DNA of 34,561 bases from Prochlorothrix hollandica PCC 9006 = CALU 1027 (lineage in GTDB: Bacteria > Cyanobacteriota > Cyanobacteriia > Prochlorotrichales > Prochlorotrichaceae). Within the stretch, counting starts at the first letter, position 1; the number at the start of each line of letters is the position of its first letter. A program made the position numbers and the translations under genes. The notes under the pieces were generated by a model. The model was not told the DNA's origin. It made no database searches and worked only from the letters and a program-made list of their open reading frames with translations. Of this stretch, positions 1 through 34,561 are shown in pieces. The DNA lies in the NCBI RefSeq assembly GCF_000332315.1, contig NZ_KB235933.1:1379446-1414006 (forward strand), given 5' to 3'.

Positions 1-64
1 CTCTTAACCCCTTTTGTTTGTGAAATTCTTAAACATTTTATCCCTTTGAACAACCTGCTGAATG

Positions 65-79
65 TGGGTTCTTAACCCA
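65..79 (-). terminator. weak hairpin downstream of the ABC permease
   Basis: A perfect 6-bp stem (TGGGTT / AACCCA) with a 3-nt loop lies about 30 nt beyond the permease stop codon. It has no clear T-run, so termination is only a suggestion. The rest of bases 1-107 shows no gene. Confidence 0.25.
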
Positions 80-107
80 AATTAGCTATATCACGCTACT
101 GGGCTGG

Positions 108-953
108 TTAACGAAACAACAGGGGATAAATTTGTCGGGCTGCTAACGTCACCAGTAGCCCCGTCAGGCCCACTAGCCAGAGGAGGGAGAGGGGCCACCA
201 GGGGGGCAACCCCAGGGTCCAGCGCAGGAGATCCACCAGGCAAGCCAGGGGCAGACAGGAGGCGATCGCCTCCACCGCCCTGGGGAGGGTTTCCCTGGGG
301 AAATAGGTGCCCGATAGGGTGAACATGGGAATCACCACCAGGAAAATTGGCACGTTTAACTGATCCACCTTTTGCACCAGTCCGGCCATCCACAGCCCCA
401 GGGCTGCAAACAACAAGCTCCCCAGCAGCATCAGGGGCAAGGACAGGGGCAGGGCAAACCAGGGGTAGAGACCGGCCACGATCGCGACGATCGCCGTCAT
501 AATGCCCGCAATCATGCCCCGTGTCGCGGCCCAGAGCCAGTCTCCCACGAATACATCGGTAAAGCTGAGGGGGGCGGTCAGCAGTCCTTGCCAGGTTTTC
601 TGGAATTTGAGGCGGATAAAGCTGCCAAAGGCTCCCTCAAAAAAGGATTGGAACAAAATGCCCACGGAAATCATGCCCGGTGCAATGAATTGGGGGTAGG
701 AGATGGCCTGGTCTAAATAGGTGACATCCCCCACTAATGGGGACAAACCATAGCCAAAGGCCAGTAAGTAAACGATGGGTTCGGAGATGGGGGGCAGAAA
801 GTTCACTAACCAGGTGCTGCGGTAAACGGTGAAGTGTCGCCACCACACGGAGTAAATTCCCCAGAGGTTTGTAGATATAAAGTTCATTGCAAGGGTATTA
901 GCTGTGATCTGTAGATTTTTGGTTAGAAATGGGACGGGATCGAAGACCCTCAC
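108..953 (-). CDS. ABC-2 type (NodJ/DrrB-like) transporter permease
   Basis: This is a 281-residue integral membrane protein with about six hydrophobic segments, typical of the ABC-2 permease family that exports drugs, polysaccharides or lipids. Recognisable features are the N-terminal YSVWWRHFTVYRSTW stretch before the first membrane helix, the PIVYLLAFGYGL segment, and a conserved central region (GTYFPRETLPRAVEAIASCLP) near residue 215 that is usual in NodJ/DrrB-like permeases. The start used here is GTG at 953, with a G-rich stretch upstream. An internal ATG at 887 would remove 22 residues and is an alternative. The gene lies 47 nt downstream of the ATPase gene on the same strand, so the two probably form an operon and one exporter. 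The substrate cannot be read from the sequence. Confidence 0.85.
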   Translation of the reverse strand: MRVFDPVPFLTKNLQITANTLAMNFISTNLWGIYSVWWRHFTVYRSTWLVNFLPPISEPIVYLLAFGYGLSPLVGDVTYLDQAISYPQFIAPGMISVGILFQSFFEGAFGSFIRLKFQKTWQGLLTAPLSFTDVFVGDWLWAATRGMIAGIMTAIVAIVAGLYPWFALPLSLPLMLLGSLLFAALGLWMAGLVQKVDQLNVPIFLVVIPMFTLSGTYFPRETLPRAVEAIASCLPLACLVDLLRWTLGLPPWWPLSLLWLVGLTGLLVTLAARQIYPLLFR

Positions 954-1000
954 CCCTAGCCCCTCTCCCAGGGTGGGCGAGGGGGATTAGAGGCAGACCC

Positions 1001-1915
1001 TTAGCGGTGTTGGTCGAGGGCGGTGCCCGTTAGGCGCAAAAATACATCCTCTAGGTTGGCTAAGCGGCGGGAGAGTTGGGGGGGGTGGCTGGCTTGGAGG
1101 TGTTGCCAGAGGGCATCCCCCTGGGGGGACGGGAGGGCAATGACATGGCCATGGCCAAACTGTCGCCACCACACCTGGAACTGTTGGGCGATCGCCGCCA
1201 CCTGGGAGTCGGGCAATCCCTCCACTTCCGCCACTTCTCGGCCAATAGTGCGCTCAATCAGGGCTAGGGGCTTGCCTTCGTCCATCACTCGCCCTTCTTG
1301 CATCAACAGCAGGCGATCGCATAACCGCTGGGCCTCGTCCATGTAGTGGGTAGTGAGGACAATCCCGCAGCCTTGGTGTTTGAGTTGGATCACCAGTTGC
1401 CAAAAGTCCTGGCGGGCATCGGGATCGAGTCCGGTGGTGGGTTCATCCAAAAACACCACCTGGGGCCGGTTGATCAGGGCGCGGGCCAAGACTAAGCGCC
1501 GCTTCATTCCCCCCGACAGGGTGTCCACATCGGTGTTGCCGACGGTCTCTAGGTGCACTTGGGCCAGGAGTTCCCCGGCCCGCTGTCGGGCTGCTGCGCC
1601 GGTGATGCCGTAATGGTGGGCGAAGTAGGCCAGGTTATTAAAGACGCTGAAATCTGGGTCTAGATTGTCTTCTTGGGTGACAATGCCCATTTTCGATCGG
1701 GCTAGTTTGCTATCCTTGGGGATTTGCCAGCGATCGAACTGCACATGGCCCCGACTGGGGATCACTTGGCCATAGCACATGCCGACGGTGGTGGTTTTGC
1801 CAGCCCCGTTGGGTCCCAGGAGTCCCAAGACTTCCCCCGGTTGTAGGCTAAAGTTGACCGCTGCCACGACGGTGCGATCGCCGTAAGATTTCCATAGATC
1901 CTGAGCCGTCAGCAT
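1001..1915 (-). CDS. ABC transporter ATP-binding protein (NodI/CcmA-like)
   Basis: This 304-residue nucleotide-binding subunit should power the permease encoded just downstream. All ABC motifs are visible: Walker A GPNGAGKTT (about residues 34-42), Q-loop VTQEDNLD (79-86), signature LSGGM (133-137), Walker B VVFLDEPT (153-160) and H-loop TTHYMDEA (about 190-197). The C-terminal extension of about 90 residues, ending in a segment like LANLEDVFLRLTG, is typical of DrrA/NodI-type exporters. The ATG at 1915 (MLTAQDLWKSYG) is the natural start. Nodulation functions are not implied, because NodI is only the nearest familiar family name. The upstream stretch (1916-2136) shows no gene. Confidence 0.92.
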   Translation of the reverse strand: MLTAQDLWKSYGDRTVVAAVNFSLQPGEVLGLLGPNGAGKTTTVGMCYGQVIPSRGHVQFDRWQIPKDSKLARSKMGIVTQEDNLDPDFSVFNNLAYFAHHYGITGAAARQRAGELLAQVHLETVGNTDVDTLSGGMKRRLVLARALINRPQVVFLDEPTTGLDPDARQDFWQLVIQLKHQGCGIVLTTHYMDEAQRLCDRLLLMQEGRVMDEGKPLALIERTIGREVAEVEGLPDSQVAAIAQQFQVWWRQFGHGHVIALPSPQGDALWQHLQASHPPQLSRRLANLEDVFLRLTGTALDQHR

Positions 1916-2136
1916 GGGGAACCATCCGGTAACGCTGGATTTGACTAAGGTTTTACTCTACCGCGTCTCTCGCCCCGATTGGTCTACTGTGTCCCCCTAG
2001 GGGCAAGAATGCGCTCTTGTTCCTACCGGTTCGGGGCTAGGGGTAGGTTTAGACGGGGCGATCGCAGTCCATGGGTTTGCTGAGGCAGCACTGGATGATA
2101 GGGCGGTAAAGGGTGGCTTCTACTGCGGTAGGCAAT

Positions 2137-2206
2137 ACTCTGGGATCTGAACTCTGGGATCTGAACTCTGGGATCTGAACTCTGGGATCTGAACTCTGGG
2201 ATCTGA
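2137..2206. repeat. 14-bp tandem repeat, 5 copies
   Basis: Five perfect or near-perfect copies of ACTCTGGGATCTGA lie in the gap upstream of the ABC operon. They run directly into a 30-bp palindrome. No open reading frame of interest crosses them. Confidence 0.95.
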
Positions 2207-2207
2207 A

Positions 2208-2237
2208 CTAAACCTACCTACTAGTAGGTAGGTTTAG
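2208..2237. other. 30-bp perfect palindrome
   Basis: The two halves CTAAACCTACCTACT and AGTAGGTAGGTTTAG form a perfect inverted repeat with no loop. It could be a cruciform or hairpin, a protein-binding site or a MITE remnant. It directly follows the 14-bp array. Confidence 0.85.
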
Positions 2238-2268
2238 CGCTAACAATACAAAAGCCTACAGCAGTCTG

Positions 2269-2576
2269 GTAACTATTCAGGGGGGACGAAGTTAGTAGGG
2301 TTTCAGCCCGACGATCGCCGGTCAGGACCGTCTCAAAGGGGTTCAGTTTACTGGGGAACCCTCGACCTCGGGTAGGGTTCTTGCCCCCGTGCTGACCCTC
2401 TTCGCGACCCCCAGCCGGGGCAACCACAGGGGGATTGCCCCTACCAAAGGGGCAACCACGGGGGGATTGCCCCTACCAAAATCGGGGAATCTGCCAAGGT
2501 GAAATAGACCCTCTCCAATCGCCTCAGGTCTGTTTTCTGAAGCCCTCATTCTCCCGTGACCCCCTGAATGGTTACT
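2269..2576 (-). mobile_element. 308-bp MITE-like element, family 3, copy 1
   Basis: This non-coding element is bounded by imperfect inverted repeats, GTAACTATTCAGGGGG on the left and CCCCCTGAATGGTTAC on the right. It is the reverse complement of the element at 14283-14565 over almost its whole length. This copy is longer, mainly because a 32-bp hairpin unit beginning GGGGCAACCACAGGGG is tandemly duplicated at 2417-2480. No target duplication is visible here. It contains no credible gene. The ends resemble an IS-derived non-autonomous element, but the parental IS family is not identified. Confidence 0.75.
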
Positions 2577-2677
2577 TAATCGCGGTACCCTGTAAGTAGA
2601 TCAGGGACTCTAAAGCTCACTAAAAACGGCTGAAACCCTTATTCTACCGTTATCTATACCTGCCTGTACTGATCCTG

Positions 2678-2777
2678 TACAGCAGTCCGAAATGGGTCGT
2701 GTGGTGTGCGCCCTCCGGGTCACCATCCACAGGGTTTCAGCCGTCGAGATCCTTACAACTGATTTAGGAGTGCTGTA
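2678..2777 (+). mobile_element. 100-bp MITE-like element, family 2, copy 1
   Basis: This element starts TACAGCAGTCC and ends GGAGTGCTGTA. It contains the family words ATGGGTCGTGTGGTGTG and TTTCAGCCGTCGAGATCC. Further copies occur at 12200-12302, 14888-14990 and 27070-27172, with fragments near 9806 and 10455. In this copy the central GC-rich hairpin has decayed. It ends about 10 nt before the start codon of the next gene, so it forms that gene's immediate upstream region. Confidence 0.75.
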
Positions 2778-2787
2778 GCAGGCTTTG

Positions 2788-3696
2788 ATGATGAAACTTT
2801 TATTAAATGTCCATGTTATTGATTTTCAAAATATTGGGGATCTCTGTTCTACGCCCTTAGACTATTTTCCCTTTAGGGGTTATGAACAGCAACGGGTTGA
2901 TATTCGGGAACTCGATACCTGGCTAGCCACCGACGGCGATCGCCTCCAAGACTATGAACAAGTGCGCATCATTGTGGGGGGCGGTGGACTCTTATTTAAA
3001 CGCTTTTTGCCCGCCTTTCAACAGCTACAAACCCTGGCACCCAAAGCCCAACTGATCAGTTGGGGCATTGGCCAACAACTGTATAAAACCCAGGGCGATC
3101 GCGCCAGCTTTTACCAACAGTTTGACTATCAACCCTATCTCCAGGGCTTTCGCTTCAGCAGCATTCGCGACGTTGACCACCCCAACCCCCAGTATCCCTG
3201 GGTGCCCTGCGCCAGTTGCCTCCACCCCGCCTTCGATCAACCCCGCCCCCTGCGCCATCAAGTCGTCGTCTTTTCCCACAAAAAGTTTCAACTGCACTGG
3301 CGCAATCTGCCCCGCCTCACCCACGAGACCCAAGACTTTAATACCATTCTCGATTTCCTCGCCTCCGGGGAAACCATCCTGACCAGTTCCTACCATGGAG
3401 CCTATTGGGGAACCCTGTTGGGGCGGAAGGTGTTGGCCTTTCCCTTCAGCAGTAAATTTCACACCCTGAAACATCGCCCCAGCCTTTATCCCGTCGATCG
3501 CTGGCGAACCCGTCAAGTGCTGGGGCGATCGTGGCCACCCCGCTGGCCCTGGCAGCGCCCCAGTCCCCAGCCTGCCTTAACTTGTTCCATCTATCGCTGG
3601 CAAGAGTGGGTGGCCGATATTCCCACCTACCCCCACGCCCTCCAAGAGTGCCGCGATCGCAACCACTGGTATTACCGCCAGGTGATGGAATCTTAA
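2788..3696 (+). CDS. polysaccharide pyruvyl transferase-like family protein
   Basis: This protein of about 302 residues resembles the polysaccharide pyruvyl transferase family, whose members add ketal-pyruvate to exopolysaccharides or wall glycans. Supporting motifs are the N-terminal NIGDLCSTPLDYFPF stretch, a glycine-rich IIVGGGGLLF loop near residue 75, ISWGIGQ near 105, and the C-terminal SSYHGAYWGTLLGRKV motif with SYHG near residue 210. The first in-frame codon is TTG at 2785, followed by ATG at 2788 and ATG at 2791. I use 2788, and the Shine-Dalgarno sequence is weak (CAGG). The upstream region is a MITE-like repeat. The substrate is unknown, and a glycosyltransferase-like role cannot be excluded. 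Confidence 0.7.
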   Translation: MMKLLLNVHVIDFQNIGDLCSTPLDYFPFRGYEQQRVDIRELDTWLATDGDRLQDYEQVRIIVGGGGLLFKRFLPAFQQLQTLAPKAQLISWGIGQQLYKTQGDRASFYQQFDYQPYLQGFRFSSIRDVDHPNPQYPWVPCASCLHPAFDQPRPLRHQVVVFSHKKFQLHWRNLPRLTHETQDFNTILDFLASGETILTSSYHGAYWGTLLGRKVLAFPFSSKFHTLKHRPSLYPVDRWRTRQVLGRSWPPRWPWQRPSPQPALTCSIYRWQEWVADIPTYPHALQECRDRNHWYYRQVMES

Positions 3697-3737
3697 GCCT
3701 GCCCCGGCACGGGGAATCTTAAGCCTGCCCCGGCACG
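3687..3737. repeat. 26-bp tandem duplication spanning a stop codon
   Basis: Nearly two copies of a 26-bp unit beginning GGAATCTTAAGCCTGCCCC are present. The TAA inside the first copy is the stop codon of the pyruvyl-transferase-like gene. The second copy fills most of the short gap before the convergent SLH gene. Confidence 0.9.
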
Positions 3738-3752
3738 CGGATAACTGGCACC

Positions 3753-5192
3753 CTAATAATTGGTGTAGCCCGTGCCCCGGAGGAAGTCCCGCAGATCCTG
3801 GAAGTAGCGACTACGATCGGCCCCGTCATACACAGAACTCAGGCGATCGAAGGCCGCATCCCCCTCATTCAACAAAAACCGATCTGCCGCATAGGCCGCC
3901 AGTACCCCCTTCACTTCCTGGCCCCGGGCACGGCGGATCACATAGGTTTGCCACAACCCCTCCGCGTGGGCCGTCAGAAGCTGGGGATAGAGCCGCGTCA
4001 CATCAAACATCTGACCTTGGCGATACTGCTGAATTTGCAACGGCAACACCCCATCCTCCACCTGATCCCCAAAGCGGAAGCTAAAGCGGGAATCTTGGCC
4101 ATGGAACTCAGGAATCCCATCCTGATCCCAGTCCAGCAACCGATAGAAACCATAGCCCCAGGGCACCTCCGTCAGGTTATAGGCATTGCGGCGAGGGAGA
4201 TAGGTATAAATCAACGATCGGGAACAACAGCGCCCTTCCCCTGCCACCCCATCCACGACAATTTCCAGACCCCCATCCCCATCCAGGTCATAGAGTTGCA
4301 GCCCCACATTGCGGCTAAAGCCTCCCCCCAGGGGTAAAAGCTGATCCAGTTGGGTTTGCTCCCCCTGGGATACCGTCAGGCGCACTTGGCCATACTCGTA
4401 GTTCTTTTTGGTGTAGGTCAGTTGGGCCACCACATTAGTGTCCACGGCCACCCGGCGCTCCGTGTAGGTTTCGGGGTGACTGGGGGGATCCACCACAAAG
4501 GCCGTGGGAACCCCAGTGGCCGGTAGCCCGCTGCCCCGTACTTGGCAGAACACCGCCGCCGCTTCCCCCCGGGTGATGGGGTCCTGGGGCCGGAACTGGC
4601 GAACCCCCAAGGCCGACACCACCCATTTGCGTTGGGTCAGCGCCGCCACGGCTGCTTGGGCATAGGGCACAATGGTGGATCCATCGTCATAGGTTTGCTC
4701 CAGGATCGCCATCGTCGAGTCCGTGGGTTGCACCTCCAGACCATTGGCCAAGGCTACAAAAAAGTTCTGGCGATCGATGGGCTGATGGGCACCAAAGCGC
4801 CCCTGGGAACCGGAGAAAAAGCCCTGTTGGGTCGTGGTGGTGATCACGTCATAGAAGGGATCCGTGGGGGAAAGATCCCAAAACTCCACCATGGGTTGCA
4901 GTTGGGGAACATTGGGGAAGGCGCGGCTGAGCATATCTGCATATAAGCCACGGGTTAAGGGCGCATCGGGGCGAAACTGGGCATCCGTGAAGCCACTGAC
5001 AATGTTATCGCGGGCCAGGGTTTGCACACAAAGCTGAGACCAATGGCCCCGGATATCGGCAAAGCTGGATTGGGCCACGCTGGGAGCCACGGGCAACAGG
5101 GCCGTCAGTCCGGCAAGGCTGGTGCTCACCAGGGTTTGACCCCATATTCTGGGGCAGGTGAAACGAGGGAAATGCAAGGGCTGTGTCTGCAT
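3753..5192 (-). CDS. SLH-domain (S-layer homology) exported protein
   Basis: This is a 479-residue protein predicted to be exported. An N-terminal basic/hydrophobic stretch ends near ALLPVAPSVAQSS (about residue 43) and looks like a signal peptide. Three SLH-type repeats follow: FADIRGHWSQ...PLTRGLYADMLSRAF (about 45-90), DPFYDVITTTTQQGF...PIDRQNFFVALANG (about 110-152), and YAQAAVAALTQRKWV...DPITRGEAAAVFCQ (about 177-218). SLH domains bind pyruvylated or other peptidoglycan-linked glycans in the outer envelope. The C-terminal half carries a YDLDGDGGLEIVVDG segment resembling calcium-binding or FG-GAP-type repeats. There is no OprB-like porin barrel, so this is not a typical cyanobacterial SLH porin. 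It converges on the pyruvyl-transferase-like gene. A functional link through pyruvylated glycans is suggestive only. Confidence 0.85.
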   Translation of the reverse strand: MQTQPLHFPRFTCPRIWGQTLVSTSLAGLTALLPVAPSVAQSSFADIRGHWSQLCVQTLARDNIVSGFTDAQFRPDAPLTRGLYADMLSRAFPNVPQLQPMVEFWDLSPTDPFYDVITTTTQQGFFSGSQGRFGAHQPIDRQNFFVALANGLEVQPTDSTMAILEQTYDDGSTIVPYAQAAVAALTQRKWVVSALGVRQFRPQDPITRGEAAAVFCQVRGSGLPATGVPTAFVVDPPSHPETYTERRVAVDTNVVAQLTYTKKNYEYGQVRLTVSQGEQTQLDQLLPLGGGFSRNVGLQLYDLDGDGGLEIVVDGVAGEGRCCSRSLIYTYLPRRNAYNLTEVPWGYGFYRLLDWDQDGIPEFHGQDSRFSFRFGDQVEDGVLPLQIQQYRQGQMFDVTRLYPQLLTAHAEGLWQTYVIRRARGQEVKGVLAAYAADRFLLNEGDAAFDRLSSVYDGADRSRYFQDLRDFLRGTGYTNY

Positions 5193-5247
5193 GGGATGGC
5201 TCTCTCCTTCAGCCGAAGCCGAAACCGAACGGGGGGCTGGAATAGCG

Positions 5248-5286
5248 GGGTTTAATGGCAGGGTTTAATGGCAGGGTTTAATGGCT
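5248..5286. repeat. 13-bp tandem repeat, 3 copies
   Basis: Three copies of GGGTTTAATGGCA (the last ends in T) lie about 55 nt upstream of the SLH gene start. They may sit in its promoter or leader. Confidence 0.93.
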
Positions 5287-5469
5287 AGTGGCCGATCGCG
5301 GGGGGTCTTGATGCCAGCCGATGGGGGAATCCCTGGGCCGATCGGGGGGCCGATCGCGCGGGGGGATCTCAGTGGCTGTAGTACCCCATTGGGACCGTGA
5401 AAGTCAAGCTATGGTGCTTAAATTGTCCAGGGGGCGATCGCCCCCCATGGGACTAACCCATCCTGCGAA

Positions 5470-5605
5470 ACGTTAAGTATTAATAATTTATCTTCCAGAA
5501 TCTTTTTGTTTATTGGTAAGTATTTCTATGGGCTAGGGTGTCCCCCTAGCTGCGAGGTTTTTTGAGACAAGCCCCCCCTATAGTAAATCTGGGAGATAAG
5601 ACTTA
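5470..5605 (+). promoter_or_regulatory. psaK upstream region with AT-rich promoter-like stretch and hairpin
   Basis: An AT-rich block (about 5473-5493, TTAAGTATTAATAATTTAT) stands out from the GC-rich surroundings and could hold the psaK promoter. A short hairpin, CTAGGG/CCCTAG (about 5532-5550), followed by a T-run at 5559-5564 lies between it and the start codon. It may be a leader hairpin or attenuator-like structure. The Shine-Dalgarno GGGAG lies 10 nt before the ATG. Bases 5287-5469 show no gene. Confidence 0.4.
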
Positions 5606-5863
5606 ATGATTTTCACCCTTTTAGCCGCTGTACCCACCACCGTTGCCTGGAGTCCCAAGGTTGCCGCCGTCATGATTGCCTGCAATGTCCTGGCCATTGC
5701 CTTTGGCAAGCTGTCCATTGAAGTCCCCGACGCTCCCCCTGCCACCCCGGCCCCCAGCATGTTCGGCGGTTTTGGGATTCCTGCGGTGATCGCCACCACC
5801 TGCTTTGGTCATATCCTTGGGGCGGGTGCCATTTTAGGGCTAAGTTCCTTAGGCGCACTGTAG
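5606..5863 (+). CDS. psaK: photosystem I reaction center subunit PsaK
   Basis: This 85-residue thylakoid membrane protein has the two-helix layout of PsaK, a peripheral antenna-binding subunit of photosystem I. The N-terminal segment VPTTVAWSPKVAAVMIACNV leads into helix 1. A loop with FGKLSIEVPDAPPATPAPSM is followed by FGGFGIPAVIATTCFGHILG and GAGAILGLSSLGAL in helix 2. SWSP/AWSP, MIxCNxxAIxxG and GHxxGxGxILGL are family hallmarks. The ATG is preceded by GGGAG at good spacing. Its paralogue lies 1.6 kb away on the other strand. The TAG stop codon begins a 13-bp tandem duplication. Confidence 0.95.
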   Translation: MIFTLLAAVPTTVAWSPKVAAVMIACNVLAIAFGKLSIEVPDAPPATPAPSMFGGFGIPAVIATTCFGHILGAGAILGLSSLGAL

Positions 5864-5886
5864 CATCTGTGGCTAGCATCTGTGCC
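5861..5886. repeat. 13-bp tandem duplication beginning at the psaK stop codon
   Basis: Two units, TAGCATCTGTGGC and TAGCATCTGTGCC, begin with the psaK TAG stop. The same word (TAGCATCTGTGGCC) forms the array at the end of the radical SAM gene at 14193. Confidence 0.9.
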
Positions 5887-5895
5887 TAGCGTTTT

Positions 5896-6327
5896 TTGGA
5901 GAGTTTCATTCAAATAATGCTGTTGGTCGATGGCGATCGCTATCATCTGTTTGCCGAGGTGGTGATGCCCCATCACGCTCATGTACTGATTAAGCAAGTC
6001 CCTCCGAAAATCCATCGCCTGGGATGGTCGAGTTGCACTCGACCCGAAGCCGACTACAAGTCGGCTCTCCCAGGAGGATGGTCGAGTTGCACTCGACCCG
6101 AAGCCGACTACAAGTCGGCTCTCCCAGGAGGATGGTCGAGTTGTACTCGACCTGAAGCCGACTACAAGTCGGCTCTCCCAGGAGGATGGTCGAGTTACAC
6201 TCGACCCGAAGCCGACTACAAGTCGGCTCTCCCAGGAGGATGGTCGAGTTGCACTCGACCCGAAGCCGACTACAAGTCGGCTCTCCCAGGAGGATATAAA
6301 CGGTTACTTGAGTTCATCATGACTTGA
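5896..6327 (+). pseudogene. remnant of a REP-associated tyrosine transposase (RAYT, Y1/HUH), interrupted by REP repeats
   Basis: A TTG-initiated frame encodes YHLFAEVVMPHHAHVLIKQVPP. This matches the HUH motif region (VVMPNHVHVLI) of Y1 transposases of the IS200-like/RAYT group. Only about 40 residues of transposase-like sequence remain. The frame then runs into five 54-bp repeats and ends shortly after them. Residues before the HUH region and the downstream catalytic tyrosine helix are missing, so the gene should be non-functional. A 9-bp direct repeat, TGCCTAGCG (5883-5891 and 6345-6353), brackets the unit. So does an imperfect inverted repeat AGTTTCATTCAA / TTGAGTGAAACT (5902-5913 and 6324-6335). 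Confidence 0.6.
6022..6291 (+). repeat. 54-bp REP-like tandem array, 5 copies, two hairpins per unit
   Basis: Five contiguous 54-bp units start at 6022, 6076, 6130, 6184 and 6238. Each unit holds two palindromes: GGTCGAGT-TGC-ACTCGACC (stem 8) and GCCGACT-ACA-AGTCGGC (stem 7). Changes in copies 3 and 4 fall in the first loop (TGT, TAC), leaving the stem intact. A further change in copy 3 lies just after it. The unit is a multiple of three, so the frame stays open and encodes an 18-residue repeat, probably incidentally. There are no spacers, so this is not CRISPR. Confidence 0.93.
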
Positions 6328-6415
6328 GTGAAACTTTCGTTTTTTGCCTAGCGGCTGTACTCAGTGCTTGCTGGTCACTGCCATGCCGCTGGTTGACTGA
6401 CAAAAGAGGATCCCT

Positions 6416-6490
6416 GTAGGTTGGGTAGAGGAACGAAACCCAACGGCCACAATGGTTGTGTTGGGTTTCCCAAGGCTCTACCCAACCTAC
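6416..6490. repeat. 75-bp interrupted palindrome (GTAGGTTGGGTAGAG ends)
   Basis: Outer arms GTAGGTTGGGTAGAG (6416-6430) and CTCTACCCAACCTAC (6476-6490) are perfectly inverted. Inner arms GAAACCCAAC (6435-6444) and GTTGGGTTTC (6460-6469) add a second stem. This resembles a non-coding, hairpin-forming dispersed repeat. No direct target duplication is evident. Confidence 0.85.
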
Positions 6491-6561
6491 GGGAACATGA
6501 GCCTTTCAGAAGTTTTGTCAGTCAAGCAGGCTATCCCGTTGTCTGGATGGCCTTTCAACTT

Positions 6562-6602
6562 TTTTACTGCTGTTTTACTGCTGTTTTACTGCTGTTTTAC
6601 TG
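6562..6602. repeat. 11-bp tandem repeat, 3.7 copies
   Basis: TTTTACTGCTG is repeated three times plus a partial copy. It lies just before the presumed terminator of the pentapeptide gene. Confidence 0.93.
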
Positions 6603-6605
6603 AAA

Positions 6606-6660
6606 CAAAAGAGGCCAAGAAGCAGGGGAAATGATCACCCCTACACCTTGGCCTTTTCTG
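6606..6660 (-). terminator. putative terminator of the pentapeptide-repeat gene
   Basis: The segment AAAAGAGGCCAAG on the left pairs with CTTGGCCTTTT on the right, with one bulge. Read on the minus strand, the stem ends in a T-rich stretch 45-100 nt after the pentapeptide gene stop. It could act in both directions. Confidence 0.5.
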
Positions 6661-6704
6661 TTTTGAGTGAAATTAATTAAGGGGCATTTAGCCCTTGGGG
6701 AAGC

Positions 6705-7277
6705 TTAACAGCCTTCGTAGCTCACCTTCCCGTCTGGTAAAACCGTGTTACACAGCTTGACCCCCGACAAGTTGGCATTGATCAAGTTGGCATCCCGCAG
6801 ATAGGTCATGGATAAATCAGCCCCAGTGAGGTTCGCATCCCGCAGATTGGCCTTATTGAGGTTAGTGCTGCGGAGGGTTGCGTAGCTGAGATCAGCCCCC
6901 TTGAGGTTGGCTTCATAGAGATTGGCCTGGGTCAGGTCTGCGTTGACCAACTGAGACGTTTCTAGGCTGATTTGTTTGAGGTAGGAATATTTGAGATTGG
7001 TGCCGCTGAGGTTGGCATTATCAAAGACGGCTTCAGCGAGGTTAGCCGTCTGGAGGTTAGAGCCTTCTAAGTTGACACCACTAAAGTTGGCCCGCTTCAG
7101 GGAAATATTGCGTAGGTTGCAATCGACGCAGGCTCGTTCTGCCTTAAGGATAGACAGATTCCGAATGGCTTCCGCCGGTACGGGTTCAAACCGCAGTTGG
7201 GCTAAGGCGGGTTCTATGGGAAATGCAGCCCAAAAGAGGGCGATCGCAACAAAAACAAAGGTAACAATCCTAGACAC
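6705..7277 (-). CDS. exported pentapeptide-repeat protein
   Basis: This 190-residue protein has an N-terminal signal peptide (hydrophobic FVFVAIALFWAAF, with a cleavage-like site after EPALA, about residue 26). From about residue 50 it consists almost entirely of A(N/D)LxX pentapeptide repeats such as ANFSG, ANLAE, ANLSG, ADLTQ, ANLYE and ADLSY. These would build a right-handed quadrilateral beta-helix. The ERACVDCNL pair of cysteines just before the first coil resembles thylakoid-lumen or periplasmic members of the family, where a disulphide may form. The final GVKLCNTVLPDGKVSYEGC adds two more cysteines. It lies between two psaK genes, but no functional link is established. The molecular role is unknown. 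Confidence 0.85.
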   Translation of the reverse strand: MSRIVTFVFVAIALFWAAFPIEPALAQLRFEPVPAEAIRNLSILKAERACVDCNLRNISLKRANFSGVNLEGSNLQTANLAEAVFDNANLSGTNLKYSYLKQISLETSQLVNADLTQANLYEANLKGADLSYATLRSTNLNKANLRDANLTGADLSMTYLRDANLINANLSGVKLCNTVLPDGKVSYEGC

Positions 7278-7309
7278 AAATGAGCCTCAATTATCATCAT
7301 TATCAATAA

Positions 7310-7407
7310 GGCACCTCGATTAATCGGTAGCGCAGCTTCGCCGTGCTACTTCAAACAACGCAAATCCGTGCCTTGGGTCATCAGGATTTGAATTTTTCGA
7401 GGTGCCC
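7310..7407 (+). mobile_element. 98-bp MITE-like element, family 1, copy A (degenerate)
   Basis: The terminal inverted repeats are GGCACCTCGA and TCGAGGTGCCC. The central GC-rich hairpin (GCGCAGCTTCGCCGTGCT) is decayed compared with other copies. It lies upstream of the pentapeptide gene and may separate it from its promoter. Confidence 0.75.
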
Positions 7408-7430
7408 ATTACTGCATTGGCACAGGGGCA

Positions 7431-7456
7431 AGAATTTGGATTTTTCGAGGTGCCCC
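7431..7456 (+). repeat. family 1 element, right-end fragment
   Basis: The right-end fragment AATTTGGATTTTTCGAGGTG plus CCCC matches the end of the family 1 element. It lies 24 bp beyond copy A and just past the stop of the second psaK. Confidence 0.7.
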
Positions 7457-7475
7457 ATAGGGGATCTAGATAATG

Positions 7476-7736
7476 TTACAACAGGCCCATGGTTGCAAGG
7501 CCGAGAATGGTGCCCATGCCAATAATGTGGCCGAGGCTGGTGGTGGCTAAGAGGCCAGCCAAATTCATGCCCCCGAATAAGTCAGAGGGGGGTAATTCTG
7601 GGCCTTCCAGGGGTCCACCCATGGTTTGCTTGCCAATGAAGATGGCGAGTACATTACAGAGAATCATGACGATCGCCACCGCAGGACTCCAGGCCGCAGT
7701 GATGGGTATAGCGCTCGCGAGCAGGATAATAGACAT
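7476..7736 (-). CDS. psaK: photosystem I reaction center subunit PsaK (second copy)
   Basis: This 86-residue PsaK paralogue has helix 1 AIPITAAWSPAVAIVMILCNVLAIFIG, loop KQTMGGPLEGPELPPSDLFGG and helix 2 LAGLLATTSLGHIIGMGTILGLATMG. I start at the ATG at 7736 (MSIILLASAIP). It has a GAGGA Shine-Dalgarno about 12 nt upstream and aligns with the N-terminus of the first copy. The longer frame to 7793 would add 19 residues unlike PsaK. The two proteins differ considerably in loop and helix 2, so they are diverged paralogues and not a recent duplication. In cyanobacteria with PsaK1/PsaK2 one form is often light-regulated, but which is which cannot be told here. Confidence 0.93.
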   Translation of the reverse strand: MSIILLASAIPITAAWSPAVAIVMILCNVLAIFIGKQTMGGPLEGPELPPSDLFGGMNLAGLLATTSLGHIIGMGTILGLATMGLL

Positions 7737-7878
7737 GATTATAGGTTCCTCAAAGGTTGGATAAGGGGGAATAGGCAGATCATCCACAGTCAAGGGGTTA
7801 ATCCAGACCGTAGGATGCCAACTTGGGCCTTTGTCCTATTCCGTGAACCGGTTGATAGACAGATTTATGGTCTCTGGT

Positions 7879-7977
7879 GGGCACCTCGATTAATTGTCGC
7901 GGGCGGCTTCGCCGTCCGCCACAACTCCTAGTTTTACGTGGGACACTGGGCGAAAATTTGGATTTTTCGAGGTGCCC
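7879..7977 (+). mobile_element. 99-bp MITE-like element, family 1, copy B
   Basis: It begins GGGCACCTCGA and ends TCGAGGTGCCC, a perfect 11-bp terminal inverted repeat. The internal hairpin is GGGCGGCTTCGCCGTCCGCC. The flanks share TGGT on both sides, a possible 4-bp target duplication. It lies upstream of psaK copy 2. Confidence 0.8.
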
Positions 7978-7979
7978 TG

Positions 7980-8069
7980 GTGAAAGGAAAAAGGGTGAGA
8001 GGAAAAAGGGTGAGAGGAAAAAGAGTGAAAGGAAAAAGGGTGAGAGGAAAAAGAGTGAAAGGAAAACGT
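7980..8069. repeat. 15-bp tandem repeat, 6 copies
   Basis: Six units of GTGAAAGGAAAAAGG or GTGAGAGGAAAAAGR directly follow MITE copy B. Units alternate between two variants, suggesting partial expansion as dimers. The remaining bases to the tnpB element (8070-8162) show nothing recognisable. Confidence 0.95.
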
Positions 8070-8162
8070 GCATCATCCCCACTGGGACAATCCTGCAGTC
8101 CTGGTACTGGGTTAGAGAGGGTTGCCCCTTGTTTTTCCTGGGACTGGGGGGATGTGGCCCTA

Positions 8163-8203
8163 TTTGACATGCTCTCCGACCTAAAGGTGCGGGGATTCTC
8201 CGG
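8163..8203 (-). ncRNA. right-end hairpin, putative 3' part of the tnpB omega RNA
   Basis: Immediately after the tnpB stop the minus strand can fold CCCCGCACCT / AGGTCGGAG, then reads GCATGTCAAAT to the element end. In studied TnpB systems the guide RNA (omega RNA) covers the tnpB 3' end and the right end, with the guide lying just outside the element. The RNA itself is inferred by analogy. Confidence 0.4.
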
Positions 8204-9424
8204 CTAGGCGAACAGTCCAAGCTGTTCGCTGTACGGCTGGCTAGACAAAGCAGTCGGATTGCCAGACATCCTGGTCTTACGCCCGTTCTTTGTCCATTTA
8301 GAGTCTTGGGTTAGCCCCAACCCAGACTTTTCGACATTTTTGGCGGCATTACCATCTCTATCATGTTCGGTTCCGCAACTCACACAGAGGATGGAACGAA
8401 CCGATAGAGCAACCTTGCCCCACCGAAAGCCACAATCAGAACAGATCTGACTGGTTGGCTCCCACCGACTGATGATCCTGACCTCTCGATCATTAACCCT
8501 GTTGGCCTTGGCCTCACACATAGTTCGTGCGGTGCCCCAACCCTGCTGACTGATGGCCCGTGCCAACTTCCGATGGCCAAGCATATTCTTCACCGCCAGA
8601 TCCTCCAACACCACCACTTGATTTTCGTGGATTAGCTGGGTCGTGGTCTTGTGCAGAAAGTCTTTTCGGATATTGGCCGTTTTTAGCTTTAGCTTTGCAA
8701 GGCGCAGCCTAGTCTTTTCGCGACGCTTAGACCCTTTAACTTGGCGGGCCAGCTTACGCTGAAACCGTCGCGTCTTTCGGTCTAACCGATTATATCGAGG
8801 GGATTCTACCCGATCACCTGTGCTGAGAAAGGCAAAGGTTTTGATGCCTAGATCTACCCCAATCGAGGGCCGTAGTGGCTCAATGTTGATGGGACCAATC
8901 TCCACGACAAAGCTGGCATGGTATTGTCCAGCCGTGTTACGGATAATGGTCACAGAGCTAGGTTCAGAGGGCAGTGGCCTTGACCACTTCACCTTGAAGC
9001 GGCCTAACTTGGCTAGTTCAAGCTTATTGCCCTTGAGGGAGAATCCCGTCCGAACAAACCGTGCCGACTGTTGGTTCAGCTTCTTTTTGAACCGAGGGAA
9101 GCCCACCTTTGGCCCTTTTCGTTTACCGCTACGGCTCTCAAAAAAGTTCTTGAAGGCAGCACCTAAATCCTGAACCGACTGCTGCAAGGGCACGACTGAC
9201 ACATCGGCCAACCATTCCCGTTCAGCCGTCTTTTTGGCCTGAGTAATCACCAGCTTTTGCAGTTCAGCATTGCTAGGCCATTTCTCGCCCTGCGGCACTG
9301 ACCGCACAATCGCCAGCGCGTCGTTGTACACAACTCGACAACACCCAAAAAGCTGATTCAGCCCTTTGACCTGTTGCGGTGTCGGATAAATTCGGTACTG
9401 GTATCGTACTTTCATGCTAACCAT
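8204..9424 (-). CDS. tnpB: TnpB RNA-guided nuclease homologue (IS200/IS605, OrfB family)
   Basis: This intact 406-residue TnpB is the ancestor-type protein of Cas12 and an omega-RNA-guided DNA endonuclease in characterised members. The N-terminal helix-turn-helix-like domain is YQYRIYPTPQQVKGLNQLFGCCR. RuvC motif I is GVDLGIKTFAF (D191), motif II VVLEDLAVKNM (E274), the zinc ribbon C328-xx-C331 and C347-xx-C350, and motif III HDRDGNAAKN (D355/D357). All catalytic acidic residues are present, so it is potentially active. The start is ATG at 9424, and a second ATG three codons later is also possible. It is transcribed away from the small gene at 9459. Confidence 0.95.
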   Translation of the reverse strand: MVSMKVRYQYRIYPTPQQVKGLNQLFGCCRVVYNDALAIVRSVPQGEKWPSNAELQKLVITQAKKTAEREWLADVSVVPLQQSVQDLGAAFKNFFESRSGKRKGPKVGFPRFKKKLNQQSARFVRTGFSLKGNKLELAKLGRFKVKWSRPLPSEPSSVTIIRNTAGQYHASFVVEIGPINIEPLRPSIGVDLGIKTFAFLSTGDRVESPRYNRLDRKTRRFQRKLARQVKGSKRREKTRLRLAKLKLKTANIRKDFLHKTTTQLIHENQVVVLEDLAVKNMLGHRKLARAISQQGWGTARTMCEAKANRVNDREVRIISRWEPTSQICSDCGFRWGKVALSVRSILCVSCGTEHDRDGNAAKNVEKSGLGLTQDSKWTKNGRKTRMSGNPTALSSQPYSEQLGLFA

Positions 9425-9458
9425 GATAGCATAGATGGATAGACGATGGGTAGGTACA

Positions 9459-9599
9459 ATGGCGAAAGAAACGCTCAGTTTAAGGGTGTCCGGCGCTAGG
9501 TTGGCAAAGCTTAGGCGGATTGCAAAACAGAGAGAGAAGACGATGACCCAGCTTGTGGAAGACTGGATAGATCGGTTGCAGGAAGAAAAGCCGTCCTAG
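9459..9599 (+). CDS. 46-residue ribbon-helix-helix-like small protein inside the tnpB element
   Basis: This short gene starts 34 nt from the tnpB start in the opposite direction. The protein begins MAKETLSLRVSGARLAKL and continues RRIAKQREKTMTQLVEDWI, then ends DRLQEEKPS. A short beta strand (TLSLRVS) followed by two helices separated by a turn (EKTMTQ) is the layout of CopG/Arc/MetJ-type DNA-binding antitoxins and repressors. An identical protein is encoded in the second element copy at 33887-34027. Its last codons overlap the left-end hairpin. I infer a regulator of the shared divergent promoter region or a maintenance protein of the element. Function is unproven. Confidence 0.75.
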   Translation: MAKETLSLRVSGARLAKLRRIAKQREKTMTQLVEDWIDRLQEEKPS

Positions 9600-9805
9600 A
9601 AGGACGGGGCTTTAGACCCAGATTTTCGGTAACGGATGGTTAACCTAAGATTTTAAAAATAGGCTAATGGCTAGGCGATCGAGATCACCCATCCTTGACC
9701 TTCCAATTGTAATCTTTCATTATTCAACCCATTCTTGTATCGAATGCGTAGTAATACTTCACATTTTGTAGGAGAAGCCCTGGGTTCTGCGTTATCAAAA
9801 CAGCT

Positions 9806-9840
9806 TACAGCAGTCCTAAATGGGTCGTGTGGTGTGCGAC
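9806..9840 (+). mobile_element. family 2 MITE fragment (left half)
   Basis: TACAGCAGTCCTAAATGGGT and the following GTGTGGTGTG match the first 35 bp of family 2. The sequence then breaks off a few bases before a family 1 element. The rest of the gap 9634-9805 shows no gene. Confidence 0.75.
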
Positions 9841-9843
9841 TGT

Positions 9844-9933
9844 GATCAATTGGGTTGGGCGGCTTCGCCGCCCGCCACAACCCTGATTCTTACATGGGTC
9901 ACTGGGCGAAAATTTAGATTTTTCGAGGTGGCC
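9844..9933 (+). mobile_element. family 1 MITE, copy C (left end lost)
   Basis: The hairpin GGGCGGCTTCGCCGCCCGCC and the right end TTTTTCGAGGTGGCC are clear, but the left GGGCACCTCGA is missing. It follows a truncated family 2 element directly, as if one repeat had cut or recombined into the other. Its last base forms part of the stop codon of the metal-sensor gene. Confidence 0.72.
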
Positions 9934-10358
9934 TATAAAAACTGATCAAGGGCTGCTTTTAATTCAGCTAACTCCATTTCAATGTCCCCCGCATTGGCGG
10001 CCCGCGCGACGCACTCCGTTAGATGCTCATCCAAAATAATCCGAGCCACTTTGTCCAAGGCTCCCCGCACCGCCGCCACCTGCACCAAGACCTCTGGACA
10101 GGCCCGGTTTTCTTCTACCATGGTCTTAATGCCCCGAATATGGCCCTCAATGCGGGAGAGGCGATTGAGGAGACGCTTTTGGGATTCGGGGTCGTGGATG
10201 TGAACATGGCTGTGGTCTTGGGGGGGGTGATGGCCCTGGGACCGGGGAGGGCGGGACTCTGGGGGGCTGGCCACGGGGGTCAGTTTGGGAAACGCTAGGG
10301 GGGAATCGGCATTAGACTGGGGGGAGGGCGGGTTGGCGCGGGACGGGGAAGAAGCCAT
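9933..10358 (-). CDS. CsoR/RcnR-family metal-sensing repressor (InrS-like)
   Basis: This 141-residue protein has a C-terminal DUF156 four-helix domain typical of CsoR/RcnR copper, nickel or cobalt sensors. The region RLLNRLSRIEGHIRGIKTMVEENRACPE starts near residue 62. The fingerprint residues C87, H112 and C116 (ACPE, DEHLTEC) are all present. The N-terminal 58 residues are Pro/Ser-rich and hold a His cluster (GHH...DHSHVHIHD, 42-56), as in the cyanobacterial nickel sensor InrS and other histidine-extended members. Such proteins release DNA on metal binding and control an efflux gene. No efflux gene is adjacent here, and the divergent neighbour is a radical SAM gene. The specific metal cannot be decided. 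Confidence 0.88.
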   Translation of the reverse strand: MASSPSRANPPSPQSNADSPLAFPKLTPVASPPESRPPRSQGHHPPQDHSHVHIHDPESQKRLLNRLSRIEGHIRGIKTMVEENRACPEVLVQVAAVRGALDKVARIILDEHLTECVARAANAGDIEMELAELKAALDQFL

Positions 10359-10454
10359 AGTTCACAGGGTTCTGGGGTTAGGTAGCCCCCATCTTACCGC
10401 CCCTGTTTCCGGAGCGTTTCGGTATTTCCGAATCGTCTCAATGCCTGCCAGAAC

Positions 10455-10482
10455 CCCACACGACCCATTGCGGACTGCTGTA
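10455..10482 (-). mobile_element. family 2 MITE fragment
   Basis: CCCACACGACCC through GGACTGCTGTA matches one terminus of family 2 (compare 12276-12302). It lies between the divergent metal-sensor and radical SAM genes. The remainder of this intergenic region (10359-10536) should contain both promoters, but none is clear. Confidence 0.7.
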
Positions 10483-10519
10483 GTTCCCATTATTTCTGGT
10501 TAGTTCCCATTATTTCTGG
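10481..10519. repeat. 20-bp tandem duplication before the radical SAM gene
   Basis: TAGTTCCCATTATTTCTGG(T) occurs twice in direct tandem, ending 17 nt before the ATG. The first copy starts exactly where the family 2 fragment ends. Confidence 0.9.
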
Positions 10520-10536
10520 ATTTATTGCTGCTTTTT

Positions 10537-12192
10537 ATGGCCCGATCGCCCTCCACCCTGCCCCCAGCCCCCTCTACAGCCCCCAGTTTTGCCCCGGAAC
10601 AATTGCTGTTCACCCCGGCCACGCCCCAACCCCAGGCCGTGCCCCTGATCTTTGCCTTTCCCAATCAATACAGCGTTGGCATTACCAGTTTGGGCTATCA
10701 GGGGGTTTGGGCAACCTTGGCCCAGCGATCGGATCTCCAGGTCAGCCGTTTGTTTACGGATCTCCAGGAATCCCTGCCCTCGGAGCCAGAGTTAGTGGGC
10801 TTTTCTTTTTCCTGGGAACTGGACTACGGTCATATTTTTGATCTGCTGGAGCAGTTGCGGATCCCCCTCCAGAGCCGCGATCGCACCGCTGCCCATCCCC
10901 TGGTGTTTGGGGGAGGACCCGTGCTGACGGCCAACCCGGAACCCTTTGCCGATTTCTTTGATCTGGTGCTGTTGGGGGATGGGGAGGTGGTGTTGGATGC
11001 CTTTATTGACGGCTACCAGGGGGTGCGGGGGTTGCCGCGATCGCAGCAATTGCGGCAATTAGCCCAGATTCCCGGTCTCTATGTGCCCAGTTTGTACCAG
11101 GTGACCTATGGGGATCCCCAGGGGGCGATCGCCCGCATTGAGCCGCTGGATGCCAGCATTCCCGCCACCGTCACCAAACAAACCTACCGGGGCAATGTTC
11201 TCTCCGCTTCCCAGGTGGTTACGCCCCAGGCCGCTTGGGAAAACATTTACATGGTGGAGGTGGTGCGCAGTTGCCCGGAACTGTGCCGCTTTTGTTTGGC
11301 CAGTTACCTGACCTTGCCCTTTCGCACCGCTGATCTGGGGGATTCCTTGATTCCGGCCATCGATCGGGGGCTGGCCATCACCCAACGCCTGGGTCTCTTG
11401 GGGGCATCGGTCACCCAACATCCCCAGTTCCCAGAACTGCTGCACCACCTCAGCCAGCCCGCCTACGATGGCATTCGCCTCAGCATTGCCTCGGTGCGCA
11501 CCAACACCGTCACGGAAACCCTGGCCCGCACCCTCAGCCGCCGGGGAACCCAGTCCCTCACCATTGCGGTGGAAAGCGGTTCGGAGCGGGTGCGGCGCAT
11601 TGTCAATAAAAAGCTAGAAACGGCGGAGATTATCGCGGCGGCTCAACAGGCCAAGGCTGGCGGACTGCGGGGGCTGAAACTCTATGGCATGGTGGGCATT
11701 CCGGGGGAAACGGCGGCGGATGTGGAGGCAACGGTGGCCCTGATGACCCACCTCAAACAAGCAGCCCCCGGTTTGCGGCTCACCCTGGGTTGTAGCACCT
11801 TTGTCCCCAAGGCCCATACCCCGTTCCAGTGGCAGGGGGTGAACCCAGCGGCCCAAAAACGGCTGACGTTGCTGCAAAAACAGCTTCGCCCCCAGGGGAT
11901 CGACTTCCGCCCGGAAAGCTATAACTGGTCGGTGATCCAAGCGCTGTTATCCCGGGGCGATCGTCGCCTTGCCCCCCTGTTGTTGCAGGTGCGCCACTAT
12001 GGGGATTCCTTGGGCAGCTACCGCCGGGGCTTCAAAACTCTCCAGGATCAACTGCCGCCCCTCTCGTTTTATGTCCATGACACCTGGGACGTTGATCAGG
12101 TTTTACCCTGGCACCACCTCCAGGGTCCCCTACCCCTGGCCACGCTCCAAAAACACCAAGCCGAAGCCCTCACCCCTCAATCCTGTTCGTAG
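10537..12192 (+). CDS. radical SAM protein with N-terminal B12-binding-like domain
   Basis: This is a 551-residue iron-sulphur enzyme of the radical SAM superfamily. The cluster motif C246-xxx-C250-xx-C253 (SCPELCRFC) binds the 4Fe-4S centre that cleaves S-adenosylmethionine. The preceding about 160 residues resemble a cobalamin-binding Rossmann fold: VGFSFSWELDYGHIFDLLEQL, then VFGGGPVLTANPEPFADFFD and LLGDGE. After the barrel (IAVESGSERVRRIVNKKL, GLKLYGMVGIPGET, LGCSTFVPKAHTPFQW) comes an approximately 110-residue tail. The overall plan resembles TIGR03960-like proteins. I use the ATG at 10537; a TTG at 10525 would add four residues. The substrate is unknown. It is separate from the next radical SAM gene by 410 bp of repeats. 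Confidence 0.85.
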   Translation: MARSPSTLPPAPSTAPSFAPEQLLFTPATPQPQAVPLIFAFPNQYSVGITSLGYQGVWATLAQRSDLQVSRLFTDLQESLPSEPELVGFSFSWELDYGHIFDLLEQLRIPLQSRDRTAAHPLVFGGGPVLTANPEPFADFFDLVLLGDGEVVLDAFIDGYQGVRGLPRSQQLRQLAQIPGLYVPSLYQVTYGDPQGAIARIEPLDASIPATVTKQTYRGNVLSASQVVTPQAAWENIYMVEVVRSCPELCRFCLASYLTLPFRTADLGDSLIPAIDRGLAITQRLGLLGASVTQHPQFPELLHHLSQPAYDGIRLSIASVRTNTVTETLARTLSRRGTQSLTIAVESGSERVRRIVNKKLETAEIIAAAQQAKAGGLRGLKLYGMVGIPGETAADVEATVALMTHLKQAAPGLRLTLGCSTFVPKAHTPFQWQGVNPAAQKRLTLLQKQLRPQGIDFRPESYNWSVIQALLSRGDRRLAPLLLQVRHYGDSLGSYRRGFKTLQDQLPPLSFYVHDTWDVDQVLPWHHLQGPLPLATLQKHQAEALTPQSCS

Positions 12193-12199
12193 TGCTCAA

Positions 12200-12302
12200 T
12201 ACAGCAACCCTAAATCAGTTGTAGGCATCTCGATGGCTGAAACCCTTGGTGTGGTGTGCCCCCTCCGGGGGCACACCACACGACCCATTTCGGACTGCTG
12301 TA
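12200..12302 (-). mobile_element. 103-bp family 2 MITE, copy 2
   Basis: Ends are TACAGCAACCC and GGACTGCTGTA. The central perfect hairpin GTGTGGTGTGCCCC / GGGGCACACCACAC separates the two arms. It starts 8 nt after the stop of the first radical SAM gene and could act as its terminator or an RNA stabiliser. Between this element and the next (12303-12467) I see no gene. Confidence 0.85.
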
Positions 12303-12467
12303 CTACGAACCTGGGGCTGGAGATTACCCCTATGGTGGGTTCTGGGGTGCTGTCAGTGTTCCCACGGGGATCCCTGGGATGCTAGCGTCAACCTTGCGAA
12401 AATTCCTCGTTTATACTGGGTTGTAATGCCTTAAATTTTCTTAAATTCTCAATTCTGAATCCCCTGG

Positions 12468-12568
12468 GGGCACCTCGCAGAATCCAAATTTTCGCCCAGT
12501 GACTCACGCAAGAATCAGGGTTGGGGGTGGGCAGCGAAGCCACCCACCCCCCTTAATGGAGGTACCCC
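12468..12568 (-). mobile_element. 101-bp family 1 MITE, copy D
   Basis: It begins GGGCACCTCG and reads AATCCAAATTTTCGCCCAGT, a reverse-oriented copy of family 1. The hairpin GGGTGGGCAGCGAAGCCACCC and a decayed right end (GGAGGTACCCC) follow. The element ends 34 nt before the second radical SAM gene. Confidence 0.75.
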
Positions 12569-12602
12569 TGGGCGATCGCTAACCCCCTAAAACTTGAATC
12601 CT

Positions 12603-14195
12603 ATGACCAACGTTCTGCTGAACTACCCCCTATTTCCCAAAACCTTTTGGTCCTATGAAAAGATCTTAGAACTCATTGACCGGAAGGTGTTGCTGCCCCC
12701 CCTGGGCTTAATTACCGTCGCCGCCATCCTGCCCCAAGACTGGAACTTTAAGCTGGTGGATCGCAACATTCGATCGGTCACCCCAGAGGAATGGCAATGG
12801 GCGGATCTGGTGATTATTTCCGCCATGATTGTCCAGAAAGAGGATATTTTAGAGCAAATCAAACTGGCAAAACAGTACGGCAAACCCGTAGCCGTGGGGG
12901 GACCCTATCCCACCTCCATGCCCGAAGAAATGCGATCGGCGGGGGTGGATTATCTGATTTTGGATGAAGGGGAATTGACCCTACCCCAATTTGTGGCGGC
13001 GTGGGAGCGGGGCGATCGCCAAGGGGAATTTACGGCCAATGGGGAAAAACCCGATGTGAGCCACACCCCCATTCCCCGCTACGATTTGCTGGACTTCAAA
13101 GCCTATGATTCCATGTCGGTGCAGTTTTCCAGGGGCTGTCCCTTCCAGTGTGAATTCTGCGACATTATTGTGCTCTATGGCCGCAAACCTCGCACGAAAA
13201 CGCCCCAACAACTGATCGCAGAATTGCAAGCCCTCTATGATTTGGGCTGGCGGGGGGGGGTGTTTATGGTGGATGACAATTTTATTGGCAATAAACGCAA
13301 TGTCAAACTCTTCCTCCAAGATCTAAAAATCTGGCAAGAAGATCATGGCTATCCCTTCCGTTTCGACACAGAAGCCTCCCTGGATTTAGCCCAAGATCAG
13401 GAAATGATTGATCTGATGTTGGCCTGTAATTTTGCAGCGGTCTTCATGGGCATTGAAACCCCTGACACCGACAGCTTGCAACTGACCCTTAAATACCAGA
13501 ATATGCGATCGCCCCTGCTGGAATCCATCGATACAGTGACGCGATCGGGGTTGCGGGTGATTGCGGGCTTTATTATCGGGTTCGATGGCGAGAAACCGGG
13601 GGCGGGGCAACGGATTGTGGACTTTGCGGAGGCTACGGGCATTCCCACCACCACCTTTGCCATGTTGCAGGCACTGCCCAATACGGCCCTGTGGCATCGC
13701 CTCGAAAAAGAGGGCCGTTTACGGGTGGCCAATGGCAATATTAACCAAACCACCTTAATGAACTTTGAACCCACCCGACCCGTGGAAGAGATTGCCCAAG
13801 AATATATCGATGCCTTTGGCAAACTCTATGAACCCATGCAATATCTCGATCGGGTTTACAACTATTTCCTGAAATTGGGGGCACCCCGCGTTAAACCGCC
13901 GTTGCAATGGCCGGAGTGGGTTGTGGTTAAAGCGTTGGCGATCGTCTGTTGGCGACAGGGTGTTGTGCGCTATACCCGCTGGAAGTTCTGGCACCATTTA
14001 GTCATGATTCTGATCAAGAATCCGGCGGTGGCGGAACAGTATTTAGCCCTCTGTAGCCACAATGAGCATTTCATGGAATATCGGGAGATTGTCCGCCAGC
14101 AAATCGAGGCCCAGCTAGAGGAATACAAACGCCTGGAAGCCCTCAATGGCGATCGGGTGTCCCAGCCCGCAGCCTCCCTCCAATCTGTGGCTTAG
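12603..14195 (+). CDS. B12-binding radical SAM protein with DUF4070-type C-terminus
   Basis: This 530-residue enzyme has an N-terminal cobalamin-binding domain (MTNVLLNYPLFPKTFWSYEK, VDRN near 52-55, VAVGGPYPT near 96-104, LILDEGE near 118-124). The radical SAM motif is C179-xxx-C183-xx-C186 (GCPFQCEFC). Further hallmarks are FMVDDNFIGNKRNVK near 225, FMGIETPD near 280 and a C-terminal region of the DUF4070 type (ALPNTALWHRLEKEGRL). This architecture is shared by the hopanoid methylases HpnP/HpnR and many unassigned cyanobacterial paralogues. Sequence reading alone does not separate them, so no symbol is given. The ATG at 12603 is used; the upstream TTG at 12594 is less likely. The stop codon opens a 14-bp tandem array. 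Confidence 0.88.
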   Translation: MTNVLLNYPLFPKTFWSYEKILELIDRKVLLPPLGLITVAAILPQDWNFKLVDRNIRSVTPEEWQWADLVIISAMIVQKEDILEQIKLAKQYGKPVAVGGPYPTSMPEEMRSAGVDYLILDEGELTLPQFVAAWERGDRQGEFTANGEKPDVSHTPIPRYDLLDFKAYDSMSVQFSRGCPFQCEFCDIIVLYGRKPRTKTPQQLIAELQALYDLGWRGGVFMVDDNFIGNKRNVKLFLQDLKIWQEDHGYPFRFDTEASLDLAQDQEMIDLMLACNFAAVFMGIETPDTDSLQLTLKYQNMRSPLLESIDTVTRSGLRVIAGFIIGFDGEKPGAGQRIVDFAEATGIPTTTFAMLQALPNTALWHRLEKEGRLRVANGNINQTTLMNFEPTRPVEEIAQEYIDAFGKLYEPMQYLDRVYNYFLKLGAPRVKPPLQWPEWVVVKALAIVCWRQGVVRYTRWKFWHHLVMILIKNPAVAEQYLALCSHNEHFMEYREIVRQQIEAQLEEYKRLEALNGDRVSQPAASLQSVA

Positions 14196-14248
14196 CATCG
14201 GTGGCCTAGCATCGGTGGCCTAGCATCTGTGGCCTAGCATCTGTGGCC
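14193..14248. repeat. 14-bp tandem repeat, 4 copies, starting at a stop codon
   Basis: Four units follow one another: TAGCATCGGTGGCC twice, then TAGCATCTGTGGCC twice. The first TAG is the stop codon of the radical SAM gene. The same word follows the stop codon of psaK at 5861. Confidence 0.96.
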
Positions 14249-14282
14249 TAGCTAACTGACTGACAAAACGTGCCAGAACCCC

Positions 14283-14565
14283 GTAATTATTCAGGGGGTC
14301 ACGGGAGAATGAGGGTTTCAGGCTTCAGAAAACAGACCTGAGGCGATTGGAGAGGGTCTATTTCACCTGGGCAGATTCCCCGATTTTGGTAGGGGCAATC
14401 CCCCCGTGGTTGCCCCGGCTGTGGGTCGCGAAGAGGGTCGGCACGGGGGCAAGAACCCTACCCGAGGTCAAGGGTGCCCCAGTAAATTGAACCCCTTTGA
14501 GACGGTCCTGACCGGCGATCGTCGGGCTGAAACCCTACTAACTTCGTCCCCCCCTGAATAGTTAC
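14283..14565 (+). mobile_element. 283-bp MITE-like element, family 3, copy 2, with 9-bp target duplication
   Basis: Terminal inverted repeats are GTAATTATTCAGGGGG and CCCCCCTGAATAGTTAC. The nonamer CAGAACCCC directly flanks both sides (14274-14282 and 14566-14574), strong evidence for transposition. It is almost the reverse complement of 2269-2576 but has a single copy of the internal hairpin unit. It contains no gene. Confidence 0.85.
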
Positions 14566-14586
14566 CAGAACCCCACACCTCCAACA

Positions 14587-14672
14587 GGGTCAGGTTTCCT
14601 GACCCCTACATTGACGAAGCCCCATGCGGTATCGTTGACCAAAACCGGTTAGGGGCGGGGTTTTCCCGCCCC
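14587..14672. other. two strong intergenic hairpins
   Basis: GGGTCAGG-TTT-CCTGACCC (14587-14605) and GGGGCGGG/CCCGCCCC with a 5-nt loop (14652-14672) are perfect stems of 8 bp. They may be dispersed hairpin repeats or terminators. The stretch 14673-14887 shows no convincing gene. Confidence 0.5.
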
Positions 14673-14887
14673 ATGCAGCATTTTTGGGAGCATCCCGCTG
14701 TAGGTGGGTACACGGTAGCGCCCCAAGGGGAGGGATTGAGGGTGAGGGTCTTCGGACAACAGGATTGCTACAGCAACCAGACGGTGGATGCCAGCGCCGA
14801 GGTAGCCCCTAAGGTTAGGCTAGTCAGGTTAGGGCCAGGGTGGGGCCGATCGCCCCCGGAGGTTCCGCGAAGGTTATAAGTTTGTTA

Positions 14888-14990
14888 TGCAGCAACCCTA
14901 AATCAGTTGTAAGGATCTCGACGGCTGAAACCCTTGGTGTGGTGTGCCCCCGGAGGGGGCACACCACACGACCCATTTAGGACTGCTGTG
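14888..14990 (-). mobile_element. 103-bp family 2 MITE, copy 3
   Basis: Ends are TGCAGCAACCC and GGACTGCTGTG, so the outermost bases are slightly decayed. The centre GTGTGGTGTGCCCC / GGGGGCACACCACAC is an intact hairpin. It is followed after 4 nt by the duplicated flank of a family 1 element. Confidence 0.83.
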
Positions 14991-15012
14991 TCTGTTTTGT
15001 TATATATCTTTA

Positions 15013-15111
15013 GGGCACCTCGAAAAATTCAAATTTCCGTCCAGTGACCCACGCAAGAATCAGGGTTATGGCGGGTGGCGAAGCCGCCCGCCACAATTAA
15101 TCGAGGTGCCC
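15013..15111 (-). mobile_element. 99-bp family 1 MITE, copy E, flanked by an 18-bp direct repeat
   Basis: Perfect ends GGGCACCTCGA and TCGAGGTGCCC enclose the hairpin GGCGGGTGGCGAAGCCGCCC. The 18-bp sequence TTTTGTTATATATCTTTA is present exactly at both borders (14995-15012 and 15112-15129). This reveals the precise element boundaries and suggests insertion with a long target duplication, or insertion between pre-existing repeats. Confidence 0.9.
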
Positions 15112-15168
15112 TTTTGTTATATATCTTTAAAGTAGAGGGAGATGTTAGATGTAGATGTCTTGAGGTAA

Positions 15169-15204
15169 AAGTCCAGACAGAAGTCCAGACAGAAGTCCAG
15201 GCAG
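15169..15204. repeat. 12-bp tandem repeat, 3 copies
   Basis: AAGTCCAGACAG is repeated three times, with one A-to-G change in the last copy. It lies about 115 nt upstream of clpB. Confidence 0.92.
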
Positions 15205-15317
15205 ATGTTTGGATCAATAGCTTTGCCCAAGATGCCCCCCGTTCCTGATCGGGGACTAGGGCCGATCGCCCGCCCTCCCGCTGCCCCGTAAACCCTCATC
15301 CCCTGCTGCCAGCGTCC

Positions 15318-18062
15318 ATGCAACCCTCTGATCCCAACAAATTCACCGAAAAAGCCTGGGAAGCCATCGTTACCTCCCAGGAAGTGGTCCGCCGTTTCCG
15401 CCAGCAACAGTTGGAAGTGGAGCATGTGATGATCGCCCTCCTGGAGGGCCAGGATGGCACCGCCGCCACCTTGTTGACCCAAGGGGAAGTGGATCCCGTG
15501 GTCCTCTTACAACAGGTGGAAGACTTTGCCCGCCGCCAAAGCCGGGGCACCGGGGGTACCCAACTGTTCCTGGGGCGGGGTCTGGATGAACTGCTGGACA
15601 AAGCAGACCAGGCGCGGCAACTGTGGCAGGACGACCACATTACCGTGGAGCATCTGCTTATGGGCTTTGTGGAGGACGATCGCCTGGGGCGGCGCATCTG
15701 CCAGGGCTATAACCTGGATGCCCAGACCCTGCAAACCCTGATCAAAACCCGCCGCGCCAACCTGGCCAAGGTGCGGGAGCCGCGCATGGAAGCCAGCCCC
15801 AGCGCCCTGGAAACCTATGGCCGCGATCTGACGGAATTGGCGGAAGAAGGCAAGTTAGATCCCGTCATTGGGCGGGATGATGAAATTCGGCGGGTGGTGC
15901 AGGTGCTGTCGCGGCGCACCAAAAATAATCCGGTGCTGATTGGGGAGCCGGGGGTGGGCAAAACGGCGATCGCCGAAGGACTGGCCCAACGCATCATTAA
16001 GGGGGATGTGCCGGAATCCCTCAAAAAACGGCGGCTGATTACCCTGGACATGGGATCCGTCATTGCCGGGGCCAAATACCGGGGCGAATTTGAGGATCGG
16101 CTGCGATCGGTCATGCGGGAAGTCATCGACTCCGATGGTCAGATTGTGCTGTTCATTGACGAGTTGCATACGGTGGTGGGGGCCGGGGGCGGTCAGCAGG
16201 GTTCAGCCATGGATGCGGGCAATCTGTTGAAACCGATGTTGGCCCGGGGAGAGTTGCGCTGCATTGGGGCCACCACCCTCGATGAGTTCCGCAAGTTCAT
16301 CGAAAAGGACCCAGCCCTAGAGCGGCGCTTCCAGCAGGTGATGGTCAACCAGCCCTCCGTTGAAGATACGGTGTCCATTTTGCGGGGTCTCAAGGATCGC
16401 TATGAAGTCCACCACGGGGTCAAAATTCTGGACTCGGCCCTGGTGGCGGCGGCGAGTTTATCCAACCGCTACATCAGCGATCGTTGCCTCCCCGATAAAG
16501 CCATTGATTTGGTGGACGAAGCAGCGGCCAAACTGAAAATGGAAATCACGTCCCAACCGGAAGAGTTGGAGATTTTGGGTCGCCGCATTAATCAACTCAA
16601 GATGGAACAAATTTCCCTGGAAGCCGAGGACGGAAAAAGCCTTAGCCTGGGGGAAACGCCCTTTAAAGCCTCCCAGGATCGCCTCGATCGCCTCACCCAG
16701 GAAATTGCAAGCCTAAAGACCAAATATGACAGTCTCCAAAGTCAGTGGGAAGCCGAAAAAACCCTCCTCGATTCCATTAAGCACATCAAAGAAGAAGAAG
16801 AACAATTGCGGGTCTTAATTGACCAGGCGGAGCGGGACGGGGATCTCAATAAAGCCGCCCAATTAAAGTATGGACGCATGGCGACCCTGGAACAGGAACA
16901 GGAGGAGAAAGAAGCCCATCTCCTGGCCATGCAAGATAGCGGCAAAACCCTGCTGCGGGAAGAGGTCACCGATGGGGACATTGCCGAAATTGTCGGTCGC
17001 TGGACCGGAATTCCCGTCAACCGCCTCTTGGAAACCGAGCGCCAAAAACTGCTGCATTTAGAGACCTATTTACACAAGCGGGTCATTGGCCAACGGGAAG
17101 CGGTGGAAGCCGTAGCCTCCGCCATTCGTCGAGCGCGGGCGGGCATGAAAGAAGTGGGACGACCGATCGGATCCTTTATTTTCATGGGACCCTCTGGGGT
17201 GGGCAAAACCGAGTTGGCCCGCACCCTCTCGGAAGCCCTGTTTGACAGCGAAGATGCCCTCATTCGCATTGACATGTCGGAATACATGGAAAAACACGCA
17301 GTTGCCCGGTTAGTGGGGGCACCTCCCGGCTATGTGGGCTATGAGGAAGGGGGCCAACTGTCGGAAGCCGTGCGCCGCAAACCCTACTCGGTCATTCTCT
17401 TTGATGAGGTGGAAAAGGCCCACAGTGATGTTTTTAATATCCTGTTGCAAGTGTTGGACGATGGGCGCATTACCGATTCCCAAGGGCGCACCGTTGACTT
17501 TTGCAATACGGTGATCATCATGACCAGCAACATCGGCAGTGGCATTATTTTAGAGTTGGCCCAAAAGCTGGTGGATCAATATGGGGAAACAGAAGCCCAA
17601 TTCCAAGAGATGCGCCTCAAGGTGATGGAAGCCCTGAGCAAAGCCTTCCGACCGGAATTCCTCAACCGCATTGATGATCCCATTTTGTTTCACCCCCTCT
17701 CCCGCAGTGAGATTTCTCAAATTGTGGGCCTGCAAGTGAAGCGCCTCCAAGGGTTATTGCAGGAACAGCGGATTAAGATTGAACTGACCGCAGCGGCCCA
17801 AGATTATCTGGCCCAAGCCGGGTATGAACCCAGTTATGGGGCGCGTCCCCTCAAGCGGGTCATTCAGCGGGAAGTGGAAAACCCCGTGGCCACCAAGTTA
17901 CTGGAAAATGCCTTTGTGGAGGGGGATACGATCCTGGTGACCGTCAAAAACGATCAACTCTGCTTTACCAAGGCGGGTGCTGAGGGAGTCACCGAGGGGC
18001 AGTCAGACCCTGACCCGGAACCCGCAGCCGTGGCCGTGGCGGTGGAGGTCATGGAGCCATAA
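15318..18062 (+). CDS. clpB: ATP-dependent chaperone ClpB (Hsp104-type disaggregase)
   Basis: This 914-residue AAA+ hexameric disaggregase rescues aggregated proteins together with DnaK. The N-domain (two Clp-N repeats, about 6-145) includes [14 protein letters not shown] and [13 protein letters not shown]-1 has Walker A GEPGVGKT (209-216), Walker [10 protein letters not shown] and the YRGEFEDR pore region. The coiled-coil middle domain is about 405-530, which distinguishes ClpB from ClpA and ClpC. AAA-2 has GPSGVGKT (624-631), [10 protein letters not shown], the pore loop GYVGYEEGG and sensor-2 GARPLKR. It lacks the IGF/IGL loop for ClpP, consistent with ClpB. The Ala/Val-rich tail after residue 890 is unusual. 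The start ATG at 15318 gives the expected N-terminus. No HSP-type promoter element was confidently seen. Confidence 0.97.
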
Positions 18063-18165
18063 ACGCTGGGGAGAGCACCGGTAGCAAATCCATGGGGCGC
18101 GATCGCCAGGTTCAAGCTACCCCTAACCCCGACCAGGAGGGAAACCGGAGCGCTTTCTCTTTCTT

Positions 18166-18200
18166 ATGGGTAACCGCCATGGGTAACCGCCATGGGTAAC
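18166..18200. repeat. 13-bp tandem repeat, 2.7 copies
   Basis: ATGGGTAACCGCC occurs twice, followed by a partial ATGGGTAAC. It lies in the short gap between the convergent clpB and TPR genes, about 100 nt after the clpB stop. Confidence 0.92.
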
Positions 18201-18293
18201 TCCCTTAGGGGTACCCGGTCAGTCCATCGGCAAGAACGACCCTCAAGCGTTACCCTGGATCCGGATTCTGCAAGGGAGTTCATGAACCTGAGC

Positions 18294-19373
18294 TTAATTG
18301 TCATGGGCATAGCGGGTGACAATGCCGCTGGTGTTGACGCGATCGAGAATGGGTAGACCGCCATAGTTCAAAATATCCTCATACTGGTTACTGGAGGCGG
18401 GGATCGCCCGGTTCGCGCAGTCTTCCCAGCGGCCCTGGGCTTCCTGGGGGCGATCGGTTTGGTCTAGCAATGCGGCCAAATAGCAATAGGCCATCCCTTT
18501 CCCCGGCCAAGGAGCGGGGTTGATGTCCGTTAAGGCAATGGCACTGCGCAGAAGTTGTTCCGATCGACGCTGTAAGTCCCCCACGGGATCAGCGGACTGG
18601 ATCATACCCACTTCCCGCAGTTCCGCCACACTGATGGGGTTTCTGGCAATCAAATCCGCCTGTTGCACATAGACAAAACCCAGATGGGTCAAAATACTAG
18701 CCTTTAGCTCCGGTTGAAGCTGGGCCTGGGATAACGCAAACTGGAAATATAACTCAGCAGCCTCTAAACCCTGCAAAGACGTATCCTGGCGCATGATCGC
18801 CCGCCCCATGCCACTAAACGCTGCCGGTTCACCGTAGGGCAGCGCTGTCAGATAAAACTTTTGGGCCGCCTCATGATCCCTAATTTTTTCAAAGTAGTTA
18901 CCCAGGGCAATGGTGACCCGCACATCATTGGGATCAAAGTTCAGGGCTTGGTGAAAACTGGCCACCGCTGAGGCGGTTTGACCCGCATTATAGAATCGCT
19001 GCCCTTGGCGATAATAGTAATCCCCCAGCCGGGGTAGGCTTTGGTTAACACCATAGGTAGCGGCCAAGGTGACGGCGGCAAAGGCACAGGTGACTTCCGC
19101 CTGGTAAGCGGGGGCAATCCTCAAACTCGTGAGTACCAGTTTGGCACCCTGTCGCCCGCGATCGGTCAACGCCCCACCGGTCACAAACACCAACCCTGCC
19201 CCCTGGCCGATGGTCCCAAAGGTTTGCAGCAGATCCCATTGTCCTTGGGAAAATGCCTGAACAGTATCCGTGGCAAAGGTTCCCCCCAGCACTAGACAAC
19301 CGACGGTGATCGTATTCCAAATCCAGTCAAAGTCAGTCCACTTACGGTGGGGTGGGGGATTGGTCTCAGTCAT
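18294..19373 (-). CDS. TPR-repeat membrane protein of unknown function
   Basis: This 359-residue protein starts with a short cytoplasmic segment and two or three hydrophobic stretches (TITVGCLVLGGTFAT near 20, GAGLVFVTGGAL near 60, VTCAFAAVTLAATYG near 95). Tetratricopeptide-like helices follow from about residue 117: YYYRQGQRFYNAGQTASAVASFHQALNFDPNDVRVTIALGNYF is the clearest unit, then weaker ones around YLTALPYGEPAAFSGMG and LYFQFALSQ. TPR domains mediate protein contacts, so a scaffold or assembly role is possible but unproven. It converges on clpB. The region upstream carries a repeat cluster interrupted by an insertion element. Confidence 0.75.
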   Translation of the reverse strand: MTETNPPPHRKWTDFDWIWNTITVGCLVLGGTFATDTVQAFSQGQWDLLQTFGTIGQGAGLVFVTGGALTDRGRQGAKLVLTSLRIAPAYQAEVTCAFAAVTLAATYGVNQSLPRLGDYYYRQGQRFYNAGQTASAVASFHQALNFDPNDVRVTIALGNYFEKIRDHEAAQKFYLTALPYGEPAAFSGMGRAIMRQDTSLQGLEAAELYFQFALSQAQLQPELKASILTHLGFVYVQQADLIARNPISVAELREVGMIQSADPVGDLQRRSEQLLRSAIALTDINPAPWPGKGMAYCYLAALLDQTDRPQEAQGRWEDCANRAIPASSNQYEDILNYGGLPILDRVNTSGIVTRYAHDN

Positions 19374-19414
19374 AGGATCAATAGAGGGTGAGGAATGACA
19401 ATACTAACCTTGGC

Positions 19415-19443
19415 AGTAACGTTAAAAGTAACGTTAAAGTAAC
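19415..19443. repeat. tandem AGTAACGTT motifs upstream of the TPR gene
   Basis: AGTAACGTT occurs at 19415 and 19427. A third copy at 19438 is split by the 134-bp element and resumes at 19586. Joined, the third copy reads AGTAAC-GTT. The self-complementary AACGTT core at about 11-12-bp spacing could be an operator-like array for the TPR gene, whose start is about 40 nt away. Confidence 0.6.
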
Positions 19444-19577
19444 GGCTCTCTAGGGATCACGCCGAGAACCGTACAGTAAATGATACCATTTGAATGGAGG
19501 GTCATTATTGAAGTCTTGGCTGTATGAGGCTTTCATAGATCATAATCCAAACTTATCAGCCTCATTCCCAGAGAGCC
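19444..19577. mobile_element. 134-bp MITE with ISL3-like ends and 8-bp target duplication
   Basis: The terminal inverted repeats are GGCTCTCTAGGGA and TCCCAGAGAGCC. The flanking octamer AAAGTAAC is duplicated (19436-19443 and 19578-19585). GGCTCT-type ends plus 8-bp duplications are characteristic of the ISL3 family, so this is probably a non-autonomous ISL3 derivative. It contains no gene. It splits one unit of the AGTAACGTT array. Confidence 0.8.
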
Positions 19578-19620
19578 AAAGTAACGTTGACATGGGAAAG
19601 ACTCCAGCAACCTTCCTAAC

Positions 19621-19659
19621 CTGTCCCTAGCTACCTGTCCCTAGCTTACCTGTCCCCTG
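19621..19659. repeat. 14/15-bp tandem repeat spanning the stop codon of the first Rpn gene
   Basis: On the minus strand GGGACAGGTAAGCTA, GGGACAGGTAGCTA and GGGACAGGTTAGG follow one another. The TAA of the first unit is the stop codon of the gene ending at 19646, and the repeat duplicates its last two sense codons plus stop. Confidence 0.88.
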
Positions 19660-20494
19660 CTGCATCTGCCGCCGCCAGCGCCTCCACTTCCGCCAGCGTT
19701 AGCCCCGTCTTTTCCGCAATCACCGCCGCTGGTAACAGTCCCCGCAGCGATCGGGCAATCTCCCGACTCCGCTGCTGCTGCCCTTCCAGGAGCGCCCGCC
19801 GCACCACATTGCGACCGTCTTCTACCCTAAAGGCTTGCTTTTCCAGTAGATCAAATTCCTCCACACTCAAGTTGACGGTCTCGGCAATGTGAAACGCATG
19901 ATCTAGATTGGGACTGGAGTCCAAAGGGGGTGGGATTTCCTCTAGATCACCGGCTTGCTGGAGGAAAAATGTCCAGAGATCCGTGAGGGTCTCCAAATCG
20001 CCTAGGGACTTGGCAAACTTGGGTAATTCTACAAAGACCAGTTCTATATCATCGCCGTAGGGTAGGCCGTCTTCCCGATCGAGCAACTGATAATGGGAGA
20101 GAAAGCGATCGCGTTCGGGAAACAGCACAAAGTCCGTAATGGTCAGGCCAATGACTGGACGTAGGCGACTGTAGCCCTGACCCCGTTGCAGTTGCAGGGA
20201 GTAGGCTTTGGCTACGTTGTACAACACCCGTTTATTAAAATCTAGGGGGTTCAACACCTGCATTTCAATCAACACCATTGTCCCGTCCGCTAGCTGAGCT
20301 TTCACGTCTAGAAAGGTGTCTTTTACGCCCTGAAGCTGGGGCGCTTGGTAGGGGTCGAGAATTTCTAAGTCCTGGACGATCGGTTGGCTATCATAGACCA
20401 AGGCATTAAGAAACTCAATCAGAATAGGCTTGCTTTCCGCTGAACCAAAGATTTTTTTGAAGGCAAAGTCAGTTTTAGGGTCAAGAAAGCGCAT
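19646..20494 (-). CDS. Rpn family PD-(D/E)XK nuclease / putative transposase, array copy 1
   Basis: This 282-residue protein belongs to the recombination-promoting nuclease (Rpn/YhgA-like, PDDEXK_2) group. The N-terminus MRFLDPKTDFAFKKIFG is the family signature. The catalytic core is visible as D63 in FLDVKA and E77-x-Q79 in LIEMQ, the E-x-Q variant of PD-(D/E)XK. Residues up to about 245 are almost identical to the three copies upstream. This copy has no EEGR repeat: EGQQQRSREIARSL links directly to a C-terminal motif, AAVIAEKTGLTLAEVEALAA, that looks like a small helix-turn-helix. The Shine-Dalgarno AGAGGGT precedes the ATG, as in all copies. Whether it acts in recombination, defence or gene conversion is unknown. 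Confidence 0.9.
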   Translation of the reverse strand: MRFLDPKTDFAFKKIFGSAESKPILIEFLNALVYDSQPIVQDLEILDPYQAPQLQGVKDTFLDVKAQLADGTMVLIEMQVLNPLDFNKRVLYNVAKAYSLQLQRGQGYSRLRPVIGLTITDFVLFPERDRFLSHYQLLDREDGLPYGDDIELVFVELPKFAKSLGDLETLTDLWTFFLQQAGDLEEIPPPLDSSPNLDHAFHIAETVNLSVEEFDLLEKQAFRVEDGRNVVRRALLEGQQQRSREIARSLRGLLPAAVIAEKTGLTLAEVEALAAADAAGDR

Positions 20495-20620
20495 GGGTTA
20501 CCCTCTGGATAGTGATTCCTGAACTCGATCGCCGGAACTGGCGGCTGGGGATGCTGGAGCGATCGACCTTGCGATCGCTCCGGCATCCCCACCATCATAC
20601 CAAACCCCAAAAACCAGTCC
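20495..20620 (-). promoter_or_regulatory. conserved spacer upstream of Rpn copy 1 with 19-bp hairpin
   Basis: The spacer carries an extended -10-like TGGTATGAT on the minus strand (20594-20602). A long hairpin at 20547-20590 has 19-bp arms with one mismatch around a loop of ACCTTG, and contains two GCGATCG words. The RBS AGAGGGT follows. The same spacer recurs upstream of copies 2 and 3, but there one hairpin arm has been altered by a small deletion. Confidence 0.5.
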
Positions 20621-21565
20621 TCAGGTTCCCGCTGCTGCATCAGCCGCCGCTAGCGTTTCCACCTCCGCCAGGGTTAGCCCCGTCCGCTCTGCAATCACCG
20701 CCGCCGGTAACAGTCCAAGGAGCGATCGGGCAATCTCCCGCCGACTTTCCTGAATTCCCGCTTCGCGGCCTTCTTCGCGGCCTTCTTCGCGGCCTTCTTC
20801 GCGGCCTTCTTCGCGGCCTTCTTCGCGGCCTTCTTCCCGCCCCTGTTGCAGCCCTTCCAGGATGGCTCGGCGCACCACATTGCGACCGTCTTCCACCCTG
20901 AAGGCTTGCTTCTCCAGCAGGTCGAATTCCTCCATGCTCAAGTTGATGGTCTCGGCAATGTGAAACGCATGATCTAGATTGGGACTGGAGTCCAAAGGGG
21001 GTGGGATTTCCTCTAGATCACCGGCTTGCTGGAGGAAAAATGTCCAGAGATCCGTGAGGGTCTCCAAATCGCCTAGGGACTTGGCAAACTTGGGTAATTC
21101 TACAAAGACCAGTTCTATATCATCGCCGTAGGGTAGGCCGTCTTCCCGATCGAGGAGTTGGTAATGGGAGAGAAAGCGATCGCGTTCGGGAAACAGCACA
21201 AAGTCCGTAATGGTCAGACCAATGACTGGACGTAGGCGGCTGTAGCCCTGACCCCGTTGCAGTTGCAGGGAGTAGGCTTTGGCTACGTTGTACAACACCC
21301 GTTTATTAAAATCTAGGGGGTTCAAAACCTGCATTTCGATCAACACCATGGTTCCGTCTGCTAGCTGGGCCTTTACGTCCAGAAAGGTGTCTTTCACCCC
21401 CTGAAGCTGGGGCGCTTGGTAGGGGTCGAGAATTTCTAGGTCTTGGACGATCGGTTGGCTATCATAGACCAAGGCATTAAGAAACTCAATCAGAATAGGC
21501 TTGCTTTCCGCTGAACCAAAGATTTTTTTGAAGGCAAAGTCAGTTTTAGGGTCAAGAAAACGCAT
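20621..21565 (-). CDS. Rpn family PD-(D/E)XK nuclease / putative transposase, array copy 2
   Basis: This 314-residue paralogue has the same catalytic core as copy 1 (FLDVKA D63, LIEMQ E77/Q79). The difference lies after residue about 240. Six REEG units followed by REAG form a highly charged, probably helical linker before the C-terminal motif AAVIAERTGLTLAEVETLAA. The linker is encoded by 12-bp units, so unit gain or loss keeps the frame. It is 126 bp upstream of copy 1 and may be co-transcribed, although each gene has its own RBS and promoter-like spacer. Antisense and other-frame open frames over the repeat are artefacts of the repeat. Confidence 0.9.
   Translation of the reverse strand: MRFLDPKTDFAFKKIFGSAESKPILIEFLNALVYDSQPIVQDLEILDPYQAPQLQGVKDTFLDVKAQLADGTMVLIEMQVLNPLDFNKRVLYNVAKAYSLQLQRGQGYSRLRPVIGLTITDFVLFPERDRFLSHYQLLDREDGLPYGDDIELVFVELPKFAKSLGDLETLTDLWTFFLQQAGDLEEIPPPLDSSPNLDHAFHIAETINLSMEEFDLLEKQAFRVEDGRNVVRRAILEGLQQGREEGREEGREEGREEGREEGREEGREAGIQESRREIARSLLGLLPAAVIAERTGLTLAEVETLAAADAAAGT
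20758..20842 (-). repeat. 12-bp coding tandem repeat (REEG units), 6 perfect plus flanking partial units
   Basis: On the plus strand TTCGCGGCCTTC is repeated. On the coding strand it encodes Glu-Glu-Gly-Arg. Unit number differs between array copies: six here, nine in copy 4, none in copies 1 and 3. Confidence 0.95.
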
Positions 21566-21690
21566 GGGTTACCCTCTGGATAGTGATTCCTGAACTCGAT
21601 CGCCGGAACTGGCGGCTGGGGTGGTTCAGCGATCGACCTTGCGATCGCTCCGGCATCCCCACCATCATACCAAACCCAAAAAACCAGTCC
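21566..21690 (-). promoter_or_regulatory. conserved spacer upstream of Rpn copy 2
   Basis: This 125-bp spacer is nearly identical to 20495-20620, with the same extended -10-like TGGTATGAT and RBS. The left hairpin arm is altered (GGGGTGGTTCAGCGATCG), which leaves only the inner GCGATCG stem. Confidence 0.4.
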
Positions 21691-22572
21691 TCAGGTTTCC
21701 GCTGCTGCATCGTCCGCCGCCAGCGCCTCCACCTCCGCCAGGGTTAGCCCCGTCCGCTCTGCAATCACCGCCGCCGGTAACAGTCCAAGGAGCGATCGGG
21801 CAATCTCCCGCCGACTTTCTTGAACTGCTTCTAGCGCCTCAGCCCGTCCCTGTTGCAGCCCTTCCAGGATGGCTCGGCGCACCACATTGCGACCGTCTTC
21901 CACCCTGAAGGCTTGCTTCTCCAGCAGGTCAAATTCCTCCATGCTCAAGTTGATGGTCTCGGCAATGTGAAACGCATGATCTAGATTGGGACTGGAGTCT
22001 AAAGGGGGTGGGATTTCCTCTAGATCACCGGCTTGCTGGAGGAAAAATGTCCAGAGATCCGTGAGGGTCTCCAAATCGCCTAGGGATTTGGCAAACTTGG
22101 GTAATTCTACAAAGACTAGTTCTATATCATCGCCATAGGGTAGGCCGTCTTCCCGATCGAGCAACTGATAATGGGAGAGAAAGCGATCGCGTTCGGGAAA
22201 CAGCACAAAGTCCGTAATGGTCAGGCCAATGACCGGACGCAGGCGACTGTAGCCTTGGCCCCGTTGCAGTTGCAGGGAGTAGGCTTTGGCCACGTTGTAG
22301 AGGACGCGCTTGTTAAAATCCAGGGGATTCAACACCTGCATTTCGATCAAAACCATGGTTCCGTCTGCTAGCTGGGCCTTTACGTCCAGAAAGGTGTCTT
22401 TTACGCCCTGGAGTTGGGGTGCTTGGTAGGGGTCGAGAATTTCTAGGTCTTGGACGATCGGTTGGCTGTCATAAACCAAGGCATTAAGAAACTCAATCAG
22501 AATAGGCTTGCTTTCGGCTGAACCAAAGATTTTTTTGAAGGCAAAGTCAGTTTTAGGGTCAAGAAAGCGCAT
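21691..22572 (-). CDS. Rpn family PD-(D/E)XK nuclease / putative transposase, array copy 3
   Basis: This 293-residue paralogue has an unchanged nuclease core (D63, E77, Q79). Its linker lacks EEGR units and reads GLQQGRAEALEAVQESRREIARSL, perhaps the ancestral form from which the repeats expanded in its neighbours. The C-terminal motif is AAVIAERTGLTLAEVEALAADD. Synonymous differences to the other copies are scattered in patches, as expected from gene conversion. The start ATG and RBS are the same as in copies 1, 2 and 4. Confidence 0.9.
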   Translation of the reverse strand: MRFLDPKTDFAFKKIFGSAESKPILIEFLNALVYDSQPIVQDLEILDPYQAPQLQGVKDTFLDVKAQLADGTMVLIEMQVLNPLDFNKRVLYNVAKAYSLQLQRGQGYSRLRPVIGLTITDFVLFPERDRFLSHYQLLDREDGLPYGDDIELVFVELPKFAKSLGDLETLTDLWTFFLQQAGDLEEIPPPLDSSPNLDHAFHIAETINLSMEEFDLLEKQAFRVEDGRNVVRRAILEGLQQGRAEALEAVQESRREIARSLLGLLPAAVIAERTGLTLAEVEALAADDAAAET

Positions 22573-22697
22573 GGGTTACCCTCTGGATAGTGATTCCTGA
22601 ACTCGATTGCCGGAACTGGCGGCTGGGGTGGTTCAGCGATCGACCTTGCGATCGCTCCGGCATCCCCACCATCATACCAAACCCCAAAAACCAGTCC
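22573..22697 (-). promoter_or_regulatory. conserved spacer upstream of Rpn copy 3
   Basis: This 125-bp spacer is nearly identical to 21566-21690, including TGGTATGAT and the inner GCGATCG stem. Confidence 0.4.
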
Positions 22698-23678
22698 TCA
22701 GGTGCCCGCTGCTGCATCTGCCGCCGCTAGCGTTTCCACCTCCGCCAGGGTTAGCCCCGTCCGCTCTGCAATCACCGCCGCCGGTAACAGTCCAAGGAGC
22801 GATCGGGCAATCTCCCGCCGACTTTCCTGAATTCCCGCTTCGCGGCCTTCTTCGCGGCCTTCTTCGCGGCCTTCTTCGCGGCCTTCTTCGCGGCCTTCTT
22901 CGCGGCCTTCTTCGCGGCCTTCTTCGCGGCCTTCTTCGCGGCCTTCTTCGCGCCCCTGTTGCAGCCCTTCCAGGATGGCTCGGCGCACCACATTGCGACC
23001 GTCTTCCACCTTGAAGGCTTGCTTCTCCAGCAGGTCAAATTCCTCCATGCTCAAGTTGATGGTCTCGGCAATGTGAAACGCATGATCTAGATTGGGACTG
23101 GAGTCTAAAGGGGGTGGGATTTCCTCTAGATCACCGGCTTGCTGGAGGAAAAATGTCCATAGATCCGTGAGGGTCTCCAAATCGCCTAGGGATTTGGCAA
23201 ACTTGGGTAATTCTACAAAGACTAGTTCTATATCATCGCCATAGGGTAGGCCGTCTTCCCGATCGAGGAGTTGGTAATGGGAGAGAAAGCGATCGCGCTC
23301 TGGAAACAGCACAAAGTCCGTAATGGTCAGACCAATGACTGGACGCAAGCGACTGTAGCCCTGGCCCCGTTGCAGTTGCAGGGAGTAGGCTTTAGCCACG
23401 TTGTAGAGGACGCGCTTGTTAAAATCCAGGGGATTCAACACCTGCATTTCGATCAACACCATTGTCCCGTCCGCTAGCTGGGCTTTCACATCGAGAAAGG
23501 TGTCTTTCACCCCCTGAAGCTGGGGCGCTTGGTAGGGGTCGAGAATTTCTAAGTCCTGGACGATCGGTTGGCTGTCATAGACCAAGGCGTTGAGAAACTC
23601 AATTAGAATAGGCTTGCTTTCGGCTGAACCAAAGATTCTTTTGAAGGCAAAGTCAGTTTTAGGGTCAAGAAAGCGCAT
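22698..23678 (-). CDS. Rpn family PD-(D/E)XK nuclease / putative transposase, array copy 4 (longest)
   Basis: This 326-residue protein is the first gene of the array in transcription order. The core matches the other copies, except that K14 of the FKKIFG motif is Arg (FKRIFG). D63, E77 and Q79 are retained. Nine REEG units plus REAG make the linker three units longer than in copy 2, exactly accounting for the 12-residue length difference. The upstream RBS has one change (GGATAACCC instead of GGGTAACCC). The C-terminal end AAVIAERTGLTLAEVETLAAADAAAGT matches copy 2 exactly, pointing to exchange between copies 2 and 4. Confidence 0.9.
   Translation of the reverse strand: MRFLDPKTDFAFKRIFGSAESKPILIEFLNALVYDSQPIVQDLEILDPYQAPQLQGVKDTFLDVKAQLADGTMVLIEMQVLNPLDFNKRVLYNVAKAYSLQLQRGQGYSRLRPVIGLTITDFVLFPERDRFLSHYQLLDREDGLPYGDDIELVFVELPKFAKSLGDLETLTDLWTFFLQQAGDLEEIPPPLDSSPNLDHAFHIAETINLSMEEFDLLEKQAFKVEDGRNVVRRAILEGLQQGREEGREEGREEGREEGREEGREEGREEGREEGREEGREAGIQESRREIARSLLGLLPAAVIAERTGLTLAEVETLAAADAAAGT
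22838..22953 (-). repeat. 12-bp coding tandem repeat (REEG units), 9 units
   Basis: Nine perfect copies of TTCGCGGCCTTC on the plus strand are followed by a variant (TTCGCGCCCCTG) at the start of the coding linker. Perfect identity of the units indicates recent expansion. Confidence 0.95.
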
Positions 23679-23830
23679 GGGTTATCCTCTGGATAGTGAT
23701 TTCTGAACTAGATCACTGGAACTGGCGGCTTGGGGTTGGGGCGGTTGCTGGTTACCGAGCCTGAACTACGATCGCTCCAGTATCCCCAGCATAATCCTAA
23801 ACCCAAAACCCTGAGCCTATTGCTGACCGC
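23679..23830 (-). other. degenerate version of the Rpn spacer upstream of the array
   Basis: GAACTGGCGGCTTGGGG, then CGATCGCTCCAGTATCCCCA and CATAATCCTAAACCCAAAAC, parallel the internal spacers but with many changes. It probably holds the original upstream promoter or marks a lost fifth copy. Bases 23831-24023 show no gene. Confidence 0.45.
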
Positions 23831-24023
23831 TGCGATCGTTCCCCCGGCACCCTGATCCTGGGTTGGGAGATCCCACCCCCTACCGTGCTGGGGATTGGAA
23901 CTAAGGCAGTGACTGGGCTAGCTTGCTAGGTTACTGGAGCCAAAAACCTTAGGATAGAGATTGCCAATCCAGCGACACCTCACCGCCCCCGTCCTTGTTC
24001 AGTCCTCTGTTTCCTTCAGCACC

Positions 24024-25640
24024 ATGGTAGCCATGACCCATTCTGACGTTGTTCGCCCCATGGGGGTTCACCTCATCTGGCTGCAACTGCTTCGACTCCT
24101 CCTAGGGATTCTGGGCTGCTTGAGCCTAGGACTCGCCAGCCTCAGCGGCATCGGTACCCCCCCCGCCCTGGCCGTTCCTTTGGGCACCTATGGCAGCACC
24201 AGCCAACCGGAAATCCTCCGCCTGACCCCAGAGGTGCAAGTGGCGGTGGGCTATGGGGTCTCTAATGTTAGCCTGATCACGGGACCTACGGGCAGTATTC
24301 TCATCGATGCTGCCGATAGCGTTACCAGTGCCCAGAAGCTCCTGCCCCAGTTCCGCGCCCTCAGCGATCGCCCCCTCCAAGCCATCATCTACACCCACAG
24401 CCACCCCGATCACACCGGCGGTGCCCAGGTCTGGGTGCAGCAGTTTAACGCCGCTCCTGATCCAGCCCCCGCCATTTACGCCCGCAGCAACTTTAACCAA
24501 ACCCTCGATCGCGCCGAAAGCTTGGGGGCGATCGCCCAACAGCGGCGGGACTGGGAACATGGCTTTGGCTTAGCGGCCCGCGATCGAGCCGTCTATTTTG
24601 GAGAGTCCCTGCCCCCACCCCAGAACATCGGCGGCGGCACCCTGCCCCCCACCCACACCTTTGCTGGTGACCACCTCAGCCTCAGCATTGGCGGCATTGC
24701 CCTAGACCTAGTGGCGGCACCAGGGGAAAGTCCCGACGAGCTATATGTCTGGCTTCCCCAGCAAAATATTGTGTTTTGTGGTGACAACTACTATTCTGCC
24801 TTTCCTAATCTTTCCGCCATTCGGGGGACTCCTTACCGGGATGTGGCTCAATGGGTGGCTAGCCTTGATTCCATGGTGGCTAAGGCACCGGAGTATCTGG
24901 TACCCGGACACTCGGCCCCCCTGGGCAACCGGGACGATATTCAACGGGTCCTGGGGAACTATAGTGCTGCCATTGACGCTGTGCTAACCCAAACCCTGGA
25001 GGGCATGAACCAGGGACTAACCCCGGATCAATTGGTGCAACGGGTTCAATTACCGCCTGATTTAGCCCAACTCCCCTATTTACAACCGGTCTATGGCGAG
25101 ATTGCCCCAGCGGTGCGATCGATCTTTGCCGCCTATCTGGGCTGGTTTGACGGCAATCCCACCCACCTGAACCCCCTGGCTCCCCTGGTTCAGGCCCAAC
25201 ACCTGGCCCACCTGGCGGGGGGGATCACGGCCCTCTGGCACCAGGCCCATACTGCCGCTGCGATCGAGGACTATCTCTGGGTGTTGCAGTTGACTGATGC
25301 CCTCCATGAGTTACTGGGGGATCAAACCCTAGAGATCACTCCAGCCCCAGAACCCGGTTCAGCGGAACCCCCCGCCTTGACCCGATCGGCTTTAGCCCAG
25401 TTGCGGGCCATGGCCTTGGATGGGTTGGCCGATCGGGAGATCAATACCAATGCCAGCAATTACTATCGATCGGCGGCCCATGCCTTGAGATCAGACCCTC
25501 CCCTCTGGCACCTGGGAGTTTCTGCTGATGTGGCCGCGATCGAGGGACCCCCTACCCATAATCCCCCTACCCATAATCCCCCTACCCATAATCCTAAAAA
25601 TAAGGTCCTGAAGCAGGCGTTTTCCGGCCTAGGAGAGTGA
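24024..25640 (+). CDS. exported alkyl/aryl-sulfatase-like metallo-beta-lactamase-fold hydrolase
   Basis: This protein of about 538 residues has a membrane-spanning or signal segment (LIWLQLLRLLLGILGCLSLG, ending near PPALA). A metallo-beta-lactamase domain follows. The zinc motif THSHPDHTGG gives H125, H127, D129 and H130. Downstream AAPGESPDELYVWLPQQNIVFCGDNYY and LVPGHSAPLGN supply further family signatures. The GWFDGNPTHLNPLAP stretch is characteristic of SdsA1/BDS1-type alkyl sulfatases, which hydrolyse sulfate esters such as SDS. The C-terminal SCP2-like domain of SdsA1 seems short or absent. The start is uncertain: ATG at 24024, 24033 or 24060 (the frame also opens with TTG at 23961). 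The C-terminus is a three-fold PPTHN repeat encoded by 15-bp units. Confidence 0.82.
   Translation: MVAMTHSDVVRPMGVHLIWLQLLRLLLGILGCLSLGLASLSGIGTPPALAVPLGTYGSTSQPEILRLTPEVQVAVGYGVSNVSLITGPTGSILIDAADSVTSAQKLLPQFRALSDRPLQAIIYTHSHPDHTGGAQVWVQQFNAAPDPAPAIYARSNFNQTLDRAESLGAIAQQRRDWEHGFGLAARDRAVYFGESLPPPQNIGGGTLPPTHTFAGDHLSLSIGGIALDLVAAPGESPDELYVWLPQQNIVFCGDNYYSAFPNLSAIRGTPYRDVAQWVASLDSMVAKAPEYLVPGHSAPLGNRDDIQRVLGNYSAAIDAVLTQTLEGMNQGLTPDQLVQRVQLPPDLAQLPYLQPVYGEIAPAVRSIFAAYLGWFDGNPTHLNPLAPLVQAQHLAHLAGGITALWHQAHTAAAIEDYLWVLQLTDALHELLGDQTLEITPAPEPGSAEPPALTRSALAQLRAMALDGLADREINTNASNYYRSAAHALRSDPPLWHLGVSADVAAIEGPPTHNPPTHNPPTHNPKNKVLKQAFSGLGE
25548..25592 (+). repeat. 15-bp tandem repeat in the sulfatase-like gene 3' end, 3 copies
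   Basis: CCCCCTACCCATAAT is repeated three times, encoding PPTHN units. The array lies about 50 bp before the stop codon, so it extends the protein tail in frame. Confidence 0.95.
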
Positions 25641-25648
25641 TGGGATCA

Positions 25649-25690
25649 TTTGACATGCTCCCCGACCTAAAGGTGCGGGGATTCTCCGTC
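25649..25690 (-). mobile_element. solo right end of the copy-1 type tnpB element
   Basis: TTTGACATGCTCCCCGACC and AAAGGTGCGGGGATTCTCCG match the right end at 8163-8203 and form a better stem here (CCCCGACCT / AGGTGCGGGG). No tnpB is attached. Such solo ends can be mobilised in trans or be scars. It lies just after the stop of the sulfatase-like gene, between two convergent genes. Confidence 0.75.
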
Positions 25691-25696
25691 CTCATT

Positions 25697-25780
25697 ACCC
25701 GTCGTTAAGGACCCGTCGTTAAGGACCCGTCGTTAAGGACCCGTCGTTAAGGACCCGTCGTTAAGGACCCGTCGTTAAGG
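25697..25780. repeat. 14-bp tandem repeat, 6 copies, spanning the murG stop codon
   Basis: ACCCGTCGTTAAGG is repeated six times. The murG reading frame enters the array and is stopped by the TAA of a unit. Because 14 is not a multiple of 3, the units are read in successive frames, which limits how far the tail can extend. Confidence 0.96.
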
Positions 25781-26901
25781 GGTGATTCAGCCAGTAATTG
25801 CCGGAGCCGATCGGCTAAATGGCGGGCACTGTCCGGAAAGGCTAACTCAGCCGTTTTCTCTGCCATAATCACCAGGGGGTCATTGGGGGTAAAGGGCCAA
25901 TGAGTGGGTTGCTGGTGGCGCTGAATGACCCCCTTCAGCAACATCAACACCTTCTGTTGCAGGTCCTCCGGAACCACCTCATCTTGTTGCATCAACAGCG
26001 CTGCCCCCGCCGTCGCAAAAATGGTGCCATTGTAGGTTTGGTGATCCTCTGCCGCATGGGGATAGGGAATTAAAATGGAGGGGGTGTGGGTAATGGCCAA
26101 CTCCGTCAGGGTTCCGGCTCCAGCGCGGCTAATGGCCAAATCAGCCCGGTGCAACAGGGCCGCCATCTCCGGGTAAAACGGCAGACTGACATAGTGGTCA
26201 TGGTGGAAACTATCGCGATCTGCATCCACCTCTCCCGTCAGATGGACGATCCACATCCCCGCCTCCAGCCACATCGGGGCACAGCGGCGCACCAACTGGT
26301 TTAGGGCCACTGCCCCTTGACTGCCCCCCATCACCACCAGCAGGGGAGCCTTGGCCGGAATGGGCAACGTTAGCACCGGCGGCGGTGTAGCCAGAAAATC
26401 CGGGCGCACCGGGGTTCCCCCATAGGTGGTGTGGGCCTGTTTCGGCAAATAGCGGCGGGCACTGTCCACCCCAAGGGCCACCTCCGTACACCAGGGGCTA
26501 AACCAGCGGGTGACCTTACCGGGCAAGGCATTGGATTCATGGAGCAGCACCGGCAACCCCAGGGATCGGGCCGCTAGAATAGCAGGGCCAGCAATGTAGC
26601 CCCCGGTGGTGAAAACCCCCTGGAAGCGACCCCGCCGCAGGAGACGACGCACTTGGAAAATGGCGCGGATCAGCCCCCACAACACCTTGAGGCTCCCCAG
26701 GCCCAGCCCCCCCTGGAACCCTGTGACCGGTACCGTATGGAGGCGGTAGCGATCGCCCACCAATTGGGTTTCCAGGCGATCGGGCACCCCCAACCACTCA
26801 ATGGTGCAATCATCCAGTTCAGCGGCCACGGCTAACGCGGGGAACAAATGTCCCCCTGTTCCACTCGCTGCTATGAGAAGATGGGGCGGGGCTGCGGTCA
26901 C
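25747..26901 (-). CDS. murG: UDP-GlcNAc:lipid I N-acetylglucosaminyltransferase MurG
   Basis: This 384-residue GT28 glycosyltransferase converts lipid I to lipid II at the cytoplasmic face of the membrane in peptidoglycan synthesis. Motifs are the N-terminal GTGGH (14-18, in IAASGTGGHLFPALAVA), TTGGYIAGPA near 99, HESNALPGKVTRW near 121, GGSQGA near 193 and SRAGAGTLTELA near 259. YPHAAEDHQTYN follows near 279. The order matches a complete MurG. It is monocistronic here, not in a dcw cluster, and murE lies 3.2 kb away on the other strand. Its last residues (NDGSLTTGP) are encoded by the start of a 14-bp tandem array, so the native C-terminus has been replaced or extended by the repeat. Confidence 0.96.
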   Translation of the reverse strand: MTAAPPHLLIAASGTGGHLFPALAVAAELDDCTIEWLGVPDRLETQLVGDRYRLHTVPVTGFQGGLGLGSLKVLWGLIRAIFQVRRLLRRGRFQGVFTTGGYIAGPAILAARSLGLPVLLHESNALPGKVTRWFSPWCTEVALGVDSARRYLPKQAHTTYGGTPVRPDFLATPPPVLTLPIPAKAPLLVVMGGSQGAVALNQLVRRCAPMWLEAGMWIVHLTGEVDADRDSFHHDHYVSLPFYPEMAALLHRADLAISRAGAGTLTELAITHTPSILIPYPHAAEDHQTYNGTIFATAGAALLMQQDEVVPEDLQQKVLMLLKGVIQRHQQPTHWPFTPNDPLVIMAEKTAELAFPDSARHLADRLRQLLAESPLNDGSLTTGP

Positions 26902-27033
26902 AAATACTCTCCTTGGGCTGGGGCTTGGGGCGGGGGTTTGGGGCTAGGGCTAGGATCTGTCTTGGGTGTAGAACCCACCGATCCAGACCCACTATATCTT
27001 TCCTGAATCACTCTCAATCCTAAGATTATCAAG

Positions 27034-27069
27034 AAACTGGGTCTAAAACCCCGTGCTTTAGCACGGCTT
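27034..27069 (+). mobile_element. solo left end resembling the tnpB element left end
   Basis: AAACTGGGTCTAAAACCCCG, then TGCTTTAGCACGGCTTT, matches the left ends at 9633 (reverse) and 33853 with changes that preserve the hairpin (CCGTGC / GCACGG). It is followed directly by a family 2 MITE and then a different tnpB. It could be either an orphan end or the displaced left end of that element. Bases 26902-27033 show no gene. Confidence 0.6.
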
Positions 27070-27172
27070 TACAGCAGTCCTAAATGGGTCGTGTGGTGTG
27101 CCCCCTTCGGGGGCACACCACACCAAGGGTTTCAGCCGTCGAGATCCTTGCAACTGATTTAGGGTTGCTGTA
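27070..27172 (+). mobile_element. 103-bp family 2 MITE, copy 4
   Basis: It begins TACAGCAGTCCTAAATGGGT and ends AGGGTTGCTGTA. A perfect central hairpin GTGTGGTGTGCCCC / GGGGGCACACCACAC is retained. It lies between a tnpB-type left end and an intact tnpB. Confidence 0.87.
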
Positions 27173-27219
27173 GTGGATCGATAGTTGCATTCTTAAGCTA
27201 GATACGTTAGCATAACATC

Positions 27220-28410
27220 ATGCTAGTTTTTGAATTTAAAGCCTACGGAAAAGAAAGTCAATTCGCCGCGATAGACGAGGCGATACGGACGTTTCAGTTC
27301 ATTCAGAACAAATGTTTAAGGTTCTGGATGGATAACGAGAAAGTGTCCAAGTACGACCTCAACAAATATTCGGCAATATTGGCGAAAGAATTTCCGTTTG
27401 CGAATGAACTCAATAGCATGGCTAGACAGTCGGCAGCAGAAAGAGCATGGTCAGCCATCTCTCGCTTCTATGCTAATTGCAGAAAGGAAGTGCGAGGCAA
27501 AAAGGGATTTCCACAGTTTAAGCACGATACCAGATCTGTCGAATATAAAACGACGGGGTGGAAATTGGCTGACGACAGGAAATCTATCAGTTTTACCGAT
27601 GGGAAAAATATCGGCAGACTGAAATTAAAAGGAACTCGTGACCTCCATTTCTATCAAAAAGAACAGATTAAACGAGTCCGGTTGCTTAAAAAAGCAGATG
27701 GATACTACGTTCAATTCTATATTGATGTAGAAAGAAGAGAGGTCATTGAACCTTCGGGTTCAACCATTGGGTTAGACGTAGGACTCAAGGAGTTTTACAC
27801 CGATTCCAATGGCGAGACTGTGGACAACCCTAGATTTCTCCGTAAAGGAGAGAAAAGATTAAAACAGGCTCAAAGAAGAGTCTCTCGTAAAGAGAAAGGC
27901 TCTAATAATCGACGCAAGGCTAGACAGCTTTTAGGAAAGCGTCACCTCAAAATAAGTCGGCAACGTAAAGATCATGCCGTGAAATTGGCACGATGCGTAA
28001 TCCAGTCAAACGACTGTGTAGCCTATGAAGATTTGAGGATTAAGAATATGGTAAAAAACCATTGTCTAGCCAAGTCAATCAATGATGCTTCATGGTATCA
28101 ATTCAGAGTATGGCTAGAATATTTTGGCAAGCTCTTTGGGAAAATAACCATTGCTGTTGTCCCCAATGGAACCAGTCAAAAATGCTCTAGTTGTGGCACT
28201 GTGGTCAAGAAAGCACTTTCCACTCGAACTCGTGTTTGTCGATGTGGGTGTGTATTAGATCGTGACCATAACGCGGCACGGCATATTTTACAGAAAGCAA
28301 TAGGTACAGTAGGGCATACTGGAACCTACGGACTAGATCCGTCAAACGCTTCGGGAGAAATGACCTCTACTCTGGTTGGAGCAATCCTGCCAGAGCAAGT
28401 CGCTTCGTAG
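27220..28410 (+). CDS. tnpB: TnpB RNA-guided nuclease homologue, different subgroup
   Basis: This intact 396-residue TnpB is only distantly related to the one at 8204. RuvC motif I is IGLDVGLKEF (D186), motif II VAYEDLRIKNM (E270), the zinc-binding region C322-xx-C325 with CRCGC at 340-344, and motif III LDRDHNAARHI (D347/D349). All key acidic residues are present. The gene is clearly more AT-rich in codon use than its neighbours, for example many AAA, GAA and AGA codons, which suggests more recent acquisition. No tnpA accompanies it. The ATG at 27220 is used, with a poor Shine-Dalgarno. Confidence 0.94.
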   Translation: MLVFEFKAYGKESQFAAIDEAIRTFQFIQNKCLRFWMDNEKVSKYDLNKYSAILAKEFPFANELNSMARQSAAERAWSAISRFYANCRKEVRGKKGFPQFKHDTRSVEYKTTGWKLADDRKSISFTDGKNIGRLKLKGTRDLHFYQKEQIKRVRLLKKADGYYVQFYIDVERREVIEPSGSTIGLDVGLKEFYTDSNGETVDNPRFLRKGEKRLKQAQRRVSRKEKGSNNRRKARQLLGKRHLKISRQRKDHAVKLARCVIQSNDCVAYEDLRIKNMVKNHCLAKSINDASWYQFRVWLEYFGKLFGKITIAVVPNGTSQKCSSCGTVVKKALSTRTRVCRCGCVLDRDHNAARHILQKAIGTVGHTGTYGLDPSNASGEMTSTLVGAILPEQVAS

Positions 28411-28449
28411 AGCGAAGAATCCCCTGCCTTTACGCAGGGGAGTGTCAAC
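28411..28449 (+). ncRNA. right end of second tnpB element, putative omega RNA 3' part
   Basis: Directly after tnpB the sequence can fold CGCT/AGCG and CCCCTGC-CTTTAC-GCAGGGG, then ends AGTGTCAAC. It shares the TGTCAA terminus with the other element family (GCATGTCAAAT). By analogy with studied TnpB loci this would be the 3' scaffold of a guide RNA. The guide would come from the next about 15-20 bases, which form the leader of the following gene. Confidence 0.45.
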
Positions 28450-28468
28450 AATCCTCAAAGGTATCGCC

Positions 28469-29314
28469 ATGGATTTTAGCCACATCACCCTGCCTTTCCC
28501 CCTATCCAGATGGTCTTTGCGGTGGTCAGCCCCCCTGCAACCCTGGCTTCCCCGCACCTTGTCCTGGGTTGGGCTGGGGTTGATGTTGCCCGGAATCCTG
28601 AACCCTACCCCCGTCCAAGCCCGCACCGCCGACACCGCCCCCGCCGCCGTGACCCAAGATCTGGCCGCCCTCGATCGCGCCGCCAGTGCTGAAAATTTAG
28701 ATGAGGTGTTGCAGTACTACGATCGCAACTTCCTCCATGGTGATGGCTGGACGCGATCGGACATCAAGCAATCCCTGGAATCCCTGTGGGAGCGGTTCGA
28801 TGGTCTGCGCTACACCACGGAATTGCTGTCCTGGGATGAACTCAATGGCCAGGTGATCACCGAAACCCGCACCCAGATCCAAGGCACCGAGGTGACCGGC
28901 AAGCGCACCCTGGCCCTGGACTCGGAGCTGCACCTCAAACAATATTGGAGCGGCAACAAGATTGTGCGGGAGGAGGTGTTGGCGGAGCAAAGTCTACTGA
29001 GCAGCGGTGATGCGCCCCCGACCCTGGTGGTGAACCTGCCCCCAACAGTTCAGGTCAATAGCTCGTTTAACTTTGATGTGATTGTGATGGAACCCCTGGG
29101 GGACGACCTCCTGTTGGGGGGGATTTTAGATGAGCCGGTGCGGGAAGAAACCTTTATCGATCCCAGCCAAATGGATCTGGAGCCGATTTTGGCGGGGGGA
29201 CTGTTTAAGGTGGGCCGTGCCCCGGCGGTGCGGGATACCCGCTGGATTTCGGCGGTAATTGTGCGCAAGGGGGGCATGACCTTTGTGACCCAACGCCTCC
29301 AGGTGGTGGAGTAG
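28469..29314 (+). CDS. exported protein with NTF2/SnoaL-like domain
   Basis: This 281-residue protein has a probable signal peptide: a basic start (SRWSLRW), then hydrophobic TLSWVGLGLMLPGIL and a cleavage-like PVQA-RT near residue 55. Residues about 60-170 look like an NTF2/SnoaL-type fold: QDLAALDRAASAENLDEVLQYYDRNF, GWTRSDIKQSLESLWERF, and later beta strands. The C-terminal part (VVNLPPTVQVNSSFNFDVIVMEPLGDD) is beta-rich and reads like a separate domain. I start at ATG 28469 with AAAGG upstream. A longer frame to 28376 overlaps tnpB and its right end and is rejected. The tnpB element ends about 20 nt before this start, so it lies in the leader. Function is unknown. Confidence 0.75.
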   Translation: MDFSHITLPFPLSRWSLRWSAPLQPWLPRTLSWVGLGLMLPGILNPTPVQARTADTAPAAVTQDLAALDRAASAENLDEVLQYYDRNFLHGDGWTRSDIKQSLESLWERFDGLRYTTELLSWDELNGQVITETRTQIQGTEVTGKRTLALDSELHLKQYWSGNKIVREEVLAEQSLLSSGDAPPTLVVNLPPTVQVNSSFNFDVIVMEPLGDDLLLGGILDEPVREETFIDPSQMDLEPILAGGLFKVGRAPAVRDTRWISAVIVRKGGMTFVTQRLQVVE

Positions 29315-29325
29315 GGTCGCCCGCC

Positions 29326-29592
29326 ATGGACTTAATTCTCTACAGCAAACCGGGCTGTCATCTCTGTGAGGGATTGGAAGAAAAGCTGCGATCGCTGACG
29401 GATCCCCCGTTAACCCTGGAGGTGCGGGACATTCGCACTAATGATGCGTGGTTGCTGGCCTATGAGCTGGAAATTCCTGTTCTCTGTCGGGTCACTGCCT
29501 CCGGCCAAGAACAACCCTTGCCCCGCCTTTCCCCCCGCAGCGGTGCTGATCAAATTGCTCAAATGTTACAGAAATATAACAAAGCTCCGTAG
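29326..29592 (+). CDS. glutaredoxin-like (DUF836) protein
   Basis: This 88-residue thioredoxin-fold protein has the redox motif C11-x-x-C14 (KPGCHLCEG) after the first beta strand LILYS. A cis-Pro-like segment ELEIPVLCRV follows near residue 48. It resembles the short glutaredoxin family DUF836, implicated generally in thiol-disulphide exchange, with no defined substrate. It starts 11 nt after the stop of the NTF2-like gene and is probably co-transcribed with it. Confidence 0.88.
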   Translation: MDLILYSKPGCHLCEGLEEKLRSLTDPPLTLEVRDIRTNDAWLLAYELEIPVLCRVTASGQEQPLPRLSPRSGADQIAQMLQKYNKAP

Positions 29593-29602
29593 CACACTTT
29601 AT

Positions 29603-29686
29603 TTCTGAACCCACGTTTCTGAATCCACAGTTCTGAACCCACGTTTCTGAACCCACAGTTCTGAACCCACAGTTCTGAACCCACTG
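29603..29686. repeat. 14-bp tandem repeat, 6 copies
   Basis: TTCTGAACCCACRK is repeated six times, with alternating ends GT and AG in the first units. It starts 10 nt after the glutaredoxin-like stop codon. Confidence 0.96.
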
Positions 29687-29786
29687 CGATCGAGGATTGA
29701 TCAAGGGACTCACATCAGACCCAGAAACCTGCTTGACTGACAGATCTCCTGAAACCGTTGCAATTTCGTTACGAGTTTGCACCGCT

Positions 29787-29898
29787 TCAGGGACTTGTGT
29801 CAGTCAGTCAGGAACAAGGGGCTTAAGCCCCTTGTCTAGCGAAGCCCCTTGTCTAGCGAAGCCCCTTGTTTAGTCAGGGACTTGTGTCAGTCAGTCAG
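29787..29898. repeat. 25-bp direct repeats enclosing a 22-bp palindrome and a 17-bp duplication
   Basis: A 25-bp sequence starting TCAGGGACTTGTGTCAGTCA occurs at 29787-29811 and 29874-29898. Between them is the perfect palindrome ACAAGGGGCTTAAGCCCCTTGT split as two arms of 11 (29814-29835). Repeated CCCCTTGTCTAGCGAAG units follow. Together with the 14-bp and 17-bp arrays it fills the 470-bp gap before murE, where I see no gene. Confidence 0.85.
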
Positions 29899-29961
29899 CC
29901 CAGAAACACCTACCCTGTGCTGATGAGCCAATCCAGTTGGATAAACGATTCAATCCTCGAT

Positions 29962-30012
29962 CCAGAACAATGGTGTACCCAGAACAATGGTGTACCCAGA
30001 ATAATGGTGTAC
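29962..30012. repeat. 17-bp tandem repeat, 3 copies
   Basis: CCAGAACAATGGTGTAC is repeated three times (the last has one change), about 50 nt upstream of murE. Confidence 0.94.
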
Positions 30013-30061
30013 CCAGACTTGTACCCACTTCGCCCCGTCTGTCCTTCCGGTGAATGAACCC

Positions 30062-31576
30062 ATGGAACTACGATCGCTGCTCCAAGACCTACCGGGCCTC
30101 TCCGCCCTGCCGACCCATGTCGCCTTAGATCATCCCGTCAAAGGACTGCAAACCAACTCCCACGCCTGCAACCCCGGCGATCTCTTCATTGGGATGCCGG
30201 GAACCCGCGTTGACGGGGGAGAATTTTGGGCAGGAGCCTTAGCAGCCGGAGCCGTGGCGGCGGTGATTTCCCAGGCGGCTTACCAGGCCAAACCCCCCAG
30301 CCCGGTCGATGGCGATCCTTGCTTGATTGTGGTGGATGATGTCACGCCCCTCTGTGCCCACCTCGCGGCCCGGTTCCACGGCTATCCGGCCCAAGCCTTG
30401 CCCTTGGTGGGGGTCACGGGGACCAATGGCAAAACCACCACCACCCATTTAATTGAATTCTTCCTCAGCCACAGCCAGCACAAACCCGCCCTCTTCGGCA
30501 CCCTCTACGCCCGTTGGCAGGGCTTCCAGGAAACTGCCGCCCACACCACCCCCTTCGCCACGACCCTACAACAGCAACTGGCCGCTGCCGTGGCTGCTGG
30601 CTGTAGCCATGGGGTGCTGGAGGTGAGTTCCCACGCCCTCGATCAACAGCGGGTGGCCACCTGTCCCTTCGATGTGGCGGTGTTCACCAACCTGACCCAA
30701 GATCACCTGGATTATCACCCCACCCTAGAGGATTACTTTGCCGCCAAGGCCAAGCTCTTTAGTCCTGCTTATTTACAGGGGCGGGCTGTGGTCAACGGCG
30801 ATGATGCCTATGGCCAGCGCTTAATGCAGGATCTGCCGCCAGAGCGGGTTTGGAGCTATAGCCTTAGCAACCCAGGGGCGGATCTGTGGACCGAAAACCT
30901 CACCTATGGAGCCACGGGGGTTAGCGGCCTATTGCACACGCCCCAGGGATCCCTGCCCTTCACCTCCCCCCTGGTGGGTCAGTTCAATGTGGCCAATGTT
31001 CTGGGGGCGATCGGGGCCGGACTGCACCTGGGGTTGGGCTTGGAATTCATGGTAGCGGCCCTGCCCCAGTTTACGGGGGTGCCTGGTCGCATGGAACGGG
31101 TCCAAATTAGCCCATATCAGGATATTACGGTGGTGGTGGACTATGCCCATACCCCCGATAGTTTGGAAAACCTCCTGCAAGCTTCCCGGCCTTTTATCCA
31201 GGGGCGGATGATCTGTGTCTTTGGCTGTGGGGGCGATCGCGATCGCACCAAGCGCCCCCTGATGGGAGCCATTGCGGCCCGTCTGGCGGATGTGGCCGGG
31301 GTTACCTCCGATAACCCCCGCACCGAGGATCCCCAGCAGATTCTGGCGGATGTGGTGGCGGGAATTCCCCCAGAGTCCCAGTTTTGGGTTCAGGGCGATC
31401 GGGCAGTCGCCATTGCCCAGGCCATTGCCCAGGCTCAACCGGGAGATGGGGTGTTGATTGCCGGTAAGGGCCACGAGGACTACCAAATTCTAGGGACCGA
31501 GAAAATCCACTTTGACGATCGCGAACAGGCCCGATCGGCCCTGCAACAGCGGCAGGCCACGTTAGATAACGGCTAA
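30062..31576 (+). CDS. murE: UDP-MurNAc-L-Ala-D-Glu:meso-diaminopimelate ligase MurE
   Basis: This 504-residue Mur ligase adds the third peptide residue to the UDP-MurNAc precursor in the cytoplasm. The ATP-binding loop GVTGTNGKTTTTH lies near residues 117-129. Next come HTTPFATTLQQQL, EVSSHALDQQRV near 195, the ligase motif NLTQDHLDYH and VVDYAHTPDSLENLL near 358. The DNPRTEDP motif (D417-R420) specifies meso-diaminopimelate, as expected for cyanobacteria and other Gram-negative bacteria. ATG at 30062 gives the typical N-terminus (MELRSLLQDL); an in-frame GTG at 30050 would add four residues. No adjacent mur or fts genes are present. Confidence 0.97.
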   Translation: MELRSLLQDLPGLSALPTHVALDHPVKGLQTNSHACNPGDLFIGMPGTRVDGGEFWAGALAAGAVAAVISQAAYQAKPPSPVDGDPCLIVVDDVTPLCAHLAARFHGYPAQALPLVGVTGTNGKTTTTHLIEFFLSHSQHKPALFGTLYARWQGFQETAAHTTPFATTLQQQLAAAVAAGCSHGVLEVSSHALDQQRVATCPFDVAVFTNLTQDHLDYHPTLEDYFAAKAKLFSPAYLQGRAVVNGDDAYGQRLMQDLPPERVWSYSLSNPGADLWTENLTYGATGVSGLLHTPQGSLPFTSPLVGQFNVANVLGAIGAGLHLGLGLEFMVAALPQFTGVPGRMERVQISPYQDITVVVDYAHTPDSLENLLQASRPFIQGRMICVFGCGGDRDRTKRPLMGAIAARLADVAGVTSDNPRTEDPQQILADVVAGIPPESQFWVQGDRAVAIAQAIAQAQPGDGVLIAGKGHEDYQILGTEKIHFDDREQARSALQQRQATLDNG

Positions 31577-31648
31577 AATCAAGGGGTTCCCTGGTGACCA
31601 GAATCTTGGGTGAGCAATTCCCCTGATGGGGTGCCCCCGTTGGACCTT

Positions 31649-31687
31649 AGGGTTTGGCTTCAGGGTTTGGCTTCAGGGTTTGGCTTC
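31649..31687. repeat. 13-bp tandem repeat, 3 copies
   Basis: AGGGTTTGGCTTC is repeated three times, followed by AGGG. It lies 50 nt upstream of the first Uma2 gene. Nothing else is recognisable between murE and Uma2. Confidence 0.94.
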
Positions 31688-31736
31688 AGGGGGCTGTAGC
31701 CTCGGCGCAGTCCCCACCACCGGCGAGGATTAAACC

Positions 31737-32747
31737 ATGGCAGAATTTTCAGTGCAATTGATGCCCACGGATCAGCCCTTGGTGTTGGAGATGCCACCGG
31801 GGGAACTATGGAGTGACGAACCGCCTTTGGAATCAGACCTACACCGGGAGCACATCGAGCGCCTGTTGCGGCTATTGAAATGGCACTGGCGCGATCGCAC
31901 TGACTACTACGCCAGCGGAAACCTGACCATTTATTACAACCCAAAGCAACTGAAGTCGCGGGATTTTCGGGGTCCGGACTTTTTTGTGGTGCTGGGGGCA
32001 GAGAATCGCAGTCGCAATAGTTGGGTGGTCTGGGAAGAAAGGGATCAGTATCCCCATGTGATCATTGAGTTACTGTCGGAATCCACAGCGACGGTCGATC
32101 GGGGGCTGAAAAAGCAGTTGTACCAGGACGTGTTCCGCACCCCCCATTATTTTTGGTTTCATCCCCGGACCTTAGAATTAGCAGGTTTTGAGCTAGTGCA
32201 AGGCCAGTATCAGGCCATTCCTGCCAATGCTGAGGGCCATCTCTGGTGCGAGAGTTTGGGGTTATTTGTGGGCCTAGCCGACCGTAGTCTTTGGTTTTTC
32301 ACGGCGGCGGGCGATCGGGTGCTGTTACCAGAAGAAGCCGCAGCCCAGCAAGCGCAAGCCGCAGCCCAGCGGGAGCAAGCCGCAGCCCAGCAAGCGCAAG
32401 CCGCAGCCCAGCAAGCGCAAGCCGCAGCCCAGCAAGCGCAAGCCGCAGCCCAGCGGGAGGCAACTGAGCGCCAACGGGCGGAAGCCGAAGCTCAGCGAGC
32501 GGAAACTGAGCGCCAACGGGCGGAAACTCAAACCCAGCTTGCGCAAGCTGAAGCTCAGCGGGCGGAAACTGAGCGCCAGCGGGCGGAAACTCAAACCCAG
32601 CAGGCGCAAGCCGCAGCCCAGCGAGCGGAAACTGAGCGCCAACGGGCCGATCGTGCTGAAGCTCAGCGAGCAGAAGCTGAAGCCCAGGTGGCCCAGCTCT
32701 TAGCCCAACTTCAGCAGCAGCAACAACAAGGGGAAGGGGAGGATTAA
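31737..32747 (+). CDS. Uma2 family (DUF820) PD-(D/E)XK nuclease-like protein with long coiled coil, copy 1
   Basis: This 336-residue protein has an N-terminal Uma2-type domain (about 1-200). FRGPDFFVVLG supplies PD (D81), VIIELLSEST gives E111, and the basic residues around VDRGLKKQLYQ follow, as in PD-(D/E)XK nucleases. HYFWF and LELAGFELVQGQYQ are typical further signatures. From about residue 200 the protein is an almost uninterrupted Ala/Gln/Glu/Arg helix built from seven-residue units (QAQAAAQ, RAETERQ), a strong coiled-coil pattern. Uma2 proteins are abundant in cyanobacteria, and their biological role is not settled. The RBS GAGGA lies 8 nt before the ATG. It is followed 3 nt later by a shorter near-identical gene. 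Confidence 0.88.
   Translation: MAEFSVQLMPTDQPLVLEMPPGELWSDEPPLESDLHREHIERLLRLLKWHWRDRTDYYASGNLTIYYNPKQLKSRDFRGPDFFVVLGAENRSRNSWVVWEERDQYPHVIIELLSESTATVDRGLKKQLYQDVFRTPHYFWFHPRTLELAGFELVQGQYQAIPANAEGHLWCESLGLFVGLADRSLWFFTAAGDRVLLPEEAAAQQAQAAAQREQAAAQQAQAAAQQAQAAAQQAQAAAQREATERQRAEAEAQRAETERQRAETQTQLAQAEAQRAETERQRAETQTQQAQAAAQRAETERQRADRAEAQRAEAEAQVAQLLAQLQQQQQQGEGED
32334..32470 (+). repeat. 21-bp coding tandem repeat (heptad QAQAAAQ) in Uma2 copy 1
   Basis: CAAGCGCAAGCCGCAGCCCA and minor variants recur with 21-bp period, encoding seven-residue coiled-coil units. A related pattern (GCGGAAACTGAGCGCCAACG, RAETERQ) continues to about 32660. Confidence 0.92.
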
Positions 32748-32750
32748 ACC

Positions 32751-33506
32751 ATGGCAGAATTTTCAGTGCCATTGATGCCCACGGATCAGCCGGAGATGCC
32801 ATCCGGGGAATTATGGAGTGACGAACCTCCCTTAGAGTCCGACCTACATCGAGATCATATAAATCGCCTGTTGCGGCTATTGAAATGGCACTGGCGCGAT
32901 CGCACTGACTATTACGCCAGCGGTAACCTGACTATTTATTACAACCCCAAGCAACTGAAGTCGCGGGATTTTCGGGGTCCGGACTTTTTTGTGGTGCTGG
33001 GGGCAGAGAATCGCAGTCGCAATAGTTGGGTAGTCTGGGAAGAAAGGGATCAGTATCCCCATGTGATCATTGAGTTACTGTCGGAATCCACAGCGACGGT
33101 CGATCGGGGACTGAAAAAGCAGTTGTACCAGGATTTGTTCCAAACGCCCCATTATTTTTGGTTTGATCCCTATACCTTAGAATTAGCGGGTTTTGAGCTA
33201 GTGCAAGGTCAGTACCAAGCTCTTAGTCCCAATGATCAGGGCCATTTGTGGTGCGAGAGTTTGGGGTTATTTGTGGGAATAGAAGACCGTAGTCTTTGGT
33301 TTTTCACGGCGGCGGGCGATCGGGTGCTGTTACCCGAAGAAGCCGCAGCCCAGCAAGCGCAAGCCGCAGCCCAGCGGGCGGAAACTGAGCGCCAACGAGC
33401 CGATCGTGCTGAAGCTCAGCGGGCAGAAGCTGAAGCCCAGGTGGCCCAGCTCTTAGCCCAACTTCAGCAGCAGCAGCAAGGGGAACAGGGGTTCGAGCAC
33501 CCTTGA
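32751..33506 (+). CDS. Uma2 family (DUF820) PD-(D/E)XK nuclease-like protein, copy 2 (short coiled coil)
   Basis: This 251-residue tandem paralogue has a nuclease-like domain nearly identical to copy 1: FRGPDFFVV, VIIELLSEST, GLKKQLYQ. The coiled coil is about 80 residues shorter. The sequence jumps from QQAQAAAQ directly to RAETERQRADRAEAQ, as if the internal heptads of copy 1 were deleted here or expanded there. The tail (GEQGFEHP) differs. The leader GAGGATTAAACC before its ATG is identical to that before copy 1 and includes the TAA stop of copy 1, so the duplication unit carried its own RBS. The two are surely co-transcribed. Confidence 0.88.
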   Translation: MAEFSVPLMPTDQPEMPSGELWSDEPPLESDLHRDHINRLLRLLKWHWRDRTDYYASGNLTIYYNPKQLKSRDFRGPDFFVVLGAENRSRNSWVVWEERDQYPHVIIELLSESTATVDRGLKKQLYQDLFQTPHYFWFDPYTLELAGFELVQGQYQALSPNDQGHLWCESLGLFVGIEDRSLWFFTAAGDRVLLPEEAAAQQAQAAAQRAETERQRADRAEAQRAEAEAQVAQLLAQLQQQQQGEQGFEHP

Positions 33507-33558
33507 TGGTGGTGGGGGGTGGTGTTACGGATGTGAGTAGACGTTGTGGCGATCGAAA

Positions 33559-33596
33559 CCTAGGGGAATCCCTTCGGTCGCTGCCGATCCCCTAGG
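33559..33596. other. hairpin downstream of the Uma2 pair
   Basis: CCTAGGGGAATC (33559-33570) pairs with GATCCCCTAGG (33586-33596), with one bulge and no T-run. It could stabilise or terminate the Uma2 transcript. The stretch 33597-33852 shows no gene or recognisable repeat. Confidence 0.4.
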
Positions 33597-33886
33597 GCTG
33601 GAACCCTTGCCCCCAGGCGCGTTGAGGGCGTAAAACAGGCCATTGGCTTAGGGGTAGACCTTGGGCCTATCTTAAACACAGCCCAAGGACAGAGCTGGGG
33701 AGCTTTAGCCCCTGGGGGTTGACCCGCCGGTTTCACCCCGATGCCTAAGCCTAGTCTTTAGTCCCGTGTCCTTGGCTCTCCTGTGGCGGCTAGCTCAACG
33801 TAGAGCGCCCATTTTTGCCCCCGATCGCCGATCGTGGGGCCGCAGATTGAGGGTTACCGAAAATCTGGGTCTAAAGCCCCGTCCTT

Positions 33887-34027
33887 CTAGGATGGCTTTT
33901 CTTCCTGCAACCGATCTATCCAGTCTTCCACAAGCTGGGTCATCGTCTTCTCTCTCTGTTTTGCAATCCGCCTAAGCTTTGCCAACCTAGCGCCGGACAC
34001 CCTTAAACTGAGCGTTTCTTTCGCCAT
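33887..34027 (-). CDS. 46-residue ribbon-helix-helix-like small protein, copy 2
   Basis: The translation is identical to the protein at 9459-9599. The single base difference seen (CCA instead of CCG, Pro45) is silent. It remains intact although the neighbouring tnpB is broken. The same divergent arrangement, 34 nt from the tnpB start, argues for a shared regulatory region. Confidence 0.75.
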   Translation of the reverse strand: MAKETLSLRVSGARLAKLRRIAKQREKTMTQLVEDWIDRLQEEKPS

Positions 34028-34061
34028 TGAGCCTACCCATCGTCTATCCATCTATGCTATC

Positions 34062-34561
34062 ATGGTTAGCATGAAAGTACGATACCAGTACCGAATTTAT
34101 CCAACACCGCAACAGGTCAAAGGGCTGAATCAGCTTTTGGGTGTTGTCGAGTTGTGTACAACGACGCGCTGGCGATTGTGCGGTCAGTGCCGCAGGGCGA
34201 GAAATGGCCCAGCAATGCTGAACTGCAAAAGCTGGTGATCACTCAGGCCAAAAAGACGGCTGAACGGAAATGGTTGGCCGATGTGTCAGTCGTGCCCTTG
34301 CAGCAGTCGGTTCAGGATTTAGGTGCTGCCTTCAAGAACTTTTTCGAGAGCCGTAGCGGTAAACGAAAAGGGCCAAAGGTGGGCTTCCCTCGGTTCAAAA
34401 AGAGCTGAACCAACAGTCGGCACGGTTTGTTCGGACGGGATTCTCCCTCAAGGGCAATAAGCTTGAACTGGCCAAGTTAGGCCGATTCAAGGTGAAGTGG
34501 TCAAGGCCACTGCCCTCTGAACCTAGCTCTGTGACCATTATCCGTAACACGGCTGGACAAT
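34062..34561 (+). pseudogene. tnpB: tnpB copy 2, frameshifted and truncated by the window end
   Basis: Compared with the intact gene at 8204-9424, this copy lacks one T in the run after CAGC near 34136 (four instead of five). That shifts the frame after about residue 25. It also lacks one A near 34403 (AAAAAGAGCTG instead of AAAAAGAAGCTG), which ends the middle frame at RFKKS. Point differences are few (for example AEREW to AERKW), so inactivation is recent. RuvC motifs would lie beyond the window end. Confidence 0.88.

Follow-up and report, generated by a model that had tools for sequence, protein, structure and literature searches.

The window analysed here is a stretch of 34,561 bp (C1:1379446-1414006) from a genome of 5.65 Mb assembled as 13 contigs, and its cyanobacterial assignment follows from psaK and from class-level relatives, which included no genome of its own genus or family. 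Tandem arrays in the window were detected with TRF and their sequences were also read directly. Five of them lie at the ends of genes:

3687..3741, plus strand: 26-bp array, 2.1 copies; unit 1 holds the stop TAA (3694-3696) of the ORF 2785-3696
5861..5890, plus strand: 13-bp array, 2.3 copies; it begins with the TAG that terminates psaK (5606-5863)
14183..14252, plus strand: 14-bp array, 5.0 copies; unit 1 holds the stop TAG (14193-14195) of a B12-binding/radical SAM/DUF4070 gene (12594-14195)
19619..19656, minus strand: 14/15-bp array, 2.6 copies; a PDDEXK_2 family gene (19646-20494) has its stop TAA (19648-19646) in unit 1, in the minus-strand reading
25697..25780, minus strand: 14-bp array, 6.0 copies; at the 3' end of murG (25747-26901), with the stop in unit 3

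The original prediction placed the stop inside the first or an early unit at five genes. All five arrays do contain the stop, and at four genes it lies in unit 1; murG departs from this, with its stop in unit 3. The further claim that the psaK and radical SAM arrays (5861-5890 and 14183-14252, 8.3 kb apart) share one word was borne out, as TAGCATCTGTGGC is common to both. This 13-mer has exactly three exact occurrences in the 5.65 Mb genome, all within these two arrays, and independent origin in the two seems unlikely. The pair was removed by the flank filter of our unit-sharing analysis; a common 10-mer, ATGGCGATCG, is present in both flanks.

The window also carries repeats of other kinds:

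6022-6295: 54-bp unit, 5.1 copies, between psaK and 6705-7277, with the internal inverted repeats GGTCGAGTTGCACTCGACC and AGCCGACTACAAGTCGGCT
20761-20836 and 22838-22952: in-frame 12-bp CTTCGCGGCCTT arrays of the PDDEXK_2 cluster (6.3 and 9.6 copies), in two of the three further ORFs after the window's PDDEXK_2 cluster gene

Genome-wide counts were made on stretches of three contigs, 1.97 Mb after exclusion of the window, which was the source of the hypothesis. The 1,255 genes in this sample were called by our own hexamer model and are not a curated annotation; the model missed, for example, a TnpB-like gene at 27220 of the window. TRF returned 1,296 tandem arrays with units of 10-30 bp, or 659 per Mb, about 30-fold above the 22 per Mb obtained in a third-order Markov simulation at a TRF score of at least 40, and at a score of at least 50 the figures were 3 simulated vs 520 real. 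The load is unusually high also among cyanobacteria, roughly 2-12 times that of five others sampled (39-51 arrays per 80 kb here, compared with 4-25 in their 80-kb samples). Most units are 11-16 bp long. They are mostly private to their locus and their base composition equals the background, as expected of neutral slippage that takes its units from local sequence. Sixty intergenic pairs of arrays share a 12-mer without having similar flanks, compared with 5-12 in shuffles, and several of these pairs represent one dispersed 28-bp palindromic family (GAGCGACTGAAGTCGCTACTACAAACCT and variants), which is also found in tandem at several loci. Example sites of this family are:

C1:748497, 948613, 1179313, 1310660, 1425649 and 1510188: 28-bp palindromic repeat

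Three candidate explanations concerning the arrays were rejected. Stop words are not enriched in the units, where stop trinucleotides occur at a frequency of 0.51 compared with 0.49 in the background. Sharing of units between neighbouring arrays, as a sign of transfer, showed no distance clustering apart from two pairs within 5 kb. Genes for MutS, the ExoVII large subunit and RecJ were all found, so loss of these repair functions does not explain the load.

In the 2.0 Mb sample 91 arrays overlap a stop codon, two of them being counted once for each of two convergent genes. With arrays placed uniformly in the spacers (60 runs), about 24 overlaps were expected (range 15-37). This null model allowed an overhang of one unit at stops, and it is generous to the claim since the spacers are inflated by uncalled genes. 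We therefore made a stricter comparison, in which, for the same genes, the stop-spanning position was set against the three unit lengths that follow it downstream. Here 59 arrays were found at the stop and 34, 32 and 28 at the successive downstream positions. Under pure neutrality, arrays should be as dense immediately before the stop as immediately after it, against an observed ratio of 1.88 (bootstrap CI 1.31-2.54). With fixed 14-nt bins and non-triplet arrays, the ratio was 1.51 (p=0.05) in the first 1.2 Mb, window removed, and 1.87 (p=0.03) in a separate 0.8 Mb. Thus the claim that arrays overlap stops more often than their intergenic location predicts held up by both measures and in two separate samples. 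The genome-wide count, which had been put forward as the check that could refute it, did not return overlaps at the expected level but a 1.9-fold excess (CI 1.3-2.5) over the positions immediately downstream. The window itself was a high draw, as stop overlaps make up 5 of its 16 intergenic or stop-located arrays, vs 10.6% genome-wide (P about 0.02).

The excess is the same for triplet and non-triplet arrays and is limited to the stop-spanning position. Spurious gene calls were considered as its source and rejected: the ratio was 2.06 (p=0.001) for genes with a coding score of at least 60 and 0.71 for the weakest calls. When genes were divided by their downstream neighbour, those followed by a gene on the same strand had 42 arrays at the stop vs 16, 16 and 18 downstream, and convergent pairs had 17 at the stop vs 17, 15 and 10; the contrast gave p=0.04 in Fisher's test, but is post hoc, having been chosen after the data were seen. 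We regard the excess of about two-fold at stop-spanning positions as real. As to its cause, our best guess is that insertions meet the least constraint in the strip that separates the stop from the first 3' element, although such a simple constraint account does not predict that the excess should come mostly from genes that precede a same-strand gene. In this lineage duplications could instead arise, or be kept, preferentially across stops through a process linked to translation termination, about 2-fold over adjacent DNA and about 2.5-fold before a same-strand gene; we regard this as unlikely.

The original prediction had further suggested a mechanism acting at gene 3' ends, such as slippage at terminators or at sites of replication-transcription conflict, and this was not supported by the counts. 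Array boundaries are equally dense in the 55 nt upstream of starts and downstream of stops, and are depleted at the start codon itself. Array density in spacers is lowest between convergent genes (1.35 per kb, compared with 1.41 in co-directional and 1.62 in divergent spacers), and the enrichment in convergent pairs expected of replication/transcription-conflict hotspots was thus not found. In positions 1-20000 of the window terminator-like sites were no commoner than in shuffles, and none was called inside the four stop arrays there. The two-fold stop-spanning excess seen in two separate samples would fit a mutational hotspot at the 3' ends of genes, through terminator slippage, transcription-replication conflict or R-loops formed after the last ribosome. 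The excess occurs, however, only at the stop-spanning position and is less marked for convergent pairs, and together with the equal density upstream of starts this makes such a hotspot improbable.

In 48 of the 54 non-triplet stop arrays the stop lies in the first unit, while its position within that unit is evenly spread (KS p=0.50). The even spread indicates that no motif is tied to the stop, and a unit phase tied to the stop, which we had considered, was accordingly rejected. To follow the ancestry of the stops we compared orthologs. All 13 psaK orthologs recovered terminate at the same residue. Orthologs in two relatives were available for 21 stop-array genes; taking the smallest displacement, the stop was not displaced in 9 and was displaced by at most 5 codons in 18; the corresponding numbers for 12 control genes were 6 and 12 (p=0.53). 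Moreover, nearly identical PDDEXK_2 paralogs without an array end at the same codon position, as read from the printed sequences. (There are 14 PDDEXK_2 genes, with 94-100% protein identity, in tandem clusters on C1 and C9, loci L197-L208.) These comparisons show that the stops of array genes are mostly ancestral, and the first-unit bias together with the ortholog and paralog stop positions indicates that the native stop usually lies within the duplicated segment. The idea that the last codons and the stop are duplicated outward into the intergenic DNA is supported.

These data also bear on a different reading, in which arrays near gene ends stop the frames that enter them, given that one stop word in a non-triplet unit is enough to close every frame after at most three units. 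The same logic was stated for TAACTGA repeats (MacGregor 2015, PMC4679880), and three of the 21 genes, with stops displaced by 7-14 codons, could be of this kind. MurG behaves in this way: its last codons are encoded by its array, its orthologs end near residue 370-375 of the 384 found here, and in silico collapse of the array to one unit gives a protein of 378 aa, ending at a TAA just after the unit. MurG is the clear case in which the array extended into the reading frame, which is now terminated in a later unit. As a general explanation, however, frames captured at random entry phase would place only 21 stops in the first unit, as against the 48 of 54 observed, and most stops are at their ancestral position; we consider this reading unlikely.

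The arrays had been proposed to provide back-up stop codons, and this part of the original prediction was not supported. With a non-triplet unit the second copy of the stop is out of frame, and 54 of the 91 stop arrays are of this type. Among their genes only 13% have the next in-frame stop within 10 codons, which is no closer than usual, since the value is 32% for genes without a stop array; in-frame enrichment of additional stops, as expected under selection, was thus not observed in non-triplet arrays. In the 37 arrays with triplet units the stop does recur in frame, and another in-frame stop follows within 10 codons at 86% of their genes, as must be. Yet triplet units are not favoured at stops, where they make up 37 of 91 arrays compared with 51 of 143 in the downstream 55 nt (p=0.49). 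At three of the five window genes the array itself supplies the next in-frame stop, while the arrays at psaK and at 3696 contain no further one in frame, so that back-up stops do not belong to the observation itself. A survey of additional stop codons likewise found no selection for them in eubacteria (PMC6764699). That arrays are retained since repeated stops catch readthrough ribosomes is therefore highly improbable.

Taken together, our results show the arrays and their first-unit bias, the ancestral position of the stops and the lack of back-up stops. We consider it likely, with a probability of roughly three in four, that the stop arrays are ordinary short tandem duplications in a duplication-rich genome, some of which span the native stop and are tolerated. 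The duplications would originate from replication slippage, and some of the duplicated segments would span a stop by chance. The first copy would then preserve the original last codons and the stop, leaving the protein unchanged and the duplication tolerated, while a duplication with a more upstream start would in most cases cause a frameshift. Purifying selection would act as a filter, and the finding of the stop in the first unit would reflect this filter, as it is the first copy that keeps the gene intact. A minority of arrays may reach into the reading frame, which would then end at a later unit.

Abundant short tandem arrays outside genes are a known feature of some cyanobacteria, as in the STRR repeats. 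The long simple sequence repeats described by Mrazek (cited in PMC4679880) are another such case. The repeats of these two types have units of 1-11 bp or are fixed heptamers, whereas the present units are typically 11-16 bp. The closest parallel is found in the TAACTGA direct repeats known from marine Beggiatoaceae and from some Cyanobacteria, where the repeat overlaps the stop of the upstream gene in 13 genes and provides stops in all frames, and which in the view of the author must end reading frames (MacGregor 2015, PMC4679880). Both are short direct repeats in intergenic DNA that can overlap the stop of the upstream gene (here 91 times in 2.0 Mb). TAACTGA is, however, one fixed heptamer found mostly before starts, while the units here are 10-30 bp and largely locus-private, with boundaries depleted at starts. 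TAACTGA is the unit of none of the five window arrays; a single copy follows the array at 14183-14252. Tandem or additional stop codons (Ho and Hurst 2019, PMC6764699) resemble the present arrays in that further stop words come after the first stop, but here the extra stops result incidentally from duplication, lie mostly out of frame and show no sign of selection. We regard the arrays as one more instance of tandem duplication at the ends of genes and not as a new system.

This separates a tempting functional story, of spare stops and 3'-end slippage, from a filter effect that the counts support. Such a filter effect should appear in any genome rich in tandem duplications. If the two-fold excess holds in comparisons of strains, stop-spanning arrays would offer a simple natural assay of the change in duplication rate or constraint from one side of a stop codon to the other.

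Follow-up and report, generated by a model that had tools for sequence, protein, structure and literature searches.

The C-terminal helix of Rpn proteins holds four-residue repeats that vary in number, and tandem rpn arrays are mentioned in the same work (Zhong et al. 2023, PMC10327210; this and the other papers are cited here from the parts of their text available). One extra repeat in RpnC breaks the recognition between RpnS and RpnL (PMC10327210). RpnA needs D11, D63, E82, and Q84 (PMC5350276). In Thermosynechococcus CL-1, rpn genes form one array of nine copies and one of four, with one further copy (PMC7005997), and strain TA-1 has 11, 3, and 3 rpn copies (PMC9403480); linker variation is not mentioned for these arrays in the available text of either article. 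In EcoR124I and EcoR124II, the number of TAEL repeats alters specificity (as cited in PMC10327210). Here, too, a four-residue repeat number matters for a DNA enzyme, but it is the spacing of the DNA target that changes, not the choice of partner (via PMC10327210). A literature search found no description of arrays whose members share a core but have linkers of unequal length in the available text of its sources, which included PMC10327210, PMC5350276, PMC7005997, and PMC9403480.

The stretch of DNA analyzed here (34,561 nucleotides of the Prochlorothrix hollandica genome; hereafter the window) contains four rpn genes at 19646-23678, W1 to W4, arranged as follows.

22698-23678, minus strand: W4, rpn copy of 326 aa with nine EEGR units and a linker of 51 aa; first of the array in the reading direction
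22838-22952, minus strand: EEGR tract of W4, 12-bp unit, 9.6 perfect copies (Tandem Repeats Finder score 230, 100% match)
22573-22697, minus strand: spacer W4/W3, 125 bp, with the letters TATGAT, a hairpin (AGCGATCG-CAAGGT-CGATCGCT), and the W3 start in its CCAGAGGGTAACCC-ATG context
21691-22572, minus strand: W3, rpn copy of 293 aa with a linker of 18 aa without EEGR (AEALEAVQ)
21566-21690, minus strand: spacer W3/W2, 125 bp, with hairpin and start context as in spacer W4/W3
20621-21565, minus strand: W2, rpn copy of 314 aa with six EEGR units and a linker of 39 aa
20761-20836, minus strand: EEGR tract of W2, 12-bp unit, 6.3 perfect copies (Tandem Repeats Finder score 152, 100% match)
20495-20620, minus strand: spacer W2/W1, 126 bp, with hairpin and start context as in spacer W4/W3
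19646-20494, minus strand: W1, rpn copy of 282 aa with a linker of 7 aa without EEGR

A first-pass annotation had described this locus from its letters, and its coordinates are right: all four genes lie on the minus strand and are separated by 125-126 bp. Its EEGR counts of 0, 6, 0, and 9 along W1 to W4 are likewise borne out, with perfect units of period 12 that preserve the reading frame, as it had said. The near-identity it had attributed to the four genes holds for the protein (0-6 amino acid differences over the first 240 residues), but not for the DNA, in which the cores are 93.0-95.4% identical. The two genes it had counted as zero-repeat indeed lack EEGR but are unlike each other, with linkers of 7 (W1) and 18 (W3) residues. 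The variable four-residue repeat is real; that such repeats had already been published for Rpn proteins was missed (PMC10327210). Assignment to the PD-(D/E)XK Rpn family is confirmed above the curated cut-off by PF12784 (all four genes, E about 2e-48, 165 bits; cut-off 27.4) and TIGR01784 ("Rpn family"; all four genes, E 5e-40 to 8e-48), the latter of which also finds E. coli among the control genomes. Internal promoter-like sites, counted on both strands, number 3 against 2.4 expected, and internal promoters were rejected. The ribosome-binding site at the main start has an anti-Shine-Dalgarno duplex energy of -6.3.

The motif segments D9, D63, and E77-x-Q79 are found in all four window genes; among 54 aligned sequences, no variation is seen at D9, D63, or Q79, and E77 is conserved in at least 90%. 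These residues match those required in RpnA (PMC5350276). The window proteins resemble E. coli RpnA-E and plasmid-encoded RpnP2 in their catalytic residues, in variable four-residue repeats within a helix between core and tail, and in a sporadic multi-copy distribution (PMC10327210, PMC5350276). They differ in family, the E. coli proteins belonging to PF04754 (Kingston et al. 2017, PMC5350276) and the window genes matching PF12784. They also differ in that EEGR contains no hydrophobic residue, that an internal start with a ribosome-binding site is undetectable, and that the variation lies between neighbors of one array, whereas the available text of Zhong et al. speaks of strains (PMC10327210).

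An AF2 model of the full protein (mean pLDDT 76.8) places a long helix (211-264 and 273-294) and then two short helices after the core, with the repeat blocks at low confidence (pLDDT 46-65). The isolated W3 tail is predicted as three helices (pLDDT 83.4). The predicted topology is therefore a three-helix tail with a long, repeat-bearing first helix, the repeat region being of low confidence. Sequence searches returned no convincing solved relative, the weak matches being repeat-like or TetR regulators. When the full model was searched with Foldseek, the top two rows were weak matches to EndoMS (E 0.039) and EcoT38I (E 0.058), both PD-(D/E)XK enzymes, and the best VIA match has Z 5.2, rmsd 3.7, and 105 aligned residues. 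For the tail alone, the best Foldseek E value is only 2.0. VIA against 200 chains returned HTH proteins with TrpR-like ones on top, but we rejected kinship with the latter (Z 6.5, rmsd 8.4, 65 aligned), which falls short of the level at which helical bundles can be called related; the VIA matches listed for the tail do not include the solved RpnA tail.

The window array is one of five groups in the Prochlorothrix genome that together hold 14 close copies; two distant single rpn copies are also present. Across the 14 copies, 118 of 600 core sites are variable, and since 98 of these 118 fall at third codon positions, the copies are not fresh. Median core dS is 0.35 and dN/dS is 0.027. The core protein is thus under purifying selection while the linker moves by four-residue steps in 13 of the 14 copies. 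Informative sites are mosaic: a PHI-like statistic of our own making, which uses the two commonest states per site, is 0.460 against 0.606 +/- 0.015 after permutation, and none of 1000 permutations was as low. Sequence exchange between copies, which the first-pass annotation had expected as recombination within the array, is supported by this test. In a follow-up on identical runs, 1 of 91 pairs exceeded 1000 random placements and 5 pairs were below 0.01. The relatives searched belong to the same class as the source. An ORF scan of 118 stretches found 113 rpn-like ORFs in 96 stretches and none in 22. The seven arrays of the window subfamily that it listed are all in the Prochlorothrix genome, the scan model being built from that subfamily, so that distant families would be missed. 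No tail-only ORF of the subfamily was recognized in this genome among the matches listed.

Linker lengths follow a ladder. In 13 of the 14 close copies the linker equals 3 modulo 4 residues, W3 being the sole exception, and all 36 array linkers of a second cyanobacterial genus share this property. In a set of 12 arrays, linker gaps span a multiple of four residues in 65 of 70 cases, and 3 of 29 adjacent pairs show no internal gap. Eight gaps lie before residue 200, of which three fall in the linker of one truncated gene copy, two adjoin a masked stretch, and three reflect one 8-residue N-terminal difference. This set leaves aside masked stretches, mixed-type neighbors, and unrelated tails (L150, L151, L156-L159, L162-L166), the pair C1/C2 (the tail of C1 enters a 100-N gap), and tandem-looking pairs such as G109 and G144. 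The repeats themselves differ in sequence (EEGR, QQGL, and QEGR, each of four residues), and four-residue units also occur in another nuclease family, DUF2887-DUF4351. Because the step is kept across all of these, it looks to be set by the helix and not by one DNA repeat alone.

The linker can also change fast, as had been anticipated from the repeat. In the second genus it differs in 10 of 11 array pairs with a core divergence of at most 0.5%, and of six pairs whose cores show no difference over 615 bases, five have linkers that are 1 to 6 units apart (complete genes, minus one G029 gene and the truncated G133 and G140 genes). In the G043 array, whose six complete genes include some that share the same 615-base core sequence, linkers range from 27 to 75 residues. 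Arrays of one core with unequal linkers therefore recur in this genus, where linker lengths and copy number at the same locus also vary between species. Identical repeat and copy numbers across relatives, which the first-pass annotation had named as counting against its proposal, are not seen in this genus, but in four Planktothrix plasmid records the single-copy, repeat-free relative has an identical linker. As in the window, the Thermosynechococcus rpn genes lie in tandem; their copy numbers vary between strains (PMC7005997, PMC9403480). Truncated copies apart, G056 has one array with nine complete genes, another with four, and one single gene, which fits CL-1 (PMC7005997). The G056 array members differ by four-residue linker units; the G056 gene examined is of the DUF2887-DUF4351 type, unlike the PF12784 window genes. 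Spacers measure 3 bp in G056 and 7 bp in G043 and G029, against 125-126 bp in the window, and the G056 arrays have a strong internal ribosome-binding site, unlike the window genes.

An internal start for a small antitoxin is strong in the second genus, detectable in relatives with a methionine at the corresponding place, and undetectable in the window genes. In the second genus, GAGGAGGTG stands ahead of the tail, six bases upstream of an ATG. Over 42 genes (37 from this genus), the internal site averages -14.2 kcal/mol, where synonymous shuffles give -8.9 +/- 0.6; these are the 42 of 54 ORFs with a recognizable Met motif, at least one of which (L151) is a doubtful assignment. A methionine stands at the equivalent place in 32 of 84 relatives of the window subfamily, of which 41% have a site that reaches -4 or better, against 15% in shuffles (mean -3.03 against -2.15 +/- 0.32); the 52 relatives without it show no excess (15% against 13%). 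In the Prochlorothrix genome, Phe (TTC/TTT) occupies this place in all 13 close copies compared (C1 being outside the set), and the two distant copies have Arg and Ile. Between 30 codons before and 15 codons after the anchor, none of these 15 genes has an in-frame ATG or GTG whose site reaches -5 or better (0.43 in shuffles). Of the codons near the repeats that could serve as starts, all 14 close copies retain two neighboring GTG and, farther upstream, one TTG; their best sites are -4.6 (GTG) and -3.0 (TTG), weaker than that of the main start. By anti-Shine-Dalgarno energies against synonymous shuffles, an internal start of the RpnL/RpnS type shortly before the repeats was thus not found in the window genes, although a weak GTG start may operate there.

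We consider the best explanation as a whole to be that linker length serves as a matching code for the self-assembly of parallel nuclease units, and we give this reading a probability of about 0.5. The array would comprise four copies of one Rpn-type PD-(D/E)XK DNA nuclease, each with a core, a long repeat-holding helix, and a small HTH-like tail. Purifying selection and exchange between copies would hold the core protein constant, and repeat slippage or recombination would add or remove whole 12-bp units in the helix. Each member would probably assemble with itself and not with neighbors of another length, because the E. coli Rpn helix is a dimerization surface and RpnC recognizes only an equal repeat number; by this analogy, rod length in the Rpn family probably decides which copies can pair. 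Where a small tail protein is made, the member would also pair with its own tail protein. Since an internal antitoxin start is undetectable in the window genes, matching may act there between full-length chains. On this view, the array would amount to several toxic nuclease units that work in parallel without interfering with one another, most likely in phage defense.

Several observations weigh against the matching code. Equal lengths within arrays are not significantly avoided in permutation tests that include truncated array copies and omit single genes and the frame-shifted G043b. In the Prochlorothrix genome, 1 of 15 pairs is equal against 0.82 expected. In the second genus, 5 of 90 pairs are equal against 7.1 expected (P 0.26; adjacent pairs 0 of 28 against 2.2, P 0.089), or 2 of 73 against 5.3 (P 0.061; adjacent 0 of 26 against 1.9, P 0.13) with one duplicated block collapsed. 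These results speak for a rival reading in which the linker is a tolerant spacer, the 12-bp repeat simply slips, and copies differ without function. Such neutral drift, which we regard as somewhat unlikely, also agrees with the perfect units within W2 and W4, expected of recent slippage, and with the occurrence of relatives that have short repeats or none. It fits poorly with a one-repeat change altering RpnC recognition (PMC10327210) and with four-residue units being kept across different repeat sequences and in the DUF2887-DUF4351 family. Further points against the matching code are the adjacent pairs without an internal gap, the uniform Planktothrix linker, the lack in the window genes of an internal start that has a clear ribosome-binding site, and the composition of EEGR, since the repeats in Zhong et al. 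generally have a hydrophobic residue (PMC10327210). As to defense, inspection by eye showed no defense gene next to the array, and PADLOC gave no match for W4 with a 2023 library that may not include Rpn.

The canonical Rpn toxin-antitoxin arrangement, in which each gene encodes a full-length toxin and an internally started C-terminal antitoxin and repeat number makes the pairs private, overlaps with the matching code. It is published for E. coli Rpn proteins, and a small product is also made from a C. difficile gene (PMC10327210). The internal site of the second genus and the site excess among Met-bearing relatives favor it, but the residues at the methionine position and the weakness of the candidate sites in the Prochlorothrix copies make it rather unlikely for the window. 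A contingency locus, whose linker and whose poly-A tract close to the start would slip and so switch or tune the nucleases among members of a population, appears quite improbable. The seven-base A tract at codons 13-15 is A6 in B4 and A8 in C5, which shifts the frame (13 copies with the tract were found; one reads AAAAGAA), but homopolymer assembly errors look the same, and a change in the frame-preserving 12-bp unit does not switch the gene off. The proposal of the first-pass annotation that length-variable products form mixed oligomers, with long and short forms as the working unit, is very unlikely: the nearly identical cores could mix through core contacts, but it goes against the RpnC result, in which one extra repeat abolished RpnS-RpnL recognition (PMC10327210). 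That the array is an assembly artifact is extremely improbable. Copies elsewhere in the genome adjoin 100-N gaps, which suggests that this family gave the assembler trouble, and exact unit counts may be off. However, the window contains no N, its copies differ at 4.6-7.0% of core bases, and similar arrays occur in single-contig genomes (e.g. G029, G043, G056) and have been published for Thermosynechococcus (PMC7005997, PMC9403480).

If linker length is a matching code, tandem Rpn arrays may more generally generate partner-recognition codes: duplication and conversion would preserve the same nuclease, and repeat change would give each copy its own helix length, resulting in several private assemblies per genome, and in the window lineage this would operate between full-length chains without an internally translated antitoxin, unlike in described Rpn systems. 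We put forward this wider claim tentatively, as an unlikely one. Nature has in effect repeated the one-repeat addition of RpnC many times, in single genomes and with a constant core. The window array (7, 39, 18, and 51 residues) and the G043 array offer ready panels for testing whether partner choice depends on helix length, and the undetectable internal start in the window genes separates repeat-length matching from an intragenic antitoxin, two ideas that are usually joined. In our proposed reading, these arrays would be a recurring cyanobacterial way of keeping several non-interfering versions of one nuclease.

The window array is real, and its protein family is already known. Four Rpn genes on the minus strand, reported by the first-pass annotation with 0, 6, 0 and 9 units of a 12-bp repeat encoding EEGR, were confirmed in the window sequence, and in profile searches all four score above the cut-off against PF12784 and against TIGR01784, NCBI's 'Rpn family' model. 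They are flanked by a TPR protein on one side, with a ClpB-like ORF (assigned by eye) past it, and by a metallo-beta-lactamase/alkyl-sulfatase-type protein on the other. The genome holds 22 PF12784 genes (23 rows, two being pieces of one frame), of which 14 form the close subfamily of the window genes, in five groups, and six belong to a distant Rpn subfamily in two arrays of three.

PF12784 genes of the P. hollandica genome and further window features
Window 19646-20494, minus strand: rpn gene W1, close subfamily
Window 20621-21565, minus strand: rpn gene W2, close subfamily
Window 21691-22572, minus strand: rpn gene W3, close subfamily
Window 22698-23678, minus strand: rpn gene W4, close subfamily
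Contig C1, 618-622 kb: close-subfamily group, genes B1-B4
Contig C9, 654-666 kb: three close-subfamily pairs, copies C1-C6
Contig C5, 215-218 kb: distant-subfamily array, three genes
Contig C9, 88-91 kb: distant-subfamily array, three genes
Contig C5, 445 kb: single PF12784 gene
Contig C1, 653 kb: single PF12784 gene
Window 5896-6327, plus strand: 54-bp unit, 5.1 copies, in frame, GWSSCTRPEADYKSALPG repeats, 97% match
Window 8204-9424, minus strand: OrfB_IS605/TnpB-like ORF
Window 27220-28410, plus strand: OrfB_IS605/TnpB-like ORF
Window 31737-32747, plus strand: first gene of a Uma2-type tandem pair, with PF05685
Window 32751-33506, plus strand: second gene of that pair
Window 34154-34408, plus strand: fragment near the window end matching the first OrfB_IS605/TnpB-like ORF (by eye)

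Linker length, counted as the residues between ...LEG and IARSL, is 7, 39, 18 and 51 in W1-W4, 39, 19, 31 and 27 in B1-B4 (the last from the ORF of B4 and its codons) and 19, 11, 23, 15, 23 and 23 in copies C1-C6, and a single four-residue ladder holds 13 of these 14 values. A poly-A tract near the rpn start has seven bases in 11 of the 13 copies in which it was found; it is A6 in B4 (stretch L139, about 5111-5160) and A8 in copy C5 (stretch L140, about 12400-12460), with the frame shifted in both, owing either to sequencing error or to slippage. Runs of 100 N touch rpn copies of the contig C9 region (L140 2068-2167 and 4137-4236); these are likely scaffolding gaps caused by repeats, so the order of the copies there is uncertain. 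The rpn spacers of all three regions carry a hairpin, AGCGATCG-loop-CGATCGCT, whose loop is CAAGGT in three window matches, ATCTTG, nearly its reverse complement, in three B-array matches, and each form twice in the C region, as if the loop had flipped.

Across the 14 close copies, 118 of 600 core bases are variable, and third codon positions account for 98 of these. The median dS is 0.354, the median dN 0.0099 and the ratio of means 0.027. Mean core dS is 0.283 within arrays (15 pairs) versus 0.377 between them (76 pairs). Informative core sites are mosaic (neighbour conflict 0.460 versus 0.606 +/- 0.015 when shuffled, 0 of 1000 as low). W1 and W2 share an identical run of 207 bases despite 32 core differences in 600, a run length reached in 0 of 1000 random placements; no other of the 91 pairs is at that level (five fall below 0.01). 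W2 equals W3 over residues 1-240. Third-position variation, low dN/dS and mosaic sites together point to a protein kept by selection, in copies that exchange sequence while the linker varies. The 12-bp units within W2 and within W4 are perfect copies, which suggests recent change of these tracts.

No tandem array of the window's subfamily was listed among 80 loci of other records (nearly all cyanobacterial, related at 44-56%) or among further loci of the same class. Other Rpn-type subfamilies do form arrays (genomes G015, G029, G034, partly masked, G055, G056 and G092). In 12 arrays, six from this genome and six from five others, 71 pairs sharing 80% identity or more contain 70 linker gaps, 65 of them multiples of four residues; of the eight gaps located before residue 200, three fall within a truncated copy's linker, two border a masked stretch and three reflect a single N-terminal difference. 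Adjacent genes have an internal gap in 26 of 29 pairs. Separately, L162 (1063-2527, minus strand) holds a 311-aa rpn-like gene and, after it, two tail-only ORFs (85 and 82 aa), which look like stand-alone antitoxin copies.

The pattern recurs in a second cyanobacterial genus, where an rpn-type gene has matches in 9/9 genomes, only weakly in two. Genome G056 has arrays of nine and four complete genes plus one single gene (truncated copies apart), the arrangement described for Thermosynechococcus sp. CL-1 (PMC7005997), from which we infer that the genus is Thermosynechococcus. In 13 stretches from seven genomes, two loci were recognized by their flanks. Six species have 7, 3, 3, 10, 2 and 5 copies at the first locus (truncated copies counted), with linkers of, for example, 23, 27, 75, 55, 67, 51 and 59 in G043 and 35, 27 and 15 in G099; at the second, copy number ranges from one to four across six species. 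One ladder fits all 36 array linkers counted. Linkers differ, by 1 to 12 units, in 10 of 11 pairs with at most three differences per 615 core bases; among the six pairs with none, five are unequal, by 1 to 6 units, and the equal pair is part of a duplicated block. Beside the conserved flanking genes of the first locus lies an N-terminally truncated copy in four species (L167, L171, L175, L176), with a 23-residue linker in each; the first copy of L168, a fifth species, also has 23 and an altered N terminus, and is perhaps the same case. The single copy of L178 (2190-3254, plus strand) has a seemingly frame-shifted repeat linker and a tail seemingly back in frame.

Avoidance of equal lengths within arrays is suggestive at most. 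In the second genus, equal linkers occur in 0 of 28 adjacent pairs versus 2.2 expected (P = 0.089), in 5 of 90 within-array pairs versus 7.1 (P = 0.26) and, with the duplicated block collapsed, in 2 of 73 versus 5.3 (P = 0.061); P. hollandica has 1 of 15 versus 0.82.

Two products of Rpn genes were demonstrated by Zhong et al. (PMC10327210): a toxic nuclease and a small C-terminal antitoxin translated from an internal start. Genes of the second genus have GAGGAGGTG six bases ahead of the Met preceding the linker, and site energy averages -14.2 versus -8.9 +/- 0.6 for shuffles in 42 genes, of which 37 come from this genus and are hence not independent. In the window's subfamily, Met occupies the equivalent position in 32 of 84 relatives, and sites are in excess among these (41% versus 15%); relatives lacking it show no excess (15% versus 13%). 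All 13 close P. hollandica copies compared have Phe there and no good alternative internal start; two GTG codons are conserved in 14/14 close copies. Either this lineage uses a weak GTG start or its genes work without the small protein. That the window genes lack a detectable internal start is the most unexpected point.

The RpnA tail dimerizes via a helix that can take inserted four-residue repeats (PMC10327210). In the W4 model (mean pLDDT 76.8; 46-65 per block in the repeat), the core is followed by one long and two short helices, and the W3 tail modeled alone forms three helices (83.4). The helix-turn-helix likeness that the first-pass annotation noted in the tail agrees with fold-search matches, whose Z scores of at most 6.5 are no evidence of kinship.

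The Uma2-type pair, from another putative PD-(D/E)XK family, repeats the Rpn-array pattern: aligned DNA is 92% identical, and the main difference is one 252-bp (84-residue) gap in the C-terminal repeat region. The genome has 41 match rows, these two included, and the first gene has weak PADLOC matches to candidate PDC-S03 (E = 1e-6).

Rpn repeat variation is already known. One repeat added to RpnC abolished neutralization, which was restored once both partners carried it; one Rpn protected against phage; and tandem duplication is mentioned as the origin of rpn arrays (PMC10327210). Since repeats, recognition and arrays are all described by Zhong et al., the window array is a case of a known phenomenon. 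Relatives found by tblastn, all below 60% identity, in 142 of 72,556 plasmid and 7 of 50,697 phage records are in line with horizontal spread. In the literature searched, we found no description of array neighbors with one core and unequal linkers. One core with many linker lengths is a recurring, testable pattern within arrays, which may serve as a partner code and in defense.
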